Of a stretch of DNA of 64,000 bases, positions 1-64,000 are shown piece after piece (positions within the stretch are counted from its first letter, which is position 1; the number at the start of each line of letters is the position of its first letter). Both the position numbers and the translations under genes were made by a program. The notes beneath the pieces are model-generated. The model saw nothing but the letters and a program-made list of their open reading frames with translations. It was not told the DNA's origin and made no database searches. The stretch is from Candidatus Poribacteria bacterium (lineage in GTDB: Bacteria > Poribacteria > WGA-4E > WGA-3G), in contig JAJECK010000051.1 of the NCBI GenBank assembly GCA_022822085.1, positions 1 through 64,000 of the forward strand. The letters are read 5' to 3'.

Positions 1-81
1 AGCGGCAATGAGATGGAAGAAACCGGGTATCAATGCAGTTCTAAAAATGCGGTGTCTGTTGAAAAATGGTGGCTGGAATAA
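1..81 (+). CDS. C-terminal end of a gene cut by the window edge
   Basis: The first frame is open from base 1 and reads 26 residues to a TAA at 79-81, ending in E-K-W-W-L-E. Only this tail is in the window, so the family cannot be named. It lies on the same strand as the next small open frame. Low confidence: a 26-codon open frame at an edge can occur by chance. Confidence 0.35.
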   Translation, partial: SGNEMEETGYQCSSKNAVSVEKWWLE

Positions 82-175
82 ATATTGGTATCCAGACACA
101 AAAGCCGCATAATCTTTTGTGCAAAAACTTTACACACCCCGCACATGAAATAATTTAGTCGGTTTTCACAAAACT

Positions 176-607
176 TTGATAAATGGATTTGCACACGCCT
201 GGGTATATAAGAGTGGAGCTAATACATTTACAGCGAGTGCCAGCTGCACCGCAGAAGCATGGGGACCAATCGCTTTAAATGAAATGCAATCAGGTTGGTA
301 CGCTATATTAGCGATGGCAGCAGATGACCCAAGGGCTGAGGGTGATCCTGGAGACTTTGAAAACGAGTATTTTGTGAATGATGTTTATGACTGGGTAGGA
401 GACTCCAAAGACCAGGAGAACACTCCGACCGATTTATGGGCTGCCGCTACAGGTATGGGCAACGTATCTCACTACAAGAAGGTTCTTGTTGATCCAAATA
501 ATCCTGACCCTGACCGCAGATGGCGGTGGACTATCCTGTTTCATCAACATGGAGTTGATGGATCGAGATGGCGCGACCAGGCAAACGAAGATGACGTTAA
601 ACAATAG
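176..607 (+). CDS. Hypothetical protein, probably 5'-truncated
   Basis: A 143-residue frame rich in Trp, Asp and Asn and without a signal peptide or membrane segment. I do not recognise the family. The only start available is a TTG at 176; an in-frame TGA lies at 146-148, and no ATG with a ribosome binding site precedes the coding-like stretch. It may therefore be the 3' remnant of a longer secreted protein. A strong hairpin terminator follows 10 bases after the stop, which supports real transcription through this frame. Confidence 0.4.
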   Translation: MINGFAHAWVYKSGANTFTASASCTAEAWGPIALNEMQSGWYAILAMAADDPRAEGDPGDFENEYFVNDVYDWVGDSKDQENTPTDLWAAATGMGNVSHYKKVLVDPNNPDPDRRWRWTILFHQHGVDGSRWRDQANEDDVKQ

Positions 608-617
608 CAACACATAT

Positions 618-645
618 AAGCAGGTAACCATTGGGTTACCTGCTT
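618..645. terminator. Hairpin terminator between converging genes
   Basis: A perfect 12-bp stem (AAGCAGGTAACC paired with GGTTACCTGCTT) closes on a 4-base loop. It sits between the plus-strand frame ending at 607 and the minus-strand AnmK gene ending at 685, so it could serve both directions. Confidence 0.7.
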
Positions 646-684
646 ATTCTATTGGTTCCAGGTTTTCACCTACTATCTGAAATT

Positions 685-1860
685 CTACGGACAAACAAAC
701 TTCCCCAAAACCTTCCTACACGATGCGCCTGTCGCATTTGGAACGTTACTACAATTTCCATGCACCGCCTCATTGGCAAGGATAGCAAACGCAATCGCTT
801 CTTTAGCATCACCAGACATCCCCGTTTCCGATACATCAACAACTAGGATCGGGGCAAACGCATCGGAAAGACCGCGCATCATCAGTGGATTCCGCGCACC
901 ACCGCCGCTCACGTATAGTCCGTCCAACGGAGTTTTTACCATAACATAATCCGCATAGTATTGTGCGATACTTCCCACTGTCAATGCCGTCAACGTTGCA
1001 AGTCCATCATAATCTGAAATATTGTGTTCATGAATTTGTTGCCAGTAGGTGTCGGTAAAGGTTGTACCGAACATCTCGCGTCCTGTTGTTTTCGGTGGTG
1101 TCAATGCAAAAAATGGATGTGAAAGCCATTGCTGTAGTAGTGGTTCACAGATTGTGCCTTGCCTCGCCAGTTCTGAATTTTCATCAAACTGCATTGTCCC
1201 ATCTGTTATCTTTTCTACGCACGCATCCAAAATCATGTTGCCCGGTCCTGTGTCGGATGCATGCACTGCTTCTATACCGCAACCTGCTGGCAGTACTGTC
1301 AGGTTAGCAATGCCACCGATGTTCAAGAGCCCAATTGTTTGTGTGTTGTGATGAAATAGCAAATAATCGATGTATGCGACCAACGGTGCGCCTTCTCCAC
1401 CCGCTGCAACATCTGCCACACGGAAATCCGCGACGGTGGGAATGCCGGTTTCATGGGCAATTACTGCAGGTTCACCAATCTGTAGTGTTGCTGGGACAGG
1501 TGCTTTGGGCATGTGGTGAATCGTTTGCCCGTGCGATCCGATTAAGTCAATTTTTGTCGGTGCTATGCCAACCCTTTCCAACAGTGTCAACACGCTCTTC
1601 GCAAATTGTTGACCTATAACGAAATTCATTGTGCAGATTTCATCAACACGCGCTGTTTCAACGCTGAATAGATCAAATATTCTGGAACGCACCTCATCTG
1701 CATAAGGAAATGTCCCAAACGCTACGAGTTCAATTTCAGTAGTCAGTCCTGACCCTGATACTTCAACAAGTGCGACATCCACGCCATCTGCGGAAGTGCC
1801 GCTCATTAAACCGATGATCAGTTTTTTCTCTTTATGTAGCAGATCAAAAAATGGTTTCAT
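685..1860 (-). CDS. anmK: Anhydro-N-acetylmuramic acid kinase
   Basis: The 391-residue protein has the AnmK signature near its N-terminus (G-L-M-S-G-T-S-A-D-G-V-D, residues 17-28) and the ASKHA-fold motifs L-L-N-I-G-G-I-A-N-L and D-T-G-P-G-N of the family. AnmK opens and phosphorylates 1,6-anhydro-MurNAc released during wall turnover, giving MurNAc-6-phosphate in the cytoplasm. Length matches the usual 360-390. It is the last gene of a minus-strand group with a NamZ-like and an AmiE-like enzyme upstream, which makes a wall-sugar salvage role consistent. No MurQ etherase lies in the window, so the next step must be encoded elsewhere. Confidence 0.93.
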   Translation of the reverse strand: MKPFFDLLHKEKKLIIGLMSGTSADGVDVALVEVSGSGLTTEIELVAFGTFPYADEVRSRIFDLFSVETARVDEICTMNFVIGQQFAKSVLTLLERVGIAPTKIDLIGSHGQTIHHMPKAPVPATLQIGEPAVIAHETGIPTVADFRVADVAAGGEGAPLVAYIDYLLFHHNTQTIGLLNIGGIANLTVLPAGCGIEAVHASDTGPGNMILDACVEKITDGTMQFDENSELARQGTICEPLLQQWLSHPFFALTPPKTTGREMFGTTFTDTYWQQIHEHNISDYDGLATLTALTVGSIAQYYADYVMVKTPLDGLYVSGGGARNPLMMRGLSDAFAPILVVDVSETGMSGDAKEAIAFAILANEAVHGNCSNVPNATGASCRKVLGKFVCP

Positions 1861-1956
1861 ACTATTACCCTCTTGTAGAAGAGGTTTCCAACCCCGATAC
1901 TGACAAATAGCGGAACAAGAATTTGAGTCGCTTCCTACTGAACGCGCCCCGTCCTC

Positions 1957-1982
1957 TGTAGGAGCGATTTCCGAATCGCGAC
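1957..1982 (+). repeat. Dispersed repeat, GTAGGAGCGAT family
   Basis: The intergenic stretch contains TGTAGGAGCGATTTCCGAAT followed by CGCGAC. Related units occur at 27311-27373 and 34350-34480, so this is a dispersed element rather than an operator of the flanking genes. Confidence 0.6.
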
Positions 1983-1999
1983 CCTGAACTAATTACAAA

Positions 2000-3145
2000 C
2001 TAATATAACAGATAGGGTTCTCGTCTTGTCCGAAATTCTTCCGAGATGCCATACCACTCGCCAACAATATCATCATAAGATGTGCCGTCTAACAGAGCCT
2101 GACGGAGCGTTGAACTTCCTGCCAATCTATCAAAATGGTTTTCACGGAATTCAAAATCATTGGGATGTTCATCTATTAATATCCGTAACATCTGGACAGC
2201 AACTTCAACAGATGTCACCTGTTTTCTGTCAGTGATATGTATCGCAACGCCGTGACACACCTCGTCTTTATATTTAGAAAATTGCGGTGTAAACGTAATA
2301 GGACGGAACAGCACACCCGATAACGGATACCCGTTCAACCGATCCACCAAGATATTATTGTCTATCCACGGCGCGCCAATATATTCAAAAGGTTTTGTTG
2401 TGCCTCGTCCTTCACTAACGTTAGTGCCTTCAAATAGACATGTGCCAGGATATAATGTGGCAGTATCAAGCGTTGGCATATTCGGTGAAGGTGGCACCCA
2501 ATGCAATCCTGCCTCGTTATACCACATTTCCCGATGCCATCTCTCCATTTTGGCAATTTTCAACGGAAAATGCAGTCCCTGTTCTGCATGATAGAGCTTT
2601 GCTACTTCACCAATTGTCGTCCCATAGCGCACAGGGATTGGATAAGGACCAACCAGAGATGTGTAATCAATATCTAACGTGGGACCTTCTATGTGAATTC
2701 CACCAATTGGATTTGGACGATCTGCCACAATACACGTAACGGTTTTGACAGATTCCAATGCATTCATTGTCTCAAGTAATGTGCCAAGGTATGTGTAATA
2801 CCGCGCACCTACGTCCTGTATATCGTAGATGATGACATCTAAATTTTTGAGAAGTTCTGTCCAATCCAGTGGTGATGTTCCGTATAGGCTATGGATTTGT
2901 AGGGTGTGTTTTGATTGGTCTTGTTGTAACTTTGCATGTGCTATCTTCACACCGTCCTGTGCTGCACCCCACAAACCATGCTCCGGTGAAAAAAGTGCAA
3001 CCAAATTGGTCTTTTCACTTAGCAATGTTATATTTTGCACCAAGTTTTCATCAACACCGGTATGATTTGTTAGTAAACCGACAGATTTACCTTTGAGCCA
3101 ATCCTGTTTTTCTGTCAATAGTTGGGTGAGACCGAGTTTTATCAT
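2000..3145 (-). CDS. namZ: DUF1343 exo-beta-N-acetylmuramidase (NamZ-like)
   Basis: A 381-residue DUF1343 protein. Family marks include L-L-T-N-H-T-G at residues 24-30, F-S-P-E-H-G near 53 and D-R-P-N-P-I-G-G in the middle. In Bacillus subtilis the family member NamZ releases MurNAc from the non-reducing end of glycan chains. The ATG overlaps the stop of the upstream AmiE-like gene by four bases (ATGA), so the two are probably translationally coupled. I see no convincing signal peptide from the chosen start, so an exported enzyme would need another route or a different start. The neighbourhood (AmiE-like, AnmK) supports peptidoglycan recovery. Confidence 0.88.
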   Translation of the reverse strand: MIKLGLTQLLTEKQDWLKGKSVGLLTNHTGVDENLVQNITLLSEKTNLVALFSPEHGLWGAAQDGVKIAHAKLQQDQSKHTLQIHSLYGTSPLDWTELLKNLDVIIYDIQDVGARYYTYLGTLLETMNALESVKTVTCIVADRPNPIGGIHIEGPTLDIDYTSLVGPYPIPVRYGTTIGEVAKLYHAEQGLHFPLKIAKMERWHREMWYNEAGLHWVPPSPNMPTLDTATLYPGTCLFEGTNVSEGRGTTKPFEYIGAPWIDNNILVDRLNGYPLSGVLFRPITFTPQFSKYKDEVCHGVAIHITDRKQVTSVEVAVQMLRILIDEHPNDFEFRENHFDRLAGSSTLRQALLDGTSYDDIVGEWYGISEEFRTRREPYLLY

Positions 3146-4200
3146 TCAAAGACAATCCTATGAAATTGGTTGCGACATTCAATGATGCCAGTACGTTGTG
3201 CATCTGGATGAACTCGATTTGTCAAAAGGATAGCAGCCAAACCTTTTTCAAGATCAATCCGTATTGAGGTGCCTGTGAATCCTGTATGATACATCGATCC
3301 ATCAGCAAGGATATGCCAACCGATACTCCGCTGTTCTGAAGCGTCAGGCGGTGTGTGTGGTGTTGCTAATGCCTGGGCACTGGCAGGGGATATCAGAGGA
3401 TCCCCATCCTGTAGAAGCATCTGACAGAAGGAGATAAGATCTCTCGCATTGGAAAACAGTCCGGCATTACCGGAAACGCCACCAAGGTAATTGGCATTTT
3501 CATCGTGGACTTCTCCAAGAATTACACCTTCACGCCAGTCGTGTCCCTTATAATAGCGACCGTGCTGCCCAGAATTGACCATCCTGCGTTCATAACTGTT
3601 TGAGTCTTCCGTTGCTGCACAGTTATCGTGTGTCTGCGGTATCGGATTGTATGTCGTGCGGTTCATTCCAAGCGGTTTGAAGATTACGTTATGTGCTAAA
3701 TCATCTAAAGCCTCACCTGTGATCGTAGAGATAAGTTTTCCCATCAGAATATACCCTAAACAACTATAAGTCACTTTTTCGCCAGGTGTGGTTTCAAGCG
3801 GCATGTTACCCAAATGTTGGACGACATTATCTGGAGATGTTGTTTCAATATAAAGCGGTTTCCATGCCGGTAATCCAGACGTATGAATAAGAAGTTGACG
3901 ACACGTAATGTGCGGTTGTTTGAATTCGGGTAGGTATGTTTGGACAGGTGCATCTAACGATAACTTCCCAGATTCCAACAACTGCATAGTCAACGTTCCA
4001 ATGACGATCGGTTTTGTTAGGGATGCCAGGTCAAACAAAGTGTCGGGTAGCATCGGTGCTTGCTTCGGTGTAATGATACGATCACCGAACGCTGCGTGGT
4101 AAATAACCGTACCTTTTTTGAGGATAGCGACAACTGCACCGGGGAATATCTGTTCCGATATTTTCTGTTCAATAAGTGTTGAAATTGCTTGGACATTCAT
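3142..4200 (-). CDS. Class C beta-lactamase-fold serine hydrolase, AmiE-like
   Basis: A 352-residue penicillin-binding/beta-lactamase-fold hydrolase. The S-x-x-K nucleophile motif reads L-A-S-L-T-K-P near residue 60, the second-motif Tyr is in Y-S-C-L-G-Y near 145, and the third motif is H-T-G-F-T-G near 312. The family includes esterases, D-amino-acid peptidases and the B. subtilis amidase AmiE. AmiE lies beside NamZ and NagZ in B. subtilis, so the adjacency here points to MurNAc-L-Ala amidase activity. No signal peptide is evident. The gene diverges from dnaE across a 247-base gap. The family is certain; the exact substrate is inferred from context. Confidence 0.8.
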   Translation of the reverse strand: MNVQAISTLIEQKISEQIFPGAVVAILKKGTVIYHAAFGDRIITPKQAPMLPDTLFDLASLTKPIVIGTLTMQLLESGKLSLDAPVQTYLPEFKQPHITCRQLLIHTSGLPAWKPLYIETTSPDNVVQHLGNMPLETTPGEKVTYSCLGYILMGKLISTITGEALDDLAHNVIFKPLGMNRTTYNPIPQTHDNCAATEDSNSYERRMVNSGQHGRYYKGHDWREGVILGEVHDENANYLGGVSGNAGLFSNARDLISFCQMLLQDGDPLISPASAQALATPHTPPDASEQRSIGWHILADGSMYHTGFTGTSIRIDLEKGLAAILLTNRVHPDAQRTGIIECRNQFHRIVFE

Positions 4201-4359
4201 TATCCATGAGTCTATCCTATTTTTAAGGCGATGTCAATAGGTCCGTAGATTATAGCAAGTTATTTAGTTTTGAGAATTTTCCATAATAGAGGTTTGCTGA
4301 AATAATTTAATATCTTACACTAAATTACAAAATTTCGTGGTGTATATTTACCTTTTTTC

Positions 4360-4368
4360 TGCTATAAT
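4360..4368 (+). promoter_or_regulatory. Extended -10 promoter element of dnaE
   Basis: The sequence TGCTATAAT is a perfect -10 hexamer with the extended TGn motif, 80 bases before the dnaE start. No good -35 hexamer is seen at 16-18 bases upstream, as is usual for extended -10 promoters. Confidence 0.45.
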
Positions 4369-4447
4369 TTAGTTAGGCAAATTTGTTGAAATACAAACCG
4401 AATTTCTATCGTAATTTTTATTAATAAACTTACCAACAGGAGAAACC

Positions 4448-7400
4448 ATGTCTTCCGAATTTGTTCATTTACACAACCACAGCGAGTATAGCCTGCTTGA
4501 CGGAGCATGCCGAATTTCAGATATGATAGAGTGGGCAGTAGAAAATAGCGCACCCGCTGTTGCACTCACCGACCACGGCAATATGTTCGGGGCATGGGAG
4601 TTTTACACCAAAGCAAAAGAGGCAGGTGTAAATCCAATCGTCGGGTGTGAGGTATACGTTGCCCCCGGTAGTCGCGAAAAACGCGGAAAAGACCAAGGCA
4701 GTCCTTACCATCTCACGCTTCTCGTAGAGAATGCAATTGGTTACCGAAACCTACTTGAATTGGTGTCACGTGGATACACAGAAGGGTTTTATAGTAAACC
4801 GCGCATTGACATGGAAATCTTACGTGAACACCGCGAAGGGATTATCGCACTGACAGGATGTATCCAAGGACAAGTCCCGCAACTCCTCTGTTCAGACAAG
4901 CGAGAGGAAGGTATTCAAAACTTCAAAACGTTGATTGATATAATGGGTCCCCGCAACCTCTACGTTGAAGTGCAAAATCACTACATTGACAAGGAACTTC
5001 AGGCATACCCGATTATGGTCGAATTGGCAAAAGAATTTGAACTGCCACTCGTCGGTACAAATGATTGCCACTATCTGCGTAAATCTGACCATCATATGCA
5101 CGATGTACTGCTTTGCATTCAAACAAAGAAAACCGTCAACGAACAGGATAGAATGCGGTTTGACAATCATTTTTACTTTAAAGATATTGACGAAATGCGG
5201 GAGGTCCTAAAGGATTTTCCCCCCGAAGCCATTAGTAACACACTTGAAATCGCTAATCGGTGCAATCTGGAATTGGACTATGGCGAAAGCGTCATGCCGA
5301 AATATGAGGTGCCAGAGGGATATACGAATGAGAGTTACCTAAAGGAACTCTGTTATCAAGGTTTGCGTGAAAAATTGAGCGGTGAACTCTCCACGGAAGT
5401 CCAGCAACGGTTGGAGCATGAACTTGATATTATCAATCAGACCGGTTACCCAGGCTATTTCCTGATTGTATGGGATTACGTGAAATATGCTAATAAGCAA
5501 GGATATCCACTTTCCGCACGCGGTTCCGCTGCCGGTAGTCTTGTGCTATACGCACTTGATGTCATAGCCTTCAATCCGATGGATTATGACTGTCTCTTTG
5601 AAAGGTTTTTGAACCTTGAGCGAATTAGTCCACCTGATATTGATATTGACTTTGCAGACCGTGCACGAGACCACGTTATTGAGTATCTCGTTAATAAATA
5701 CGGACACGATTCTGTTGGCAAAGTCGCCACTTTTTCTACTTTAGGCGCGAAAGGTTCTATTAAAGATGTCGGCCGGGCACTTGATGTACCGCTTGAAAAT
5801 GTCAATAAGTTAACGCAATTAATTCCAAACATACCAGGCATTTCTATTGATGATGTATTGGAACAGGTCCCAGATTTTCGAGAACTTGCTGAGCAACCAG
5901 AAAACAAAGAATTGATGGACCTCAGCCTGGCTGTTGAAGGTATGAAACGGCACGTCTCTTGTCACGCCTCTGCTATTGTTGTATCAAACGGTAAACTCAC
6001 AGATTTTGCCCCGCTTTTCAAGGATAAACATGATCAGGTCGCAACACAGTTTGAACACAAAACCGTTGAAAATGTGGGTATCGTCAAATTCGATTTCCTC
6101 GGTTTACGTAGTCTTACTGAGATTTATGATTGCCTCCAAATGGTTAAGACGAATCATGGGGTGGACATCAAATTAGACAGCATCCCGTTTGATGATGATA
6201 AAACCTTTTCTGTTATCAGTAGAGGACTACTCGCTGGTTTGTTCCAGCTTGAAACTTCTCCTGGTATGTATAGGGTTGTTACACAACTTAAAACGAATAA
6301 TTTTAAGGAATTTTCGGCGATTCCCGCACTCTATCGTCCGGGGCCATTAGAAAGCGGCATGATGCAACAGTTTATTGATCGTAAAAATAAATTGGAAGAA
6401 GTGGAATATATGCATCCGTCGCTTGAGAATGCTCTTAAAAATACTTATGGTGTGTGTGTTTATCAGGAACAGGTGATGCAAATTGCACGGGATATGGCTG
6501 GATTTACGATGGGGGAGGCGGATGTCCTGCGCGATGCGATGGGGAAAAAGAAAGAAAAATTACTTAAGGAACAACGACCGAAATTCATTGAAGGAGCGGT
6601 GAAAAACGGGATAGCTGAGGACGAAGCGGAAATGGTGTACGATCAACTTGAACCATTCAGCAGGTACGCCTTCAATAAATCACATTCTGTCGCTTATGCT
6701 ATGTTAGGCTACCGCATGGCATATTTAAAAACACACTATCCTCATGAATTCATGGCTGCGATGATGACTGGTGAGTCCGGCGACTCCGACAAAATCACAC
6801 GTTATCGCGCTGAATGTGCAAAACTTGCCGATTTCCTTGAGGTGGAAATCAACCTGCTGCCACCTGATGTCAACATCAGTAATAAAGATTTCACGGTTGA
6901 TGGTAATGATATCTGCTTCGGGCTTGTCGCTGTGAAAGGTGCTGGTGAAGGGGCAATAGAGGGAATCGTGGACGCTCGAAATGAAGGTGGCACATTCACA
7001 TCGTTACAAGACTTCTGTGAACGCGTAGATACAAAGGCAGTTAATAAACGTGCCATTGAAGCACTTATTCTCTGTGGTGCATTCGATTCGCTTGAAAGCA
7101 ATCGGGCACAACTCCTGACGAACTTACCAAGTGTTTTAAAAATCTCACAGAGTGCTCAAGCAGAACGCGAACGCGGTCAGATGAATCTCTTTGGGGACGC
7201 AGCTGAAATACCTATTACACCTATAACGCTAACAGGTGTGGATGACTATGAACCGCTTGAACGGCTTAAGCTTGAAAAACAGCAGCTCGGATTTTATGTT
7301 TCTGGACACCCACTTCAAGAATATACAGACATTATCAATTACTATACATCGGCAACTACCCAAACTCTTGGAGCACACCCAGTGGAGACCACAGTTTCTG

Positions 7401-7990
7401 TGGCAGGAATGATAACGGAAGTAAAAAATCTCACCACGAAGAAAGGGGACTCTATGGCAGTTATCGGTTTTGAGGACCTTGAAGGTTCAATTGAGGTAGT
7501 CGTTTTTCCAGAAGCATATAAAAATGCAGGCGATCTCTTTGAAGGAAGGATAGTCTGGATTGAAGGGCCTGTCAAACTCAATCAGAACGGTAGAAACCGC
7601 AATACTGATGATGAGGAGACTGAACAGGAACAACGGCAAATACAAGCAGACGAAATTGTGGATTTAGAAACTGTCCCAGATCAACAGACAACTGCAGTTG
7701 AGGTTACAGTTCCTGAAACCGGTATTGAAAATCTTGATAAACTGAAGTCTCTCAAAGAAATCGCCATTGCGAACAAGGGGGATTTGCACTTAATTCTGCG
7801 CCTCATGACACCGCAACACGGAGAAGTCATCGTTTGTTGTAGTTCTCAGTATAAAATTGCAGATAATGACTCAGTTTTCAAACAGGTGGAAGACCTGTTT
7901 GGTGAAAATTGCATCAAACGTAGCAATCGCACTAAGCAAAAACCGAAAAAGAAAAATGGGAACCGTAATTCGAGATTTAATTATGTATAG
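4448..7990 (+). CDS. dnaE: DNA polymerase III alpha subunit
   Basis: The 1180-residue replicative polymerase of the DnaE type. An N-terminal PHP domain starts with H-L-H-N-H-S-E-Y-S-L-L-D. The catalytic palm has P-D-I-D-I-D-F-A-D (about residue 397) and the F-N-K-S-H-S-V-A-Y region near 745. A tandem helix-hairpin-helix and a C-terminal OB-fold region follow (about 985-1040), then an acidic linker and a basic tail rich in Lys, Arg and Asn. An AGGAG sits 5 bases before the ATG. Length fits the family. It is a housekeeping gene and anchors the region as chromosomal. Confidence 0.97.
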   Translation: MSSEFVHLHNHSEYSLLDGACRISDMIEWAVENSAPAVALTDHGNMFGAWEFYTKAKEAGVNPIVGCEVYVAPGSREKRGKDQGSPYHLTLLVENAIGYRNLLELVSRGYTEGFYSKPRIDMEILREHREGIIALTGCIQGQVPQLLCSDKREEGIQNFKTLIDIMGPRNLYVEVQNHYIDKELQAYPIMVELAKEFELPLVGTNDCHYLRKSDHHMHDVLLCIQTKKTVNEQDRMRFDNHFYFKDIDEMREVLKDFPPEAISNTLEIANRCNLELDYGESVMPKYEVPEGYTNESYLKELCYQGLREKLSGELSTEVQQRLEHELDIINQTGYPGYFLIVWDYVKYANKQGYPLSARGSAAGSLVLYALDVIAFNPMDYDCLFERFLNLERISPPDIDIDFADRARDHVIEYLVNKYGHDSVGKVATFSTLGAKGSIKDVGRALDVPLENVNKLTQLIPNIPGISIDDVLEQVPDFRELAEQPENKELMDLSLAVEGMKRHVSCHASAIVVSNGKLTDFAPLFKDKHDQVATQFEHKTVENVGIVKFDFLGLRSLTEIYDCLQMVKTNHGVDIKLDSIPFDDDKTFSVISRGLLAGLFQLETSPGMYRVVTQLKTNNFKEFSAIPALYRPGPLESGMMQQFIDRKNKLEEVEYMHPSLENALKNTYGVCVYQEQVMQIARDMAGFTMGEADVLRDAMGKKKEKLLKEQRPKFIEGAVKNGIAEDEAEMVYDQLEPFSRYAFNKSHSVAYAMLGYRMAYLKTHYPHEFMAAMMTGESGDSDKITRYRAECAKLADFLEVEINLLPPDVNISNKDFTVDGNDICFGLVAVKGAGEGAIEGIVDARNEGGTFTSLQDFCERVDTKAVNKRAIEALILCGAFDSLESNRAQLLTNLPSVLKISQSAQAERERGQMNLFGDAAEIPITPITLTGVDDYEPLERLKLEKQQLGFYVSGHPLQEYTDIINYYTSATTQTLGAHPVETTVSVAGMITEVKNLTTKKGDSMAVIGFEDLEGSIEVVVFPEAYKNAGDLFEGRIVWIEGPVKLNQNGRNRNTDDEETEQEQRQIQADEIVDLETVPDQQTTAVEVTVPETGIENLDKLKSLKEIAIANKGDLHLILRLMTPQHGEVIVCCSSQYKIADNDSVFKQVEDLFGENCIKRSNRTKQKPKKKNGNRNSRFNYV

Positions 7991-8069
7991 TTCGTTGTAT
8001 TGAAAATGTGTTTGATGCTGTTCGATCAATATGATAATATGGAAGAAGTCCGTCTGCAGGAGGGCAAGA

Positions 8070-8930
8070 ATGCCGCACATTTGGAGAAAAGAATACAAAG
8101 ACCGCAATAGAATCCTTGATAAATTCTACACAAAACAAGAAGCAGTCAAAAGGTGTTTAGATGAAGTCCATAAATTACCTTACAAATATGATTGCGTGAT
8201 AGAACCTGCTGCGGGGGATGGTGCTTTCTATAGAAATATAGAACATGATACCAAAATAGGAATTGATATTGATCCGCAACATCATGAGATTATCAAAGGT
8301 GACTGGTTCAATTATAAAATTAGTGAAGCGTTTGAGCGAGTATTAGTTGTAGGAAATCCTCCGTTTGGTCAATATCAGAAACTGTCTTCAAAATTTATAT
8401 CGCATGCCATCTCATTTCGTAATGTCCAAACAATTGCCTTTATTTTACCAGATGTTTATAGAAAACATACACGGCAAAAGATATTGCCATATAATTGGAG
8501 AATAGTCTCCATCACTGAATTAGGAAGGGATTGTTTTACATTAGAAGGGAAGGACTATCATGTGCCCGCAAGTTTTTTCATATTTGATAAATCAGAAGGA
8601 AAAGATTTAAGAGTTAATCCTAATGCCTATACAGAAACTAATGATTTTAAATTCTCCAATAAAGACGATTTTGACATATTTGTATTTGGTGCTGCTCCAA
8701 GAAGAATTACAAAAAATCCGACATCAAACAATAGAGGCTACTTCCTTAAGTCAAAAATTCCAGTAGAAGATTTGATGTCTAAAATCCAAGCAGTTGATTG
8801 GAATGGAAATTCTTGTGCAAACGGTGGTGTATATTGGTTAACAAAATTTGAATTTTTGGAACAATATATAAAATGCCATGAACCAGACAGAACTAAAGAA
8901 ACTCAGAGTAATTTGTTTGATCTCTTTTAG
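8070..8930 (+). CDS. DNA adenine methyltransferase of a restriction-modification pair
   Basis: A 286-residue SAM-dependent methyltransferase. Motif I is E-P-A-A-G-D-G-A-F and the catalytic motif IV is N-P-P-F-G-Q, typical of N6-adenine (or N4-cytosine) enzymes. The frame is open further upstream to 8031, but an AGGAGG at 8058-8063 sits 6 bases before the ATG at 8070, so I place the start there. A restriction endonuclease-like gene follows 45 bases downstream (from its likely ATG at 8976), giving a type II module. Base composition is more AT-rich than the flanking dnaE and aldo/keto reductase genes, which suggests transfer. The target sequence cannot be read from the protein. Confidence 0.82.
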   Translation: MPHIWRKEYKDRNRILDKFYTKQEAVKRCLDEVHKLPYKYDCVIEPAAGDGAFYRNIEHDTKIGIDIDPQHHEIIKGDWFNYKISEAFERVLVVGNPPFGQYQKLSSKFISHAISFRNVQTIAFILPDVYRKHTRQKILPYNWRIVSITELGRDCFTLEGKDYHVPASFFIFDKSEGKDLRVNPNAYTETNDFKFSNKDDFDIFVFGAAPRRITKNPTSNNRGYFLKSKIPVEDLMSKIQAVDWNGNSCANGGVYWLTKFEFLEQYIKCHEPDRTKETQSNLFDLF

Positions 8931-8996
8931 CGCAAATGTGTGAAAAAACTGTCTACATCTTCACCAGTAAATGCCATGAATCAGACAGAACTAAAG
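8871..8996 (+). repeat. 28-bp direct repeat at the methyltransferase/endonuclease junction
   Basis: Copies at 8871-8898 and 8969-8996 match at 27 of 28 bases. The first is read within the methyltransferase C-terminus (K-C-H-E-P-D-R-T-K). The second is read in another frame at the endonuclease start (N-A-M-N-Q-T-E-L-K). This looks like a duplication that resolved an ancestral overlap of the two genes. Confidence 0.85.
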
Positions 8997-9557
8997 CAAA
9001 CGATAGATTACATCTTAAACAACGTAGATGAAAGTAGAAAAGTAAAGAATTGTGCATTTGCTATTAGGAAGGAATTAATTGATTTAACCCTTGGACAAGT
9101 GATTTCTGAACAAGAATTTTACAAGATAAGTAGTGTTCTGCTCTCACAATCAAGAAGTCCTTTGTGGCAAAACTATTTCATAAAAAAGTATGATTGTGAA
9201 AGAGTTAGTAAAGATGAGGATAGAGGAGATTTCAAAAAGAACGACAGATATTATGAATTTAAAAGTTCTGGCTATAACCAAGACAATGCTGCTCATATTG
9301 TTCAAATTAGACCGTGGCAGGAATGCGATTACATTATTCAGTCAATTTCTGATGATGGGGCAACCACATTTATTCTAACGAAAGCAGAAATGGTGTTAGA
9401 AATGGAAAAACTCAAAGCCTCTGTCGCACATGTAGCCAGAAGATCTTCGACAGATAATAAAAAAATAGAATACAGAATGACTCTAAAAAGAAATTCCGCG
9501 GATTGGGATAGATGGATTAGCAACTATCGCAAAGAGGATGATATTTTTCAATCGTGA
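8976..9557 (+). CDS. Probable type II restriction endonuclease
   Basis: The protein is 193 residues from the ATG at 8976; the frame also opens with a GTG at 8940. A PD-(D/E)xK-like core is visible: G-D-F-K-K-N-D-R-Y-Y-E-F-K, with the acidic residue and the E-x-K pair on adjacent strands. It follows the adenine methyltransferase on the same strand, which is the main reason for calling it the cognate endonuclease. I prefer the 8976 start because the stretch before it is partly duplicated DNA from the methyltransferase end. Recognition site and exact family are unknown. Confidence 0.68.
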   Translation: MNQTELKQTIDYILNNVDESRKVKNCAFAIRKELIDLTLGQVISEQEFYKISSVLLSQSRSPLWQNYFIKKYDCERVSKDEDRGDFKKNDRYYEFKSSGYNQDNAAHIVQIRPWQECDYIIQSISDDGATTFILTKAEMVLEMEKLKASVAHVARRSSTDNKKIEYRMTLKRNSADWDRWISNYRKEDDIFQS

Positions 9558-9620
9558 AACAGAATGAAAGAAAAGATAAAGGTATGTTCAAGTTCACAAC
9601 TACTAATTGGGTGACTTTTT

Positions 9621-10445
9621 ATGCAATATCGCACACTCGGAAAAACTGGACTCAGTGTTTCAGAAATCGGTTACGGCGGTGGTAGAGTGCGTCCAGAGCA
9701 CGATGTAAATTCGCTTGTCAATATGGTCCATTACGCCATAGATTGCGGTGTGAACTTCATTGACACAGCACCAAACTACGGCGGCGGTTACAGCGAAACA
9801 GTTATCGGCAAGGCAATAGCAGGTCGCCGGGATGCTTGTATTGTCGCTACGAAGACAGAGGCTTATGATCCAGACGGTATCACAACGGATGTGGAAGGTA
9901 GTCTAAAACGACTCGGTACTGACTATATAGATGTGCTCCAATTCCACGGCGGTTGGTTTTATGAAAAAGAAACGGAACAGATTCTAAATGGCGGCGGACT
10001 GGAAAAATATCTCAGGCTGAAGGAGGAGGGTAAGGTTCGGTTTATTGGATTCTCTGCGGATGGTCCTTCTGGTGGCGCGGAACAACTCATCGCAACGGGT
10101 GAACTTGATATGATGCAAGTCCATTACAACCTGATGTATCAAAGCACTTGCGACACCTTCGGCAGAAGTGGCATTATTCCTGATGCTGTCGCACAAGACA
10201 TGGGAATTGTGTTGATGCGTTCCACGACAAGCAATGTCTTCCAAAATCTTATGAAGCACTGCTTCCCCGATGAGATGGCGGATGTTGACGTGGATAGTTT
10301 TCTCCTCAACTATTCCCTCTCTAATCCGATGGTCAACGTTGCACTGATGAGCCTGCAAAGTACCGACGATGTGGATTGGACTAATGCTGTGTCGGAGAAT
10401 GTTGATGCGCGGTTAGATCTGCGAGCGATTCATGGGAGAAAGTAA
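9621..10445 (+). CDS. Aldo/keto reductase
   Basis: A 274-residue NAD(P)H-dependent oxidoreductase of the AKR superfamily. The N-terminus reads Y-R-T-L-G-K-T-G-L-S-V-S-E-I-G, then F-I-D-T-A-P-N-Y-G supplies catalytic Asp and Tyr, V-A-T-K the Lys and L-Q-F-H-G the His, so the tetrad is complete. The protein is shorter than the usual 300-330 residues because the last TIM-barrel part is trimmed. The substrate is not predictable. The stop overlaps the next gene's first ATG by 14 bases. Confidence 0.9.
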   Translation: MQYRTLGKTGLSVSEIGYGGGRVRPEHDVNSLVNMVHYAIDCGVNFIDTAPNYGGGYSETVIGKAIAGRRDACIVATKTEAYDPDGITTDVEGSLKRLGTDYIDVLQFHGGWFYEKETEQILNGGGLEKYLRLKEEGKVRFIGFSADGPSGGAEQLIATGELDMMQVHYNLMYQSTCDTFGRSGIIPDAVAQDMGIVLMRSTTSNVFQNLMKHCFPDEMADVDVDSFLLNYSLSNPMVNVALMSLQSTDDVDWTNAVSENVDARLDLRAIHGRK

Positions 10446-11127
10446 ACCAGTGAAAAACATCAAAGATATGTCACACACTGAATTTCGGGAATTGCTGGAG
10501 ACTCTTGTCAACGAGCAACTCTTTAAATCACATGAACGCCTTGCAGCATTATTGGTAAATAATAACTCACGAGAAGTTTTAGAATCAGAATTCCTCGAAT
10601 TTCACGGAGACTATGAAGATTTAGGATTTTGGTTAGAGACTTACACAGAGGATCCGATTCAAGGTTTAGACCCGCATATCTCTCTTGCCAAAAAGTTAAA
10701 GCGACAACGCGAATATATTCAGGCGAACAGAAAGACAACTCTTGAAGAACGAATTAGTAGACGCATGGGTATTTACTTAAAAAGCGACCCAATACCTCAA
10801 AAGAAGATTGTTGAACTATCATCAGGCGAATTCAGAAAATTACTTCACACTCTCACAACACAAGATCTCTTTGCTGTACGTGATAAACTCGCAGCACTGT
10901 TGTCGCAAAACACATCAATTAAGGACTTAGATTTAGCTTTTCGTGAGTTTTTCGTTGCGTACGAACTCTTAGAACTTGTCCTTGAGGATTATCACTATGA
11001 CCCTGATGAAGGTTTAGAAATATCTACTGAGTTTGCTGAAGAATTAGATCAAGTAGAGGAACATCTCGAATCAGGTAGTAGAACCTATTCTTTGGAAGAA
11101 GTTTTTAATGAACTTAAGGGTGAATAG
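10432..11127 (+). CDS. Protein with duplicated ~100-residue domain, toxin partner candidate
   Basis: A 231-residue acidic protein made of two similar halves: residues about 13-110 and 128-226 each begin with E-F-R-(E/K)-L-L and contain L-A-A-L-L, then an acidic stretch ending in (G/E)-L-(D/E). It is predicted mostly helical with no membrane segment. It ends 2 bases before a RelE/ParE-type toxin gene, so an antitoxin or toxin-associated role is plausible, but I recognise no DNA-binding motif. A GTG at 10450 behind GGGAG is an alternative start that removes the overlap with the aldo/keto reductase gene. Confidence 0.55.
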   Translation: MGESKPVKNIKDMSHTEFRELLETLVNEQLFKSHERLAALLVNNNSREVLESEFLEFHGDYEDLGFWLETYTEDPIQGLDPHISLAKKLKRQREYIQANRKTTLEERISRRMGIYLKSDPIPQKKIVELSSGEFRKLLHTLTTQDLFAVRDKLAALLSQNTSIKDLDLAFREFFVAYELLELVLEDYHYDPDEGLEISTEFAEELDQVEEHLESGSRTYSLEEVFNELKGE

Positions 11128-11129
11128 GT

Positions 11130-11386
11130 TTGTATACATTAATAATAAGTGCGGATGCAAGATCTGATTTGCTTCGTTTGCACCCAGCAATCCGAACGCG
11201 AGTCCAAAGAAAATTAACACAACTACAAGAAACCTGTGACGATAGACCCCATAAGGCACTAAAAGGTATTCATAAAGGGAAATTTAGTCTTAGAGTTGCT
11301 AAAGATTATCGTATCATTACTCTTTCAATAGGCAGACCAGAGAGATTACCATCTTTCGTATAGGACATCGCAGTAAAATTTACTAA
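11130..11386 (+). pseudogene. RelE/ParE-type toxin, frameshifted near the C-terminus
   Basis: From a TTG start the frame gives a RelE/ParE-fold toxin: Y-T-L-I-I-S-A-D-A-R-S-D-L-L-R-L, L-K-G-I-H-K-G-K-F-S-L-R-V and D-Y-R-I-I. The frame then stops at 11363. The missing end is present in another frame from about 11339: I-F-R-I-G-H-R-S-K-I-Y and TAA at 11384-11386, exactly the family's conserved C-terminus. An indel between about 11331 and 11340 therefore separates the two parts. The toxin is probably inactive unless this is a sequencing error. It follows a possible antitoxin on the same strand. Confidence 0.75.
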
Positions 11387-11444
11387 GGAAGAAGACATCA
11401 GAGATTGTAGGTGTCTTTCTAAATCATACATGTGTCTGCTCTGT

Positions 11445-11804
11445 TTACGGTTTTCGCGGTGGTCTTTCATTAACCGATGCTTCTTCCTTGCTCAACACTT
11501 CTATAAGTCTATATTCATATTTTCCCACATCCTGAATGCCTTCCTCGCGCTCATGCAGACTAACTTTCAGTCTGTAGATATATCCGGGAACAAAGTCAAA
11601 TCCTTGTATGCCTTCGTAGAAAAAATGCCATTGTTGATTTTCCTCGTTATATTCCAGATAACATTCCTGTTCAAATGCACCGACACATGTTGTTCTATAG
11701 GGACCTATGATGAGTATTTCTGTGTGTTCACCCCAATCACATCCAATAGTAAGGGGTAAGAGGATTAGTGTGATTAGAAGTATTAGTTTTGTTGGGTGTT
11801 TCAT
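11445..11804 (-). CDS. DUF4377 lipoprotein
   Basis: A 119-residue lipoprotein: a hydrophobic leader ends in the lipobox L-T-I-G-C (Cys22). The rest matches the DUF4377 pattern, with a G-P-Y-R-x-x-C-x-G start, C-Y-L-E, a W-x-F-F-Y-E-G-I-x-G-F-D core, a P-G-Y-I-Y-R-L segment and a Y-R-L-I-E-V-L-S-K end. Members of the family are small secreted or periplasmic proteins of unknown role, sometimes linked to heat resistance proteins such as HslJ. It is transcribed alone. Confidence 0.8.
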   Translation of the reverse strand: MKHPTKLILLITLILLPLTIGCDWGEHTEILIIGPYRTTCVGAFEQECYLEYNEENQQWHFFYEGIQGFDFVPGYIYRLKVSLHEREEGIQDVGKYEYRLIEVLSKEEASVNERPPRKP

Positions 11805-11820
11805 AGTTTTTATTGAAGTG

Positions 11821-11990
11821 TTTCATTTATATGAAGATTATTTTTTTAATTTGGTAATTTCTGTCCGTACAAAACAGGTGTACTTCCCTGCTGGCGAGGC
11901 GGGGAATGCCTAAATGGCATTCATACCGTTGATTTCTTCCTAACCTCGCCAAAGGACCGATTTATTTTATTAATCTTCATATAAATGAAA
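11821..11990. repeat. MITE-like element with 20-bp perfect inverted ends and a nested second repeat
   Basis: The ends at 11821-11840 and 11971-11990 are exact reverse complements (TTTCATTTATATGAAGATTA). The inside contains the GGCGAGG...CCTAACCTCGCC hairpin found also near 44420 and 49392, here split by a 37-base unit (11900-11936, CGGGGAATGCC...) that exists on its own near 19540 and 44276. It has no coding capacity. Confidence 0.75.
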
Positions 11991-12020
11991 TATCAAGATT
12001 TTTCTTACTCATTAACTCTT

Positions 12021-13379
12021 CTATTTTAGTTGTTGTAATGCCTTCTCAATTTGAGTTTTAAGCTCAACAAGGTTTGTTTTGTTTACGAGTTTTAGTGCCA
12101 TCTGGAGATCATGCTTCGCTTCTAATGTGCGTCCCAATTCAATCTTTGTAATACCTCGGCTATAGTAGGCGTTGATATAATTGGGTTGTAACAGGATTGC
12201 TTGGTTATAGTCGTCCAATGCGGCATCATATTTTTTCAATTTGAAGTGTAGATTTCCTCTATTGTAATATCCTTTGGGGTCCTCTGGTCTGAAACGAATA
12301 ACTCTATTATAATCAGCCATAGCAGCAGTATACTGTCCTATGGCTTCTTTTGCGCGCCCTCGATTGCCGTAAGCGGCTATGAGATTCTTATTTATTTTTA
12401 TAGCCTTATCATAATCTTTAATGGCTTTTTCGTATTGTCCCAAATGTGCTTTGGCGATTCCACGGTGGTTGTAAGCGATAACATCATCAGGCTTTAGATG
12501 GATTACCATATTATAATCGGAAATCGCGTCAGCGTGCTGTTTCAACATGTCCCTTGCAATGCCACGATTGTTGTAAGCGATAATATAATCTGGTTTTAAG
12601 CGGATTGCTTGTGTATAATTAGTGATAGCATCGTTAAAGTCTCTCAAAGAGGCATTGATATAACCCCATCTGAAGTATGTTTCAGCGGATACAGATTGTT
12701 TCCGAGTTGATAATGGTTTGATTTGACCTGATTGTGCAATTAGTTGCTTTATATAACTTGATGGAATAACAAAATTGTTTTTCTGTTTGCCATCAAGTGC
12801 CAAGAAAAAAATACCAATGACCCCACCTTTTTGATTTAGAACGGGACCTCCGCTGCTTACTGGGAAAACTGGATTTCTCAACTGTAACCATTTTCCTGTT
12901 TTGCCAGTGCTAACATTACTAACCCTATTGTCTGAAATTGTGGCTTCTACCCCTTTTTTGTTACCTGTGATGTAAACGAATACGCCACTTTTGACAATTT
13001 CAAACGTGTTGATAGAAGGAGGCCTGATGCGTAATGCGCCTATTTTTAGGAGAACGAGGTTGTTTTCTTCGTCAGCTGCTGTAATGCCTTCAATTTTGTA
13101 TTTTTTGGGGTGGGTGATCAATTTCACTGTTCCAGATGCTGCACCTTCAATAACTTGTGTATTTGTGACGATTATGTTAGGTAAGACGAAAAAACCGTTG
13201 CCCGTTCCGAGAGGATTCCCGCTTTTATCTTGCATTTCTATATATACGGTAGCTTCTAACGGCATTTTAAGGAATTCAGGGACATTCTGGGCAGATGCGG
13301 TACTTATTGTAGAAAATGGCATTAATGTCAGAGACATTATTAGGGGCAGCTGCCACAATGATTTGTTTTGATGTTTCAT
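12021..13379 (-). CDS. Secreted trypsin-like pseudoprotease with TPR repeats
   Basis: The protein is 452 residues from the ATG at 13379, which has GGAG 8 bases upstream (an earlier ATG at 13397 is less likely). A signal peptide ends near S-T-A-S-A-Q. A trypsin-2 fold follows (about 45-205), then six or so TPR units (about 225-440) of the A-Y-N-N-R-G-x-A type. The serine region V-S-S-G-G-P-V is kept. The His position reads T-N-T-Q-V-I-E-G (usually T-N-x-H-V) and the Asp position reads E-N-N-L-V-L-L (usually D-L). Two of three triad residues are thus replaced, so it is probably a binding or scaffold protein. Confidence 0.82.
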   Translation of the reverse strand: MKHQNKSLWQLPLIMSLTLMPFSTISTASAQNVPEFLKMPLEATVYIEMQDKSGNPLGTGNGFFVLPNIIVTNTQVIEGAASGTVKLITHPKKYKIEGITAADEENNLVLLKIGALRIRPPSINTFEIVKSGVFVYITGNKKGVEATISDNRVSNVSTGKTGKWLQLRNPVFPVSSGGPVLNQKGGVIGIFFLALDGKQKNNFVIPSSYIKQLIAQSGQIKPLSTRKQSVSAETYFRWGYINASLRDFNDAITNYTQAIRLKPDYIIAYNNRGIARDMLKQHADAISDYNMVIHLKPDDVIAYNHRGIAKAHLGQYEKAIKDYDKAIKINKNLIAAYGNRGRAKEAIGQYTAAMADYNRVIRFRPEDPKGYYNRGNLHFKLKKYDAALDDYNQAILLQPNYINAYYSRGITKIELGRTLEAKHDLQMALKLVNKTNLVELKTQIEKALQQLK

Positions 13380-13417
13380 TGTAATACTCCATTTCAAGCC
13401 ATGATTTTAAGGTACAG

Positions 13418-13609
13418 TTATTTCTCACGTTCTTCAATAATAGCTCTACTAAACTCGTTATCCTCGGCGCGGATGCGGCTTGCCATACTTTTTCTGATTT
13501 CTTCAATAGGTATAGGTTCTACATCAGCAATACCCATTTTTTCAAGGAGTTCATTGATTATTTTCGTTGCCTCTTTCTTGTTTATTTCTGCCCTTTTACT
13601 TTTTTTCAC
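13418..13609 (-). CDS. Small hypothetical protein
   Basis: A 63-residue highly charged protein with a GTG start, following directly after the FRG-like remnant. It has a basic N-terminus (K-K-S-K-R-A-E) and helical, acidic segments ending in E-E-R-E-K. No family is recognised. It may be the remaining partner of the decayed gene upstream, or part of the same broken gene. Confidence 0.4.
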   Translation of the reverse strand: MKKSKRAEINKKEATKIINELLEKMGIADVEPIPIEEIRKSMASRIRAEDNEFSRAIIEEREK

Positions 13610-13615
13610 CGTTAA

Positions 13616-13823
13616 TTAGTTATCCTTTGTTGTAAGTATTTCTTTTATATCATCAGGTAAATCAATGTGGTTTTTTTGCTCAAAATTAGTTATATCTACA
13701 TAATAGTGTTCAGGTTTCACCACGGTAGATATAATCTCCATCTGCAACTTTTTCTTCTAACTCGTTGATAATGTCTCTAACTTTCAGTTGTGTTTCGTCT
13801 AAAGTATTAGATTGGTTAGGCAT
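13616..13823 (-). pseudogene. Remnant of an FRG-domain-like protein
   Basis: From the ATG at 13823 the frame reads 37 residues, including D-Y-I-Y-R-G-E, which resembles the start of an FRG domain, and stops at 13710. Skipping one base at about 13715 continues the protein as E-P-E-H-Y-Y-V-D-I to a TAA at 13616. A one-base insertion therefore broke the frame, and most of the domain (usually over 100 residues) is missing. FRG assignment rests on the short Y-R-G-E-P-E-H-Y motif only. Confidence 0.5.
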
Positions 13824-13948
13824 GTTTCTTTACTTTTCTCTATGATACGGTTATCTATAGAAAATGTCCAAAGCGATTGCGTGGAATCCCTTGAACACTA
13901 TGATAAAATGGTCTTATGTTGTTCCAAGAAAACTGGTGTAAAGTAATC

Positions 13949-14086
13949 TTATTTGACTTTTCTTTTTCGCTTAATTGTCTCAACTATAGTAGTTTTCTTT
14001 TTCCGTTTGGCTTCTGATACGGTTATAAATCTACCAGTCTTTGCATCGCGACCGACTTTGACAGTTGTGGTTCTTTTCCGTGCCAT
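13949..14086 (-). CDS. 45-residue basic protein
   Basis: A short frame with an AAGGAG ribosome binding site 10 bases before the ATG. It begins M-A-R-K-R-T and contains V-G-R-D-A-K-T-G-R-F-I-T-V followed by a Lys/Arg-rich helix. The R-D-A-x-T-G-R-F core is seen in widespread small proteins of unknown role found beside toxin-antitoxin and mobile genes. About 40% of residues are Lys or Arg, so nucleic-acid binding is possible. Confidence 0.6.
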   Translation of the reverse strand: MARKRTTTVKVGRDAKTGRFITVSEAKRKKKTTIVETIKRKRKVK

Positions 14087-14199
14087 TTGAAATCATCTCC
14101 TTATTATTATAGAGAAGTTTCACCGAACCATTAAATCCTGTTAACTATATGATAACATGTTCACATGTAAATTTCAAGAATTTACAGCAAGTTTGCAAT

Positions 14200-16869
14200 T
14201 TACGCAGACAAGAAATTTCGAATCACATAGTCCAGAATCCCACCATTCTTATAGTATTCCACCTCTACAGGTGAATCAATACGGATTAACAATTGAGTTA
14301 TTTGTGTGTCGCCGTTTCTTCGGGATATCTTCAACGTTGCTGTTTGCCCCGGTTGCAGGTCATCAGCAAAGCCTGTAATACTAATTACCTCGCTACCATC
14401 TAAGTCGAGTGTCTGTGAATTTTCCCCATCCATAAATTGCAGTGGCAATATACCCATACCGATTAGATTGCTGCGGTGTATCCGTTCGTAACTTTCTACT
14501 ACAACCGCTTTGACCCCAAGGAGTTTCGGTCCTTTTGCAGCCCAATCCCGTGAACTTCCCATGCCGTAATCCTGTCCAGCGAAAATAACCGTAGGAATAT
14601 TGTTTTCACTATAGTTGAGTGCGGCTTCGTAGATAGTCGTTTGCGTTTCCGCTGGATATTGAACTGTGTATCCGCCTTCAATATCCGGTGTCATCAAGTT
14701 ACGGACGCGACGGTTTGCAAAGGTGCCGCGACTCATTACGCGGTCGTTGCCCCGTCTGGCACCGTAAGTATTGAAATCTCGCGTCTCAACGCCGCGTTCT
14801 TGCAGGTAACTGCCTGCCGGACTTGCAGCCGCTATTGCTCCAGCAGGAGAGATATGGTCTGTAGTAACTGAATCCCCAAAAATGCCGAGTATTCGTGCAT
14901 CTGTTATATCAGAAATCGGCGCGGGTTCTCGTGCAAATCCTTCAAAGAATGGTGGGTGTTGGATGTAGGTGCTTCTCTCGTTCCACGGATAGAGCACACC
15001 TGTTGCCCCTGCAAGTTCTTCCCATTCTGGTGCCTGATTTCCAATAGATTCGTACATCTCCTTAAATGTTCTGCGGTCAACCGCAGTGCTGATCATATCC
15101 GCGATTTCTTTGCGTGTGGGCCATATATCTCGCAGGTAGACCGCATCGCCATCGTCATTATGTCCGATGGGGTCTGTAGCAAGGTTGATATCAATTCGTC
15201 CAGCGAGACCGTAGGCAACTACAAGCGGAGGAGACATGAGGAAGTTTGCTTTTATTTCTGGATGTACCCGTGCTTCAAAGTTCCTGTTTCCGCTTAAAAC
15301 ACTTGCCGTTACGAGATTTACTGCATCAATTGCTTCCTGAACAACATCATTGAGCGGACCGCTGTTGCCGATGCACGTTGTGCAGCCATAACCAACTACG
15401 TTATATCCTAACTTTTCTAAATAAGGTAGTAAGCCTGTGTTTCGCAGATACTCAGTGACAACACGCGAGCCTGGGGCTAAACTTGTTTTGACATAATCGG
15501 GAACACGCAATCCTTCCTCCACTGCTTTTTTGGCGAGCAATCCTGCTCCAATCATCACAGACGGATTGCTCGTGTTCGTGCAACTGGTAATTGCCGAGAT
15601 AACAACCGACCCGTGATTGATTTCCCCATCGCTATCCGTTTCTGTCACGCCAAATCCATCTTCTGCTATAGGACGCGTAAGGAGTTCGTTGAATGTATCT
15701 TTGACATCCGATAAAGCTATCCGATCTTGTGGACGTTTTGGTCCAGCGATACTCGGCTCTATATCGTCAAGATTAATTTCAAGCACATCGGAGTACTCGA
15801 CATCTCCCGGTTTCGGGATACCGAACAGACCTTGTGCCTTGAGATACGTTTCCACAAAGTCAACATGCGTTTCATCGCGTCCAGTCAGACGGAGATAATT
15901 CATTGTTTCAGCGTCAGGTGGGAAAAATCCGATAGTTGCACCGTATTCAGGACACATGTTAGAGAGGGTTGCCCGGTCAGGGAGCGATAGTGCTTGGACA
16001 CCTTTACCAAAGAACTCAACGAATTTGCCGACAACCGCGGCCTCTCTGAGACGTTGTGTTACAGTCAGGACAAGGTCTGTTGCAGTAATCCCTTCCTTGA
16101 GTTCACCTTTCATATAAACACCAAGTACTTCTGGGGTTAAAATGTATACAGGCTGTCCCAACATTGCTGCTTCTGCTTCAATGCCACCCACACCCCATCC
16201 GACAATACCGAGACCGTTTATCATCGTCGTATGTGAATCCGTGCCGACAACCGTATCAGGATAAGCAACCGCTTCTCCCGACATGACCACCTGCGCGAGA
16301 TATTCCAAATTCACTTGATGCACTATGCCGATGGATGGTGGAATTATGTTGAACTTATCAAACGCCTGTTGTCCCCATTTCAGAAATTCGTAACGTTCCT
16401 TGTTTCGCTCAAATTCTCTTTGGGTGTTAAACTGAAATGCGTTCTCTGTGCCGTAAGCATCAACTTGGATAGAGTGATCAATCACTAAATCAACAGGTAC
16501 GAGAGGTTCAATCATTTTCGCATTACCACCGAGTTCAGCAACTGCGGATCGCATCGCGGCAATATCCACAACAAGCGGAACACCCGTGAAATCTTGTGCT
16601 ACCACGCGTGCAGGTTTAAATGGAATCTCTGCTGATTTTGGGGATTTTGCATCCCAATTTGCTAAGTTGACAACGTCTTGTTCAGTGATTTGTTGTCCAT
16701 CATAATTCCGTAGTAGCGATTCAAGCAAAATGCGGATACTAACAGGTAATGTTTCTATAGGACCTTTACCTGCATCCGCTAAGGCAGGAAGCGAGTAGTA
16801 GGCATTTTCAAGTCCTTCGCTTTCAAGGGTTCGGCGTGTATTAAATAGATTGTGAGAGGGATTGGGCAT
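14200..16869 (-). CDS. acnA: Aconitate hydratase
   Basis: The 889-residue AcnA/IRP-type aconitase, which interconverts citrate and isocitrate in the TCA cycle. The iron-sulfur ligands are visible in S-C-T-N-T-S-N-P and [10 protein letters not shown]. Other landmarks are [11 protein letters not shown] in the first third, [12 protein letters not shown] in the swivel domain, and [12 protein letters not shown] at the end. Length matches the family. It stands alone on the minus strand, 213 bases after the NPCBM gene, with a hairpin terminator between them. Confidence 0.97.
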
Positions 16870-16987
16870 TTACAAACTCCTTAATATAGTATGGTGTTTC
16901 TGCTTGTTATTTTACCACAACAAGGTTCGGATTTCAATTGTTTTCAAGAGGAATGTTAGTAGTGGAGGGACAAAGGTAGAACAGAAA

Positions 16988-17034
16988 AATCCTGATTCAA
17001 TCAACATAAGAAGTGTATCGATTGAATCAGGATT
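16988..17034 (-). terminator. Rho-independent terminator after the NPCBM gene
   Basis: A 15-bp perfect stem (AATCCTGATTCAATC paired with GATTGAATCAGGATT) with a 17-base loop. On the minus strand it is followed by a short T run. It separates the NPCBM gene ending at 17082 from aconitase starting at 16869. Confidence 0.75.
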
Positions 17035-17081
17035 ATTTATGTTTTGAAATAATCTAATGGGTTGCCTTACATGGGCAGGGA

Positions 17082-17858
17082 TTAATAACGTGCTTTCAGA
17101 CTACCCCAGATTGTCGGAAGTTTGTTAGCAGGTTCAACAGCGGTTGCTGATGCAGTGAGGAGTTTGGCATCTCCTAAACAGGAATGGTCACAGCCTAATC
17201 CATCACCACCATCCCCCATAACAATTGTAAGTTCTGTGGCACCGTCAGGAATCTCAAATTCAACTTTCAAAGGTTCAACATTTTCACCATCCGCTGATCC
17301 TGTTAAGGTTTCAGTTGATTCTACTTCTGTTCCATCAATTGAAAATACGAAATGGCTACTGCCACCGTGCCCACAACCGCCTGGGTCTTTTTCATCGGAC
17401 ATACCGGCATATCCTTCAAATTTGACGTAATCATCACCGGTTAAATCGTAGACAAAGGTGCCAACTGAATGTGCACCGATACCGCGTTCAAAATAAGTAC
17501 CACCAATAACGATATGATTTCGCGTAGTGGAACCCTCACCGATAGTAACGTTATCAAAGTTCAAGGGACCGCCCCAACCTGTCCATTGGGCTGCATCATT
17601 CTTTGGAATAAGACCGCAGCCGTTCGGTTTCGGTTGACTTCCACCGATTAACGCAAGATAAACGACACCGTCCCGAGTATCCTCTTCAACGACCATATCA
17701 TAGTCATTTGCGGTACCGACCTCTTCTGTTCCGACTTCTGTAATTGGCACTGCACCATCACCCTCAAGGTTTGTGCAGTCACTTTTGTCAGCATTAATGC
17801 TGAACACGAGACCAACGATCAGCAAAATACTTAAAGCCAATAGACAATTAAATTTCAC
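17082..17858 (-). CDS. Secreted NPCBM-domain protein with C-terminal WGxLK tag
   Basis: A 258-residue exported protein. A signal peptide (about 1-23) precedes an acidic N-terminal part and an NPCBM carbohydrate-binding-module-like domain (about 85-230). Family marks are G-T-Y-F-E-R-G-I-G-A-H near 123-133, V-Y-D-L-T-G and S-D-E-K-D-P-G-G-C-G-H-G-G. The end reads V-E-P-A-N-K-L-P-T-I-W-G-S-L-K, the tag shared by seven proteins here. Role: probably binds glycans outside the cell. It is a tandem paralogue of the next gene, which has the same order of parts. Confidence 0.82.
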   Translation of the reverse strand: MKFNCLLALSILLIVGLVFSINADKSDCTNLEGDGAVPITEVGTEEVGTANDYDMVVEEDTRDGVVYLALIGGSQPKPNGCGLIPKNDAAQWTGWGGPLNFDNVTIGEGSTTRNHIVIGGTYFERGIGAHSVGTFVYDLTGDDYVKFEGYAGMSDEKDPGGCGHGGSSHFVFSIDGTEVESTETLTGSADGENVEPLKVEFEIPDGATELTIVMGDGGDGLGCDHSCLGDAKLLTASATAVEPANKLPTIWGSLKARY

Positions 17859-18000
17859 CGTAATGTACCTCCATAGGTTTGATCAACACAGTTTAATGTG
17901 TATAGTATATTTCTTTAGAATAATTATAGTGTTGAATAATCGGACATATCGCTATACTCAATTACTCACACTATGTAAATAATATTTTTGCAAAGTAAGT

Positions 18001-18810
18001 TTAATAACTTGCTTTCAGATGTCCCCATATAGTGGAGAGTTTGTTGGCGGGTTCAACGGCAAGTGCTTGTGCTGTGAGAAGTTTTGCATCTCCAATGGTA
18101 GAATGGTCGCAACCATTATTATCCCCACCATTCCCAATAACAATTGTAAGTTCCTTAGCGTTAGTTGGAATGTCAAATTCAACTTTGACAGCATCAACGT
18201 TTTCGCCTCCATCTGTTCCCGCAAGCACTTCTGATTTGAAAACTTCATCCCCATCAATGGTAAAAGTGAAATCGCTTGTTCCTCCATGCCCGCACCCATC
18301 TGGATCTTTTTCATCGGACATACCGACATACGCTTCAAATTTGAGATATTTGTCACCAGTTAGATCGTAAACTAAAGTGCCAATCGCATGGGTACCGACA
18401 CCTCTTTCAAAATAGGTGCCACCAATGACAATATGGTTTCGCGATCCTCCACCTTCACCGATAGTGACATTGTCAAAGTTTAGGGGACCACCCCAACCTG
18501 TCCATTGGGCTGCATCATTCTTTGGAATAAGACCGCATGCATTGGGTTTGGGTTGACTGCCGCCAATCAAGGCAAGATATACAACACCCTTGCGGTCATC
18601 CTCTTCAACGACATCATCGTAATCGTTCTTTACGTTTGGGTCATCTTCATTGACTTCCGAGATTGGAACGGCACCATCACCCTCAAGGTTTGTGCAGTCT
18701 TCTTTGGCAGCATTCACATTGAATGCGAATCCGATTAAAAGTATCATCATAATGAAGGAAAAACGCTTAATGCCTTCATTAGATCTTCTCAACATATTAA
18801 CGATTTTCAT
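18001..18810 (-). CDS. Secreted NPCBM-domain protein, tandem paralogue
   Basis: A 269-residue paralogue of the gene at 17082. The ATG at 18810 is backed by a strong AGGAGG 7 bases upstream and gives a longer signal-like N-terminus ending near V-N-A-A. The NPCBM region keeps G-T-Y-F-E-R-G-V-G-T-H, V-Y-D-L-T-G and the H-G-G loop. The C-terminus is V-E-P-A-N-K-L-S-T-I-W-G-H-L-K. The two copies are alike over most of their length, so this is a recent tandem duplication. The gap between them (142 bases) holds no clear terminator. Confidence 0.82.
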   Translation of the reverse strand: MKIVNMLRRSNEGIKRFSFIMMILLIGFAFNVNAAKEDCTNLEGDGAVPISEVNEDDPNVKNDYDDVVEEDDRKGVVYLALIGGSQPKPNACGLIPKNDAAQWTGWGGPLNFDNVTIGEGGGSRNHIVIGGTYFERGVGTHAIGTLVYDLTGDKYLKFEAYVGMSDEKDPDGCGHGGTSDFTFTIDGDEVFKSEVLAGTDGGENVDAVKVEFDIPTNAKELTIVIGNGGDNNGCDHSTIGDAKLLTAQALAVEPANKLSTIWGHLKASY

Positions 18811-18858
18811 AGACTAACCTCCTCTAATAAAATAATTGTGATAGGTAGTTCAGCGGTG

Positions 18859-19278
18859 TTAATATAGTTCTTCTGAGGAAAACAGGATGGCTAATTCACT
18901 CTTTGCATTCTTTGCACAATCTGATGCGTGCACGAGATTATAAGTGATGTCAGTTGAGTAATCACCCCGGATACTTCCTGGTTTGGATTCTAATGGATCG
19001 GTTTCCCCGTTAATGAGGCGTGTTAATTTTATAGCGTTCTTACCCTCAACAGCGATGGCAATGATCGGTTTGCCGGTCATGAATTCAATCAATTTATCAT
19101 AAAACGACTGTCCTTTATGAATCTCATAAAGTTCTTCCGCTTTAGTGCGAGTCAATTGCATCATTTTCAGGCCAATTATATTAAAACCCTTTCTTTCGTA
19201 ACGAGAAATGATTTCACCAATGAGTCCGCGTTGAACACCATCTGGTTTCACCAGGATTAGTGTTTGTTCTACTTCCAT
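18859..19278 (-). CDS. ndk: Nucleoside diphosphate kinase
   Basis: The 139-residue NDP kinase that passes the gamma-phosphate from ATP to other NDPs through a phosphohistidine. The N-terminal T-L-I-L-V-K-P-D-G-V-Q-R-G, the R-G-D-Y-S segment and the active-site N-L-V-H-A-S-D are all intact. Length matches bacterial Ndk. It is a housekeeping gene transcribed upstream of the NPCBM pair. Confidence 0.96.
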   Translation of the reverse strand: MEVEQTLILVKPDGVQRGLIGEIISRYERKGFNIIGLKMMQLTRTKAEELYEIHKGQSFYDKLIEFMTGKPIIAIAVEGKNAIKLTRLINGETDPLESKPGSIRGDYSTDITYNLVHASDCAKNAKSELAILFSSEELY

Positions 19279-19486
19279 ATTAACTCCGTTTTACTGTTTA
19301 TTGTAATTCAAATAATTAACACAGATTTGTGTTTATAAATCTGATTATTTTAGTATATTGATTTTCAAATTTTTTGTCAACTTTTAAATCTATGAGGTAG
19401 GATTTTTTAGTTTTAGATATTTCTGATGTATTTTCTCACAGATGTTATTGTCCGGTAGATCAGGTATTAGTTGCGAAGTCAACATG

Positions 19487-19588
19487 GTAGTAGGTACACT
19501 CCGTGTGCCGTCCACTTAGAAAAGATCGATGCACCCCAAATCAACGGGACCAATGCCATTTCAGCATTCCCCGGAGTGTGCCTACTAC
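19487..19588. repeat. 102-bp element with 17-bp inverted ends
   Basis: The ends GTAGTAGGTACACTCCG and CGGAGTGTGCCTACTAC are reverse complements at 16 of 17 positions. The interior right half (19538-19574) is a copy of the GGGGAATGCC repeat seen near 11900 and 44276. No coding capacity. The rest of the 460-base gap between ndk and the WD40 gene holds nothing I recognise. Confidence 0.65.
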
Positions 19589-19742
19589 TTTGCATTGCAC
19601 ATCAATTTAAGAATCTGTGTTAGTGTGTGAGGGGTATTAATCTTGAATTAACAGATAAAATCCATTACAATCGGGATTGTAAAGCTCTCCTACAAGAGTG
19701 CTTCATGACAACTGAATGGCTTTGTTTCGTAGGGGTTGTAAT

Positions 19743-22700
19743 TTATTTTTTCTGTTGCGGTGCTTCATTGATAATCAGATCGTCAAACGCTTTTCCATCT
19801 TTGTCAGTAATTCGCAGATAGAATCCCCATCCATATTCTTCATCGCAAACTTTGACAAGGACGGTGTTCTTACCTTGTTTGAGCGTTACAGGGAATGTGT
19901 ACCTGTCAATTTCTGCATCATGGCTATTGGGATTTGTGAAAACTTCAACACCGTTTACCCACACCTTTCCCTGATCATCGCTATCAAAACGAAATTGAAC
20001 TTGCCGTTTGTCGGGTGAAACGATAGTAGCAAATGCATAAGCAGCACACCAGTCAATATTGTTCCCCAAACCGACATATCCGTTTAGCACTCCATCAGTG
20101 GATTTCTGCCAACGCACCATCTTATTTAATCCATCATAATCTACATTCAGGTCGATATGCGTAATGTCTTCAGGTATGTATGCAGTATTGTATCCGATTG
20201 CATCTGCATTATCAAATGGACCGAGTATTAACCACTTATCTTCGGTGATGAAACCGGTCTTTTGTATCAGTTCTTCAGCTTTCTCAATCATGTCATTTTC
20301 ACGATAAAATTCAGCCAAAACGAGTGAGGCATTTAAACGTACGCTCAATTTATAAGACATATCCTGAATTATCTGATTCAGGATGTCAAGGTAATCTATC
20401 TTGTTTTTGGTGTTTTTGATATCTTCCGCAGCTTGTCTAAAAAACCTGCGTTCAGAACTTGCTAACGTAATAGCGTTTAACTTTTCCTTGAATTGTTCTA
20501 TGGGGTCTTTCTCTTCCAGTGAACTTTTTCGTATTCCATCCCAATCCCACACAAGAATTGTGCCTTCGCCACCTATGCTTGCCATCGTTTTTCTATCAGG
20601 TGATATTGCTAACCGGGACAATCCGTTCCGATGTCCTTCAAGTGTTGTGAGTTTCTCGCTGGTTGCCAAATCCCATACCTCAATCTTACCAGCAGTTAAT
20701 CCACTTAAGAGCAAAGTATCATCAGGTGAAAATGCTAATGTATCATTCCTTTTCACCTTTATATCTTCAATTTGAGTCTGATCCTCACATTTAAAAAAGC
20801 GGGTTTTTCCAAAAAGGGTGGTCACAGCAAGCATCTCCCTATCTGGAGAAAAAACTAAACCGGTGATATGTTCTGTAGTTCTGATGTTGCGTATATTTCC
20901 ATCTTTTTTCTTTTTCGCTTTCTCAAACCACTCTCCTTCAAGGAGGGAACATAATTCAATCCCAGTTTCCACATGCCACATTTGCACCTTTCCTCCCTCC
21001 GTGCCACTGACAATAATCTCTCCATTGGGTGAAAAAACTAACCTTGTGATGTCCAATGGACGGGGGTAATTTAGATCGAATATTCGACGATTTTTTTTCG
21101 GATCTAATAGATATATTTCCTTATATTTGTCATTCTCTATATTCCACAAGTGTATAATACCGTTAGCTCCAACAGCAAGTGTTTTTCCATCTGGTGAGAA
21201 AATTACTTTCCTGGCAAGAGAACTACTGCCTCTCATTGGGCAATTATAAATCTTTAACTCTTGCCCGGTTTGTACATCAGTCAAACGAACCAGATACGCA
21301 CCCATCCTGTGGATACTGGCGAGCTTTGTTCCATCAGGAGAAAATGCATAAAATGAAGACCAACCTTCTCCTATCCGTGTACCTTCAATTCTGAACTTGC
21401 TTGTCGAATTTAAATTGGGTTTCTGTATTGTGTTCAGGTCCCAGAGTGTCGGACTCCTATTGCTTGCAATGCTCGTAAGTGTAGAACTATCCTGAGAGAA
21501 AGCCATTGTGTAAACGCCTGATGGATGTCCTGTAATATGTGTCGGTAGTGGATTCCCTGTCTCAATATCCCATAGCAGTACAGTACCGTCCGAACTCGCA
21601 GTAGCAAGTATGGTGCTATCAGATGAAAATGCTAATGCAGTTGTTTGGCCGATATGTGCCTCAAAAACAGCGAGAGAATCTCCTGTTGTGACATCCCACA
21701 TTTGTACAGTTGTATCTTCATTACCACATACCAAATATTTATTGTCAGGTGAAAACAGTAATTGAAGAGTTTTATTTCTATCGTTCATATCCTCCTGGCG
21801 TTTTTGGAATGTATGTAAATGTTTTCCAGTAGAGGCATGCCATAATCGCACCTGATAATTCTGGCTTCCACTTGCAAGTAGTCTGCCATCAGCAGAAAAT
21901 GTTATTACTTGAACAGAGTTTGCTATACCGACCATATTTTCTTTAGGTGCTTTAAGGGTAGCAATCTTTTTCTCGGTCTCTATATCCCAAATCTCAATTT
22001 GATCATTTTCTCTGTTTCCTCCTGCAGTTGCGGCTATATCCTGTGTTAAAGCAATCAGATGATTTTCTACCAATGATACTGCGAATTCCCCTTCTGTATC
22101 TATTGTCTCAACTTGCTTAATGTCAGGATTTAAAGTACTTATTGAATAAATCACATTCTTTTTAGAAAACCGGTATCCAATACTAACAAAAGTTTTGCCG
22201 TTTTGGTCCAATCGCAACGCCTTTGCCTCAGGGGGAGTTCTGTCAAGTTGCACTCTTTGAAAAGTTGTTGTATCCCATACCTGGAATTCGCCACCATAAA
22301 ACCTGGTCCCTCCACCATTTACGAGGTACCGTCCATCTGATGAGAAAGCAAGCGATCCACACGGACCAGGAAACAGATGGAATTCCTTACCTGTATTCAC
22401 ATCATAAAGCCAGATTCCAATAGCAGTTCCCACAGCAAGCTGATTGCCGTCTGGAGAAAACTGGACAGAATAGATTTGACCTTTACCTAAACGCGCTCTT
22501 GCATGTTTAGGTAATTCCCATTGTGAGAAGTGTTTCGTCGTCCCGTCTTCTTGTGTTCTTTCAGAAAGCGGCAAATTTTCCTTAGGTTGCTGTTCAGAAA
22601 TTAGGTCATTATTTTCTGTGTTTACACTCCCAAGTTGCTTTTGTAAATCAGGTTCCAACACAAGGTTTACCATAATGGGTGCATCAACAATATCAACCGT

Positions 22701-23489
22701 CATTTCCGAGTTTGCATCCAAACTATAGGAAGGTTGAAAACGCCTTAAGAATCTACTGTTTCCAAAACTTAACATGAGCAACACTACCACACAGGTTGCG
22801 GCAGCGGTTAACCATGGAACAAACGGCTTACTTGCAGATGGCACTACAGGTTCTGTTTTGGCAATCTCACGCATAATGTTTTCTGTGAGATTTGGTGTGA
22901 TTTTGAAATGTTCTAATGCTTCTCTTATCATCGGCTCCTGTTTCCTTAACCGTTTCTGTGCTCGGTGAAGACGGCTTTTGACCGTATTTGCCGATACACC
23001 CAAAAACTCACCGATTTCTGCACATGTCATTTCACCGAAATAGTGTAAGGTCATGACAGTACGTTCGCTTTCCTGTAGTTTCGCAAGCAATTTTTGCACA
23101 ACTTCGCGCTGTGCTTCTACCGCGACGCGCTCCTTTTCTTCAACGACATATTCAGAATAGGCTGCTTCTTCTAATTGCTCGTTGTCCACCTGTTCCAGAT
23201 GCTCAAGGGATTGTATATGCATGCGTTTTTTGCGAAACCACGCATAGCAGTGTCGCCTTGTAATCACAGACAACCACCCCGCAAAACGTTGTGGATCCTT
23301 TAGTTTTTCCAATTCCCTATAAGCAGTCAGAAAGGCATCTTGTGTAATTTCTTCAGCGATATGAAAATCTCCGATAATACGCAAGGCAAGTGCGCATATC
23401 TGCTTCTGATATTTAGTCACTAACGATGTAAATGCGTCATCGTCGCCTGAAAGAACGAGTCTGACGAGTTCAGTGTCATTGTGTTGCAT
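19743..23489 (-). CDS. ECF sigma factor fused to a transmembrane WD40 sensor
   Basis: A 1248-residue fusion. Residues 1-75 are a sigma region 2 (A-E-E-I-T-Q-D-A-F, W-L-S-V-I-T-R-R-H) and 130-190 a region 4 helix-turn-helix (T-V-K-S-R-L-H-R-A-Q). One membrane helix follows at about 222-242. WD40 repeats fill about 330-960, enough for two propellers, with repeated S-P-D-G and W-D-(I/V)-x-T-G motifs. A helical region and a C-terminal beta-sandwich (about 1090-1240) end it. The layout is a sigma factor tethered to the membrane by its own extracytoplasmic sensor, as known from planctomycete-type ECFs with long C-terminal extensions. No separate anti-sigma gene is adjacent. Confidence 0.88.
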   Translation of the reverse strand: MQHNDTELVRLVLSGDDDAFTSLVTKYQKQICALALRIIGDFHIAEEITQDAFLTAYRELEKLKDPQRFAGWLSVITRRHCYAWFRKKRMHIQSLEHLEQVDNEQLEEAAYSEYVVEEKERVAVEAQREVVQKLLAKLQESERTVMTLHYFGEMTCAEIGEFLGVSANTVKSRLHRAQKRLRKQEPMIREALEHFKITPNLTENIMREIAKTEPVVPSASKPFVPWLTAAATCVVVLLMLSFGNSRFLRRFQPSYSLDANSEMTVDIVDAPIMVNLVLEPDLQKQLGSVNTENNDLISEQQPKENLPLSERTQEDGTTKHFSQWELPKHARARLGKGQIYSVQFSPDGNQLAVGTAIGIWLYDVNTGKEFHLFPGPCGSLAFSSDGRYLVNGGGTRFYGGEFQVWDTTTFQRVQLDRTPPEAKALRLDQNGKTFVSIGYRFSKKNVIYSISTLNPDIKQVETIDTEGEFAVSLVENHLIALTQDIAATAGGNRENDQIEIWDIETEKKIATLKAPKENMVGIANSVQVITFSADGRLLASGSQNYQVRLWHASTGKHLHTFQKRQEDMNDRNKTLQLLFSPDNKYLVCGNEDTTVQMWDVTTGDSLAVFEAHIGQTTALAFSSDSTILATASSDGTVLLWDIETGNPLPTHITGHPSGVYTMAFSQDSSTLTSIASNRSPTLWDLNTIQKPNLNSTSKFRIEGTRIGEGWSSFYAFSPDGTKLASIHRMGAYLVRLTDVQTGQELKIYNCPMRGSSSLARKVIFSPDGKTLAVGANGIIHLWNIENDKYKEIYLLDPKKNRRIFDLNYPRPLDITRLVFSPNGEIIVSGTEGGKVQMWHVETGIELCSLLEGEWFEKAKKKKDGNIRNIRTTEHITGLVFSPDREMLAVTTLFGKTRFFKCEDQTQIEDIKVKRNDTLAFSPDDTLLLSGLTAGKIEVWDLATSEKLTTLEGHRNGLSRLAISPDRKTMASIGGEGTILVWDWDGIRKSSLEEKDPIEQFKEKLNAITLASSERRFFRQAAEDIKNTKNKIDYLDILNQIIQDMSYKLSVRLNASLVLAEFYRENDMIEKAEELIQKTGFITEDKWLILGPFDNADAIGYNTAYIPEDITHIDLNVDYDGLNKMVRWQKSTDGVLNGYVGLGNNIDWCAAYAFATIVSPDKRQVQFRFDSDDQGKVWVNGVEVFTNPNSHDAEIDRYTFPVTLKQGKNTVLVKVCDEEYGWGFYLRITDKDGKAFDDLIINEAPQQKK

Positions 23490-23604
23490 TTGTCACCTCT
23501 TAGAATAGATAGTTTGATTACTTCTTTATATCTGTGACGCGATTTAATGCTTAGTTGGGTGCATAAATTAATGGAAATTTGAGAAAAACGAATTAAAATT
23601 GAGG

Positions 23605-26600
23605 TTATTTCAATATTTTCAAATCTGAAAAAGGGTTTCCATCTGTATCAGTGATACGCAGGATAAAGGCACATGCCCCTTCTTCATTACATACCTTTAC
23701 GAGGATACTGTTTTTACCTTGTTTAAGTGTGACAGGAATGATATATGTATCGAGCCTAACAGCAAAGGTTTTGGTATGTGTGAATTCTTCTTTGCCGTTT
23801 AGCCATAATTTTCCTTGGTCATCACTATCAAACCGTAACTGGATTTCACGTTCATCAGGTGAGGTGACGGTAGCGAAGGTGTAGAAGACTTGCCAATCAA
23901 CGTTCTTTTCTCCGAGATGGATATAACCATTTAATTCCGTATCGCTGAACTTTTTCCAACGCACAGGTCCGACTTGTCCATCATATTTTGCAGCTAAGTC
24001 AATTTCTGTGATGTCTTCAGGGATGTATGCAGTATCAAATCCTATTTTACCAACATTATCAAATGGAGCAAGGACCATCCATGCATCTTCTGTAACATAA
24101 CCCGTTTTTTGAATGTACGCATCTGCTTCTTCATGCATGCCACTTTCGCGATAATATTCAGCTAAACTAAAATTGGTATTTATCTGAAGTCTTAAACTAT
24201 TTGGAGTATCAGTGTCAAGTTCAGCAGACATATCGTTGATTTTTTGAATATACGTCCCTGCTTCTTTAGACATACCTTTGTCCCGATAGAATTTAGCAAG
24301 ACTCAGAGACGCGTTAGACTGAAGCGTCAGACTTTCTATGGGAAGGTTTGCGGTGAGAGAGTCAATTTTCTGAAGGTGTTCATCCGCTTTTTCATCGATG
24401 CCATTGTCGTGATAGAACATAGCCAAAACCAGATGTGCATTCAATTGGATACTCAGACTATCGGAGAAAGCGTCAATCAATTTATTTACCATTTCAGTAT
24501 AACCATCTTTGTCCTGAACTTCTTTACCGATTTTGCCAATTCTTGCGAATAGCTGACGGTGAAAACTTGGGGATGTTGTGACATTCTGCCCACCCTCATA
24601 ATCTGCAGCGGATAAGTATTTTACAAATTCCCCATACGCAAATTCATACCATTCGTTTGCGAGATATATCTCTCCATTCCACAATACATGATCAGAGATT
24701 TTTGGTTTCTGTGCTGAATGTTCAAGAAACTGCAATACAGTATCTGTTAACTCTTCTTTTGTGAGTAGGTTAACTTTAGAATCTCCATCTTGACCATCTC
24801 CGCCTGCATTAGCAAGAACTTTTTCCCAGTCCCATAATAGGATGGTAGCGTCTCCAACACTCATAAGTGTCTTACGATCTGGTGAAAATACTAAATCTTC
24901 GATAAATAAAGAATGGCCATCAAGCGTGGTGAGTTTGTCTCCAGTCGCTACATCCCATAACCGAATTTTTCCACCCCAGTAACCGATAATGAGGACTTTA
25001 TTATCTGGTGAAAAGATGAATGTATCTCCATCTTCCTCTTCAGAAAAAAGCAGTTCCTTAAAGTGAGGTTGTTTCGCTCTTCCTATCATACGTATCCTTT
25101 TTAAACTTCCAACAGCAATTAGGGAACCGTCTGAAGAAAATGCAAACTGTAGTATAGGTTCTCTATTCTCATCGTCATCCGGCAGCTCCTCAAAGAAAGA
25201 ACTTAACATCGTACCAGTTTCCACATCCCACAATTGAACTTGGCCATCTTGTGTGCCGCTGACAATCTTTTTCCCATCCGGCGAAAAGGCTACAGTTCGG
25301 TTAAAAGGAGCGTCATCAGAATCATTATCGTGGTCTGAGGTAATTATCTCCCGTTTTTCACCGGTTTCTATATTCAATAAGTGGATTTTATTGGTAGCAC
25401 CTTGCGCTAAGATTTTTCCATCAGGGGAAAACACCCTTCCAGTACCCCATGGGAAAGACTTCAACTCCCGTCCTGTGTGAACATCATTCAGACGCAGCAC
25501 CCAGTCATTAAAGTTTGGTTTCGTTGGGTCAGTTTGTTTACCGTGATTTAACAGTTTTGTTCCATCAGGTGTAAACACATACTCACTATACATATGCCAA
25601 TACAAATGTTCCTCAAGCATTGCTTTGGTTATGGAAGTTGTTTTTTGTAAGTTTTTCAGATCCCATACGGTGAGTATACCTTCGTTTGATACACTGACAA
25701 AAGAAGTTCCATCATTTAAAAAAGATGCTGTTCTCATCCACATGTGTCCAGTAATTGTGTTCTGTAAAGGTTTTCTTGTCTCAATATCCCAAAACCGGAC
25801 CGTACCATCAGCACTCCCACTTGCAAGTGTGTTGCCATCTGGTGAAAAAGTTAATTGTTCAACAGTGTTGAGATGACCTGTGAAGGTAGCAATAAACTCA
25901 CCTGTCCAACTATTCCACAGTCTAATAGTGGTATCTTCACTACCACATGCCAGCAGTGAACCATCCGGTGAGAATGCTAATGCCGATGGTCTGCTATTTC
26001 GCTCATTCTTCATAGGGTTGTTTATTACGTCTCTGCCATTTTCCGTTGATACACTCCACATATTGCCTTCTATAGGCTTTTGGAAGACAATTAATTCTTC
26101 TCCAGTGGTTGTCCCCCATATTTGTACTGTGGTATCCAGATTTCCAGTAGCCAGTCGTTTACCATCGGGAGAGAATTCCATAGTCAGTGCTTTGTTTGTC
26201 TTAGTGAAATATTCAGGCAAACTAACTTCTTTCCCAAGTTCTCTAAGCGTTGTTAACTTCTTACCTGTTTTTATGTCCCACACCTCAATTTTTCCTTCAT
26301 CACTCCCGATAGCGGTTTTATCTTCTGTAAGCGCGTAACTTTCAAGATGCATGTAACCCGGTCTTTTCCCAAGATTTATGGCTGTCGTCTCTCCTGTCTC
26401 TACATTTACTCTATAAATTGTCTCTCTTGACATGCTGAGACATACAAGCGTTTTGCTATCATTTGTGAACCGTAACGCTTCGGCAGCGGGTAACTCATCT
26501 TGTAATGAAACTTTTCTCCCTGTGGCTACTTCCCGTATCTCAATTCCTGTTTCAAGTGGACTACCTCCAAAACTGGTAACTGGGTCTCCACCAGCAGATG

Positions 26601-27021
26601 CGATGAAGCGACCATCAGGTGAATACGCAATTGTCCTACTCATTCCATGTAATAGTGAAATCTCATTCCCTGTTTCCACATCGTAAACCCAGACACCGGT
26701 ATTACTACCCACTACCATTTGTGTGCCATCTGTTGAAAACTGAATTGTTCCCATGCCTCCCTTTCCATAACGCGCTTTTGCTTCTTTTGACAGATTCCAT
26801 TGTGGATAATTTTCTATTTTATTCTCCGCATCTGTATTGCCGGATTGTACTTGTATATTGTCAGACTGTTTTTTAGTAATAGGATTTTCTTGTTGGGCAA
26901 AAGCATTTCCGAAACCTAATATGATTAGCACTACCACGTAGGTTGCGGCAGTGGTTAACCATGGAACGAACGGTTTACTTGCAGATGGCACTATAGGTTC
27001 TGTTTTGGCAATTCTAACCAT
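23605..27021 (-). CDS. WD40 propeller protein, sigma-less paralogue
   Basis: A 1138-residue paralogue of the sigma-WD40 gene. The first residues (R-I-A-K-T-E-P-I-V-P-S-A-S-K-P-F) match the linker just before the membrane helix of the neighbour. The hydrophobic stretch (about 19-42) now ends in A-F-A-Q-Q and may act as a signal peptide. WD40 repeats cover about 70-720, TPR-like helices 760-970 and a beta-sandwich 990-1135. The codons before the ATG still spell a relic of sigma region 4 (S-R-L-N-R-E-Q), ended upstream by TAA. So a secreted or anchored sensor remains without its sigma output. Confidence 0.82.
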   Translation of the reverse strand: MVRIAKTEPIVPSASKPFVPWLTTAATYVVVLIILGFGNAFAQQENPITKKQSDNIQVQSGNTDAENKIENYPQWNLSKEAKARYGKGGMGTIQFSTDGTQMVVGSNTGVWVYDVETGNEISLLHGMSRTIAYSPDGRFIASAGGDPVTSFGGSPLETGIEIREVATGRKVSLQDELPAAEALRFTNDSKTLVCLSMSRETIYRVNVETGETTAINLGKRPGYMHLESYALTEDKTAIGSDEGKIEVWDIKTGKKLTTLRELGKEVSLPEYFTKTNKALTMEFSPDGKRLATGNLDTTVQIWGTTTGEELIVFQKPIEGNMWSVSTENGRDVINNPMKNERNSRPSALAFSPDGSLLACGSEDTTIRLWNSWTGEFIATFTGHLNTVEQLTFSPDGNTLASGSADGTVRFWDIETRKPLQNTITGHMWMRTASFLNDGTSFVSVSNEGILTVWDLKNLQKTTSITKAMLEEHLYWHMYSEYVFTPDGTKLLNHGKQTDPTKPNFNDWVLRLNDVHTGRELKSFPWGTGRVFSPDGKILAQGATNKIHLLNIETGEKREIITSDHDNDSDDAPFNRTVAFSPDGKKIVSGTQDGQVQLWDVETGTMLSSFFEELPDDDENREPILQFAFSSDGSLIAVGSLKRIRMIGRAKQPHFKELLFSEEEDGDTFIFSPDNKVLIIGYWGGKIRLWDVATGDKLTTLDGHSLFIEDLVFSPDRKTLMSVGDATILLWDWEKVLANAGGDGQDGDSKVNLLTKEELTDTVLQFLEHSAQKPKISDHVLWNGEIYLANEWYEFAYGEFVKYLSAADYEGGQNVTTSPSFHRQLFARIGKIGKEVQDKDGYTEMVNKLIDAFSDSLSIQLNAHLVLAMFYHDNGIDEKADEHLQKIDSLTANLPIESLTLQSNASLSLAKFYRDKGMSKEAGTYIQKINDMSAELDTDTPNSLRLQINTNFSLAEYYRESGMHEEADAYIQKTGYVTEDAWMVLAPFDNVGKIGFDTAYIPEDITEIDLAAKYDGQVGPVRWKKFSDTELNGYIHLGEKNVDWQVFYTFATVTSPDEREIQLRFDSDDQGKLWLNGKEEFTHTKTFAVRLDTYIIPVTLKQGKNSILVKVCNEEGACAFILRITDTDGNPFSDLKILK

Positions 27022-27090
27022 GGGTTTATGTTTCCATAAATGTTGTTGTTCTCGGTTAAGGCGGCTTTATACGGTATATGTTGAAGGGTA
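27022..27090 (-). pseudogene. Relic of sigma region 4 upstream of the WD40 paralogue
   Basis: In minus-strand sense the stretch before the ATG at 27021 aligns with the sigma region 4 coding sequence of the neighbour at about 22915-22990, including GCCGCCTTAACCGAGAACA against GCCGTCTTCACCGAGCACAG. About 75 bases present in the neighbour are missing, and an in-frame TAA cuts it off. Confidence 0.65.
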
Positions 27091-27180
27091 TTAATCGGGG
27101 TTAGAAACTCCTCGGACAAGAGAATTTACCAAATAGATAGCAACTTGGATTTTTATATATCTATTGAAAACATGAAAACA

Positions 27181-27265
27181 AAGGTGCTGCCTAACTTATG
27201 ATATGGCATATTGCTGATGATCGCAGCTCGTGCCTATATCAAAAGTTATTAGACAACACCTTAAG
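27181..27265. repeat. MITE-like element with ~28-bp imperfect inverted ends
   Basis: The left end AAGGTGCTGCCTAACTTATG continues as ATATGGCA; the right end read on the minus strand is AAGGTGTTGTCTAATAACTT then TTGATATAGGCA. The whole unit is 85 bases and non-coding. No target-site duplication is obvious. Confidence 0.55.
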
Positions 27266-27310
27266 TTTTTGACTTATGGTGAAGTATGAAAATAATTATA
27301 CACGCCACTG

Positions 27311-27373
27311 TCCGAGCGATCTCCGAATCTCGACTTAACTCAGTGGTAATCGGGAATCGGAGTTCCCTCCTAC
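27311..27373. repeat. Paired GTAGGAG-family repeats facing each other
   Basis: A CGAGCGATCTCCGAATCTCG half is followed by CGGGAATCGGAGTTCCCTCC and TACA in inverted orientation. It is the same dispersed family as at 1957 and 34350. Confidence 0.55.
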
Positions 27374-27424
27374 ATATCCACAATGTATAAACTCTACCAT
27401 ACATTCTGTCAATTCGGTGCTATT

Positions 27425-27688
27425 CTACTCAAAATAGTCAGCGTTGATTTCGATGAAATGCTCCCATTCCTCTGGAACATCTTCTTCCATGAAGATAGCC
27501 TCGACGGGACATTCCGGTTCACACACGCCACAATCGATGCACTCTTCCGGATCGATATAGAGCATTTCAACTTCTTCGAAGTCGTCAGGTGCATCTGTTG
27601 GATGTGGGTGAATGCAATCTACTGGGCAGACATCAACACAAGAGGAATCTTTTTCGTCAATGCAAGGTTCGCAAATTACATAGGTCAT
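27425..27688 (-). CDS. Thermus-type seven-iron ferredoxin, copy 1
   Basis: An 87-residue ferredoxin with one [3Fe-4S] and one [4Fe-4S] site. By analogy with FdxA-type ferredoxins, Cys9, Cys17 and Cys60 should hold the 3Fe cluster and Cys21, Cys50, Cys53 and Cys56 the 4Fe cluster. The start T-Y-V-I-C-E-P-C-I and the end D-V-P-E-E-W match the Thermus protein closely, with a longer loop (about 26-42). Acidic C-terminus. It is the last gene of the sigma/paralogue cluster and one of three intact tandem copies. A small electron carrier; its redox partner is not in the window. Confidence 0.92.
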   Translation of the reverse strand: MTYVICEPCIDEKDSSCVDVCPVDCIHPHPTDAPDDFEEVEMLYIDPEECIDCGVCEPECPVEAIFMEEDVPEEWEHFIEINADYFE

Positions 27689-27725
27689 ACTGTAGTTCTC
27701 CTTTCAAGAAAGATAATTTATCACT

Positions 27726-28004
27726 TTAAACACTGAGTTGTTGTTCGTAGTAATCAGCGTTTATTTGTATGTAGTGCTCCCATTCTTCGGGAACATCTTC
27801 ATCAAAAAATATAGCCTCGACGGGACATTCTGGTTCACATACGCCACATTCAATACATGTATCCGGGTCGATAAAAAGTTGGTTTACACCTTCAAAATCG
27901 TCTGCTTCATAATCAGGGATTGGTCTTATGGATTCACAGGGGCAGACATCTACACAAGAAGCGTCTTTTTCGTCAATACAAGGTTCGCAAATTACATAAG
28001 TCAC
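27726..28004 (-). CDS. Thermus-type seven-iron ferredoxin, copy 2
   Basis: A 92-residue copy with the same seven cluster cysteines. The first cluster segment differs (V-C-P-C-E-S-I instead of V-C-P-V-D-C-I), moving one extra Cys by two places. The second cluster motif is C-I-E-C-G-V-C-E-P-E-C-P. The C-terminus is five residues longer (Q-Q-L-S-V). It lies 37 bases upstream of copy 1 on the same strand. Confidence 0.92.
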   Translation of the reverse strand: MTYVICEPCIDEKDASCVDVCPCESIRPIPDYEADDFEGVNQLFIDPDTCIECGVCEPECPVEAIFFDEDVPEEWEHYIQINADYYEQQLSV

Positions 28005-28056
28005 TGTATGCTCTCCTATTATTATATACTATTTTCCTAATTTGTCAAATAAATGT

Positions 28057-28323
28057 TTATTCTTGAAAGTAATCAGCGTTTATTTGTATGAAATGTTCCC
28101 ACTCTTCCGGGACTTCATCATCCACATAGATAGCCTCAACAGGACATTCAGGGACGCAAACATGACAGTCAATACACTCTTCTGGATCGATATAAAGTTG
28201 TTCTACTTCTTCATATTCGTTTGGGTCTACGTGCCGCATTGGGTGTATGCATTCTACAGGACATACTTCAGCACAAATGTGGTCTTTTACGTCAATGCAT
28301 GGTTCGCAAATTACGTAGGTCAT
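28057..28323 (-). CDS. Thermus-type seven-iron ferredoxin, copy 3
   Basis: An 88-residue copy with all cluster cysteines present (C-E-P-C near the start, C-I-D-C-H-V-C-V-P-E-C-P later; the usual Gly is His). Its first 72 bases are almost identical to the truncated ferredoxin piece at 29179-29250, with one difference, which shows a recent duplication. It lies just downstream of the last paralogue of the unrecognised repeat family. Confidence 0.92.
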   Translation of the reverse strand: MTYVICEPCIDVKDHICAEVCPVECIHPMRHVDPNEYEEVEQLYIDPEECIDCHVCVPECPVEAIYVDDEVPEEWEHFIQINADYFQE

Positions 28324-28402
28324 TAGGAATCCTCCTTATTAATTATATGTGTTTTGCCTCGTTCGGATCAGCACACGTGTTAATCCGATGTTTGTTTGGA
28401 AA

Positions 28403-29146
28403 CTATGGGAAGGTGATATTCACGTCAGCAGATTTCCAATGAGTTTCAGGATTTAGCACGTCATTCGAATAGTTATAATCACCTTGGACATAGCGGATAC
28501 CTACCATAATCTTTAATCGGTAGATGAGTTCTTTCACTATTGTAATATTTATTGCGTCGTCCTGGTCTTTATGTAGTCTAAAACCACTATGCAGCAATCG
28601 CACATGTAACCCGTGTCTTACCAATAAAGACGAGAGATGACTTGCCAATGTATTGACTTCCGAAAACAGAAGTTCAACGCCATCTTCCTTGTGCCGTAAA
28701 CTAAAACCGCTATGCCGTACTGGAACATCTATACCCTCTTTATCTAAAAGTGCTTCCAGTTGCATCATATCTTCATTGCGATAGTCTATTCCTTCATTAG
28801 CTTGAATTTCTAATTGATAACCACTATCAACAACGGTCAAAGGAAGTGCTTGTTCGGTGATTAAAGATTCCAATATACCCCTTATCTCTGCCGTTCGATG
28901 TGTATCCACAGCAAGACACGTTGTTGCCTCATCCCTCTCTTTCGCAGGCAGTCCTGCAGAGATGATCCAACTACGATTATTTTCAATAGACCATTTTGTT
29001 AATACTTCTCTTGCTCGTGATCGCGTAGTGCCACTTCCTGGACCGAAAACTAAAATAGGTTCATTATAAGGTACAGAAACATGGATTGGTAATTTGAGTT
29101 CATCAATCAAAGCGTTGAGTAATTCCTTTACTTTATTCGGATTCAT
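28403..29146 (-). CDS. H-x-G-F repeat protein A (unrecognised family)
   Basis: A 247-residue cytosolic-looking protein, no signal or membrane segment. It contains repeated modules of about 40 residues: a helix of the L-L-x-x-L-I-x-E type, then L-P-(L/V)-x-V, then a (H/D)-S-G-(F/Y)-x-L turn, at residues about 107-112, 145-150 and 186-191, plus a diverged first unit at 18-35. The end reads G-I-R-Y-V-Q-G-D-Y. It is closest to copy C. The ATG overlaps the stop of a truncated ferredoxin frame by four bases (ATGA). I do not know the family; function is not assigned. Confidence 0.75.
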   Translation of the reverse strand: MNPNKVKELLNALIDELKLPIHVSVPYNEPILVFGPGSGTTRSRAREVLTKWSIENNRSWIISAGLPAKERDEATTCLAVDTHRTAEIRGILESLITEQALPLTVVDSGYQLEIQANEGIDYRNEDMMQLEALLDKEGIDVPVRHSGFSLRHKEDGVELLFSEVNTLASHLSSLLVRHGLHVRLLHSGFRLHKDQDDAINITIVKELIYRLKIMVGIRYVQGDYNYSNDVLNPETHWKSADVNITFP

Positions 29147-29250
29147 AATTCATACTCCTTACGAATTGGGAAAATACATTCTACAGGACATACTTCAGCA
29201 CAAATGTGGTCTTTTACGTCAATGCATGGTTCGCAAATTACATAGGTCAT
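29143..29250 (-). pseudogene. Truncated ferredoxin piece coupled to protein A
   Basis: A 35-residue frame identical in style to ferredoxin copy 3 up to C-P-V-E-C-I, then P-I-R-K-E-Y-E-L and stop. Only the first cluster segment remains. Its TGA overlaps the ATG of protein A (ATGA), so even as a relic it could act as a translated leader. Confidence 0.7.
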
Positions 29251-29404
29251 TTTTTGTTCTCCTTTTAATTGTATGTGTCCATCCAAGTGGAATATCGTTT
29301 TCTGGTTCTTTATCTGGCATTGGGTATATGCACTCAACTGGACAAACCGCAATGTATGCGTTATCTTTTACATCAATGCATGGTTCGCAAATTATGTATG
29401 TCAT
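29219..29404 (-). pseudogene. Second truncated ferredoxin piece
   Basis: A 61-residue frame starting M-T-Y-I-I-C-E-P-C-I-D-V-K-D-N-A-Y and continuing V-C-P-V-E-C-I-Y-P. The second 3Fe ligand position (Cys17) is Tyr and the whole second half of the ferredoxin is missing. The last residues run out of frame through the start of the next ferredoxin piece. Confidence 0.65.
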
Positions 29405-29432
29405 TTTAGGTGCCTCCTTCGTTGTTCTTGTT

Positions 29433-30263
29433 TTAATAATAAGGACTGCTTGTGAACAACTTTACATAGTTCCAATTGATATCCGATTTCCATTCTGGCT
29501 TAACTTTTTTTACGTCTCCCATGCTGTTTCCACTTGCCCTATAATCAATTCCAGACATAAATTTTAAGCGGAGTGCCAATTCTTTTATCTCTGCAAGATC
29601 TATTTCGTATTCTTGGTCTTTTTTTAGTTCAAAACCGTTGTGGAGTAAGTACGGTTTCAATCCGTAATCTTCTAATGGACTTTGCAAGCGTTTTGCTAAA
29701 TCTTGAATTCCTGAAAATTGTATATCTGTGGATTCGTTTGCATATCGGGATAAGCTAAAACCGCTATGGCGTACCTGGACTTCTAAGTTCTGTTCTTTTA
29801 TCAAGGTTTCAAGTCTTAACATTTCTGCGTCACGATAACATGTTGGGTCTTCTGACAGGACTATGACAACAAAACCGATATAGTAAATATCGCATTGCAG
29901 TTTTCGTTCTGCCATCAAAGATTCCAATATTTCCCTCACTTCAGAAAGCCGTTTCGTACCTAATGCAAGATGTTCTATCTCCTCGCACATCTCAGATTCA
30001 GTTATTCCTACAGATGTCCTATAGCTTCTATGTTTTCCGTAAAACCCGATAGCTTCTCTTGCTTCTTGTGCTATTTTAGGAATTTCGTCGCGCTCATCTC
30101 TTTCAAGATCCATCCACTGTTTTGCTATTTCTTTTAGATGATCTCTTACCCCATTAGAATCGTCTTCACTAATCAAGAGAGGTCCGCAATCCGAAACCGT
30201 AACGGGCAATACTAACTCTGTAACTGAAGATCGCAATAATTCTTTCACATCGTTCGGGTACAT
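29433..30263 (-). CDS. H-x-G-F repeat protein B (unrecognised family)
   Basis: A 276-residue member of the longer subtype (with D and E). The N-terminus V-K-E-L-L-R-S-S is followed by L-P-V-T-V and G-P-L-L-I-S-E-D-D-S. A charged helical insert (about 50-90) follows. The repeat turns are Y-I-G-F-V-V, R-H-S-G-F-S-L and L-H-N-G-F-E-L, and the end is G-I-D-Y-R-A-S-G-N-S-M-G then a W-K-S-D-I-N-W segment. No known catalytic motif and no cysteine pattern for a metal site are seen. Confidence 0.75.
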   Translation of the reverse strand: MYPNDVKELLRSSVTELVLPVTVSDCGPLLISEDDSNGVRDHLKEIAKQWMDLERDERDEIPKIAQEAREAIGFYGKHRSYRTSVGITESEMCEEIEHLALGTKRLSEVREILESLMAERKLQCDIYYIGFVVIVLSEDPTCYRDAEMLRLETLIKEQNLEVQVRHSGFSLSRYANESTDIQFSGIQDLAKRLQSPLEDYGLKPYLLHNGFELKKDQEYEIDLAEIKELALRLKFMSGIDYRASGNSMGDVKKVKPEWKSDINWNYVKLFTSSPYY

Positions 30264-30350
30264 ATTTTTTCCTCCATAGAAGGTTGTGTTTTTGAGTTCT
30301 GATTCGTTCAGATTAATATGTATGTGAATTTCGTGTCTATGCGTTGACCA

Positions 30351-31085
30351 CTACGACAAAGCAGTAGTTATATCTGCATGCGTCCAGTGAATGTCTGTAT
30401 CCAGACCGGGCACTATGTACCCGTGACCGCCTTGAACATAGCGGATACCCACCATGGCCTCCAATCGATTTGTCAACTCCTCCACTTCTGCGATATCAAT
30501 TTCGTCTTCTTGCTTTTTATGCACTTGAAAACCTATATGGAGCAATTTCACGTGTAGTCCGTATTCTATCAACAAGGAGGCGAGATGTTTTGCCAATGTT
30601 TCGGCATCAGCAAACTGAACTTCGGTGTCGTCTTCCTTATGCCGTAAACCGAAACCGTTATGCCGTACTGGAATATCTAAACCCTCTTTTTCATACATTG
30701 ATTCCAGTGTCATCATTTCTTCACTCCGATAATCAACGTTTTCATCTATTAGGATGTCCAAACTAAAACCGCAATCAGTCACTTTCAAAGGCAGTGCCTG
30801 CTCTGTAATTAGTGATTCCAAGATGGCTTTTACCTCTGACGAACGGTGCGTGTCTAAAGCCAGGCGTGTTGTTAGTTTATAAATTTCTGTAACGGTGCGT
30901 CCGACAGAAATTCCATGACTCAAGTGATCGCCATCCATCCACTCTTTTACTATTTCTTCTGCTCGTGCTCGTGTTGCACTATCACTATTAATAATCACTT
31001 TTGGTCCACAATCATAGGTATAGATAGGTAGATTGAGCTCTTCAATTAAACCGTTTAGTATTTCCTCAACTTTGCTTGGATTCAT
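30351..31085 (-). CDS. H-x-G-F repeat protein C (unrecognised family)
   Basis: A 244-residue member of the short subtype, similar to A over its full length: L-E-S-L-I-T-E-Q-A-L-P-L and V-R-H-N-G-F-G-L-R-H-K-E-D are nearly the same in both. The turns are D-C-G-F-S-L, R-H-N-G-F-G-L and L-H-I-G-F-Q-V. The end is G-I-R-Y-V-Q-G-G-H-G. A and C look like the products of a duplication that skipped B, so the cluster grew by more than simple tandem steps. Confidence 0.75.
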   Translation of the reverse strand: MNPSKVEEILNGLIEELNLPIYTYDCGPKVIINSDSATRARAEEIVKEWMDGDHLSHGISVGRTVTEIYKLTTRLALDTHRSSEVKAILESLITEQALPLKVTDCGFSLDILIDENVDYRSEEMMTLESMYEKEGLDIPVRHNGFGLRHKEDDTEVQFADAETLAKHLASLLIEYGLHVKLLHIGFQVHKKQEDEIDIAEVEELTNRLEAMVGIRYVQGGHGYIVPGLDTDIHWTHADITTALS

Positions 31086-31182
31086 AGTTCAGTCTCCTTT
31101 CATTGAAATAGAATAGGTGTCAAGTATAGTCCTACAGAGCGATTTAACTCTGAGAACCACTTTGTCCTGTTGTTTTCTGAAG

Positions 31183-31995
31183 TTACCAGGGCCGGGATGA
31201 ACTCATCCGCGCATCTTTCCAATTAATTTCATTTGTCCAGCCAGGCTTCACACCCTTTTTAGGTCCCATACCGTAAGCACCTACTCTATAATCAATACCT
31301 GTGATAAACATTAGGCGGGAGGCCAATTCCTTAGCCTCTGCGACATTTATCTCAACTTCTCGGTCCTTCTCTAATTGAAAACCATTATGAATCAATCTCA
31401 CTTGTAGTCCGTGCTTTCCTATTTTAGATTGTAAACGCCGTGCCGCTTCCTGCACTTTTGAAAACTGGACATCAGGAGCATCCTCCTTTGGGTATAAGGT
31501 AAAACCCGCATGGCGGACATGAAAAACGTTATCTCTGTCTCCAAAACAACCTTCAAAGGTCATCCTCTCCAGCAGGGTATCGAGTTCTATCATATCGTCA
31601 GTCCGGAATTGCATCGGATTATCCGGGAGAATAACCACTGTAAACCATAAGTGAATGATATTGAAAGGTAACTCTCGTTCTTTAATTAAGGATCGGAGCA
31701 CCTCATTAACTTCCGCAATACGAGTTGAATTTGATGCTAAATGCTCTACTTCGTCATATATATCAGAAATCTTACGCCCTCTGGAAAGACGCCAATGTCC
31801 ACTGATAGTAAAATTTTTTAATTTTTCCGCGATTTCATCTCCCTTCCACCTTCTAATTACCTCCTCCGTGTATGATCTCGTTGCTGAGTTGTCATCTTCA
31901 GAAATCAATAGAGGTCCGTTTTCCACAGAGGTGATTGGCAGGGCAAATTCATTAATCAAGGATCTCAGTAATTCGTTAACATCATTTGGATTCAT
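31183..31995 (-). CDS. H-x-G-F repeat protein D (unrecognised family)
   Basis: A 270-residue member of the long subtype. It shares G-P-L-L-I-S-E-D-D with B and E and ends G-I-D-Y-R-V-G-A-Y-G-M-G-P-K followed by V-K-P-G-W-T-N-E-I-N-W. The second turn is less typical (H-L-W-F-T-V), and there is a 10-residue insert before R-H-A-G-F-T-L. The third turn is I-H-N-G-F-Q-L. No signal peptide. Confidence 0.75.
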   Translation of the reverse strand: MNPNDVNELLRSLINEFALPITSVENGPLLISEDDNSATRSYTEEVIRRWKGDEIAEKLKNFTISGHWRLSRGRKISDIYDEVEHLASNSTRIAEVNEVLRSLIKERELPFNIIHLWFTVVILPDNPMQFRTDDMIELDTLLERMTFEGCFGDRDNVFHVRHAGFTLYPKEDAPDVQFSKVQEAARRLQSKIGKHGLQVRLIHNGFQLEKDREVEINVAEAKELASRLMFITGIDYRVGAYGMGPKKGVKPGWTNEINWKDARMSSSRPW

Positions 31996-32027
31996 AGTTC
32001 ATTCTCCTTCTGCAAAGTCTGTTATGT

Positions 32028-32867
32028 CTAATAAGGCCCGCTCGTAAAAAACGTTATAGAATTCCAATTAATTTTATTGGTCCATCCAGGTTTCACATCT
32101 TTTTCTGGACCCATACCGTATCCACTCGCTTGGTAATGAATGCCTGTCATAAACTTTAAACGGGTTGCCAACTCCTTAACCTCCGCAATGTGTACCTCGT
32201 CCTCTTGGTTTTTCTCAAGCTCAAAACCGTCGTGGAGTACGTGTGTCTTCAATCCGTGTTTTTCCAATGAAGCCTGTAGGCGGCTTGCTAACTCCTGAAG
32301 TCGTGAGAATTGAATATCGGGTGAACCGTTTTCTATTCGAGCTAAATTAAAACCACTATGACGTACTTGCACTTCTAAGTTCTCTTTTTCAAGTAAGGTC
32401 TCAAGTTCTACCATATCTTCGTCACGATAACGTGTCGGGTCTTCTGGAAGTATTACCACATCAAAACCCCGATAGAAAATATCGCACGGAAGATTTCGTT
32501 CTGTGATGAGTGATTTCAAAATATTTCGGACTTCTGGAATACGTTGTGTATCTGAGGCAAGGTATTCTACTTCGTCATAAATATCAGATACAGTTTTCCC
32601 TACAGAGATGCCGTGATTTCTATGATTTCTATGCAAACCTACCTCTTCCCTCAAACGCGCGATACATTCTCGCATTTCTTGCGGAATTTCATCGCTATCG
32701 CTTCTATCAAGGTTCATCCACTGCTGAGCTATATCTTCAAGACGTTCTCTGGGCACTTTAGAATCGTCTTCGCTAATCAGTAGAGGACCATAATTGAACA
32801 AGGTAACGGGTAGGACAAACTCTGCAGTTAAAGATTCCAGTAATTTGTTAACATCATTGGGATTCAT
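32028..32867 (-). CDS. H-x-G-F repeat protein E (unrecognised family)
   Basis: A 279-residue member of the long subtype, the closest relative of B. It has G-P-L-L-I-S-E-D-D-S near residue 27, a charged helical region (50-90), Y-R-G-F-D-V, R-H-S-G-F-N-L and L-H-D-G-F-E-L turns and the V-K-P-G-W-T-N-K-I-N-W tail. The gap to D is 32 bases, consistent with one transcript. Confidence 0.75.
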   Translation of the reverse strand: MNPNDVNKLLESLTAEFVLPVTLFNYGPLLISEDDSKVPRERLEDIAQQWMNLDRSDSDEIPQEMRECIARLREEVGLHRNHRNHGISVGKTVSDIYDEVEYLASDTQRIPEVRNILKSLITERNLPCDIFYRGFDVVILPEDPTRYRDEDMVELETLLEKENLEVQVRHSGFNLARIENGSPDIQFSRLQELASRLQASLEKHGLKTHVLHDGFELEKNQEDEVHIAEVKELATRLKFMTGIHYQASGYGMGPEKDVKPGWTNKINWNSITFFTSGPY

Positions 32868-32913
32868 AACTCAACCTCCTAATGTCTAATCACGTTACAG
32901 TAAAGTTTCGTCT

Positions 32914-33636
32914 TCAACTTTTCCATTCACGCCGTGGGAAACGCCACAAAGAAATTCGGATATTGGCACTTGTGCAACTCGTGGATTTAAAGACTTCCTC
33001 GGAAGGTGGTGTACTGTATGAATCCAACACATAGTTAATGCCGAGGGTATCATCTATCCGTCTCGCAATCTCATCAACTTTTGAGAGAGGTATGTTCGCT
33101 TCAGAAGTTTTCTCTAATCTGAAACCTCTATGGAACAATTTTGCTTTGATGCGTTTCTCCTTTAGGAGCGTTTCAAAGCGATTTGCCACCCCATCAAGCT
33201 GCGTTGGTAGAACCTTCGCCCCCTGTTTTTTTTCTAACCGAAATCCACCGTGAAGAATTTTGACAGGGTACCGCGTTGTGTCATCCTCAGCCAATGTAAC
33301 TAATCGGAAACCGTGATCAGTGAGACAGATAGGTAATTTTTGTGCTGTTATGATAGATTCAAGGAGCACTTCAATTTCTAAAGATTCTAACAATTCTTTT
33401 GAAGGCGAAACAGAATCGGTTTTGGTATAGAATTCCATAATTTCTGCTCGCCCGGGATGACGCGTGTAAATTTTACCATCTTTATTCCATTGATGGATAA
33501 CATCTTTGATGCGTCCCTCTGTGGTATGATCCGATGTGTCTACGTTCTGAGTAGGGGCAATATCAATAACATCAATTGGCAGTCCCTCCTCCGCAATTAA
33601 GGTTTTTAGCAATTCCTTGACGGCATTCGGTGTCAT
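32914..33636 (-). CDS. H-x-G-F repeat protein F, diverged member
   Basis: A 240-residue member, the first paralogue after the sigma factor and the most different. It keeps V-K-E-L-L-K-T-L-I-A-E-E-G-L-P-I at the start, and the turns D-H-G-F-R-L, L-H-G-G-F-R-L and F-H-R-G-F-R-L, each followed by E-K-K or E-K-T. A Trp/Arg-rich end (S-L-W-R-F-P-R-R-E-W) is unique to it. It shows the module most regularly and would be the best seed for a profile. Confidence 0.72.
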   Translation of the reverse strand: MTPNAVKELLKTLIAEEGLPIDVIDIAPTQNVDTSDHTTEGRIKDVIHQWNKDGKIYTRHPGRAEIMEFYTKTDSVSPSKELLESLEIEVLLESIITAQKLPICLTDHGFRLVTLAEDDTTRYPVKILHGGFRLEKKQGAKVLPTQLDGVANRFETLLKEKRIKAKLFHRGFRLEKTSEANIPLSKVDEIARRIDDTLGINYVLDSYSTPPSEEVFKSTSCTSANIRISLWRFPRREWKS

Positions 33637-33696
33637 GTGTGCCCTCCTTTTAGTCTAAGAATGCAATTCAGTTGAAAAGGTTACATAAAAATTGTC

Positions 33697-34329
33697 TTAT
33701 CCTGTTTTTGTTTCCTCTTGTTTTCTAAATATGTTGTCAAATTCACCGGGGTATTCAGTCTTCATCCAAGCAACAACTTTTTTCTTTGCGCGATGCAAGC
33801 GGACCTTCGTTGCCGACACTGATATTTCCAATTTTTCGGCAATGTCTTCCAAGGTCATCTTAGGATTTGCCAGTTTCAGTTCAAACACTTGCTGTTCGGA
33901 AATTGGTAGCCGTTGTGCAAGAGCATAGACGATCTCCATCTGTTCTTTTGCGATGATGCGATAGATTGGGGAACGGTGTTCAAGGTCTACCAAATATGCC
34001 TCTGGATTTCCTTCAATTGAACCGATTTCAAGTTTTCTCTGTTCTTTACGAAAGTGTGCTGCAATGAGTTGATGCGCGATGCTAAACAACCAACTGGAAA
34101 AACTTTTGGGATTCCGAAGCGTGCTGAGATTCTGATGCACTTTAATAAATGTCTCTTGCACAAGGTCTTGTGCTGTTTCCCAATTACCAACGCGTCTATA
34201 GAAGAAACTGAGCAGTGGACCTTCGTACCGATGATAGAGAATTTCGAATGCTCCATCCTCATCAACGTCTAAATTTTGATGTTCTAATTCTTCGTCGTGG
34301 TGATCTTCCATTACAACACACCTACTCAT
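33697..34329 (-). CDS. Sigma-70 family (ECF-like) sigma factor
   Basis: A 210-residue sigma factor with region 2 (about 25-95: A-Q-D-L-V-Q-E-T-F-I-K-V, S-W-L-F-S-I-A-H) and region 4 (about 130-185: L-E-D-I-A-E-K-L-E-I-S-V-S-A-T-K-V-R-L-H-R-A). A 24-residue acidic N-terminal extension precedes it. It is 60 bases upstream of the first H-x-G-F paralogue on the same strand. No membrane anti-sigma gene is adjacent, so the paralogues themselves are candidates for its control or its targets (inference). Confidence 0.9.
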   Translation of the reverse strand: MSRCVVMEDHHDEELEHQNLDVDEDGAFEILYHRYEGPLLSFFYRRVGNWETAQDLVQETFIKVHQNLSTLRNPKSFSSWLFSIAHQLIAAHFRKEQRKLEIGSIEGNPEAYLVDLEHRSPIYRIIAKEQMEIVYALAQRLPISEQQVFELKLANPKMTLEDIAEKLEISVSATKVRLHRAKKKVVAWMKTEYPGEFDNIFRKQEETKTG

Positions 34330-34349
34330 CTGTTCACTCTAATAAGGCG

Positions 34350-34480
34350 GGGATCGGAGTTCCCCCCTACAATACACAAGATTCTGATTCGGAGTTCCCC
34401 CTACAATACACAAGATTCTGATCGGAGTTCCCTCCTACAATACATAAGATTCTGTAGGAGCGATCTACGAATAGCGTCCT
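34350..34480 (+). repeat. Three tandem 33-35-bp repeats plus an inverted unit
   Basis: Units starting CGGAGTTCCC...CTACAATACA occur at 34355, 34390 and 34423, followed by an inverted TGTAGGAGCGATCTACGAAT unit at 34453-34472. The family also occurs at 1957 and 27311. It lies directly upstream of the sigma gene and may affect its promoter. It is not a CRISPR: there are no unique spacers. Confidence 0.7.
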
Positions 34481-34588
34481 ATCACTATTAATGAGACACC
34501 TGCCTATTGTAAAGTTAGCAGAATGATTTTAAATGTTAGAATGTAAATCAGATAAAAAGGTTACATACAATTTATACAGTTGTTTCTG

Positions 34589-34597
34589 TGGTATAAT
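34589..34597 (+). promoter_or_regulatory. Extended -10 promoter of the lipoprotein gene
   Basis: TGGTATAAT gives a perfect -10 with TGn extension, 110 bases before the ATG at 34707. No clear -35 hexamer. Confidence 0.4.
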
Positions 34598-34706
34598 AAC
34601 AGGGACACATCAAGATAAAATAAAGAAAATTGTTTCAGTTGATAACAAAGGATCAAAGCAAGTTTTAATCTTTTTAAGTTTCCCATCAATTGGAGATGTA
34701 AATAAC

Positions 34707-35321
34707 ATGTTGAAGGTATTAGCAAAAATAAGTGTAGTCCTTGCATTAATGATTTTTATTGTTGCCTGTAACACAGACCTTTCCCCTGTGGAACCGGACA
34801 AGATAGATATAGTGTCTCCAGAAGATTTCTTAGCAATCAAGGATGTCATAAAACAGTGGCGTGAAGGATATGAAATTGAGGATATTGAGACATACATGAG
34901 CGCGTATTGGTCGGAAGGTTTTCGTTATGTTGGGGACTTGGGTACAGAAGGCGATAAAACTGATGACATAGAATTTGATGATTTGCGTGAAGAACGTGAT
35001 GCAGCGAATCAGGTTTTTAATCAATTCCAAGATATCAGTGTCCAACTCTCTTCCCCTCCAGAAGTAGCTATTGATATGGATAAGACGCGTGCCGAAGTGC
35101 GAAATCACTACCGCATCCAAGGTTCCGTGGCATCAGGTGAATTATTTCGAGGGGAATATACGGGGTGGTTTGCTGAAGGTGACAACTTGTTCATTTTTGA
35201 AAAAAGAGATGGTGAATGGCGTATCGCTGAGTGGTATGATGAAGCGTTCAATGCGGGAGAGATCCTGATTGAGAATGAGCAGTTGCTGCCTATTGTTTGG
35301 TCAACATTAAAACGACAATGA
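34707..35321 (+). CDS. SnoaL/NTF2-like lipoprotein with a WxxLK tail
   Basis: The frame is open from 34533, but the ATG at 34707 has GGAG upstream and starts a clean lipoprotein leader ending in the lipobox I-V-A-C (Cys20). The mature part (about 35-195) looks like an NTF2/SnoaL fold: I-K-D-V-I-K-Q-W-R, then Y-M-S-A-Y-W-S-E-G-F and a closing D-G-E-W-R-I-A-E-W-Y. The C-terminus L-L-P-I-V-W-S-T-L-K is a variant of the tag found in six other proteins here. Probably a cell-surface protein; ligand unknown. Confidence 0.75.
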   Translation: MLKVLAKISVVLALMIFIVACNTDLSPVEPDKIDIVSPEDFLAIKDVIKQWREGYEIEDIETYMSAYWSEGFRYVGDLGTEGDKTDDIEFDDLREERDAANQVFNQFQDISVQLSSPPEVAIDMDKTRAEVRNHYRIQGSVASGELFRGEYTGWFAEGDNLFIFEKRDGEWRIAEWYDEAFNAGEILIENEQLLPIVWSTLKRQ

Positions 35322-35365
35322 TTTATTGGACAGGATTATCAGACACGGCATAACTGCGCTACAGT

Positions 35366-35665
35366 TCACTTTAGACGGAATATTCCACGCATCAGATGGA
35401 ACATTCCACGCATCAGGGTGAAAATAAACTGAAGGAACTTTTGTAGCAACCGAAACAGAAATAGAAATACAATATAGGTAAGATATAAGTGTGCGATAAC
35501 TACTCCACCAAAGATCAGTAGTTTTAATATCATAATCGCCAGAGAAACACCCATTTCTTCTGGTGTGTCATGGGTATAAGTATACGTGATGAAAACGATA
35601 ACCCCACAGGTGAGAAGTGTGAGCAAGGCAAGGCTTATGAAAAACTTTCTATAGTCCATTTGCAA
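35366..35665 (-). CDS. Small membrane protein
   Basis: A 99-residue protein with two clear hydrophobic segments (about 10-28 and 42-75, the second long enough for two helices). The tail repeats itself (L-M-R-G-M-F-H-L-M-R-G-I-F), encoded by a short duplicated stretch at 35383-35417. No family recognised. Confidence 0.5.
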   Translation of the reverse strand: MQMDYRKFFISLALLTLLTCGVIVFITYTYTHDTPEEMGVSLAIMILKLLIFGGVVIAHLYLTYIVFLFLFRLLQKFLQFIFTLMRGMFHLMRGIFRLK

Positions 35666-35715
35666 GTCGTTTGTGTGAACTGAGTTGCTGTTTTTCTATT
35701 AGACATTATATAAGT

Positions 35716-36477
35716 TTAATCGAAGTGTTTGTCATAACACCAAGGTCTAAAGTTTAGACGAAAGTTATGTAATCCACAACAGATTTTCATGACTAAATCA
35801 CTAAAACCTTGTTTCCAATTGCGCAACTTGTCTTTGACAATGCGGTATCTTTTGACGCTACTCATCACATGTTCAACACGGATACGAATAGACGCTATTT
35901 CTCGGTTTCTTGCTTTTTCAGCTGCTGTCAGTTCACCGCCTTTCGGTTTCTTTTTCGGTTGGACAACAGTAATACCATCAGGATTAAAACCTAAAAAACC
36001 GGAATCTTGGTATAAATAACTACCACTTGGTAAAAAACATACTGTTTCATCGGCAATGCGTTTATCATGCATGCTGCCTTTGCACGTAGGGGACAATACT
36101 AATACTTTGCACGCAGCATTAATAAGTAGATTATTTTTGACAGTGTGTTGTTTCTTTTTGCCACTATAATAGTCTTTCTGTGCTTGTTGGTCTTTTGGAC
36201 GCTGTATCGGACGCTCTGTGCAATCTTGAAAAAAATGTTCGGGTGCCGTTGTGCCACTTTCAACATTTGTCTCTTTTTCAAAAGTCTCAGGAGTTGCCTT
36301 GCTAAACGGCAACTCACCGAGTTCATCTAATGCCCGGTGTAATATCGGTGAAAGTAGGTGTATCCACTTATTCGTATCAGGTTGAGACATATCAAAGAAT
36401 GTACCAAGAGCATCCTGGGTCCATGCCTGTCGTAGATAGACCAAAATAAACAGAAGTTTATCTTCTATATTTGACAA
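35716..36477 (-). CDS. IS5-like transposase, catalytic frame
   Basis: A 253-residue frame with I-E-D-K-L-L-F-I-L-V-Y-L-R at the start, the first catalytic Asp in D-C-T-E-R-P-I-Q-R-P, a second in Y-Q-D-S-G-F-L-G, and the Glu in R-I-R-V-E-H-V. The DDE triad is therefore present. The closing part (R-N-W-K-Q-G-F-S-D) is typical of the family. Translation probably needs the -1 shift from the upstream frame. Confidence 0.82.
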   Translation of the reverse strand: MSNIEDKLLFILVYLRQAWTQDALGTFFDMSQPDTNKWIHLLSPILHRALDELGELPFSKATPETFEKETNVESGTTAPEHFFQDCTERPIQRPKDQQAQKDYYSGKKKQHTVKNNLLINAACKVLVLSPTCKGSMHDKRIADETVCFLPSGSYLYQDSGFLGFNPDGITVVQPKKKPKGGELTAAEKARNREIASIRIRVEHVMSSVKRYRIVKDKLRNWKQGFSDLVMKICCGLHNFRLNFRPWCYDKHFD

Positions 36478-36662
36478 ACGACTATTCTTGTAAGTAGTAT
36501 AACGCCGTTTTTTCGTTCTTGACCATCAAGCGTCTTGGTTGAGACATACTCTAAAAAATGTGTCTTAAAAATCGGAAGAAGTGCCGAAAACTCTTCAATA
36601 GTCCAACCTGTTAGTTTTTGAAACGGACTCGGATTATCTTTTATATCATCATATATGTTCAT
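36465..36662 (-). CDS. IS5-like transposase, N-terminal frame
   Basis: A 65-residue frame: the helix-turn-helix part of the transposase (F-Q-K-L-T-G-W-T-I-E-E-F near residue 14). After K-T-L-D-G-Q-E-R-K it departs from the family, because the next residues R-R-Y-T-T-Y-K-N-S of the usual protein are in the -1 frame. Confidence 0.75.
   Translation of the reverse strand: MNIYDDIKDNPSPFQKLTGWTIEEFSALLPIFKTHFLEYVSTKTLDGQERKNGVILLTRIVVCQI
36507..36513 (-). promoter_or_regulatory. -1 ribosomal frameshift site of the transposase
   Basis: On the minus strand the zero-frame codons CGA AAA AAC form the slippery heptamer A_AAA_AAC. A -1 shift here joins the two transposase frames exactly where the family sequence requires it (R-K-K/N-R-R-Y-T-T-Y). 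Confidence 0.7.
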
Positions 36663-36855
36663 GAGTTAATCTCCAAAAAGCATTATTTTCTTTATTATGC
36701 CAGAAATTAACTAAATTTTAAATTAAATTCATATAATGTCTATCATTTATTTTCATTTTGAAAGGGAACTTCCATTTCAAAAAGTTCAAAGTGCGTGGTA
36801 TGAATTATCAAACATCAATGTATAATACCCTTCATAAACGGTAATGAGTTTTGAT

Positions 36856-37242
36856 TTAGTCCTTATCTAATATCGTTGGGTGCCATCCATAAATAGGTTC
36901 ACCAGGTTGAGGCGGCAGTTTCTGATAGCCTTTAAGGGTTCTTGCTACTTCTTCCCACATGATCCGTATCTCCTTCCGCTTCTGTTCTACGAGTTGAGGT
37001 GTGTCAATAGTCGGTGTATCTTGGACAAGTCTACCCAGATTAATTTCAGATCTTTTCTCAATCCACTGTTCCCATGTTTTTACGGAGGTTGCTTCCGCTG
37101 TGTCTTGGGCTTGTGTTGTGCTAAGCGGGTGCAATTTCAGGCGTACTGCCTCCTTCCTTTCTTGGCGAATATGTTCTATAGAAAGCGTGCACCCTAATAA
37201 AATGAGAATGGAGATGGCGATGAAAATAATTCTGTGCCTCAT
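36856..37242 (-). CDS. Hypothetical lipoprotein
   Basis: A 128-residue protein with a leader ending in the lipobox I-L-L-G-C (Cys18), then a charged, helical body with no recognised domain, ending P-P-Q-P-G-E-P-I-Y-G-W-H-P. It lies 14 bases upstream of... the STT3-like gene's stop is downstream at 37267, on the same strand, so it is the last gene of that group. The 190 bases to the IS element hold nothing I recognise. Confidence 0.55.
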   Translation of the reverse strand: MRHRIIFIAISILILLGCTLSIEHIRQERKEAVRLKLHPLSTTQAQDTAEATSVKTWEQWIEKRSEINLGRLVQDTPTIDTPQLVEQKRKEIRIMWEEVARTLKGYQKLPPQPGEPIYGWHPTILDKD

Positions 37243-37266
37243 TTTAACCTCAAATTTGTCATCTCT

Positions 37267-39396
37267 TTATTTTGCGGGTTCTGTTGCGAGATATTTCGGA
37301 TTCTTTTTGATATTTGACGGATACTGAATCTTCCAAATTTTGGCAGTGTCAAACCATACATCTTTCTGGAATCTTAATTCATCTTTTTGTTTGTATACAG
37401 GTTCAAAAGCTTCGGAATGCGCCTCACGAATGTATAATCGGACAATGAGGCTATTCCAACCGGTGGGAGATAGGTAAAATGCTCTGCGAAGACGCAATGC
37501 GGAATCACAATAGAGAAGCACCCCACCATTTTTGTCCTCCACGGTATCTGGTGATTTTTCTGTGTGGTAGTTACCTATAAAAGCGACATAAGGAAGTGTC
37601 ACTTTTTGACCGTCTTTTGTGTGTGCTGTGAGAGTGAAGGGAGTTTCCTCAAGGGCTGCGTCTATCTGGTAAAATGAGGTATTATCAGGATTTAAGAGTT
37701 GTATGGGACTTCCGGTTGCTGTTTTCGTGATCTGTAAAGGTTGGGGTGAAAAGTACCGGTCTTTTTTTGTATCACTTCCAATAGTCGAAAAGACATGGGG
37801 AAAGTGCATATCACTGTCATTAAACTTCAGATGTGTCGCATCATGTGTATATAGAAATTCTAATGCTTCTTTTTCGGATTGGGCAACATAGACGTGTCTA
37901 AAAAATAGATGTATCCAGTGAGGAAGGTAGTGGTCGGAGTCAATAATAGTTTTGACTCCACCAAGCATGTGCAGTTGATTTCCCCGTCCCCAATTGGCGG
38001 CGACCACATCAGTACTTTCAAGGTTTTCTGACATCCATTTGACGGTTTTTGTCATCGGTCTGTCTCCGGGGAGTGGTTTTCGCAAGGTTTGTGAAATGTT
38101 CAATGACCGTTTTGCATGTGCACCAACAGGGGGCCAGAAAAATAATAGGGATAACACTGCTACAGCGATGCAGGTCGTAAAAACGGCTTGTAGTCGTGTT
38201 GCTTTTAAGAATGTGGGTGTGAACCGGAAACTTATTATTTCATCGTGAAGTGTCTTTGCGAGTGTGTGTATCACTAAAGCGGTAAAGAAGACAATGGCGA
38301 CACCTGTAAAAAAGTCATATCGTTCGGCATCCCGTGTTAGTGCGATCCAACAGAAAAACCATGTGCAAAACGCAACATAAAGCGTGTCATTTGGTAAGTT
38401 TGTTTTGCGTTGCCACGCTTGCAGGACAAAAGTGACAACGCACCCGCCCATTGCTACAAAAAAGAGCGTGTTGTCAAACGTCACTTTAAAAAGTGCCGTG
38501 GCGAGTAAATCTAACGGTTCACGAAAAAAGGTTGTCAGGAGAAAAAGCATGAGTGGGAGCGCCAAAAGGAAGTGTCCGAATCTGTTTCGGGGATGTATAC
38601 CTGTAAGAAGGAATCCAAGGCTACCAAATAGAAAAACCCCACCAAATTTAAAATACCAAAACCTATAATTTGGGCTTTGTAATTCCCCGATGGTTTGCAT
38701 GAGCAAACTTTGACTGAAAAGCACAGTTGTGTTGTCAAATGTATTGAGTTTTCTTAAAACAGTATAGAGCGCGAGCAGGAGTGCGATACTTGTCAAAATG
38801 AGTGCAATGTTTCGGGGAGCTCGTAAAAGATATTTTTCACTTGAAAACGTTGTCTTTGTAAGCAGTAGGTACCGACACACCCGCATCACTAAAAGCGTTA
38901 GTGGCGGTATAATAACCAAAGCGAAGACGTGTGTGGTAAGACCGTCACCACCGCCACGATAGACAGGAGAAGCAAGAATAAGCAGTGGCACGAATATTAA
39001 CGTCCATAGGGCGTAGTATCCTAACCCTTCTTCTGTTTCAGAGCTAAGAAACCGCCAGAGTTCAACACTCATGATAATGACGAGGAAAACGCCAAATCCT
39101 CCCCAGGATAATCCACCGATACAGACGCTGAGGCTGCTTGCCAATGTCCAATAGAGTCTATGGCGTGGATGCTGTGTTCGGAGTGCCTGGAGATAAGTAG
39201 TAATTGTGAGGATGCCTATCAGCAGACACCAGCTGTCACGATCACCAAAACCGACAGAGCTGCGATCAATTCCACCCGGGAGCGTTGCCAACAACACACC
39301 GACGATGCATGAAAAGAGCAAGCCGAACGGTCGATAAAAAAGAGCATCAACACACCGAGTCCAAGGGTAAAACATACCACTGGTATATAAATGCAA
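37267..39396 (-). CDS. STT3/AglB-like membrane protein, C-terminal frame
   Basis: A 709-residue frame; the part after about residue 20 continues the preceding frame. It has about ten membrane helices (to about residue 430) and a soluble C-terminal domain. The region V-V-A-A-N-W-G-R-G-N-Q-L followed by I-D-S-D-H-Y-L-P and H-V-Y matches the position of the W-W-D-Y-G motif of oligosaccharyltransferases, here N-W-G-R-G. Probably a glycosyltransferase-C family enzyme, but the changed motif makes classical N-glycosylation uncertain. The frame begins inside the other part, showing a one-base shift. Confidence 0.72.
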   Translation of the reverse strand: MHLYTSGMFYPWTRCVDALFYRPFGLLFSCIVGVLLATLPGGIDRSSVGFGDRDSWCLLIGILTITTYLQALRTQHPRHRLYWTLASSLSVCIGGLSWGGFGVFLVIIMSVELWRFLSSETEEGLGYYALWTLIFVPLLILASPVYRGGGDGLTTHVFALVIIPPLTLLVMRVCRYLLLTKTTFSSEKYLLRAPRNIALILTSIALLLALYTVLRKLNTFDNTTVLFSQSLLMQTIGELQSPNYRFWYFKFGGVFLFGSLGFLLTGIHPRNRFGHFLLALPLMLFLLTTFFREPLDLLATALFKVTFDNTLFFVAMGGCVVTFVLQAWQRKTNLPNDTLYVAFCTWFFCWIALTRDAERYDFFTGVAIVFFTALVIHTLAKTLHDEIISFRFTPTFLKATRLQAVFTTCIAVAVLSLLFFWPPVGAHAKRSLNISQTLRKPLPGDRPMTKTVKWMSENLESTDVVAANWGRGNQLHMLGGVKTIIDSDHYLPHWIHLFFRHVYVAQSEKEALEFLYTHDATHLKFNDSDMHFPHVFSTIGSDTKKDRYFSPQPLQITKTATGSPIQLLNPDNTSFYQIDAALEETPFTLTAHTKDGQKVTLPYVAFIGNYHTEKSPDTVEDKNGGVLLYCDSALRLRRAFYLSPTGWNSLIVRLYIREAHSEAFEPVYKQKDELRFQKDVWFDTAKIWKIQYPSNIKKNPKYLATEPAK

Positions 39397-39767
39397 ACTT
39401 GATATAGGGAGATTTTCGGAAAGATGTTTGCGATGGCTTTTTGGGAATATGCAAGCACATAACTATAGAACGGAAGTATTTTTGTCAAATCTCTGCCGAG
39501 CGGCACCCAACGGGACATATCTCGGTCTGGCAGCGTGCCGTGGTCGGAGATAAGTTGTGCAAGTTTGTAGTAGGAATAGCCGTCGGTCTCGGTAAATTGG
39601 CCGGGTGGAATACGATCAGCATCTTGAATACGGACCCAGAACGCTAAAAAGAGGATACTACTGAACAACAGCAGGGCTGCACATCGAGACAGTGTGAAAA
39701 CATTTTGAAGATGCGGTACAAGTGGCTTTCTGTCCATATTATAGAACCAGCGGGCAGCACCTACCAT
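39335..39767 (-). CDS. STT3/AglB-like membrane protein, N-terminal frame
   Basis: The first about 144 residues of the same protein: a first membrane helix (about 28-48), then the large loop with F-T-E-T-D-G-Y-S-Y-Y-K-L-A and R-W-V-P-L-G-R-D, which corresponds to the Asp-containing first loop of STT3 enzymes. The frame continues to 39219 but departs from sense after F-F-I-D-R. A run of six T (minus strand) at about 39336-39341 is the likely point of a one-base deletion or slippage joining it to the downstream frame. Confidence 0.7.
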
Positions 39768-39794
39768 TAAGGCTTGCTGCTGTCCTGTTAAGGT

Positions 39795-40814
39795 TTACTT
39801 TGTATTCTCCGTTTTGATTTTTCCCCAGAGGGTTGTCAGTCGGTTTATGGGTTCAACAGCGTAAGCTGAAGGTGCCCAATCAAAACTCCGAATGCTCTTA
39901 ATTCTGTCGTTGCCAGGATCTATAGTTAGAATTTCTTCATGAGGACCGCCGTTAAAAGGGATTGCGAAAATACGATCCCCATGACTTTTGACGAATACTG
40001 AGTAAACGAGGAACTTCCCATCAGGCGACCATTTGAGGTAATTAAAGGACGAGTGTTCTTTAAGTTTGAAGATATCCGGGCGGCCAGGAGTAATAAGTGA
40101 GATAACACGAATTTCACGTGGTTCGTCTTCACCAAGATCATAATGGGCAAAGGCGAGTTTGCTACCATCCGGCGAGAAAGCTGGATAACGTCCACCCTGG
40201 TGAACCTTTGAACTCCTTTTGGTTCGAAGATTGAAAATGTAAATGCTATCGATAGTGTCATAAGCGATCTGTTTTCCGTTTGGTGACCAGCCAACCCTTC
40301 GGGCATCAGTTTCTTTTAACAGTGTTATTTTTGGGAATGCTCTTATTTTTGGTGATGCTTTTTTCAATTCATGATGCGGTATCAAATAGATCCCCTTCCT
40401 CTCAGGTTGAGCTTCTCTGAAAATAGAATGGTTTGTAAAAATAATATCTCCGTTTTGTGAGATGTCGATATTCAAGGAGAAATTAAATTTATCTGGTGTG
40501 AGTCTGTGCATTTTTAGCGGAATATCATTTATATTGATAATGTAAACTGCAGAATTTAAAAGAGGTTTACTGTCATCAACATTGGCAATGAGAGCGATGA
40601 GAGGACCATTTTTTTGCACGGATAGTTCCCATATAAGTTCCCGAGGTTCTCTCTGGTAAAACACGCGCGCGCGGTCTGTGTTGTTGATAGGGGTGATTAA
40701 TAAATCGTTTGATCCATTATCTAAAAAGAAAACTTCACCGATGAACTTGGCGTTTGTTGTAAGTGGAAGGAGAAAAATCAGAAATAGACAAAAGTATTTG
40801 AGAAAGTTTTTCAT
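39795..40814 (-). CDS. TolB-like beta-propeller protein with C-terminal WGxIK tag
   Basis: A 339-residue exported protein (signal peptide about 1-22, cleaved near T-N-A-K). Four or more PD40/TolB-type blades are visible (G-W-S-P-N-G-K-Q-I-A-Y, A-F-S-P-D-G-S-K-L-A-F, K-W-S-P-D-G-K-F-L-V-Y). The end V-E-P-I-N-R-L-T-T-L-W-G-K-I-K carries the tag shared with six other proteins. Probably a periplasmic or surface scaffold. It lies between a small gene (40823) and the STT3-like gene on the same strand. Confidence 0.8.
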   Translation of the reverse strand: MKNFLKYFCLFLIFLLPLTTNAKFIGEVFFLDNGSNDLLITPINNTDRARVFYQREPRELIWELSVQKNGPLIALIANVDDSKPLLNSAVYIININDIPLKMHRLTPDKFNFSLNIDISQNGDIIFTNHSIFREAQPERKGIYLIPHHELKKASPKIRAFPKITLLKETDARRVGWSPNGKQIAYDTIDSIYIFNLRTKRSSKVHQGGRYPAFSPDGSKLAFAHYDLGEDEPREIRVISLITPGRPDIFKLKEHSSFNYLKWSPDGKFLVYSVFVKSHGDRIFAIPFNGGPHEEILTIDPGNDRIKSIRSFDWAPSAYAVEPINRLTTLWGKIKTENTK

Positions 40815-40822
40815 GATAACTC

Positions 40823-41107
40823 CTATTGTTCTGTGGGGATTTTAGATGGCAGTTCCATCTCCATTGGGAATTCGCCTAAGTCAATAATATTTACTTTTTT
40901 TCCAGGTGAAAAAGTGACAGGTTTACCGAGACTATAACGGATTTTTATTTCGGGTTCTTCAATTCTCTCAAGGTGCCTCATTTCCTTGTCGAGTTCATCA
41001 AGTTCTGCTTTCAAAGTTTGGATCAGTGATGGAAGTGCCTGGAGTCGTTTTCTTTCTACAGCGGTGAGTGGCCGCGGGTTGGGATTTGTCCACACACCTG
41101 TAAACAT
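40823..41107 (-). CDS. Small coiled-coil hypothetical protein
   Basis: A 94-residue soluble protein with a helical heptad-like centre (E-L-D-E-L-D-K-E-M-R-H-L-E, about residues 35-50) and a short C-terminal beta-rich segment. No signal peptide. It ends 8 bases before the TolB-like gene and is probably cotranscribed with it. No family recognised. Confidence 0.5.
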   Translation of the reverse strand: MFTGVWTNPNPRPLTAVERKRLQALPSLIQTLKAELDELDKEMRHLERIEEPEIKIRYSLGKPVTFSPGKKVNIIDLGEFPMEMELPSKIPTEQ

Positions 41108-41288
41108 ACAACACCCTCTATAATTGAAGTCATATTGAGTAAAACCTATAAATATGGTAAAATAAAGATATATAAGTTATATCTGTCTTATTTTTTTATT
41201 AAAGGTTCTCTTGTGGCTAACACAACTGAAAAACAACTGAATTTCAAGTGTCTTCCGAAACAAGTTTCACTTAAGGATTTTAACCGGC

Positions 41289-41443
41289 ATATTATAGGGA
41301 ACCTATAATTACTTGCACACATTTGTAGCGTCCACTTCCAGTTCGCGCACACGACTGCACAAACTGGGAAGTTTGTGCTACAGCACAGTCCAGCGGTTTA
41401 GGTTTAACGTACTAAAAGTGTGCATATATTTTTTGATTTTACT
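41289..41443 (+). repeat. Long dispersed repeat, left copy
   Basis: About 150 bases beginning ATTATAGGGAACCTATAATT then ACTTGCACAC, with a CACTTCCAG...CACAAACTGGGAAG inverted pair inside and ending in GTGTGCATATATTTTTTGAT. A longer copy lies at 44568-44832 in the same orientation. The remaining intergenic DNA, 41108-41288 and 41444-41729, shows nothing I recognise. Confidence 0.75.
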
Positions 41444-41729
41444 ACAATGTTGGACATAAACATCATTATAAGTCAATATAAAAACAAGTAACTATATACG
41501 TCTTAAAATGACATTTTTACGTATTTTACAGCATAATACATATATTTGTCAAATAAAATCACACAAAAAATGCAAAATTCTGTCTTTTTTTCATGGGGAA
41601 GGGGTTTTTTCTTGTGGGAGGGGTTGTAACCTCGATTTTGCAGGTGTTGGTTACTTTTGTGGGAGGCACGGAATGATTTTGCAGCACAATTTCTGTTAGA
41701 TTCTGACACATATAGTAATACATACTCAA

Positions 41730-42053
41730 ATGTACAATTGGGATTTACCGAATTTCTGGGAACACGAGAAACCACTTCATCCTGACACAATATGGGACAC
41801 AGGAGAGTTGGAATCCATGGAAATTCGTTTTAATAAGGGACATTTTCAGGGGTTCGCGGATGATGAAAAACGCGCTGATTTTGAAGATCCCGAATTTTCA
41901 ACTATTGAAATCATTGGGTTTATGGTAATATCAAATGGAGTCGATGTAGGGAACGCATGGGTAGATTCATTTACGATTTCGGGTGCAGGACTCGCGGTTC
42001 CACCGCAAGCAAAATTAGCAACAACGTGGGGGCAACTCAAACAGCATCAGTAG
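41730..42053 (+). pseudogene. 5'-truncated jelly-roll protein with C-terminal WGxLK tag
   Basis: A 107-residue frame that matches only the C-terminal half of the proteins at 46061 and 47630 (I-W-D-T-G-E-L-E-S-M-E-I-R-F, then D-P-E-F-S-T-I-E-I-I-G-F and W-V-D-S-F-T-I-S-G). It lacks their signal peptide and first ~110 residues; no such sequence is found upstream. The end V-P-P-Q-A-K-L-A-T-T-W-G-Q-L-K is intact. Probably a remnant without export. Confidence 0.65.
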
Positions 42054-42078
42054 TTATGCTAAGTCCAGGCTATACATA

Positions 42079-44196
42079 ATGAGAAACATAAACCGTAGGA
42101 ACAGCTCTCTCTTTACTTATGTCGTCTTGTTTCTACTATGCTTCGGTAGTCCTTTTGGAATCTGCCAATCTCAAAATATTGGCACAATTCTGGGACAGGT
42201 CGCAGATAAACAGAACAACCCACTATCTGAATATACTATCTCAGCAGTTTCACAAACAGACAACATCACTTATGCAGACAAAACCGATTCTGGTGGACAG
42301 TTTGCATTGACAAACCTTCCTGCTGGTACTTGGGATGTCCAAGTCCGACACCTCAGCACGTTACTTACACAACGAGAAGTAATCGTAACTGAAAACACCG
42401 AAGTCAAAGCAGACTTTGTGATTGAAGGTACAGGCGTGATTTCGGGATTTCTGCTTGATTCCGTTACCAAACTTCCGTTGTCTATTACGGGGGAGATTCA
42501 GATTGGTTTGCTCACACATGACGATGAATGGATAGATAGAACATATCGCGGTGAGGTATCTAACGGATATTTTGAGGTCAAAAATCTGTTGTCGGGACGG
42601 TACGTTATTATTGATGCTTTTGATGGTTATGTTTTTGCGCTATCAGATTCGTCTACGGTGACGGTCTGTCCTGATAGCAATATCGGCGGTGTAGAGGTGT
42701 TTTTGAAACCGGGGGCATCTCTCACTGGTAGTTTCATTGATGCTGAAAACGGACAGCCTATCTCAGGAGTTAGTATCAACGCAGCATCTGAAGTGAAGAA
42801 TACCTTTTATCCCGAAAATTCGTTTGCCTACTCAACAGAAACAAACACGAATGGAGAATTCCATCTAACAGTACCAAATGATTCAGATACCTATTACGCA
42901 TTCACGCTAATAGCATCACATCCACAGTATCAAACAAACCAATGGCGATGGAATATGTCTCCCGACAAAAATGTATATGAATTAGGTAAGCTTGAACTGA
43001 AACCTTTCCTGTCACTACAAGGCAAGGTCAATAAATCGAAATTAGACTACGCAGTTGATAGACTCAAAGTGCATCTAAAGATGCACAACAAACCCAGTGA
43101 CTTCTTCCGCGCTGGCGCACAACCTGAACACACTGTACATACCAACGCTGAAGGTTCTTTTATCTTCTCAGAACTCCATCCGATTGAATACAGTTTGACA
43201 ATCTCACGCAATGATGTTATCATTGCATATTTAGAGTCGGTCAACCCACAAAACAAAAAACCGCTAAAAATCCATTTGCCGAAAACAAAGATATTACACG
43301 GTAGAGTTGTTGATAACCAGCAGCGTCCTATTGTAGATGCGAATCTCTATGCATCACGTCGCAGCGAAAACCTGCACGGACATAGGGCTCTCTTAGCGAC
43401 GACCCAAACGGATGAAAACGGCACTTTTCAAATGCAGATATTAGGAACGAAGCCACATCTTCTGTCCGTTGACGTGTCTAAAAAAGGGTATCTTTCAAGG
43501 GTATACCGAAACGTAGAAATTGGAAAAGAGCCATTGATTGTTCCGCTTGAAAAAGGATATGCTATTATAGGTCGTGTTATTCTCCCGCGGGATGTCCCAA
43601 TTGATGGGTATTATGAAGTGAAAGTGTTTCCAGCAGATGCGGGGATGAAGTCAACGTTAAATCCTATGACATTGAACAGACCTCTGCTGTCAAAACCATT
43701 TCCAGTAACAGAAACGGCATTTGTACTGGATGGTTTGTTTGAAGAAAAGTATAAACTCTATATTACTGGGCACGGCATCGCTGCAACCGAAACTGATGTG
43801 AAAGCATCAGCAAATGGTGATGAGGTGTTGATCGTAGCGGATAGGCCAACGGTTGCATTAACAGGACAAGTGCTTTGGTCAGACACGGGTCAACCTGTGA
43901 AAAATGCTTTAATATCACGTTCATGGTATCCGTGGGAACTAAGTCAATACGATATGTCATTAACATTAGACCGTTTTGAAACAGAGACAGATGCACAGGG
44001 CAGATTTGCGTTTCCAAATATAACACAAGAGCGTTATCAGTTAAATGTCCGGGCAGTCGAAACGGTGTTTGATAAAGAAGCACAAAAATATCAACGCGTT
44101 CATATTCAGAAGCAGGTCACGATGCCATTTTGTAGTGATGATACACATCGAATCTATCTTGGGAAAGCGGATGGGACACCTTATGTTAACCCATAA
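42079..44196 (+). CDS. Secreted carboxypeptidase-regulatory-like protein
   Basis: A 705-residue exported protein: signal peptide about 1-30 (ending near G-I-C-Q-S-Q), then at least five CarboxypepD_reg/CnaB-like beta-sandwich domains. Each starts with G-x-(V/I)-x-D-x-x-x-x-P-(I/L) and has a T-D-x-x-G-x-F segment (for instance D-K-T-D-S-G-G-Q-F-A-L near 75 and T-Q-T-D-E-N-G-T-F near 450). No catalytic domain or anchor is seen. Likely a surface adhesin or matrix protein. It follows the truncated jelly-roll gene and is bracketed by the long dispersed repeats. Confidence 0.78.
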   Translation: MRNINRRNSSLFTYVVLFLLCFGSPFGICQSQNIGTILGQVADKQNNPLSEYTISAVSQTDNITYADKTDSGGQFALTNLPAGTWDVQVRHLSTLLTQREVIVTENTEVKADFVIEGTGVISGFLLDSVTKLPLSITGEIQIGLLTHDDEWIDRTYRGEVSNGYFEVKNLLSGRYVIIDAFDGYVFALSDSSTVTVCPDSNIGGVEVFLKPGASLTGSFIDAENGQPISGVSINAASEVKNTFYPENSFAYSTETNTNGEFHLTVPNDSDTYYAFTLIASHPQYQTNQWRWNMSPDKNVYELGKLELKPFLSLQGKVNKSKLDYAVDRLKVHLKMHNKPSDFFRAGAQPEHTVHTNAEGSFIFSELHPIEYSLTISRNDVIIAYLESVNPQNKKPLKIHLPKTKILHGRVVDNQQRPIVDANLYASRRSENLHGHRALLATTQTDENGTFQMQILGTKPHLLSVDVSKKGYLSRVYRNVEIGKEPLIVPLEKGYAIIGRVILPRDVPIDGYYEVKVFPADAGMKSTLNPMTLNRPLLSKPFPVTETAFVLDGLFEEKYKLYITGHGIAATETDVKASANGDEVLIVADRPTVALTGQVLWSDTGQPVKNALISRSWYPWELSQYDMSLTLDRFETETDAQGRFAFPNITQERYQLNVRAVETVFDKEAQKYQRVHIQKQVTMPFCSDDTHRIYLGKADGTPYVNP

Positions 44197-44275
44197 GCGT
44201 CAATTTTAGAAAACATAGAAATTATTATGATCGCTTTTCAAGACAAACGGTTATTGGGTTTGTTCTATCTTTAGT

Positions 44276-44315
44276 CCCGGGGAATACCAAAAAGGCATTG
44301 GTCCCGTTGATTTGG
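44276..44315 (+). repeat. Dispersed GGGGAATACC repeat
   Basis: CCCGGGGAATACCAAAAAGG then CATTGGTCCCGTTGATTTGG. The same unit is nested at 11900-11936 and inverted at 19538-19574. Confidence 0.6.
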
Positions 44316-44366
44316 TAGGAACGATATGTTATAGTTTGTTGATGGCTGAACACATATCGTCCCTAA

Positions 44367-44478
44367 TGAAGATTAACTTATTAATTGGGTCCTTTTCCTT
44401 CTGGACGAGGGCAGTTGTACTCCTGCTGGCGAGGTTTCCTAACCTCGCCACAGGACCGAAATTATTTTTTTATCTTCG
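44367..44478 (+). repeat. Dispersed GGCGAGG hairpin repeat, uninterrupted copy
   Basis: Contains TGGCGAGGTTTCCTAACCTC then GCCACAGGACCG, flanked by GAAGATTA and ATCTTC ends. It is the uninterrupted form of the element at 11821-11990. Confidence 0.65.
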
Positions 44479-44567
44479 GACGGGACTAAAGAGGGACGGG
44501 ATACGTTTTTCTATAAACATATCGTCCCTAACGGGACTAAAGACACGGAAAATATGCCGAAATTTAA

Positions 44568-44832
44568 CATTATAGTGGAATCTATAATTACTTGCACACT
44601 TATGTAACGTCCACTTTCCAGCTTGCGCATACACTACTGCACAAACTGGAAGTTTATGCTACGAAGACGCACAAATCCTTGTACCGTAATCTTCCAGATT
44701 GCGATCTTTTGTGCTGTCCACTTCCAGATTGCGGTTTTTGACGCACAAACTGGAAGTTTATGGGACAGCACAGTCTAGCGATTTAGGTTAAACGCACCAA
44801 AAATGTGCATATATTTTTCGATTTTACTATAA
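44568..44832 (+). repeat. Long dispersed repeat, right copy
   Basis: Matches the repeat at 41289-41443 at both ends (ATAATTACTTGCACAC... and GTGTGCATATATTTTTCGAT) but has about 100 extra bases inside, made by further copies of the CTTCCAGATTGCG/AAACTGGAAG unit. The 44.2-44.9 kb gap is made almost wholly of such repeats. Confidence 0.75.
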
Positions 44833-44964
44833 CGTAATCGCAAAAAATCATAGAAAATATTGAAAACTAAATAATCCTGGAAACCAGAGATCTCAATTGA
44901 CAGGTGAACACTGTTGGGATAAAATGAGTTTAATAGCTCGTATACCACACCGAAAGGAAAATCA

Positions 44965-45687
44965 ATGAATTGCCTTGATTATGGACTTTCTTTTATCAAT
45001 TCTATTGGCAACGGAAATGCTCCTCGCTTTTGGGTGGAATCTCGATGCCGCATCATAGATAGCACAGATGGAAGTTTCAGCGATTATTACCAATGTGGTT
45101 CGTGTAAGAGTGAACACACCTTTGCGGAGAAAAATCTCTTCACAAATCCAAACTATGACTTCCTCCCTGTTTTTGGCGAAGAACATATAGCGGTATTCAG
45201 AAGACATGCTTACTGTAACGATAACTACGTCGAGTATAGACCGGCGCAGGATTATTGGGGAGGTTCCGTGTTTGATGTTCAAGAGGCATCACAGGCCCGG
45301 GTCCTTGATAGCAACGCAGCCATTTTAAATGCGACACAAAAAGGTCTACCCATCGTAACGCACACAGAAATATGGGATACCAATACACATCAGCGGGCAA
45401 TTATTGAGTGTCCGGTTAAAACGATGAACATAGATGAGAACGCAGGCGTCTACCAAGTTGATACAGGAATTGTTCTATTTCCTGATCTGTCAAAACGATA
45501 TGATCGGCAGATTGAGATGTTCAGACTCGCTTATGTTGCTTTCAACGCATCGCACTTCGCTGATTTCGTTATAGAACGTCCCACTGCCATCATTAAAAAT
45601 GGCGTGGAAGTTACCCAAGTTTATCACTATTCCGAAATTCTGAGTTTAGAAGCAAAGAATACCGTGTTCTGCATCGGTGAACTTTGA
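44965..45687 (+). CDS. Hypothetical protein
   Basis: A 240-residue soluble protein with AAGGA 7-11 bases before the ATG. It has Cys pairs (Y-Q-C-G-S-C-K) and aromatic-rich N-terminal half, and a conserved-looking E-C-P-V-K-T-M stretch. No signal or membrane segment, no recognised family. Its stop overlaps an alternative upstream start of the next gene by four bases, and the two may be cotranscribed. Confidence 0.55.
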   Translation: MNCLDYGLSFINSIGNGNAPRFWVESRCRIIDSTDGSFSDYYQCGSCKSEHTFAEKNLFTNPNYDFLPVFGEEHIAVFRRHAYCNDNYVEYRPAQDYWGGSVFDVQEASQARVLDSNAAILNATQKGLPIVTHTEIWDTNTHQRAIIECPVKTMNIDENAGVYQVDTGIVLFPDLSKRYDRQIEMFRLAYVAFNASHFADFVIERPTAIIKNGVEVTQVYHYSEILSLEAKNTVFCIGEL

Positions 45688-45725
45688 CAGGCACTCCCGT
45701 TTATGCAGAACATGAGGTGAGGAAA

Positions 45726-46001
45726 ATGACAATTACAGTTTATATACCACCAAATATTGAAAAACAGTTAAACGAAAATATATCCAATGGCAATAAAGAT
45801 GCCGTGCGGCATTTGTTAGTAGATGCAATTGAACCGACGGTGGATGAATTAATGAATAACAAGCGACAGTATTCTGTTGAGGAATTACAGTCAATGTTAG
45901 ATCAGTTAATTGAAGAATTTATGGCATGTGTTGGTCCGGATGTGCCGCCATTGTTCGATTACGCGATCAGTCGTGAAGGCATTTATGCCGATCATTTATA
46001 A
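45726..46001 (+). CDS. Small RHH-like hypothetical protein
   Basis: The frame opens at 45684, but the ATG at 45726 has GAGGTGAGG upstream, giving a 91-residue protein. The start M-T-I-T-V-Y-I-P-P-N-I-E-K-Q-L resembles a ribbon-helix-helix strand and first helix, as in antitoxins; an acidic C-terminal half follows. No toxin gene is adjacent (46002-46060 is non-coding), so an orphan antitoxin-like or regulatory protein is only a suggestion. Confidence 0.5.
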   Translation: MTITVYIPPNIEKQLNENISNGNKDAVRHLLVDAIEPTVDELMNNKRQYSVEELQSMLDQLIEEFMACVGPDVPPLFDYAISREGIYADHL

Positions 46002-46060
46002 TCATGATTTTGACGATACACAGATGAAAATAGATAAGCAACGCAGCAAGTGAACACAAC

Positions 46061-46753
46061 ATGAGAATCATCACTTACATTTTGAAAATCATTCTGACAA
46101 TTTTTGTATTCTATCTAATACATGGAAATGCAACTGCTGTTACATGGCAAGATGACTTTGAAAGCGAATTAGAGGATAGTTGGCAACTTCAGGGAAGCGA
46201 TTCTACTTGGAAGATTGAACAGGGTTTTTTAAGAGCAAAAATTGAGACACAGAAACAGTGGCAAACTATCTTTGAACTTTACCAATTTATAGCATTCCCC
46301 GGACCATATAATAACATTACGATCAATATTGAAAACATTGGCGCATCTGGCGAAAACAGGATCGGTATTGCACTTGGAAAGCATTTCTTAAATGACGCTG
46401 GAGACATTGAAGAAACAGGATATTATCTGTTCTTTACAAACGATATGCAGGCATCAAGAAATGGTAAAGTGTTCCTCGGACCTGGTAGACGTTGGCACAC
46501 TGATGTACTCAACGAGATGGTGCTTCAATTTGGCAGTGGAAGATTTCAGTTGTTCGGTGATGGAGAATCTCGCTTGGATTTTATTGACGCGAACTTACCG
46601 ACAATTGATATTATCGGCTTTGTCTTCATTGCTTATGTTACAGATAGAGAGATTACTGATGATGCATGGGTGGAGAAGATTACCATATCTGGTTTGGCAG
46701 TATCCCCTAAAAACAAACTAACAACTATCTGGGGAAATTTGAAACAAGAATAG
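46061..46753 (+). CDS. Secreted jelly-roll protein with C-terminal WGxLK tag
   Basis: A 230-residue exported protein (signal peptide about 1-26, ending H-G-N-A-T-A). The body looks like a concanavalin/LamG-type jelly-roll: W-Q-D-D-F-E-S near the start, W-K-I-E-Q-G-F-L-R, then I-I-G-F near 181 and W-V-E-K-I-T-I-S-G. The end V-S-P-K-N-K-L-T-T-I-W-G-N-L-K carries the tag. It is a paralogue of 47630 and of the truncated 41730. Possibly binds surface glycans. Confidence 0.72.
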   Translation: MRIITYILKIILTIFVFYLIHGNATAVTWQDDFESELEDSWQLQGSDSTWKIEQGFLRAKIETQKQWQTIFELYQFIAFPGPYNNITINIENIGASGENRIGIALGKHFLNDAGDIEETGYYLFFTNDMQASRNGKVFLGPGRRWHTDVLNEMVLQFGSGRFQLFGDGESRLDFIDANLPTIDIIGFVFIAYVTDREITDDAWVEKITISGLAVSPKNKLTTIWGNLKQE

Positions 46754-46772
46754 TTCATAAAATAGGGAAATT

Positions 46773-47516
46773 ATGTTACGGAAGAATTTAGATATAATCT
46801 TTGATGTGTTTTTGCTATTCGTCGTTTTAGGTGTTGCATTTTGGGGCACCTTTGCGAAGGCAAAATTGAACCCGGGAGAACGCGCGGAACCTGCTGCATC
46901 AGGCGCATATTATAGAACACCCGGTAAAAACCGAAAGTGGTTCGGACCTGAAATAAACTCCTTAACGCTATGTGAAGGTGTCCATAATCCATACAATTAT
47001 CGTGGGTTTTTTAATATCATAGAAACCATTGAAAATGCGGTAGTATCTAAGTCGAGTATTGATGGCGCATTACACTGGTACAGGCGACAGAAATGGGAAT
47101 TTGCAGATGATGAGACACCTTGGGGCACAAATGTATCTTATATCACGCTCCATGACGACCTTGGATGGAGTGAGATTAGTTCTGGTGGGGGGACGACAGG
47201 CTATCCGTGGAGCGGGATTGAACGGCACTGGCGCGATGGCAACATCATCCGCGCACAAGCCTCTGTGATGGGATGGCGGCGATATTCACGGGGGAGAGAA
47301 CGATGGGTGTGTCCCATGTATTACAAAATAGGTGGATGGCAAGGTGAAAGTCTTGAAGTGAACTGCAGAACTCTGCGAACTTGGTTTCCACCCGACTGGA
47401 ATGTCTTAATACAGAAAGATGGTGATTTCGGTTCTCCTGTTGAGAGAAAACTCGGGGTAATCAGTCGGAAAGGGAAGCGAACAAACCGTTGGTACGATTG
47501 CATCAAGATCAGATGA
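46773..47516 (+). CDS. Hypothetical membrane-anchored protein
   Basis: A 247-residue protein with one N-terminal hydrophobic helix (about 9-27), probably a signal anchor, followed by a Trp-, Gly- and Arg-rich outside domain (W-G-T-N-V-S, W-R-R-Y-S-R-G-R-E-R-W). No recognised family and no C-terminal tag. It starts 19 bases after the jelly-roll gene, so the two may share a transcript. Confidence 0.5.
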   Translation: MLRKNLDIIFDVFLLFVVLGVAFWGTFAKAKLNPGERAEPAASGAYYRTPGKNRKWFGPEINSLTLCEGVHNPYNYRGFFNIIETIENAVVSKSSIDGALHWYRRQKWEFADDETPWGTNVSYITLHDDLGWSEISSGGGTTGYPWSGIERHWRDGNIIRAQASVMGWRRYSRGRERWVCPMYYKIGGWQGESLEVNCRTLRTWFPPDWNVLIQKDGDFGSPVERKLGVISRKGKRTNRWYDCIKIR

Positions 47517-47629
47517 AGTGCATCAATAAAATAAGTTGATACCTCTCTGTATAGGAGTGATCCTTAATTCGCAAATAAACACACTTATCTCAATGGCGTT
47601 ACTTTACTTTCATCAGTAACAGGAATACG

Positions 47630-48328
47630 ATGCAAACCATTTTAAGATTATTGACACCCATTATTATCATAGTCGGCAGTGTGGTGTCGCTATCTGCGGA
47701 TATCTGGCACGATGACTTTGATGCAGATAATCCAGATGCGTGGAACATTGTAGGGAACGATGATGTGTGGCAAGTTGAAGATGGATTTTTGCGTATTACC
47801 GTGGATCGTGAGTGGGCGGTTAGATACGACCTTTACCAACTGACCGCATTTGAGTCGCCATATCGGGACTTTTCTATTATCATAAAGAATATCGGTGGCG
47901 ATAAAATACGGCTCGGTTTCTGCGTTGGACGTCGTTTCCCTGACACACCAAAAGAAGACCCGTTTTTTTATGTGTTCTTTACAGATGAGATTAGGGCAAG
48001 ACGGTTTGATGGTAAAGGGAGTAGCCATCCTTTTCATAGCAGATTGTCCAGAGAACCTCGCACTCGGTGGGATACAGATGTACTGCATACGATGGAGTTG
48101 CATTTTAATTCTGGTTTATTTCTTCTGTTCGCTGATGGTGAATTTCGGGCCAAATTTCAAGATCGGAACTTCAACCGTATTGATACACTTGGGTTTGTTG
48201 TAGAAGGTATCAATATTGCCAATGAATGGGTTGGAAATGGATGGGTAGATTCGTTTTCTATTTCTGGGCTCAATGTTACGCCAGAGGTAAAAGTGACCTC
48301 AACCTGGGCACAACTTAAAAGAAGATAA
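47630..48328 (+). CDS. Secreted jelly-roll protein with C-terminal WAxLK tag
   Basis: A 232-residue paralogue of 46061. Signal peptide about 1-23 (V-V-S-L-S-A). The body has W-H-D-D-F-D-A-D, V-E-D-G-F-L-R and W-V-D-S-F-S-I-S-G. The tail is V-T-P-E-V-K-V-T-S-T-W-A-Q-L-K, in which the usual Gly is Ala. The stop overlaps a possible ATG of the next gene by one base. Confidence 0.72.
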   Translation: MQTILRLLTPIIIIVGSVVSLSADIWHDDFDADNPDAWNIVGNDDVWQVEDGFLRITVDREWAVRYDLYQLTAFESPYRDFSIIIKNIGGDKIRLGFCVGRRFPDTPKEDPFFYVFFTDEIRARRFDGKGSSHPFHSRLSREPRTRWDTDVLHTMELHFNSGLFLLFADGEFRAKFQDRNFNRIDTLGFVVEGINIANEWVGNGWVDSFSISGLNVTPEVKVTSTWAQLKRR

Positions 48329-48399
48329 TGTATAGTTATCCAAGTCAATCTCAAGATGATGGACAAAATAGTTCCGAACTCAGAACTTTGCGGCAAATA

Positions 48400-48834
48400 A
48401 TGAAGGAATTATTTATTGTCTGTATTTGGGTTAGTTTTGGAGCCGTAACGATTTGGGGGGCAGATGGATTTGGATTTCTCTCTACCCCCCAACATGTTCA
48501 AAGTCATCCGGCACTTCAAGTCGATTTCCCCGCCGTTTACAAGATTTGGAAACAGAAACAGGCTGTATTTGTGGACGCGCGTTCTGCTGCACACTTTAGA
48601 CGGGGACATATTCCGGGGGCAATAAATGTGCCTATCAACCGAATTGTCCTGCACCTAAAAGATTTACCAACAGATAAAGAAACTCCCTTGATTACATATT
48701 GCGGCAGCATCGTCTGTCCAAATGCCTATCAGTTGATGAATGTGCTATTGGGACATGGTTACCGAGATGTCCGGTTTTTCCCGCGGGGTTTGCGAGGGTG
48801 GCAGGCGTTAGGACACCCATTAGGAACAGAATGA
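48400..48834 (+). CDS. Exported rhodanese-domain protein
   Basis: The frame opens at 48328, but the ATG at 48400 begins a signal-like sequence (L-F-I-V-C-I-W-V-S-F-G-A-V), giving 144 residues. The rhodanese domain has V-D-A-R-S-A-A-H-F-R-R-G-H-I-P-G-A and the active-site Cys in I-T-Y-C-G-S. It probably moves sulfane sulfur outside the cytoplasm. Its stop overlaps the start of the DoxX/MauE-like gene (ATGA), so the two are likely coupled. Confidence 0.75.
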   Translation: MKELFIVCIWVSFGAVTIWGADGFGFLSTPQHVQSHPALQVDFPAVYKIWKQKQAVFVDARSAAHFRRGHIPGAINVPINRIVLHLKDLPTDKETPLITYCGSIVCPNAYQLMNVLLGHGYRDVRFFPRGLRGWQALGHPLGTE

Positions 48835-49328
48835 CAATGCCATCAATGCTGATAACATGTCTACGAATATTGCTCGGGGCAATTCTGTTTTTTGCTGGAA
48901 TCGCGAAAATTTCAAATTTCGGTGCTTTTGTTATCAATGTAGACAGTTATCAGATGCTACCGACAGGATTTGTCAAACCTATAAGTTATCTGCTTGTTTC
49001 TGCTGAGATTACATTAGGAATTACGTTAATCATTGGCTATTTTTCAACAGGTGCATGTATATTGTCTTCCCTCCTTTTTCTGATATTTGCATTAGTATTG
49101 GCGAATGCAGTATGGAGAAAATTACCGATAACAGATTGCGGATGTGGTAATTTTCTCTTTAGTCTATTAGATATATTAGGACTTCAGATTTCAACAACAG
49201 TTAACTGGAAAACAGTGTTTATGGATATTATCCTTGCTGCAGTAAGTTTTGGTATCGTCATTTCACCACATCAAGGATATGGTCTGGAATCGCTGATGAC
49301 GAAAATGGGAGAAAGCAAAGTATCGTAA
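48831..49328 (+). CDS. DoxX/MauE-like membrane protein
   Basis: From the ATG at 48831, which overlaps the previous stop, this is a 165-residue protein with four membrane helices (about 3-20, 45-65, 72-92 and 125-143) and a C-G-C motif in D-C-G-C-G-N. MauE-type proteins help thiol/disulfide maturation. The frame upstream to 48699 is only the other frame of the rhodanese gene. The coupling to a rhodanese suggests a small thiol or sulfur-handling unit. Confidence 0.75.
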   Translation: MTMPSMLITCLRILLGAILFFAGIAKISNFGAFVINVDSYQMLPTGFVKPISYLLVSAEITLGITLIIGYFSTGACILSSLLFLIFALVLANAVWRKLPITDCGCGNFLFSLLDILGLQISTTVNWKTVFMDIILAAVSFGIVISPHQGYGLESLMTKMGESKVS

Positions 49329-49391
49329 CAGAGTAATACCCTTATGTGTCAACTTAAGTATCAATTAACAACAATCCCCACACCATCGGCC

Positions 49392-49415
49392 GCTGGCGAG
49401 GTTTCCTAACCTCGC
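49392..49415 (+). repeat. GGCGAGG hairpin repeat, third copy
   Basis: GCTGGCGAGGTTTCCTAACC then TCGC: the core hairpin of the element family at 11821 and 44367. Partial copy. Confidence 0.6.
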
Positions 49416-49521
49416 TAATGTCCAGGTAATTATGGATTTAACTATAATTGACATCTATGCGACAAGAGACATTCACTTATACCAATTCTAAGTGATCTAT
49501 TACCATTATGGCATTTTCGTC

Positions 49522-49549
49522 TGTCGGGTTGAGCTTGCGAAACCCGACA
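49522..49549. repeat. Hairpin repeat, possible terminator
   Basis: TGTCGGGTT and AACCCGACA form a 9-bp stem with a 10-base loop. It sits between the plus-strand DoxX/MauE-like gene and the converging enolase-superfamily gene. No T run follows, so it may be a repeat rather than a terminator. Confidence 0.5.
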
Positions 49550-49646
49550 CGTCTTTGTTGTCCGGTTTCACAATCTCAACCCATCTAAAAAACATTGCTA
49601 TATAATCATGTAGAAATGGTATTACATGTAATCTGTGAGATATACA

Positions 49647-50732
49647 CTAATAATCAGCAACAGAGCCATCTGCTAAGCGAGCATTCGGCCAGTTAAATCT
49701 GCTTCCTTTTTTGCTGATTTCAATAACCTTTGCCTCATCTACTTCAACCCCTAAGCCTGGGCCTTCTGGCAGTGACACATAACCTTCATCATCCATTTCC
49801 CATGTCTTGTGAGCTGGTAGCCGGCTATCATAAGCTTCGTGTATGAGGAAAAACGGAACTGATGCAGACAGGTGAAAACTTGCTGTGAGACCGAGATAGG
49901 ACATAGTACAGTGTGGTGCTATCGGCACGTGGTGTGCTTCTGCAAGTGCAGCGACTTTTTTAACTTGTGTAATGCCGCCACCGTGTCCAACATCGGGTTG
50001 AAGTATGTCAATAACTTGTGCTTCAAGTATTTCTCGGACTTCCCAAATTGTGCGGTCACGTTCTCCTGTTGCTAATGGAACAGGAACAAATTCCCGTACC
50101 CTTCGCATAACTTCAATGTTCCCGGGAACCCATGCTTCCTCAAGAAAGAGTAGATCATCGGCTTTGAGATGTCCTGCAAATTGCTTGACTACAGGTGGTG
50201 GCATGCAGCTATGTGCATCATACATCACTGCTCCATCCGAACCGACCTTCTCCCGGGCATCATGGATACGTTGCACCATATTTGCGATCTCATCGGGTGT
50301 TCCTGCAAACGATTTTGTGCCGCCCCCTCCCGTTTTAATCGCCTTCGGACTCGGATATTTCCATATTTTATCTCGACAGGGTCCACCTAATAGACGATAG
50401 ACCGGTACCCCCCACAGTTTTCCCGCAATATCCCACAACGCCATATCAATAGCGGAAATAGTATGCACCATCAATCCACCGCCGCGAATATTGCGATGTG
50501 CACGATACATCCGTTGCCAATGATGTTCAATGCGGGTCGGGTTTTCATTCATAATCAGTTCAGAGAGGGAACGTGCCAATTCACAGGTGACTTGCGTCTC
50601 CATGTTGTTGATTTCACCCCAACCAGTAACGTCCATGTTGGTTTCAATTTTGACGTAAGCTTTCTCACCCATTGGGAAAGCTTCAAGGTTCGTCACTCTA
50701 ATTTGCGATCCTTTATCTTCATATTCTGCCAT
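49647..50732 (-). CDS. Enolase-superfamily sugar-acid dehydratase
   Basis: A 361-residue mandelate racemase/muconate lactonizing-type protein. The metal ligands are in Y-D-A-H-S (Asp, with the D-x-H acid/base His), L-E-E-A-W (Glu) and T-G-E-R-D (Glu). The second His is in I-A-P-H-C-T. This D-x-H plus C-terminal His pattern is that of the galactonate/gluconate/mannonate dehydratase group, which remove water from aldonic acids. The exact sugar is unknown. It is a single gene, divergent from CotH across a 260-base gap that holds no clear promoter. Confidence 0.85.
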   Translation of the reverse strand: MAEYEDKGSQIRVTNLEAFPMGEKAYVKIETNMDVTGWGEINNMETQVTCELARSLSELIMNENPTRIEHHWQRMYRAHRNIRGGGLMVHTISAIDMALWDIAGKLWGVPVYRLLGGPCRDKIWKYPSPKAIKTGGGGTKSFAGTPDEIANMVQRIHDAREKVGSDGAVMYDAHSCMPPPVVKQFAGHLKADDLLFLEEAWVPGNIEVMRRVREFVPVPLATGERDRTIWEVREILEAQVIDILQPDVGHGGGITQVKKVAALAEAHHVPIAPHCTMSYLGLTASFHLSASVPFFLIHEAYDSRLPAHKTWEMDDEGYVSLPEGPGLGVEVDEAKVIEISKKGSRFNWPNARLADGSVADY

Positions 50733-50992
50733 TGTGATAACTTCCTTTCAATATTTTGTGCATAAGTTTTCCATAATTTCTGTTGTTTGTCAACTATTTC
50801 ATAAAAGATCCGCACTATTCATTTGCATTTTCCTTATATAGTCTGATATACTTATTGCTATCAAATAATAGCACAATTTGTCAATGATGGAACAATCTTT
50901 CCTAATATCTCGTTCCAGACAATAAACACCACGTATTTAACAAAATATCGCCTGTTTCCAGTATATTCCCGCTACTATTCAAAATGAGATAA

Positions 50993-52489
50993 TTGATGTC
51001 TATGCACCCATTTCAAAAGACCACACTGATGCTTCTATGTAGCATTGTCCTGTCCGTTCTCGTAGGATGTTTTACTGATACACCCAAAAAATCCTCTCAA
51101 TCAGAAACACCTATAAATCGCTGGGAATTCCAATCCCGCAGAAATGTGCAGAACCGTCAAGATTACCGATATCGACAGGCACCTGTAAATATCCCTTGGC
51201 CACATACATCTAATTTGCCGATTGTTATTATTGATACAAATAGCAGATGGATTCCAGATGAACCTAAGATACCGGCAAAGATGACAATAATCTATGATGA
51301 ATCTGGTGGTAGAAACTCCATGGACAAACCGCATATACATTTTGAAGGAAAAATCGGCATAGAACTCAGAGGACAAACATCCCGTGGATTTCCGAAAAGA
51401 CAATACGGTTTTGAATTTCAAGACCGTAAAGGTAATGACATAGATGTATCTATACTACAACTACCGACAGGATCGGATTGGGTGTTGAACGGACCTTATT
51501 CAGATAAAACGCTCATGCGTAACTATTTAGCTTATGAGTTCAGCAATAGAATTGGTAGATACGCATGCAGGACCAAATTTGTTGAAGTATTTCTGAACAC
51601 TTATGGTGATAAAAAAATCCAAGCGAAACATTATGTCGGTGTATACCTGTTGATAGAAAGGATAGCACGTGGAAAAGAACGGGTGCCTATTCAATCGTTA
51701 ACACCTGACCAAAACACACTACCCGAAATCACTGGTGGATATATCCTCAAGATTGATAAAATGGACCCGAAAGAGACTTTTTTCTATACTCGCCGCGGCA
51801 CACACCTTGCCCATGTCTATCCGAAAGGACACCGGATGTCTTACTCTCAGAGAGCGTGGATAAAGAACTATATGAGTGAATTTGAGACTGTTTTAGCTGG
51901 ACCGAATTTTAAAGACAAAGAGACGGGATATGCAAAATATATTGATATAGATTCTTTTATAGATCATTTTATCATCAATGAGATGTTCAAAAATACAGAT
52001 GGATTTCGCTACAGTGCATATATGTATAAGGACAGGAATGGAAAACTCATGACGGGCCCAGTTTGGGATTTCAATTTGTCTATGGGAAATACCGTTTTCC
52101 ACAACGGTTGGGAGACCGATAGTTGGCTCATTTATACAAACCCTGTACCTTTCTGGTGGCATAGACTGCTGCAAGATGAAAACTTCAAACAGAAACTTGT
52201 TAGGAAGTGGAAAACACTGCGAAAAGATGAACTTGCGACTACAACAATTTTTGATGAAATTGATCTAACAGTGGCATATTTGTCAGAAGCACAAAAACGA
52301 AACTTCCAGAGATGGCGAGTGTTTGGACGGGTGATTTTCGGCAATCGCGGTCCGGGACGACTTACCTATCAAGGTGAAGTGGACGATATGAAAGTTTGGT
52401 TGGAGAAACGCCTGGAATGGATGGATAAGAATATAGAATTGTTGCCGTTAAAGTATCAGTACCGCCCTCAGTACCGACGCAGGTATTAA
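50993..52489 (+). CDS. CotH kinase family lipoprotein
   Basis: A 498-residue protein with a lipobox (V-L-V-G-C) near residue 26. The CotH kinase core follows: E-L-R-G-Q-T-S-R-G-F-P-K, K-R-Q-Y-G-F-E, L-M-R-N-Y-L-A-Y-E, V-G-V-Y-L-L-I-E-R, G-Y-I-L-K-I-D-K and G-P-V-W-D-F-N-L-S-M-G-N near 360. CotH proteins are atypical secreted kinases that phosphorylate coat or cell-surface proteins. Here it is probably on the outer face of a membrane. Its target is not shown by the context. Confidence 0.85.
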   Translation: MMSMHPFQKTTLMLLCSIVLSVLVGCFTDTPKKSSQSETPINRWEFQSRRNVQNRQDYRYRQAPVNIPWPHTSNLPIVIIDTNSRWIPDEPKIPAKMTIIYDESGGRNSMDKPHIHFEGKIGIELRGQTSRGFPKRQYGFEFQDRKGNDIDVSILQLPTGSDWVLNGPYSDKTLMRNYLAYEFSNRIGRYACRTKFVEVFLNTYGDKKIQAKHYVGVYLLIERIARGKERVPIQSLTPDQNTLPEITGGYILKIDKMDPKETFFYTRRGTHLAHVYPKGHRMSYSQRAWIKNYMSEFETVLAGPNFKDKETGYAKYIDIDSFIDHFIINEMFKNTDGFRYSAYMYKDRNGKLMTGPVWDFNLSMGNTVFHNGWETDSWLIYTNPVPFWWHRLLQDENFKQKLVRKWKTLRKDELATTTIFDEIDLTVAYLSEAQKRNFQRWRVFGRVIFGNRGPGRLTYQGEVDDMKVWLEKRLEWMDKNIELLPLKYQYRPQYRRRY

Positions 52490-52707
52490 CAGAATAGGCA
52501 CTCATACAAGTGTGGCATATAATTATTTCATTAATTCACAATAGAATTATGCAACCATTTCATGTCAAGACGAGTCATTATAATCAGTAGAAGCGGAAGT
52601 TCGGTATATGTAATTTTTGGAGATTTGAATTCTGCTGACTGGTTCACACTAATCCTTGACATCTTAACATTGCATACGTTAAAATATGTGAAGTGGGAGG
52701 TAAGGAC

Positions 52708-53349
52708 ATGGCTTTTAGCGATTTCAAAACGATTTCAGAAGTGCTTGAAAAATTCAGAATCACATACACAGTCCAAGATTTTGTCCAAATTGACAATGCT
52801 TCGTGTACTCCATCTGAACAATTTTTGGAAGAATTTGAGTTTTGTACGCAACATATTGATATTTATGCCTCTGAGGCAGCACGATGTGAGACGATTATAT
52901 TTCCGATTTTAAAAGAGGTGTACAAACCTTATGCCAAAGACTACGCACTCTGGATTAAGAAAGCCATCTCCTACGATGAAACACTAAACGGAACTCCAGA
53001 TTATCTGATCGCTACAAGGTCTGAATTAGGGCTACCTGTTGTCGGAATACCGCTGATTGTCCTTGTTGAAGCTAAGAAGAACGATTTTGATATGGGGTGG
53101 GGACAATGCATCGCAGAGATGCTCGCTGCACAAAAAATAAATGGCGATCCCGATACACATGTCTATGGCATTGTAAGCGATGGAACAAACTGGGAATTTG
53201 GACTACTTTATGGTGATAACTTCACTAGAAATAGAATAGGTGCGTCAATGCACAATTTACCCCAGTTATTTGGAGCAATTGACACTGTGTTCAAAGCGGG
53301 TTGCAATGGACAGCACACAAATACATCACAGGAGAACTCTTCCGAATAA
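52708..53349 (+). CDS. PD-(D/E)xK nuclease-like protein
   Basis: A 213-residue protein from the ATG at 52708 (GGGAGG at 52695-52700). It has the core of PD-(D/E)xK nucleases: G-T-P-D-Y-L-I-A, then I-V-L-V-E-A-K-K, and a Q-C-I-A-E-M-L-A-A-Q helix, as in type I-like restriction and archaeal-type nucleases. The rest fits a single-domain protein. It lies alone between CotH and the MoxR operon; a methyltransferase is not adjacent. Substrate unknown. Confidence 0.7.
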   Translation: MAFSDFKTISEVLEKFRITYTVQDFVQIDNASCTPSEQFLEEFEFCTQHIDIYASEAARCETIIFPILKEVYKPYAKDYALWIKKAISYDETLNGTPDYLIATRSELGLPVVGIPLIVLVEAKKNDFDMGWGQCIAEMLAAQKINGDPDTHVYGIVSDGTNWEFGLLYGDNFTRNRIGASMHNLPQLFGAIDTVFKAGCNGQHTNTSQENSSE

Positions 53350-53469
53350 CAAACGTCAATTTATCATCTTGAAACCTATAAACCTTTCTTCAGACAATTT
53401 TAGTCGTTTAAAGTCAAACCTACAACTAAATTGAAAAAAATTAACAATCATAAATGATAAAGGATTCTA

Positions 53470-54489
53470 ATGCAAACACCACAACACGTTGACCAAATGG
53501 ATGCAGATGACGTTGCTGCAATTGATGAATTGCGTGATGTCTACGCTCAGTTAAAACAATCCCTTGCCAAAATTATCATCGGTCAGGAACAAGTGATAGA
53601 AAACTTATCAATCTGTCTATTTTCACAAGGACATGCGCTACTTATGGGTGTCCCCGGATTAGCAAAAACGCTTTTAGTCCGGAAATTTGCTGAAACGATG
53701 GCACTGATGTTTAGCCGTATTCAGTTTACGCCTGACCTTATGCCGATGGACATCACAGGAACTGATATCCTCCAAGAAATCCCTGGCGGCAGACGCGAAT
53801 TTGAGTTTGTTAAGGGACCGCTTTTTGCCAACCTAATCCTCGCTGATGAGATCAACCGCGCTCCTTCCAAAACGCAAGCAGCGATGCTTGAAGCGATGCA
53901 GGAACACAAAATTACGGTAATCGGTAGAACCTATCAATTAGATCCGCCCTTCTTCGTATTGGCAACCCAAAATCCAATTGAGCAGGAAGGGACATATCCG
54001 CTACCAGAGGCACAATTAGACCGATTCATGTTCAGAATTGAGGTGGATTATCCAGAACGTTCTGAAGAGATTGAAATTGCTCGGACAACAACCGGCATGG
54101 CTCTACCAGAGTTAGACCACGTTCTCACGGGGGAACATGTGATTGCGTTTCAAAATCTCGTCCGTCGTGTACCGGTATCTGAGCATATCTATGAATTCGC
54201 AGTTGATTTAGCACGTAGTACGCGTCCCAAAAGTGATGCTGCCCCTGATTGGCTAAAGCCGCTTGTTTCTTGGGGGGCTGGTCCCCGGGCTGTTCAATAC
54301 CTAATCCTCGGTGCCAAGGCACGGGCAGCACTCAGTGGGAGTTATATGGCGCGCCTTGAAGATGTAGTCGCAGTAGCAAATCCGGTACTCAGCCACCGCG
54401 TTATCACATCCTTTGCTGCCGAATCCGAAAATATAACAAGCCAAGATATCGTTGAACGTCTCGTTGAAGAGTTGTCTGAGCAGGGGTAA
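53470..54489 (+). CDS. MoxR-family AAA+ ATPase
   Basis: A 339-residue MoxR ATPase. Walker A is G-V-P-G-L-A-K-T, Walker B is L-I-L-A-D-E-I-N-R-A, and the sensor I stretch A-T-Q-N-P-I-E-Q-E-G-T-Y-P-L-P-E-A-Q-L-D follows. MoxR proteins act as chaperones for von Willebrand (VWA) proteins, usually encoded next door. It starts the operon with a DUF58 gene (3 bases later) and two VWA proteins. Confidence 0.93.
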   Translation: MQTPQHVDQMDADDVAAIDELRDVYAQLKQSLAKIIIGQEQVIENLSICLFSQGHALLMGVPGLAKTLLVRKFAETMALMFSRIQFTPDLMPMDITGTDILQEIPGGRREFEFVKGPLFANLILADEINRAPSKTQAAMLEAMQEHKITVIGRTYQLDPPFFVLATQNPIEQEGTYPLPEAQLDRFMFRIEVDYPERSEEIEIARTTTGMALPELDHVLTGEHVIAFQNLVRRVPVSEHIYEFAVDLARSTRPKSDAAPDWLKPLVSWGAGPRAVQYLILGAKARAALSGSYMARLEDVVAVANPVLSHRVITSFAAESENITSQDIVERLVEELSEQG

Positions 54490-54492
54490 ACT

Positions 54493-55398
54493 ATGGCACT
54501 GCAACTCAAACGAGATTATCTCAATCAGAAGGTACTGGAACGGCTCTCTACTTTACAACTGCATGCCCGGCTACCGATGATCGGGAACGTCTCCGGTAAA
54601 CATCGTAGTCCGATTCGCGGTTCAAGCCTTGAATTCGCTGAGTACCGTAAGTATGTACCGGGGGATGATACCCGTAGATTGGATTGGCGTGCTTATGCAC
54701 GGAATGATCGCTACTACATCAAAGAATTTGAGGCAGATACAAACCTACGCTTATGTCTAATCGTTGATACCAGTGGATCCATGGGATTCGCATACAACGG
54801 TATGAGCAAACTTGACTATGCGCGTCGTATCGGGGGCACATTAGCCTACATCGCCGCGCTGCAAGGGGATGCAGTCGGGCTCTACTGTGCAGGCACACAG
54901 TTCCACAAAGAAATCCCACCTAAGCGGAGTGCAACACACCTTAGCACGGTTCTTGATGAACTCGGTTCCGTAGAACCTTCAGGTGAGACAGGTTTAGCTG
55001 AAGTGCTCCACCAAACCGCTGAACGTATCTCGCAACGCGCGCTGATTATTATCATTTCCGATTTCTTCTTTGACCCTGAAGTGGCGAGAAGCTGCTTTGA
55101 GCATCTACGATTCCGTAAGCACGATGTAGCAGCTTTCCATCTGATGGAGCAGAGCGAACTCGATTTTGAGTTTGATCGTCCAATGCGGTTTGTTGATTTA
55201 GAGGGGGGGGAACCCATTTTAGCGGATCCAATTATTGTCGGTAATCAGTATCGACGGGCAATTGAGGTATATATTGAAAGCATGAACGAGGTTATCCGAG
55301 ATACCGAGATTGACTACAATCGTATCTGTATTGACGAGGATTACGGAGACGTATTAGCAAGATTTCTGCTGAGTCGAACTCCTAAAAGACGGGCGTAA
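54493..55398 (+). CDS. DUF58 VWA-like protein
   Basis: A 301-residue DUF58 protein. The signature P-G-D-D-T-R-R-L-D-W-R is at about 55-65, and the MIDAS-like D-T-S-G-S-M at about 93-98 is typical of VWA domains. It is the standard partner of MoxR, three bases downstream of it. Likely cytosolic and part of a membrane-associated complex with the Bat-like proteins. Confidence 0.9.
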   Translation: MALQLKRDYLNQKVLERLSTLQLHARLPMIGNVSGKHRSPIRGSSLEFAEYRKYVPGDDTRRLDWRAYARNDRYYIKEFEADTNLRLCLIVDTSGSMGFAYNGMSKLDYARRIGGTLAYIAALQGDAVGLYCAGTQFHKEIPPKRSATHLSTVLDELGSVEPSGETGLAEVLHQTAERISQRALIIIISDFFFDPEVARSCFEHLRFRKHDVAAFHLMEQSELDFEFDRPMRFVDLEGGEPILADPIIVGNQYRRAIEVYIESMNEVIRDTEIDYNRICIDEDYGDVLARFLLSRTPKRRA

Positions 55399-55412
55399 AG
55401 CAACTGGCTGTA

Positions 55413-55454
55413 GGCAATCAGCGGTCAGTAGTCGGCAATCAGCGGTCAGTAGTC
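55413..55454 (+). repeat. Two tandem 21-bp repeats
   Basis: GGCAATCAGCGGTCAGTAGT plus C occurs twice without a gap. Short, non-coding, between DUF58 and the four-helix-bundle relic. Confidence 0.7.
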
Positions 55455-55529
55455 GGCAAGAAATTTTCATAAGAATCAACGAACAATTCATCTGAACCTT
55501 CTCTATAATAAGCCATTGTAGGAGTGAAT

Positions 55530-55742
55530 ATGCGGGATTTCAGAAAGTTACAGGTTTGGGATAAATCTCAGGCGTTTTCTTCATATAGCAATGGGGACAA
55601 CCAGTGAAACCGAGTCCTTATCCTTCTTACACATGAACTGGAATATCTCAATACTAACGAATATACTGAATTAACAGACACAATTGTTAGCATTAAGAAA
55701 ATGTTAACTACCCTACTAAGAAAACTAAAAACTGACGGCTGA
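55530..55742 (+). pseudogene. Decayed four-helix-bundle protein gene
   Basis: An ATG behind GGAG starts M-R-D-F-R-K-L-Q-V-W-D-K-S, the usual start of four-helix-bundle (23S rRNA intervening-sequence-type) proteins. The frame stops at 55607. A shifted frame then gives R-F-L-H-I-A-M-G, and another gives L-I-L-L-T-H-E-L-E-Y-L-N to a stop at 55740-55742. The middle (about 50 residues) is deleted and the rest is frameshifted. Confidence 0.7.
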
Positions 55743-55765
55743 AAGCCGATTGCTGAGAGCAATAT

Positions 55766-57778
55766 ATGAATTTTTTACAACCTTTAATGCTTATAGCACT
55801 CCCACTGATGTTATTGCCGGTCATCATTCACCTCATCAATCAACAGCGTCACCGAACTATGCCGTGGGCAGCGATGATGTTTCTGATGACTGCAAAACGC
55901 ATGAGCAGAGGTATGGCACGCATTCGTCATATTCTCATTTTACTCATGCGCACCCTTGCTATCGCTGCTTTAATCTTTGCCATAAGTCGTCCCTTATCCG
56001 GTGGATGGTTAGGCAGTATAGGTTTGGCTAAACCTGATGTAACGATGGTCCTACTTGACCGATCCGCAAGTATGGAAGCACAAGACCTGCAGGCTGGTGA
56101 GTCTAAAAGATCCACTGGACTAAAACGACTCGCGCAGTTGCTGGAACAAGGGGATTACGGAACACACCTACTTTTAATTGATGGGGCTACTGGACAGTTG
56201 CATGAAGTAGATTCACCCAAGGCACTCTTGAGTCTACCGATGACTGAAGCAAGTGCAACCAGTTCCAATATCCCGGGTATGTATGAAGCTGCACTCACTT
56301 ATCTCAAAACTAACAATTCTGGACGCGCAGACGTTTGGCTTTGTTCCGATTTGCAAGAGAGCGATTGGTCTGTTGACAGTGGACGATGGGATGTGGTACG
56401 CGAAGAGTTTGCCCTCTTAGATGGTGTACATCATTTCCTGCTTGCTTATGCAGAACCACCTTCAAACAACTTATCAGTACGTGTGGAAAACGTGCTACGG
56501 TGGCAGCGCGGGAACGAAGCAGAACTTATTCTTGATGTTATGGTGCGGGCTGAAGGCAACACTACTGCAGTCCGACAAGTACCGATTGAGTTTGAAGTCA
56601 ACAACGTTCGTTCTGTAGTAGAAGTTGAACTTGATACACGCGGTGCATCTTTGAAAGGACATCGTATCCCAATTGATGGGGAACTCACTTCAGGGTGGGG
56701 GGCTGTAGGATTACCGGGGGATGTGAACCCGTTGGACAACCGATTTTACTTCGTATTTTCTGAACCACCGGTACGAAAATCGGTTATTGTCAGTGATGAT
56801 GCCAGCATTGGCGAATCATTCCGGCGAGCACTTGATATACCACCAGATGCCCGACTTCAACATCAAGCTGATGTGGTGTCTGTAAACCGTGTTGGAGAGA
56901 TCGACTGGGAAAGGACAGGATTATTGATCTGGCAGGCTGCTTTACCTAACGGATTGGTGGCAGAACAGATTCAGAATTTCATCAACACCGGAAGGATCGT
57001 TATCTTCTTCCCACCAAGTCAGCAAAATGCGGGGGACAATATGTTTGACACTCGTTGGAATGACTGGCAAAATCCCAGCGACGGTCAACTTTTTAACGTC
57101 TCATGGTGGCGTAGCGATGCGGATCTGTTAGCACGCGCAGAAAGCGGTGATGCTTTGCCACTGAACGAACTACGCACCTACCGTTATCGTTCCCTTGAAA
57201 GTAGTGGAACAACATTAGCAAGGTATGGTGCCGATATTCCACTATTAACCCGAATAAATACTGATCAGGGTGGTGCTTATTTCTGTAGCACACTACCGAC
57301 AGCGCAGTACTCTTCGCTTGAACGAGATGGTGTGGTATTTTATATCATGCTGCAACGCGCGTTAGCCGAAGGGTGTCGTGCATTGGCTGAGGCATCTCAA
57401 CGCGACGCTGCACCTGATGCCCTTACAGATCGGGAACAGTGGAAGCCTGTTGCTCCCGAAGGAAAAACAGGGTCTGTATCACAACGTGGATTACATGCAG
57501 GTGTCTACCGTGATGAAACATATTGGGTAGCAGTGAATCGTAGTGAAACCGAAGACACTGCCAAAGCTGCAGGTGTAGAGTCTGTAGACGCGCTGTTTAA
57601 CGAATTGCCTTATCGGAGGATAGATGTAGAGGTCGGGGATACCTCCTCATTAGCGAATGAACTTTGGCGTATTTTCCTCATCGCCATGCTGGTAGCACTG
57701 ATTGTAGAAGCGGTATTGAGTTTGCCAAGTAAGCGGGTTGAGAGTGATCCGGTAGTAGATTTTGCAACTGCAGATTAG
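55766..57778 (+). CDS. BatA-like membrane protein with VWA domain
   Basis: A 670-residue protein. The N-terminal BatA domain holds two membrane helices (about 5-23 and 52-72, with L-I-N-Q-Q-R-H-R between them). A VWA domain follows with MIDAS D-R-S-A-S (about 97-101), then a long extracytoplasmic region, and a final membrane helix near the end (about 632-652). This is the usual membrane partner of MoxR and DUF58. The next operon-type gene is displaced by an inserted 1275-residue gene. Confidence 0.83.
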   Translation: MNFLQPLMLIALPLMLLPVIIHLINQQRHRTMPWAAMMFLMTAKRMSRGMARIRHILILLMRTLAIAALIFAISRPLSGGWLGSIGLAKPDVTMVLLDRSASMEAQDLQAGESKRSTGLKRLAQLLEQGDYGTHLLLIDGATGQLHEVDSPKALLSLPMTEASATSSNIPGMYEAALTYLKTNNSGRADVWLCSDLQESDWSVDSGRWDVVREEFALLDGVHHFLLAYAEPPSNNLSVRVENVLRWQRGNEAELILDVMVRAEGNTTAVRQVPIEFEVNNVRSVVEVELDTRGASLKGHRIPIDGELTSGWGAVGLPGDVNPLDNRFYFVFSEPPVRKSVIVSDDASIGESFRRALDIPPDARLQHQADVVSVNRVGEIDWERTGLLIWQAALPNGLVAEQIQNFINTGRIVIFFPPSQQNAGDNMFDTRWNDWQNPSDGQLFNVSWWRSDADLLARAESGDALPLNELRTYRYRSLESSGTTLARYGADIPLLTRINTDQGGAYFCSTLPTAQYSSLERDGVVFYIMLQRALAEGCRALAEASQRDAAPDALTDREQWKPVAPEGKTGSVSQRGLHAGVYRDETYWVAVNRSETEDTAKAAGVESVDALFNELPYRRIDVEVGDTSSLANELWRIFLIAMLVALIVEAVLSLPSKRVESDPVVDFATAD

Positions 57779-57806
57779 GCGTACAGAAACTTGGTAGGAG
57801 TAGAAA

Positions 57807-60800
57807 ATGAATATTGAAACAATTTTTACAGTAAAAAATGAACATCTTAGCCAACTTGATCAAAAAACATCAGTTGAGTTCTTTCAGAAGCTGCTTTGGG
57901 CAGAAGCACGAAAACTCGGAATAGAAATCAGCGATATTACTGTATCAAGTTGGAATAATGTTCCAGATGGTGGAGTTGATGCTTCCGTAAATACTGAGAT
58001 TCAAATTACAGGAGGATCCGGGATCATTAAACTGGGGAAATCCAGTTACCAGATTAAAGCTGGAGCAACGTTTAAGCCGTGGCAGAAATCAGTTATCAAG
58101 AAAGAATTGTTTGACACAAAGGATCCTGGGAGACAGAACCTTGGTGAAAGCATTCAAGCTTGCCTTGATGCTGAAGGTACTTACATTTTGGTTTGCACCG
58201 GAATTGATCCTACCGAATCTCAACAAGGAAATATTCGATCGCACATTGAGGAATACTTGAAACAATGTGGTTATTCACATCCTAAATTTGAGGTGTTTAC
58301 TCAGAATAACCTGATAGGTTTTCTTGAATTTTTTCCATCATTAGCGTTGCGGGTAAACCGGAACTCTGGGACTACTTTTCAAACACATCAAAGTTGGTCT
58401 GTAGATGATACCATGCGAGTTCAATTTTTCCCAAGTCAATCACAGAAAGAACTAATACCGAAAATCCAGAACGAATTGCGAGGAAATACTAGTGCTATCC
58501 ACGTGCGGGTGTTAGGGGAACCTGGCATTGGAAAAACAAAACTTGTCTTAGAGGCAACGAAGGTTGAAGACTTATCTTCACTTGTTATTTATTGCACCGC
58601 CTCCCAGTTTCGGGACAGTGATTTGATGTATGAAATTCTCCGTGACGATAATCATTTTTCTGCAATTTTAATAATTGATGAGTGCGATCCGGAAAATAGA
58701 TTTTATATTTGGGATAAACTGCAACACCGCGGACCTCGAATTAAATTGATTAGTATATATAATAACTACGACCCGGTTGCCGGTAGTCGTATTACTGAAT
58801 TTGAAATAGAGCATTTGGAAGATGAACAGATTCTCACTATCATTCAGGAATATGGAGTTCGCAAAGAAACTGCAGATCTGTATCTGCAGTTTTGTGGTGG
58901 TTCTCCTCGAATGGCACAGCACACGGGTAAAATTCTAGCCAATTACCCTGGAGACCCATCCCAACTTTTGACTGATAACTATCTTTATAAAAGTTTCTAC
59001 ATTGACTTTGGAAAAGAAGATCCTAATAGCTCAGAAGTTCAACAGAGAGAATTGGTGCTTAGACATTTAGCACTCTTTAAGCAATTTGGATTTGAAGGGG
59101 CTCTCGTGACTGAAGCACAAGCAATTGCCAAAAAAGTTGAGGCAGCTAATTCACAGATCACTTGGCACAGATTTCAAGAAATCATTGATAACCTGCGGAA
59201 ACGCAAAATCCTTCAAGGTGGATATACCTACTACATCACACCAATAGCTCTTCAGATCAAGTTATGGGTGGAATGGTGGCAAATTTATGGAAATCCGTTT
59301 GATTATGATGCTTTCATTGAAGATTTTCCACCTAAGTTGATTGAATGGTTTAATGAAATGTTTCGGTACGCCTCTGAATCAGAACCCGCATTAAAAATAG
59401 TTGAAGGTTATCTCGGACCAAACGGTCCTTTTCAGAATAGTGAATATCTGAACACGAGGTTGGGCAGTAGTTTTTTTCTCACACTGACTGAAGCATCTCC
59501 CAAATCTGCATTAAAATGCCTCATGCAAACAATAGGTAGTTGGGATAAAGAATCTCTATTAGATTTTACAGAAGGACGAAGGAATGTGGTTTTGGCACTT
59601 GAAAAAATAGCTATGCATCGGGACCTGTTTGTTGATGCTGCAAGGTTACTTTTCGCCCTTGGTGAAGCGGAAAATGAGGGTTATTCGAATAACGCAAGTG
59701 GTATATTTGTTGAACTTTTCTCATTAGGACGGGGCGCGGTAGCACCCACAGAAGCACCACCTATAGAACGTTTACCTGTCTTAAAAGAAGCATTTGAATC
59801 GGGATCAAAAGAACGGCGCAAGCTGGCATTGAACGCCTGCAATAAAGGCCTGCAGTCGGATTATTTTACACGAAGCTCTGGTGTAGGAAATCAGGGACTA
59901 CGTGGGATCCCTAAACTTTGGGAACCCAAAACTTATGGTGAATGGTGGGATGCCTACCGTCAAATATGGCAACTTCTATTTGAACAATTAGAGTATTTGC
60001 CTGAAGATGAACGTGAAAAAGTTGTAGAAATCTTGCTGGGACGGGCAGGAGCGATTGCAAGGATTCACAAATTAAGTGATATAGTTGTGGACACAGTCAG
60101 AAAAATTACTGAAAACAGATATGCCGGCAAAAAACAGATCATTGAGACGATTAGTAGAATTTTATTTCATGATGATTCTTATGTGGATGACAAAGGCCTA
60201 TCACCCGAAATTAGACAGAACTTTGAAAAAATCCGTGATGAATTGATTGGATCCGATTTTCACTCGCTCATGCAACGGTATGTTGGGATGGATATTCTTG
60301 AAGACCATCCACTCGAAGATGGGGTTGATAAAATTAAACCACATCTTGAAACACTCGCTAAGCAGTCTATAGATAATCCTATCCTCTTAGAATCGGAACT
60401 ATCATGGCTTGTAACTACTGAAGCACAGAATGGAAACAAATTTGGATATGAACTTGGAAAGAAAGACGAGTATCTTTCTTTTTTACCAACGCTTCTTGAA
60501 GCACAACGAAACGCAGATGAAAATGCAAGTCCCTATTTTTTAGGTGGTTATTTCCATGCAATCTTTGATAGAGACTTAACACTATGGGAGCAACAACTTG
60601 ACTCGCTCTGTGAAGATACTACACTGAACGCAATAGTACCATATCTTACCCACTGTTCTGGTCTAACTGATCAATCTGGACTTCGCATTCTCAAACTTGT
60701 GGAAGAAGGTATCATTAACACCAACGATTTTGGATTATTTATATATCGAAATGCAATTACCAACTTATCTGTCAAAGTTTTTGAAGCTTGGATAGAGCTT

Positions 60801-61634
60801 CTGTTAAGTGCCATGGACATATCTTCTGTGCAAATAGCATTGAAGTTGTTCTACAACTATTATATTTCTCGAAAATCGGAGTTTACTTTACCCTATGAAC
60901 TAACATTTCGCCTCCTTTCGCATCCAGAATTGTTTAAAGAATCTGACAATTATGGGTATGATACAATGACAGATTTCTATTGGACAAAAACAGCAAATGC
61001 GCTTCTACACCAACATCCACAGAAAGCTTTAGAGTTAGTACAACTCATGTTAGTTTCCTTTGGAAGTGATAAAACAATTTTTGATTCTTTCTCACAAAGT
61101 TGCTCATTTCTCACAGAGGCAACTAAACAACATCCTACTGAAGTTTGGAATTACGTTAGCAAATATTTGGGAAATTATGACAATTTTTCAAGAACTATAT
61201 CCATAGGAAATTGGCTTAGAGAAGCAGATATTTCAGAAAAAGAAGAAGATAAAGAAAAAGGTGCATTAACCTTGATACCACCCAAAAATATCTGGGAATG
61301 GGTTGATAGAGACGCGGAAAATCGAGCATGGTATCTTGCGAGTGAATTTGTTCCAAAAACTCTATTGGTAGAAGAATGGCCCAAGTCTTTAGCACGAAAT
61401 ATTCTTGTTAGATATGGAGATAGGGAAGACGTTAGAAGTACATTGATATCAAATTATTCAACAGAAGTATTCTGGGGCCCTGCCAGTTTATATTATGAAG
61501 AGAAACTGAAAAAATTAGTTAATATCCAAAACAGCGACAATAACGAAAATGTTAATCGTTGGATCAATGAATTTACCTCATTTCTGAAAGAGCAAATTGA
61601 ACATGCCAAGATTGAAGAGGAAAGAAGATTTTAG
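57807..61634 (+). CDS. STAND-like NTPase with N-terminal nuclease, defence candidate
   Basis: A 1275-residue protein with no membrane segment. Residues about 20-170 look like a PD-(D/E)xK restriction-type nuclease (D-G-G-V-D-A-S-V, then S-Y-Q-I-K-A-G). Residues about 230-420 are a P-loop NTPase (Walker A G-E-P-G-I-G-K-T-K-L, Walker B I-L-I-I-D-E-C-D), and about 550-1275 is helical-repeat-rich. This effector-NTPase-sensor order is that of Avs-type antiviral STAND proteins. It sits between two VWA genes of a MoxR operon and is clearly AT-richer, so it is probably acquired. Defence is inferred from architecture only. Confidence 0.75.
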   Translation: MNIETIFTVKNEHLSQLDQKTSVEFFQKLLWAEARKLGIEISDITVSSWNNVPDGGVDASVNTEIQITGGSGIIKLGKSSYQIKAGATFKPWQKSVIKKELFDTKDPGRQNLGESIQACLDAEGTYILVCTGIDPTESQQGNIRSHIEEYLKQCGYSHPKFEVFTQNNLIGFLEFFPSLALRVNRNSGTTFQTHQSWSVDDTMRVQFFPSQSQKELIPKIQNELRGNTSAIHVRVLGEPGIGKTKLVLEATKVEDLSSLVIYCTASQFRDSDLMYEILRDDNHFSAILIIDECDPENRFYIWDKLQHRGPRIKLISIYNNYDPVAGSRITEFEIEHLEDEQILTIIQEYGVRKETADLYLQFCGGSPRMAQHTGKILANYPGDPSQLLTDNYLYKSFYIDFGKEDPNSSEVQQRELVLRHLALFKQFGFEGALVTEAQAIAKKVEAANSQITWHRFQEIIDNLRKRKILQGGYTYYITPIALQIKLWVEWWQIYGNPFDYDAFIEDFPPKLIEWFNEMFRYASESEPALKIVEGYLGPNGPFQNSEYLNTRLGSSFFLTLTEASPKSALKCLMQTIGSWDKESLLDFTEGRRNVVLALEKIAMHRDLFVDAARLLFALGEAENEGYSNNASGIFVELFSLGRGAVAPTEAPPIERLPVLKEAFESGSKERRKLALNACNKGLQSDYFTRSSGVGNQGLRGIPKLWEPKTYGEWWDAYRQIWQLLFEQLEYLPEDEREKVVEILLGRAGAIARIHKLSDIVVDTVRKITENRYAGKKQIIETISRILFHDDSYVDDKGLSPEIRQNFEKIRDELIGSDFHSLMQRYVGMDILEDHPLEDGVDKIKPHLETLAKQSIDNPILLESELSWLVTTEAQNGNKFGYELGKKDEYLSFLPTLLEAQRNADENASPYFLGGYFHAIFDRDLTLWEQQLDSLCEDTTLNAIVPYLTHCSGLTDQSGLRILKLVEEGIINTNDFGLFIYRNAITNLSVKVFEAWIELLLSAMDISSVQIALKLFYNYYISRKSEFTLPYELTFRLLSHPELFKESDNYGYDTMTDFYWTKTANALLHQHPQKALELVQLMLVSFGSDKTIFDSFSQSCSFLTEATKQHPTEVWNYVSKYLGNYDNFSRTISIGNWLREADISEKEEDKEKGALTLIPPKNIWEWVDRDAENRAWYLASEFVPKTLLVEEWPKSLARNILVRYGDREDVRSTLISNYSTEVFWGPASLYYEEKLKKLVNIQNSDNNENVNRWINEFTSFLKEQIEHAKIEEERRF

Positions 61635-61657
61635 CAAACTCGGAGACCTAAACAAAC

Positions 61658-63865
61658 ATGCAAGACACACAAGGACACCTTGAATTCTTTTCCAACAGTT
61701 CCGTTATAACTTTGGGAGTCATTATTATCATTGTAACTGCTGTACTGTGCTGGTATGCATGGCATCGCAGCGGATATCGCAAACGTATCGGATGGCTTGA
61801 GTTACTCCGATTCGTCCTCGTCTGCCTTGTGATTCTCACTCTCAATCAACCCGAATGGTTAGAATCACAACCGCCAGAACGACGTTCTACGCTTGCTGTG
61901 CTGTGGGACAAATCTAACAGCATGCAAACCCAGGACATTCTTGTAGACCCAGACACCACTGTTGAACGGAAAAGTCGAGCAGAAACGATTCAACCGCTAA
62001 TTTCTGAAGAGGTATGGAAACCTGAAGATGACACTGAACTCAATGTCGTATTTGAATCGTTCTCATCACTCTTAGACCCCGCAGAAGAAGCAACAGATAT
62101 TAACGCCGGACTAACACATATCCTTGAAAATCACTCTAATCTGCGCGGTGTGGTGCTGCTCTCGGATGGCGATTGGAATGTCGGGGATTCACCAGAAAAG
62201 GCTGCCACCCGCTTCCACATGAAAGAGGTACCCGTTTTCACCGTAGGTGTCGGCAGTGAAGTACCATTACCCGACCTTGAGTTAGTTAGCATGGACGCGC
62301 CGACTTATGGCGTTACAAAGAAACAACTCCGTATTCCGTTTGTCGTTCGCAACACTTTGGGGCAAGACAGAGACGTGAATCTAACTTTGAGCATCAATGG
62401 AGAATCAACGATTACCAAAATCATTACAGTTCCTGCTATGGGACAGGCACAAGATAATATGGCTTGGACACCACAAGAAACAGGTGAATACGACATATCT
62501 CTGCGAATTGCAAAGGATATCCAAGAGTTGATACCAGAAAATAATGAACTCTCTGCTCCAATATCAATACGTAAAGAACAGTTGAAAATTCTCGTTATAG
62601 ATTCTTTTCCGCGTTGGGAGTATCGTTATCTACGCAACGCTTTGGAACGTGATGCAGGTGTTGATGTCTCGTGCCTGCTATTTCATCCTAAGCTACCACA
62701 GGTTGGCGGAGGACGCGCTTATATCAAGAGGTTCCCTGATGCAAGAGAACTCAGCAAATTTGATGTGGTGTTTCTCGGAGATGTCGGGATTGCTCCCGAT
62801 CAGTTGACGACTGAACAAGCACAGGATTTACGGCAACTTGTTAGTGCCCAAGCAGCTGGCATTGTCTTTCTACCGGGACGCACAGGCGCGCATAATTCAT
62901 TGACTATCGGTCCACTTGCCGACCTTTATCCTGTAGTTTTAGATCCTGCCACACCGAACGGTGTCGGTTCAAGTTTGCAAGGATATTTCGCTCTCACAGA
63001 ACCCGGACAACGAAGTTTATTGACACGGCTTGGAGATACCGATATTGATAACAGCGATGTGTGGCGCACGTTACCAGGTTTCTTCTGGTATGCTGGCGTC
63101 AGACGTGCGAAAGCAGGAACAGAGATATTGGCAGTACACGACCAAGCTTCCACAGTGTCCGGACGCGTGCCACTTATTGTTACAAAAACGTATGGCACAG
63201 GGAAAGTCCTTTTCATGGGAACGGATAGTGCATGGCGTTGGCGACATGGTGTTGAAGACAAATACCACTACCGCTTCTGGAGTCAAGTCGCCCGGTGGAT
63301 GGCATATCGCCGACAAATGGCACAAGGTGAATCGATACGAATGTTCTACTCACCTGACCGACCTCACGTTGATGATGTCCTTACCTTAAACGCTAATGTA
63401 ATTGATAACTTCGGCGGACCGCTGGAAAGAGGCACAGTCGTGGTACAGGCGATTGCCCCTTCTGGTAAAACTGAAACCATCCGACTACAACCAGGTGTAG
63501 AAGATGCGTTAGGACTGTTCATCGGGACGTTTACACCGAAAGAGGCTGGCAACTATCGGCTTGTAGCGACCAGCAGTGAAACAGGGGCATCCGTTCAAAC
63601 TGAGCTTTCGGTGCAAGGATTAAATCGTGAGCAACAAGGAAGATTGGCAAGGTTTGATGTTCTTGAGGAAATCGCAAATATCACTGGAGGGAAATTAGTA
63701 TCAGTTTCTGAAGTAGGGACATTACAGGAACATCTCGCTGCCCTACCAGAACCTGAACCGATTGTTAAACGGACGCGTATCTGGGCAAACCCGTATTGGG
63801 GTGGGTTGATTATACTTCTGCTCGGGTTATTCTGGGTTGCAAGGAAGATGGCAGGTACGATATAA
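61658..63865 (+). CDS. VWA/GATase-like membrane protein
   Basis: A 735-residue protein: two N-terminal membrane helices (about 15-33 and 46-62), a VWA-like domain with a D-K-S-N-S MIDAS (about 87-91) and a closing L-L-S-D-G-D-W-N-V-G segment. A glutamine-amidotransferase-like region follows (about 300-540), a beta-sandwich, and one final membrane helix (about 708-725). It is the usual last VWA partner of MoxR/BatA operons. Separated from BatA only by the STAND-like gene. Confidence 0.8.
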   Translation: MQDTQGHLEFFSNSSVITLGVIIIIVTAVLCWYAWHRSGYRKRIGWLELLRFVLVCLVILTLNQPEWLESQPPERRSTLAVLWDKSNSMQTQDILVDPDTTVERKSRAETIQPLISEEVWKPEDDTELNVVFESFSSLLDPAEEATDINAGLTHILENHSNLRGVVLLSDGDWNVGDSPEKAATRFHMKEVPVFTVGVGSEVPLPDLELVSMDAPTYGVTKKQLRIPFVVRNTLGQDRDVNLTLSINGESTITKIITVPAMGQAQDNMAWTPQETGEYDISLRIAKDIQELIPENNELSAPISIRKEQLKILVIDSFPRWEYRYLRNALERDAGVDVSCLLFHPKLPQVGGGRAYIKRFPDARELSKFDVVFLGDVGIAPDQLTTEQAQDLRQLVSAQAAGIVFLPGRTGAHNSLTIGPLADLYPVVLDPATPNGVGSSLQGYFALTEPGQRSLLTRLGDTDIDNSDVWRTLPGFFWYAGVRRAKAGTEILAVHDQASTVSGRVPLIVTKTYGTGKVLFMGTDSAWRWRHGVEDKYHYRFWSQVARWMAYRRQMAQGESIRMFYSPDRPHVDDVLTLNANVIDNFGGPLERGTVVVQAIAPSGKTETIRLQPGVEDALGLFIGTFTPKEAGNYRLVATSSETGASVQTELSVQGLNREQQGRLARFDVLEEIANITGGKLVSVSEVGTLQEHLAALPEPEPIVKRTRIWANPYWGGLIILLLGLFWVARKMAGTI

Positions 63866-63883
63866 CTATTAACGGTATTAGTT

Positions 63884-64000
63884 ATGCCAAAATTGGACAT
63901 ACGCGAACTTTACTACATTACGCACATAGACAATCTCCCATCCATCCTTGCGCGCGGGGTTTTGTCTCACGCAAAGATGGAAGCAGAAGGCGTACATTCT
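63884..64000 (+). CDS. Start of a DarT-like (DUF4433) ADP-ribosyltransferase, cut by the edge
   Basis: The first 39 residues begin M-P-K-L-D-I-R-E-L-Y-Y-I-T-H-I-D-N-L-P-S-I-L-written here as I-T-H-I-D-N-L and then A-R-G-V-L-S-H. The H-I-D-N-L-x-S-I-L-x-x-G pattern is the NAD-binding start of DarT-type toxins, which ADP-ribosylate thymidine in single-stranded DNA. The cognate DarG antitoxin would be expected just outside the window. Confidence 0.68.
   Translation, partial: MPKLDIRELYYITHIDNLPSILARGVLSHAKMEAEGVHS

Follow-up and report, generated by a model that had tools for sequence, protein, structure and literature searches.

The control of bacterial ECF sigma factors normally lies with anti-sigma proteins that are separate molecules. 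In the groups ECF48, ECF52 (SCO4117 of Streptomyces coelicolor) and ECF53, the sigma factor is followed by a C-terminal membrane segment and an outer part, and for SCO4117, whose outer part has a carbohydrate-binding domain, proteolytic release has been proposed (PMC8999054). ECF57 proteins, e.g. in Singulisphaera acidiphila, have a WD40-like C-terminal extension and a pair of conserved cysteines, in sigma2 and sigma4 respectively, that may link both domains (PMC8999054). IutY (ECF243) of Pseudomonas putida is a sigma factor fused to a membrane anti-sigma factor and is released by Prc and RseP (PMC8999054). WD40 domains have been reported to be highly abundant in poribacteria (Kamke et al. 2014; PMC3909097). 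Fusions of an ECF to a membrane segment and an outer sugar-binding domain (ECF52), or to WD40 repeats (ECF57), have been described before. The family presented here unites the two designs and adds expansion within single genomes, a near-private shared promoter and the replacement of ectodomains.

The locus described here lies in a 64,000-nucleotide stretch (the window) of a Candidatus Poribacteria genome (contig JAJECK010000051.1) and consists of two neighbouring genes, gene 1 and gene 2 (Table 1). On sequence evidence, gene 1 is best read as one of many trans-membrane sigma receptors, each a single protein, that form a family and have multiplied in two Candidatus Poribacteria genera. We think it reasonably probable that these proteins sense outside the cell, release their sigma factor by proteolysis, regulate their own and each other's genes and exchange their outer halves, and that gene 2 is exported. 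Such a family would combine sensor, membrane anchor and transcription factor in one chain, in dozens of copies, in an abundant sponge symbiont. It would be a natural modular receptor chassis with a predicted promoter open to testing, and a candidate route by which the symbiont could sense glycans or proteins of its host or community.

Table 1. Features of gene 1, gene 2 and their upstream DNA (window coordinates)
Feature	Position	Strand	Remarks
Gene 1: ECF sigma, linker, membrane helix, WD40 propellers, PA14-like sandwich	19743..23489	minus	1248 aa
Gene 1 sigma regions 2 and 4	22938..23489	minus	residues 1-184
Gene 1 linker from region 4 to membrane helix	22833..22937	minus	residues 185-219; kept across family
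Gene 1 SKPFVPW motif and single membrane helix	22761..22832	minus	residues 220-243; hydrophobic stretch
Gene 1 juxtamembrane segment FQxPYSLDAxSExTVEIVDAPI	22665..22760	minus	conserved; candidate cleavage/signal segment
Gene 1 WD40 propeller ectodomain	20490..22532	minus	limits approximate
Gene 1 C-terminal beta-sandwich, PA14/GH2-type, sugar-binding-like	19746..20252	minus	
Gene 1 ECF-type promoter, TGCACCC-N15-CGCGTCA	23535..23563	minus	~50 nt before ATG; common to most of family
Gene 2, sigma-less relative: WD40 propellers, TPR-like stretch and sandwich as in gene 1	23605..27021	minus	1138 aa
Gene 2 signal-peptide-like N-terminus	26896..27021	minus	AFA/QQ cut after residue 42; by inspection
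Sigma region 4 relic upstream of gene 2, in frame	27029..27080	minus	TAA at 27067-27069

Comparison with described systems

Like ECF48, ECF52 and ECF53, gene 1 has a C-terminal membrane helix and an outer domain. Those groups, however, are actinobacterial and contain a zinc-finger (ZAS) anti-sigma domain, whereas the gene 1 family has no zinc finger (no zinc-finger Cys/His motif was found in the linker of aligned paralogues). Compared with ECF52, the family has a large exchangeable propeller and dozens of paralogues on one promoter. Gene 1 also resembles ECF57 in joining an ECF sigma factor and WD40 repeats in one chain, but only the sigma2 cysteine (C81) is invariant in the family, the region-4 cysteine being present in about half of 20 paralogues, and the family adds a membrane helix that would place the WD40 part outside. 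IutY shares the one-protein sigma/membrane design and is an experimentally shown precedent for release. It serves iron-siderophore surface signalling, however, with neither a propeller ectodomain nor in-genome expansion described (PMC8999054). The poribacterial WD40 proteins of Kamke et al. (2014) come from the same phylum, and the word sigma is absent from the main text of that paper (PMC3909097). A literature search, with most subscription journals outside its scope, found no description of the gene 1 family.

Domain architecture and distribution of the gene 1 family

Gene 1 is a single open frame without interruption. It matches TIGR02937 (sigma70-ECF) with 95 bits (cut-off 42.9), PF04542 (region 2) with 53.6 bits (cut-off 24) and PF08281 (region 4) with 52 bits (cut-off 25.7). 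Regions 2 and 4 are the only sigma-70 regions present, as in ECF (group 4) factors, and on these profile matches the N-terminal part of gene 1 is an ECF sigma factor. Many WD40 models also matched the protein. The C-terminal sandwich gave a weak Pfam match to a glycosyl-hydrolase-2 (GH2) sugar-binding domain and no match among PDB sequences, and a Foldseek search with its predicted structure, a model of modest confidence (pLDDT 63), placed PA14-type sugar-binding domains among the best hits (E ~2e-5). Given this PA14-like sandwich, a glycan would be a reasonable ligand for gene 1. An earlier, sequence-only reading of the locus had described sigma regions 2 and 4, a membrane helix, WD40 propellers and a beta-sandwich in one chain, which is borne out by the profile matches and the open frame, and the same architecture supports its proposal of a membrane-tethered sigma factor with a built-in sensor.

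We use the term chassis for the ECF sigma factor together with the linker of ~35 residues, the single membrane helix and the juxtamembrane segment. The module made of linker, helix and juxtamembrane segment is present in 42 copies in the window genome. When modules were counted across 85 genomes of the phylum, genera g1 and g4, which belong to one family, had at least 8-54 per genome (except for one g4 genome with 2), other members of the same order had 0-3, and the search of the other classes and of further phylum members found none. The best 80 relatives are all named Candidatus Poribacteria. The outer parts of the family include BNR/YCF48-type as well as WD40 propellers.

A promoter shared by sigma-fusion genes

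Most fusion genes are preceded by an ECF-like box pair with fixed spacing (consensus TTATGCAMCC-N15-YGCGTCAC). The motif lies at approximately -50 in all ten sigma-bearing genes of the gene-1 and gene-2 types, from nine genomes, with scores of 26.7-32.8 (99% level of shuffled sequence, 7.8). Across the family, it was found before 88 of 117 fusions, with a spacing of 24 (77 genes) or 23 (11 genes), and before none of 117 shuffled regions. The other 29 fusions had no strong match, and some of them carry a TGAGACT variant. Genome-wide in G000, sigma-fusion genes were downstream of all 10 exact matches and of 10 of the 16 one-mismatch matches; the remaining six preceded short frames (two) or had no nearby gene start (four). 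No strong promoter target outside the sigma-fusion family was found in this genome-wide motif search. The motif had been expected to recur before WD40 and tagged-protein genes in general. It does recur, but it marks the sigma-fusion genes themselves, and a general WD40/tagged-protein promoter was not found: strong matches almost all belong to sigma-fusion genes. A looser pattern (TGCAMC-N17-19-CGTCA) showed a modest excess over the reversed control, also in genomes with few modules, and was dropped as a family promoter pattern for insufficient specificity.

Since the promoter is shared by sigma-fusion genes and nearly private to them, the simplest reading is that the sigma factors would activate their own genes and those of other family members. 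The family promoters may also offer a region-4 to -35 code. The region-4 recognition helix was compared with the gene's own -35 element, and T..S helices occur with TGCA (67), A..N helices with TGAG or TGAA (11/11) and A..L helices with TGTA (3/3). For the second of these contrasts, A..N with TGAG/TGAA, Fisher p is 1.7e-11, but the helix/-35 match as a whole comprises only two supported independent changes on the tree. A kinship-corrected test of helix/-35 co-change had two usable pairs only, and the match could be co-inheritance.

Predicted topology and proposed release of the sigma factor

Because the sigma factor must be cytoplasmic and only one helix is present, the propellers of gene 1 are expected outside. 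In a sister genus, homologous ectodomains (L123 and L124) start with ordinary signal peptides, which supports an outside ectodomain. The membrane helix is flanked by charges on both sides, and so the predicted topology, with the sigma factor in the cytoplasm and the variable half outside, is drawn from the signal-peptide homologues and from the need for sigma to be cytoplasmic.

In the mechanism that we propose, a ligand would bind the outer half and expose the juxtamembrane segment to proteolysis, and a site-2-type protease would then cut and free the sigma factor. The freed sigma would transcribe from TGCAMCC-N15-YGCGTCA before its own gene and most family genes. Proteolytic release in the juxtamembrane/helix region is plausible, since the juxtamembrane segment is conserved and is missing in two sigma-less proteins, and since release has a precedent in IutY (PMC8999054). 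The two sigma-less proteins examined are gene 2 and a second gene of the window genome (L058:6488-8809 on C153), which kept the helix and lost the segment. Site-2 proteases are encoded in the genome, as they are in 14/14 control genomes. An AlphaFold model of sigma and linker was weak outside sigma, and no anti-sigma contact was visible in it. Autoregulation in vivo, the ligand and the role of gene 2 are likewise features that we infer.

The near-privacy of the promoter would also suit an expression amplifier, i.e. a sigma factor that is no sensor output but a built-in booster: it would fire its own promoter, the fused surface protein would be made in a self-sustaining and possibly bistable manner, and the outer domain would be the effector. 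Consistent with such an amplifier, homologous sigma domains also occur in in-frame fusions that have no membrane helix and carry cytosolic WD40, FtsZ-like, DnaN-like and S9-peptidase parts, and some of these helix-less fusions have the same promoter (C62, C98). However, a tethered sigma factor needs release anyway, and the retention of the juxtamembrane segment with sigma, together with its loss from the two sigma-less proteins, suggests a dedicated signalling step. We therefore regard the amplifier as unlikely and prefer a receptor that signals by proteolytic release.

Gene 2 and the relic of its sigma domain

Profile searches found no sigma domain in gene 2. At its N-terminus, the old linker and membrane helix have turned into a signal-peptide-like stretch, and ~30 conserved residues just outside the helix have been lost, with a signal-peptidase-like AFA/QQ site in their place. 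The upstream relic (27029-27080) aligned with region 4 of gene 1 over 52 bp with a score of 56, compared with 37 for the best of 300 shuffles. Its frame reads TV*SRLNREQQHLWKHKPM and the gene 1 counterpart reads TVKSRLHRAQKRLRKQEPM, where the asterisk is the TAA in place of a lysine codon. This alignment, which beats all 300 shuffles, upholds the earlier claim of a decayed region 4 with a TAA upstream of gene 2. The further claim that gene 2 retains everything past the linker is correct for the propellers, sandwich and helix, but not for the ~30 juxtamembrane residues.

The locus is also present in relatives of the window genome. Full-sigma orthologues of gene 2 (1388-1390 aa) lie beside the same ferredoxin genes in G036, G044 and G043, and the ancestor of gene 2 must therefore have had a sigma domain. 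G046, a single-contig genome, has a sigma-less orthologue that is 81% identical to gene 2 and shares the AFAQQENP junction that follows the membrane helix, so the loss of sigma from gene 2 is no assembly error; the presence of relic DNA also rules this out. Of the scenario that had been named as fatal to a genuine loss, an intact sigma at this locus in relatives plus an assembly error in the window, the first half was found and the second was not. Gene 2 had also been described as a paralogue that lost its sigma domain. Its sigma-bearing ancestry agrees with this, but it is no recent duplicate of gene 1: the propellers of the two share 41% identity and belong to separate subfamilies on the ectodomain tree, which rules out recent tandem duplication.

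Between gene 2 and the sigma-less G046 orthologue, dN/dS was 0.20 (dS 0.57, 1138 codons), as low as for sigma-bearing pairs. By this measure gene 2 is under purifying selection, and a pseudogene is ruled out. The family promoter motif is absent upstream of gene 2 and of its G046 orthologue; three other sigma-less or partial genes retain it. Gene 2 is probably an exported, sensor-only protein derived from the sigma-bearing design. Its outer half would come from a chassis-bearing ancestor that lost sigma, promoter and juxtamembrane segment, and its membrane helix would now serve as signal peptide or anchor. The locus illustrates, through its loss of sigma, a route from receptor to exported protein.

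Gene 1 and gene 2 are adjacent, on the same strand and related in their ectodomains, and together with the probable export of gene 2 this arrangement would fit the earlier proposal that gene 2 works with gene 1 as a decoy, either soluble or secreted. However, at the ferredoxin locus G046 has the gene-2 type only and G041 the gene-1 type only, and the two stand side by side in the window genome; the pair is therefore not a conserved unit. The proposal is further weakened by the divergence of the ectodomains (41% identity, different subfamilies) and by the missing promoter before gene 2, and we consider a working pair of receptor and decoy very improbable. Instead, the gene-1 and gene-2 types resemble allelic alternatives at a single locus.

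Exchange of ectodomains on a constant chassis

In 85 pairs of family members the sigma-membrane parts were 85% identical or more; the ectodomains of these pairs were less than 50% identical in 42 and hardly or not alignable in 18. Synonymous differences in 11 checked pairs were 0.13-0.44 in the chassis and 0.63-0.80 outside it, and since they are higher outside, the two halves appear to have been separated by recombination and not by constraint alone. Two pairs of orthologous loci, G045/G030 and G044/G041 (the latter being the ferredoxin locus of the window), align at 79-96% in the flanks and at either end of the gene, but not in the central 2-2.5 kb. The alternatives at these loci are the gene-1 outer type and the gene-2 outer type. 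Judged by these alignments, a near-constant sigma-membrane module is joined to unrelated outer domains, and the ectodomain has been replaced at the two loci; the outer half would have been swapped by recombination on a fixed chassis. Possibly, although we would put this somewhat below an even chance, the family forms a receptor repertoire in which dozens of sigma modules per genome are re-armed by recombination with new sensors, many outside cues converge on one self-amplifying circuit, and sigma-less exported copies are by-products or donors.

The alternation of two ectodomain types at one locus across species, and the numerous truncated or frameshifted copies, would also be expected if sigma-less copies were displaced ectodomains that serve mainly as recombination donors or are dying genes. 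Against this, the dN/dS of 0.20 between gene 2 and its orthologue is similar to that of sigma-bearing pairs, and in a second sigma-less clade, present in six genomes (L067 and L113-L117), three pairs gave values of 0.27-0.31. These genes look expressed and selected, and we judge it improbable that sigma-less copies are mainly donors or decaying genes. An exported, selected gene 2 remains our preferred reading.

Repeated loss of sigma

On the ectodomain tree, the presence or absence of sigma switches at least five times, and three of these switches are forced by well supported branches. Gene 2 falls in a sigma-less clade of five (starred on the tree), and the second sigma-less clade lacks both sigma and helix. 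In L112, an in-frame deletion has left only ~21 residues from the start of sigma, which now run into the membrane motif, and L111 has a partial sigma. From the tree and these gene structures, sigma has been lost several times in the family. Many family copies are truncated or frameshifted, for example C149 and L119.

The membrane helix was missing from the sigma-WD40 fusions at loci L042 (contig C62), L069 (C98), L038 (C38) and L054 (C110). Since the exact family promoter (TGCAMCC-N15-YGCGTCA) was also found at the helix-less fusions on C62 and C98, the predicted regulon crosses the membrane/cytosol divide. A second promoter class, TGAGACT...CGAGTCA or GCATCA, was present in the arrays at L031 (C4) and L041 (C53), where it is accompanied by the A..N pattern in the region-4 recognition helix. 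Sigma domains were also joined to other partners, including FtsZ-like, DnaN and peptidase parts. At L057 (C149), a series of sigma-WD40 copies had frameshifted or truncated sigma domains and is apparently in decay.

Sigma-domain fusions to other partners, with positions within each locus
Fusion	Locus (contig)	Position	Evidence
ECF-type sigma domain + FtsZ-like part, in-frame	L053 (C109)	1817-3055	Pfam Tubulin/FtsZ, 145 bits
ECF-type sigma domain + FtsZ-like part, in-frame	L060 (C63)	2341-4098	Sequence motif only
Sigma domain + N-terminal DnaN (beta clamp) domain, in-frame	L046 (C81)	2633-3637	
Sigma domain + propeller + S9 prolyl oligopeptidase, in-frame	L043 (C65)	2333-5161	

Elsewhere in the window, a 709-aa frame (37267-39396) had zero Pfam matches at 1e-5. 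Adjoining the sensor genes are three small ferredoxin-like genes in tandem (27425-28323), of the 2x4Fe-4S type by motif, and these neighbours are kept in relatives. A tandem array of related genes, each about 240-280 aa, occupies 29433-33636 and is followed by a stand-alone ECF sigma gene (33700-34329).
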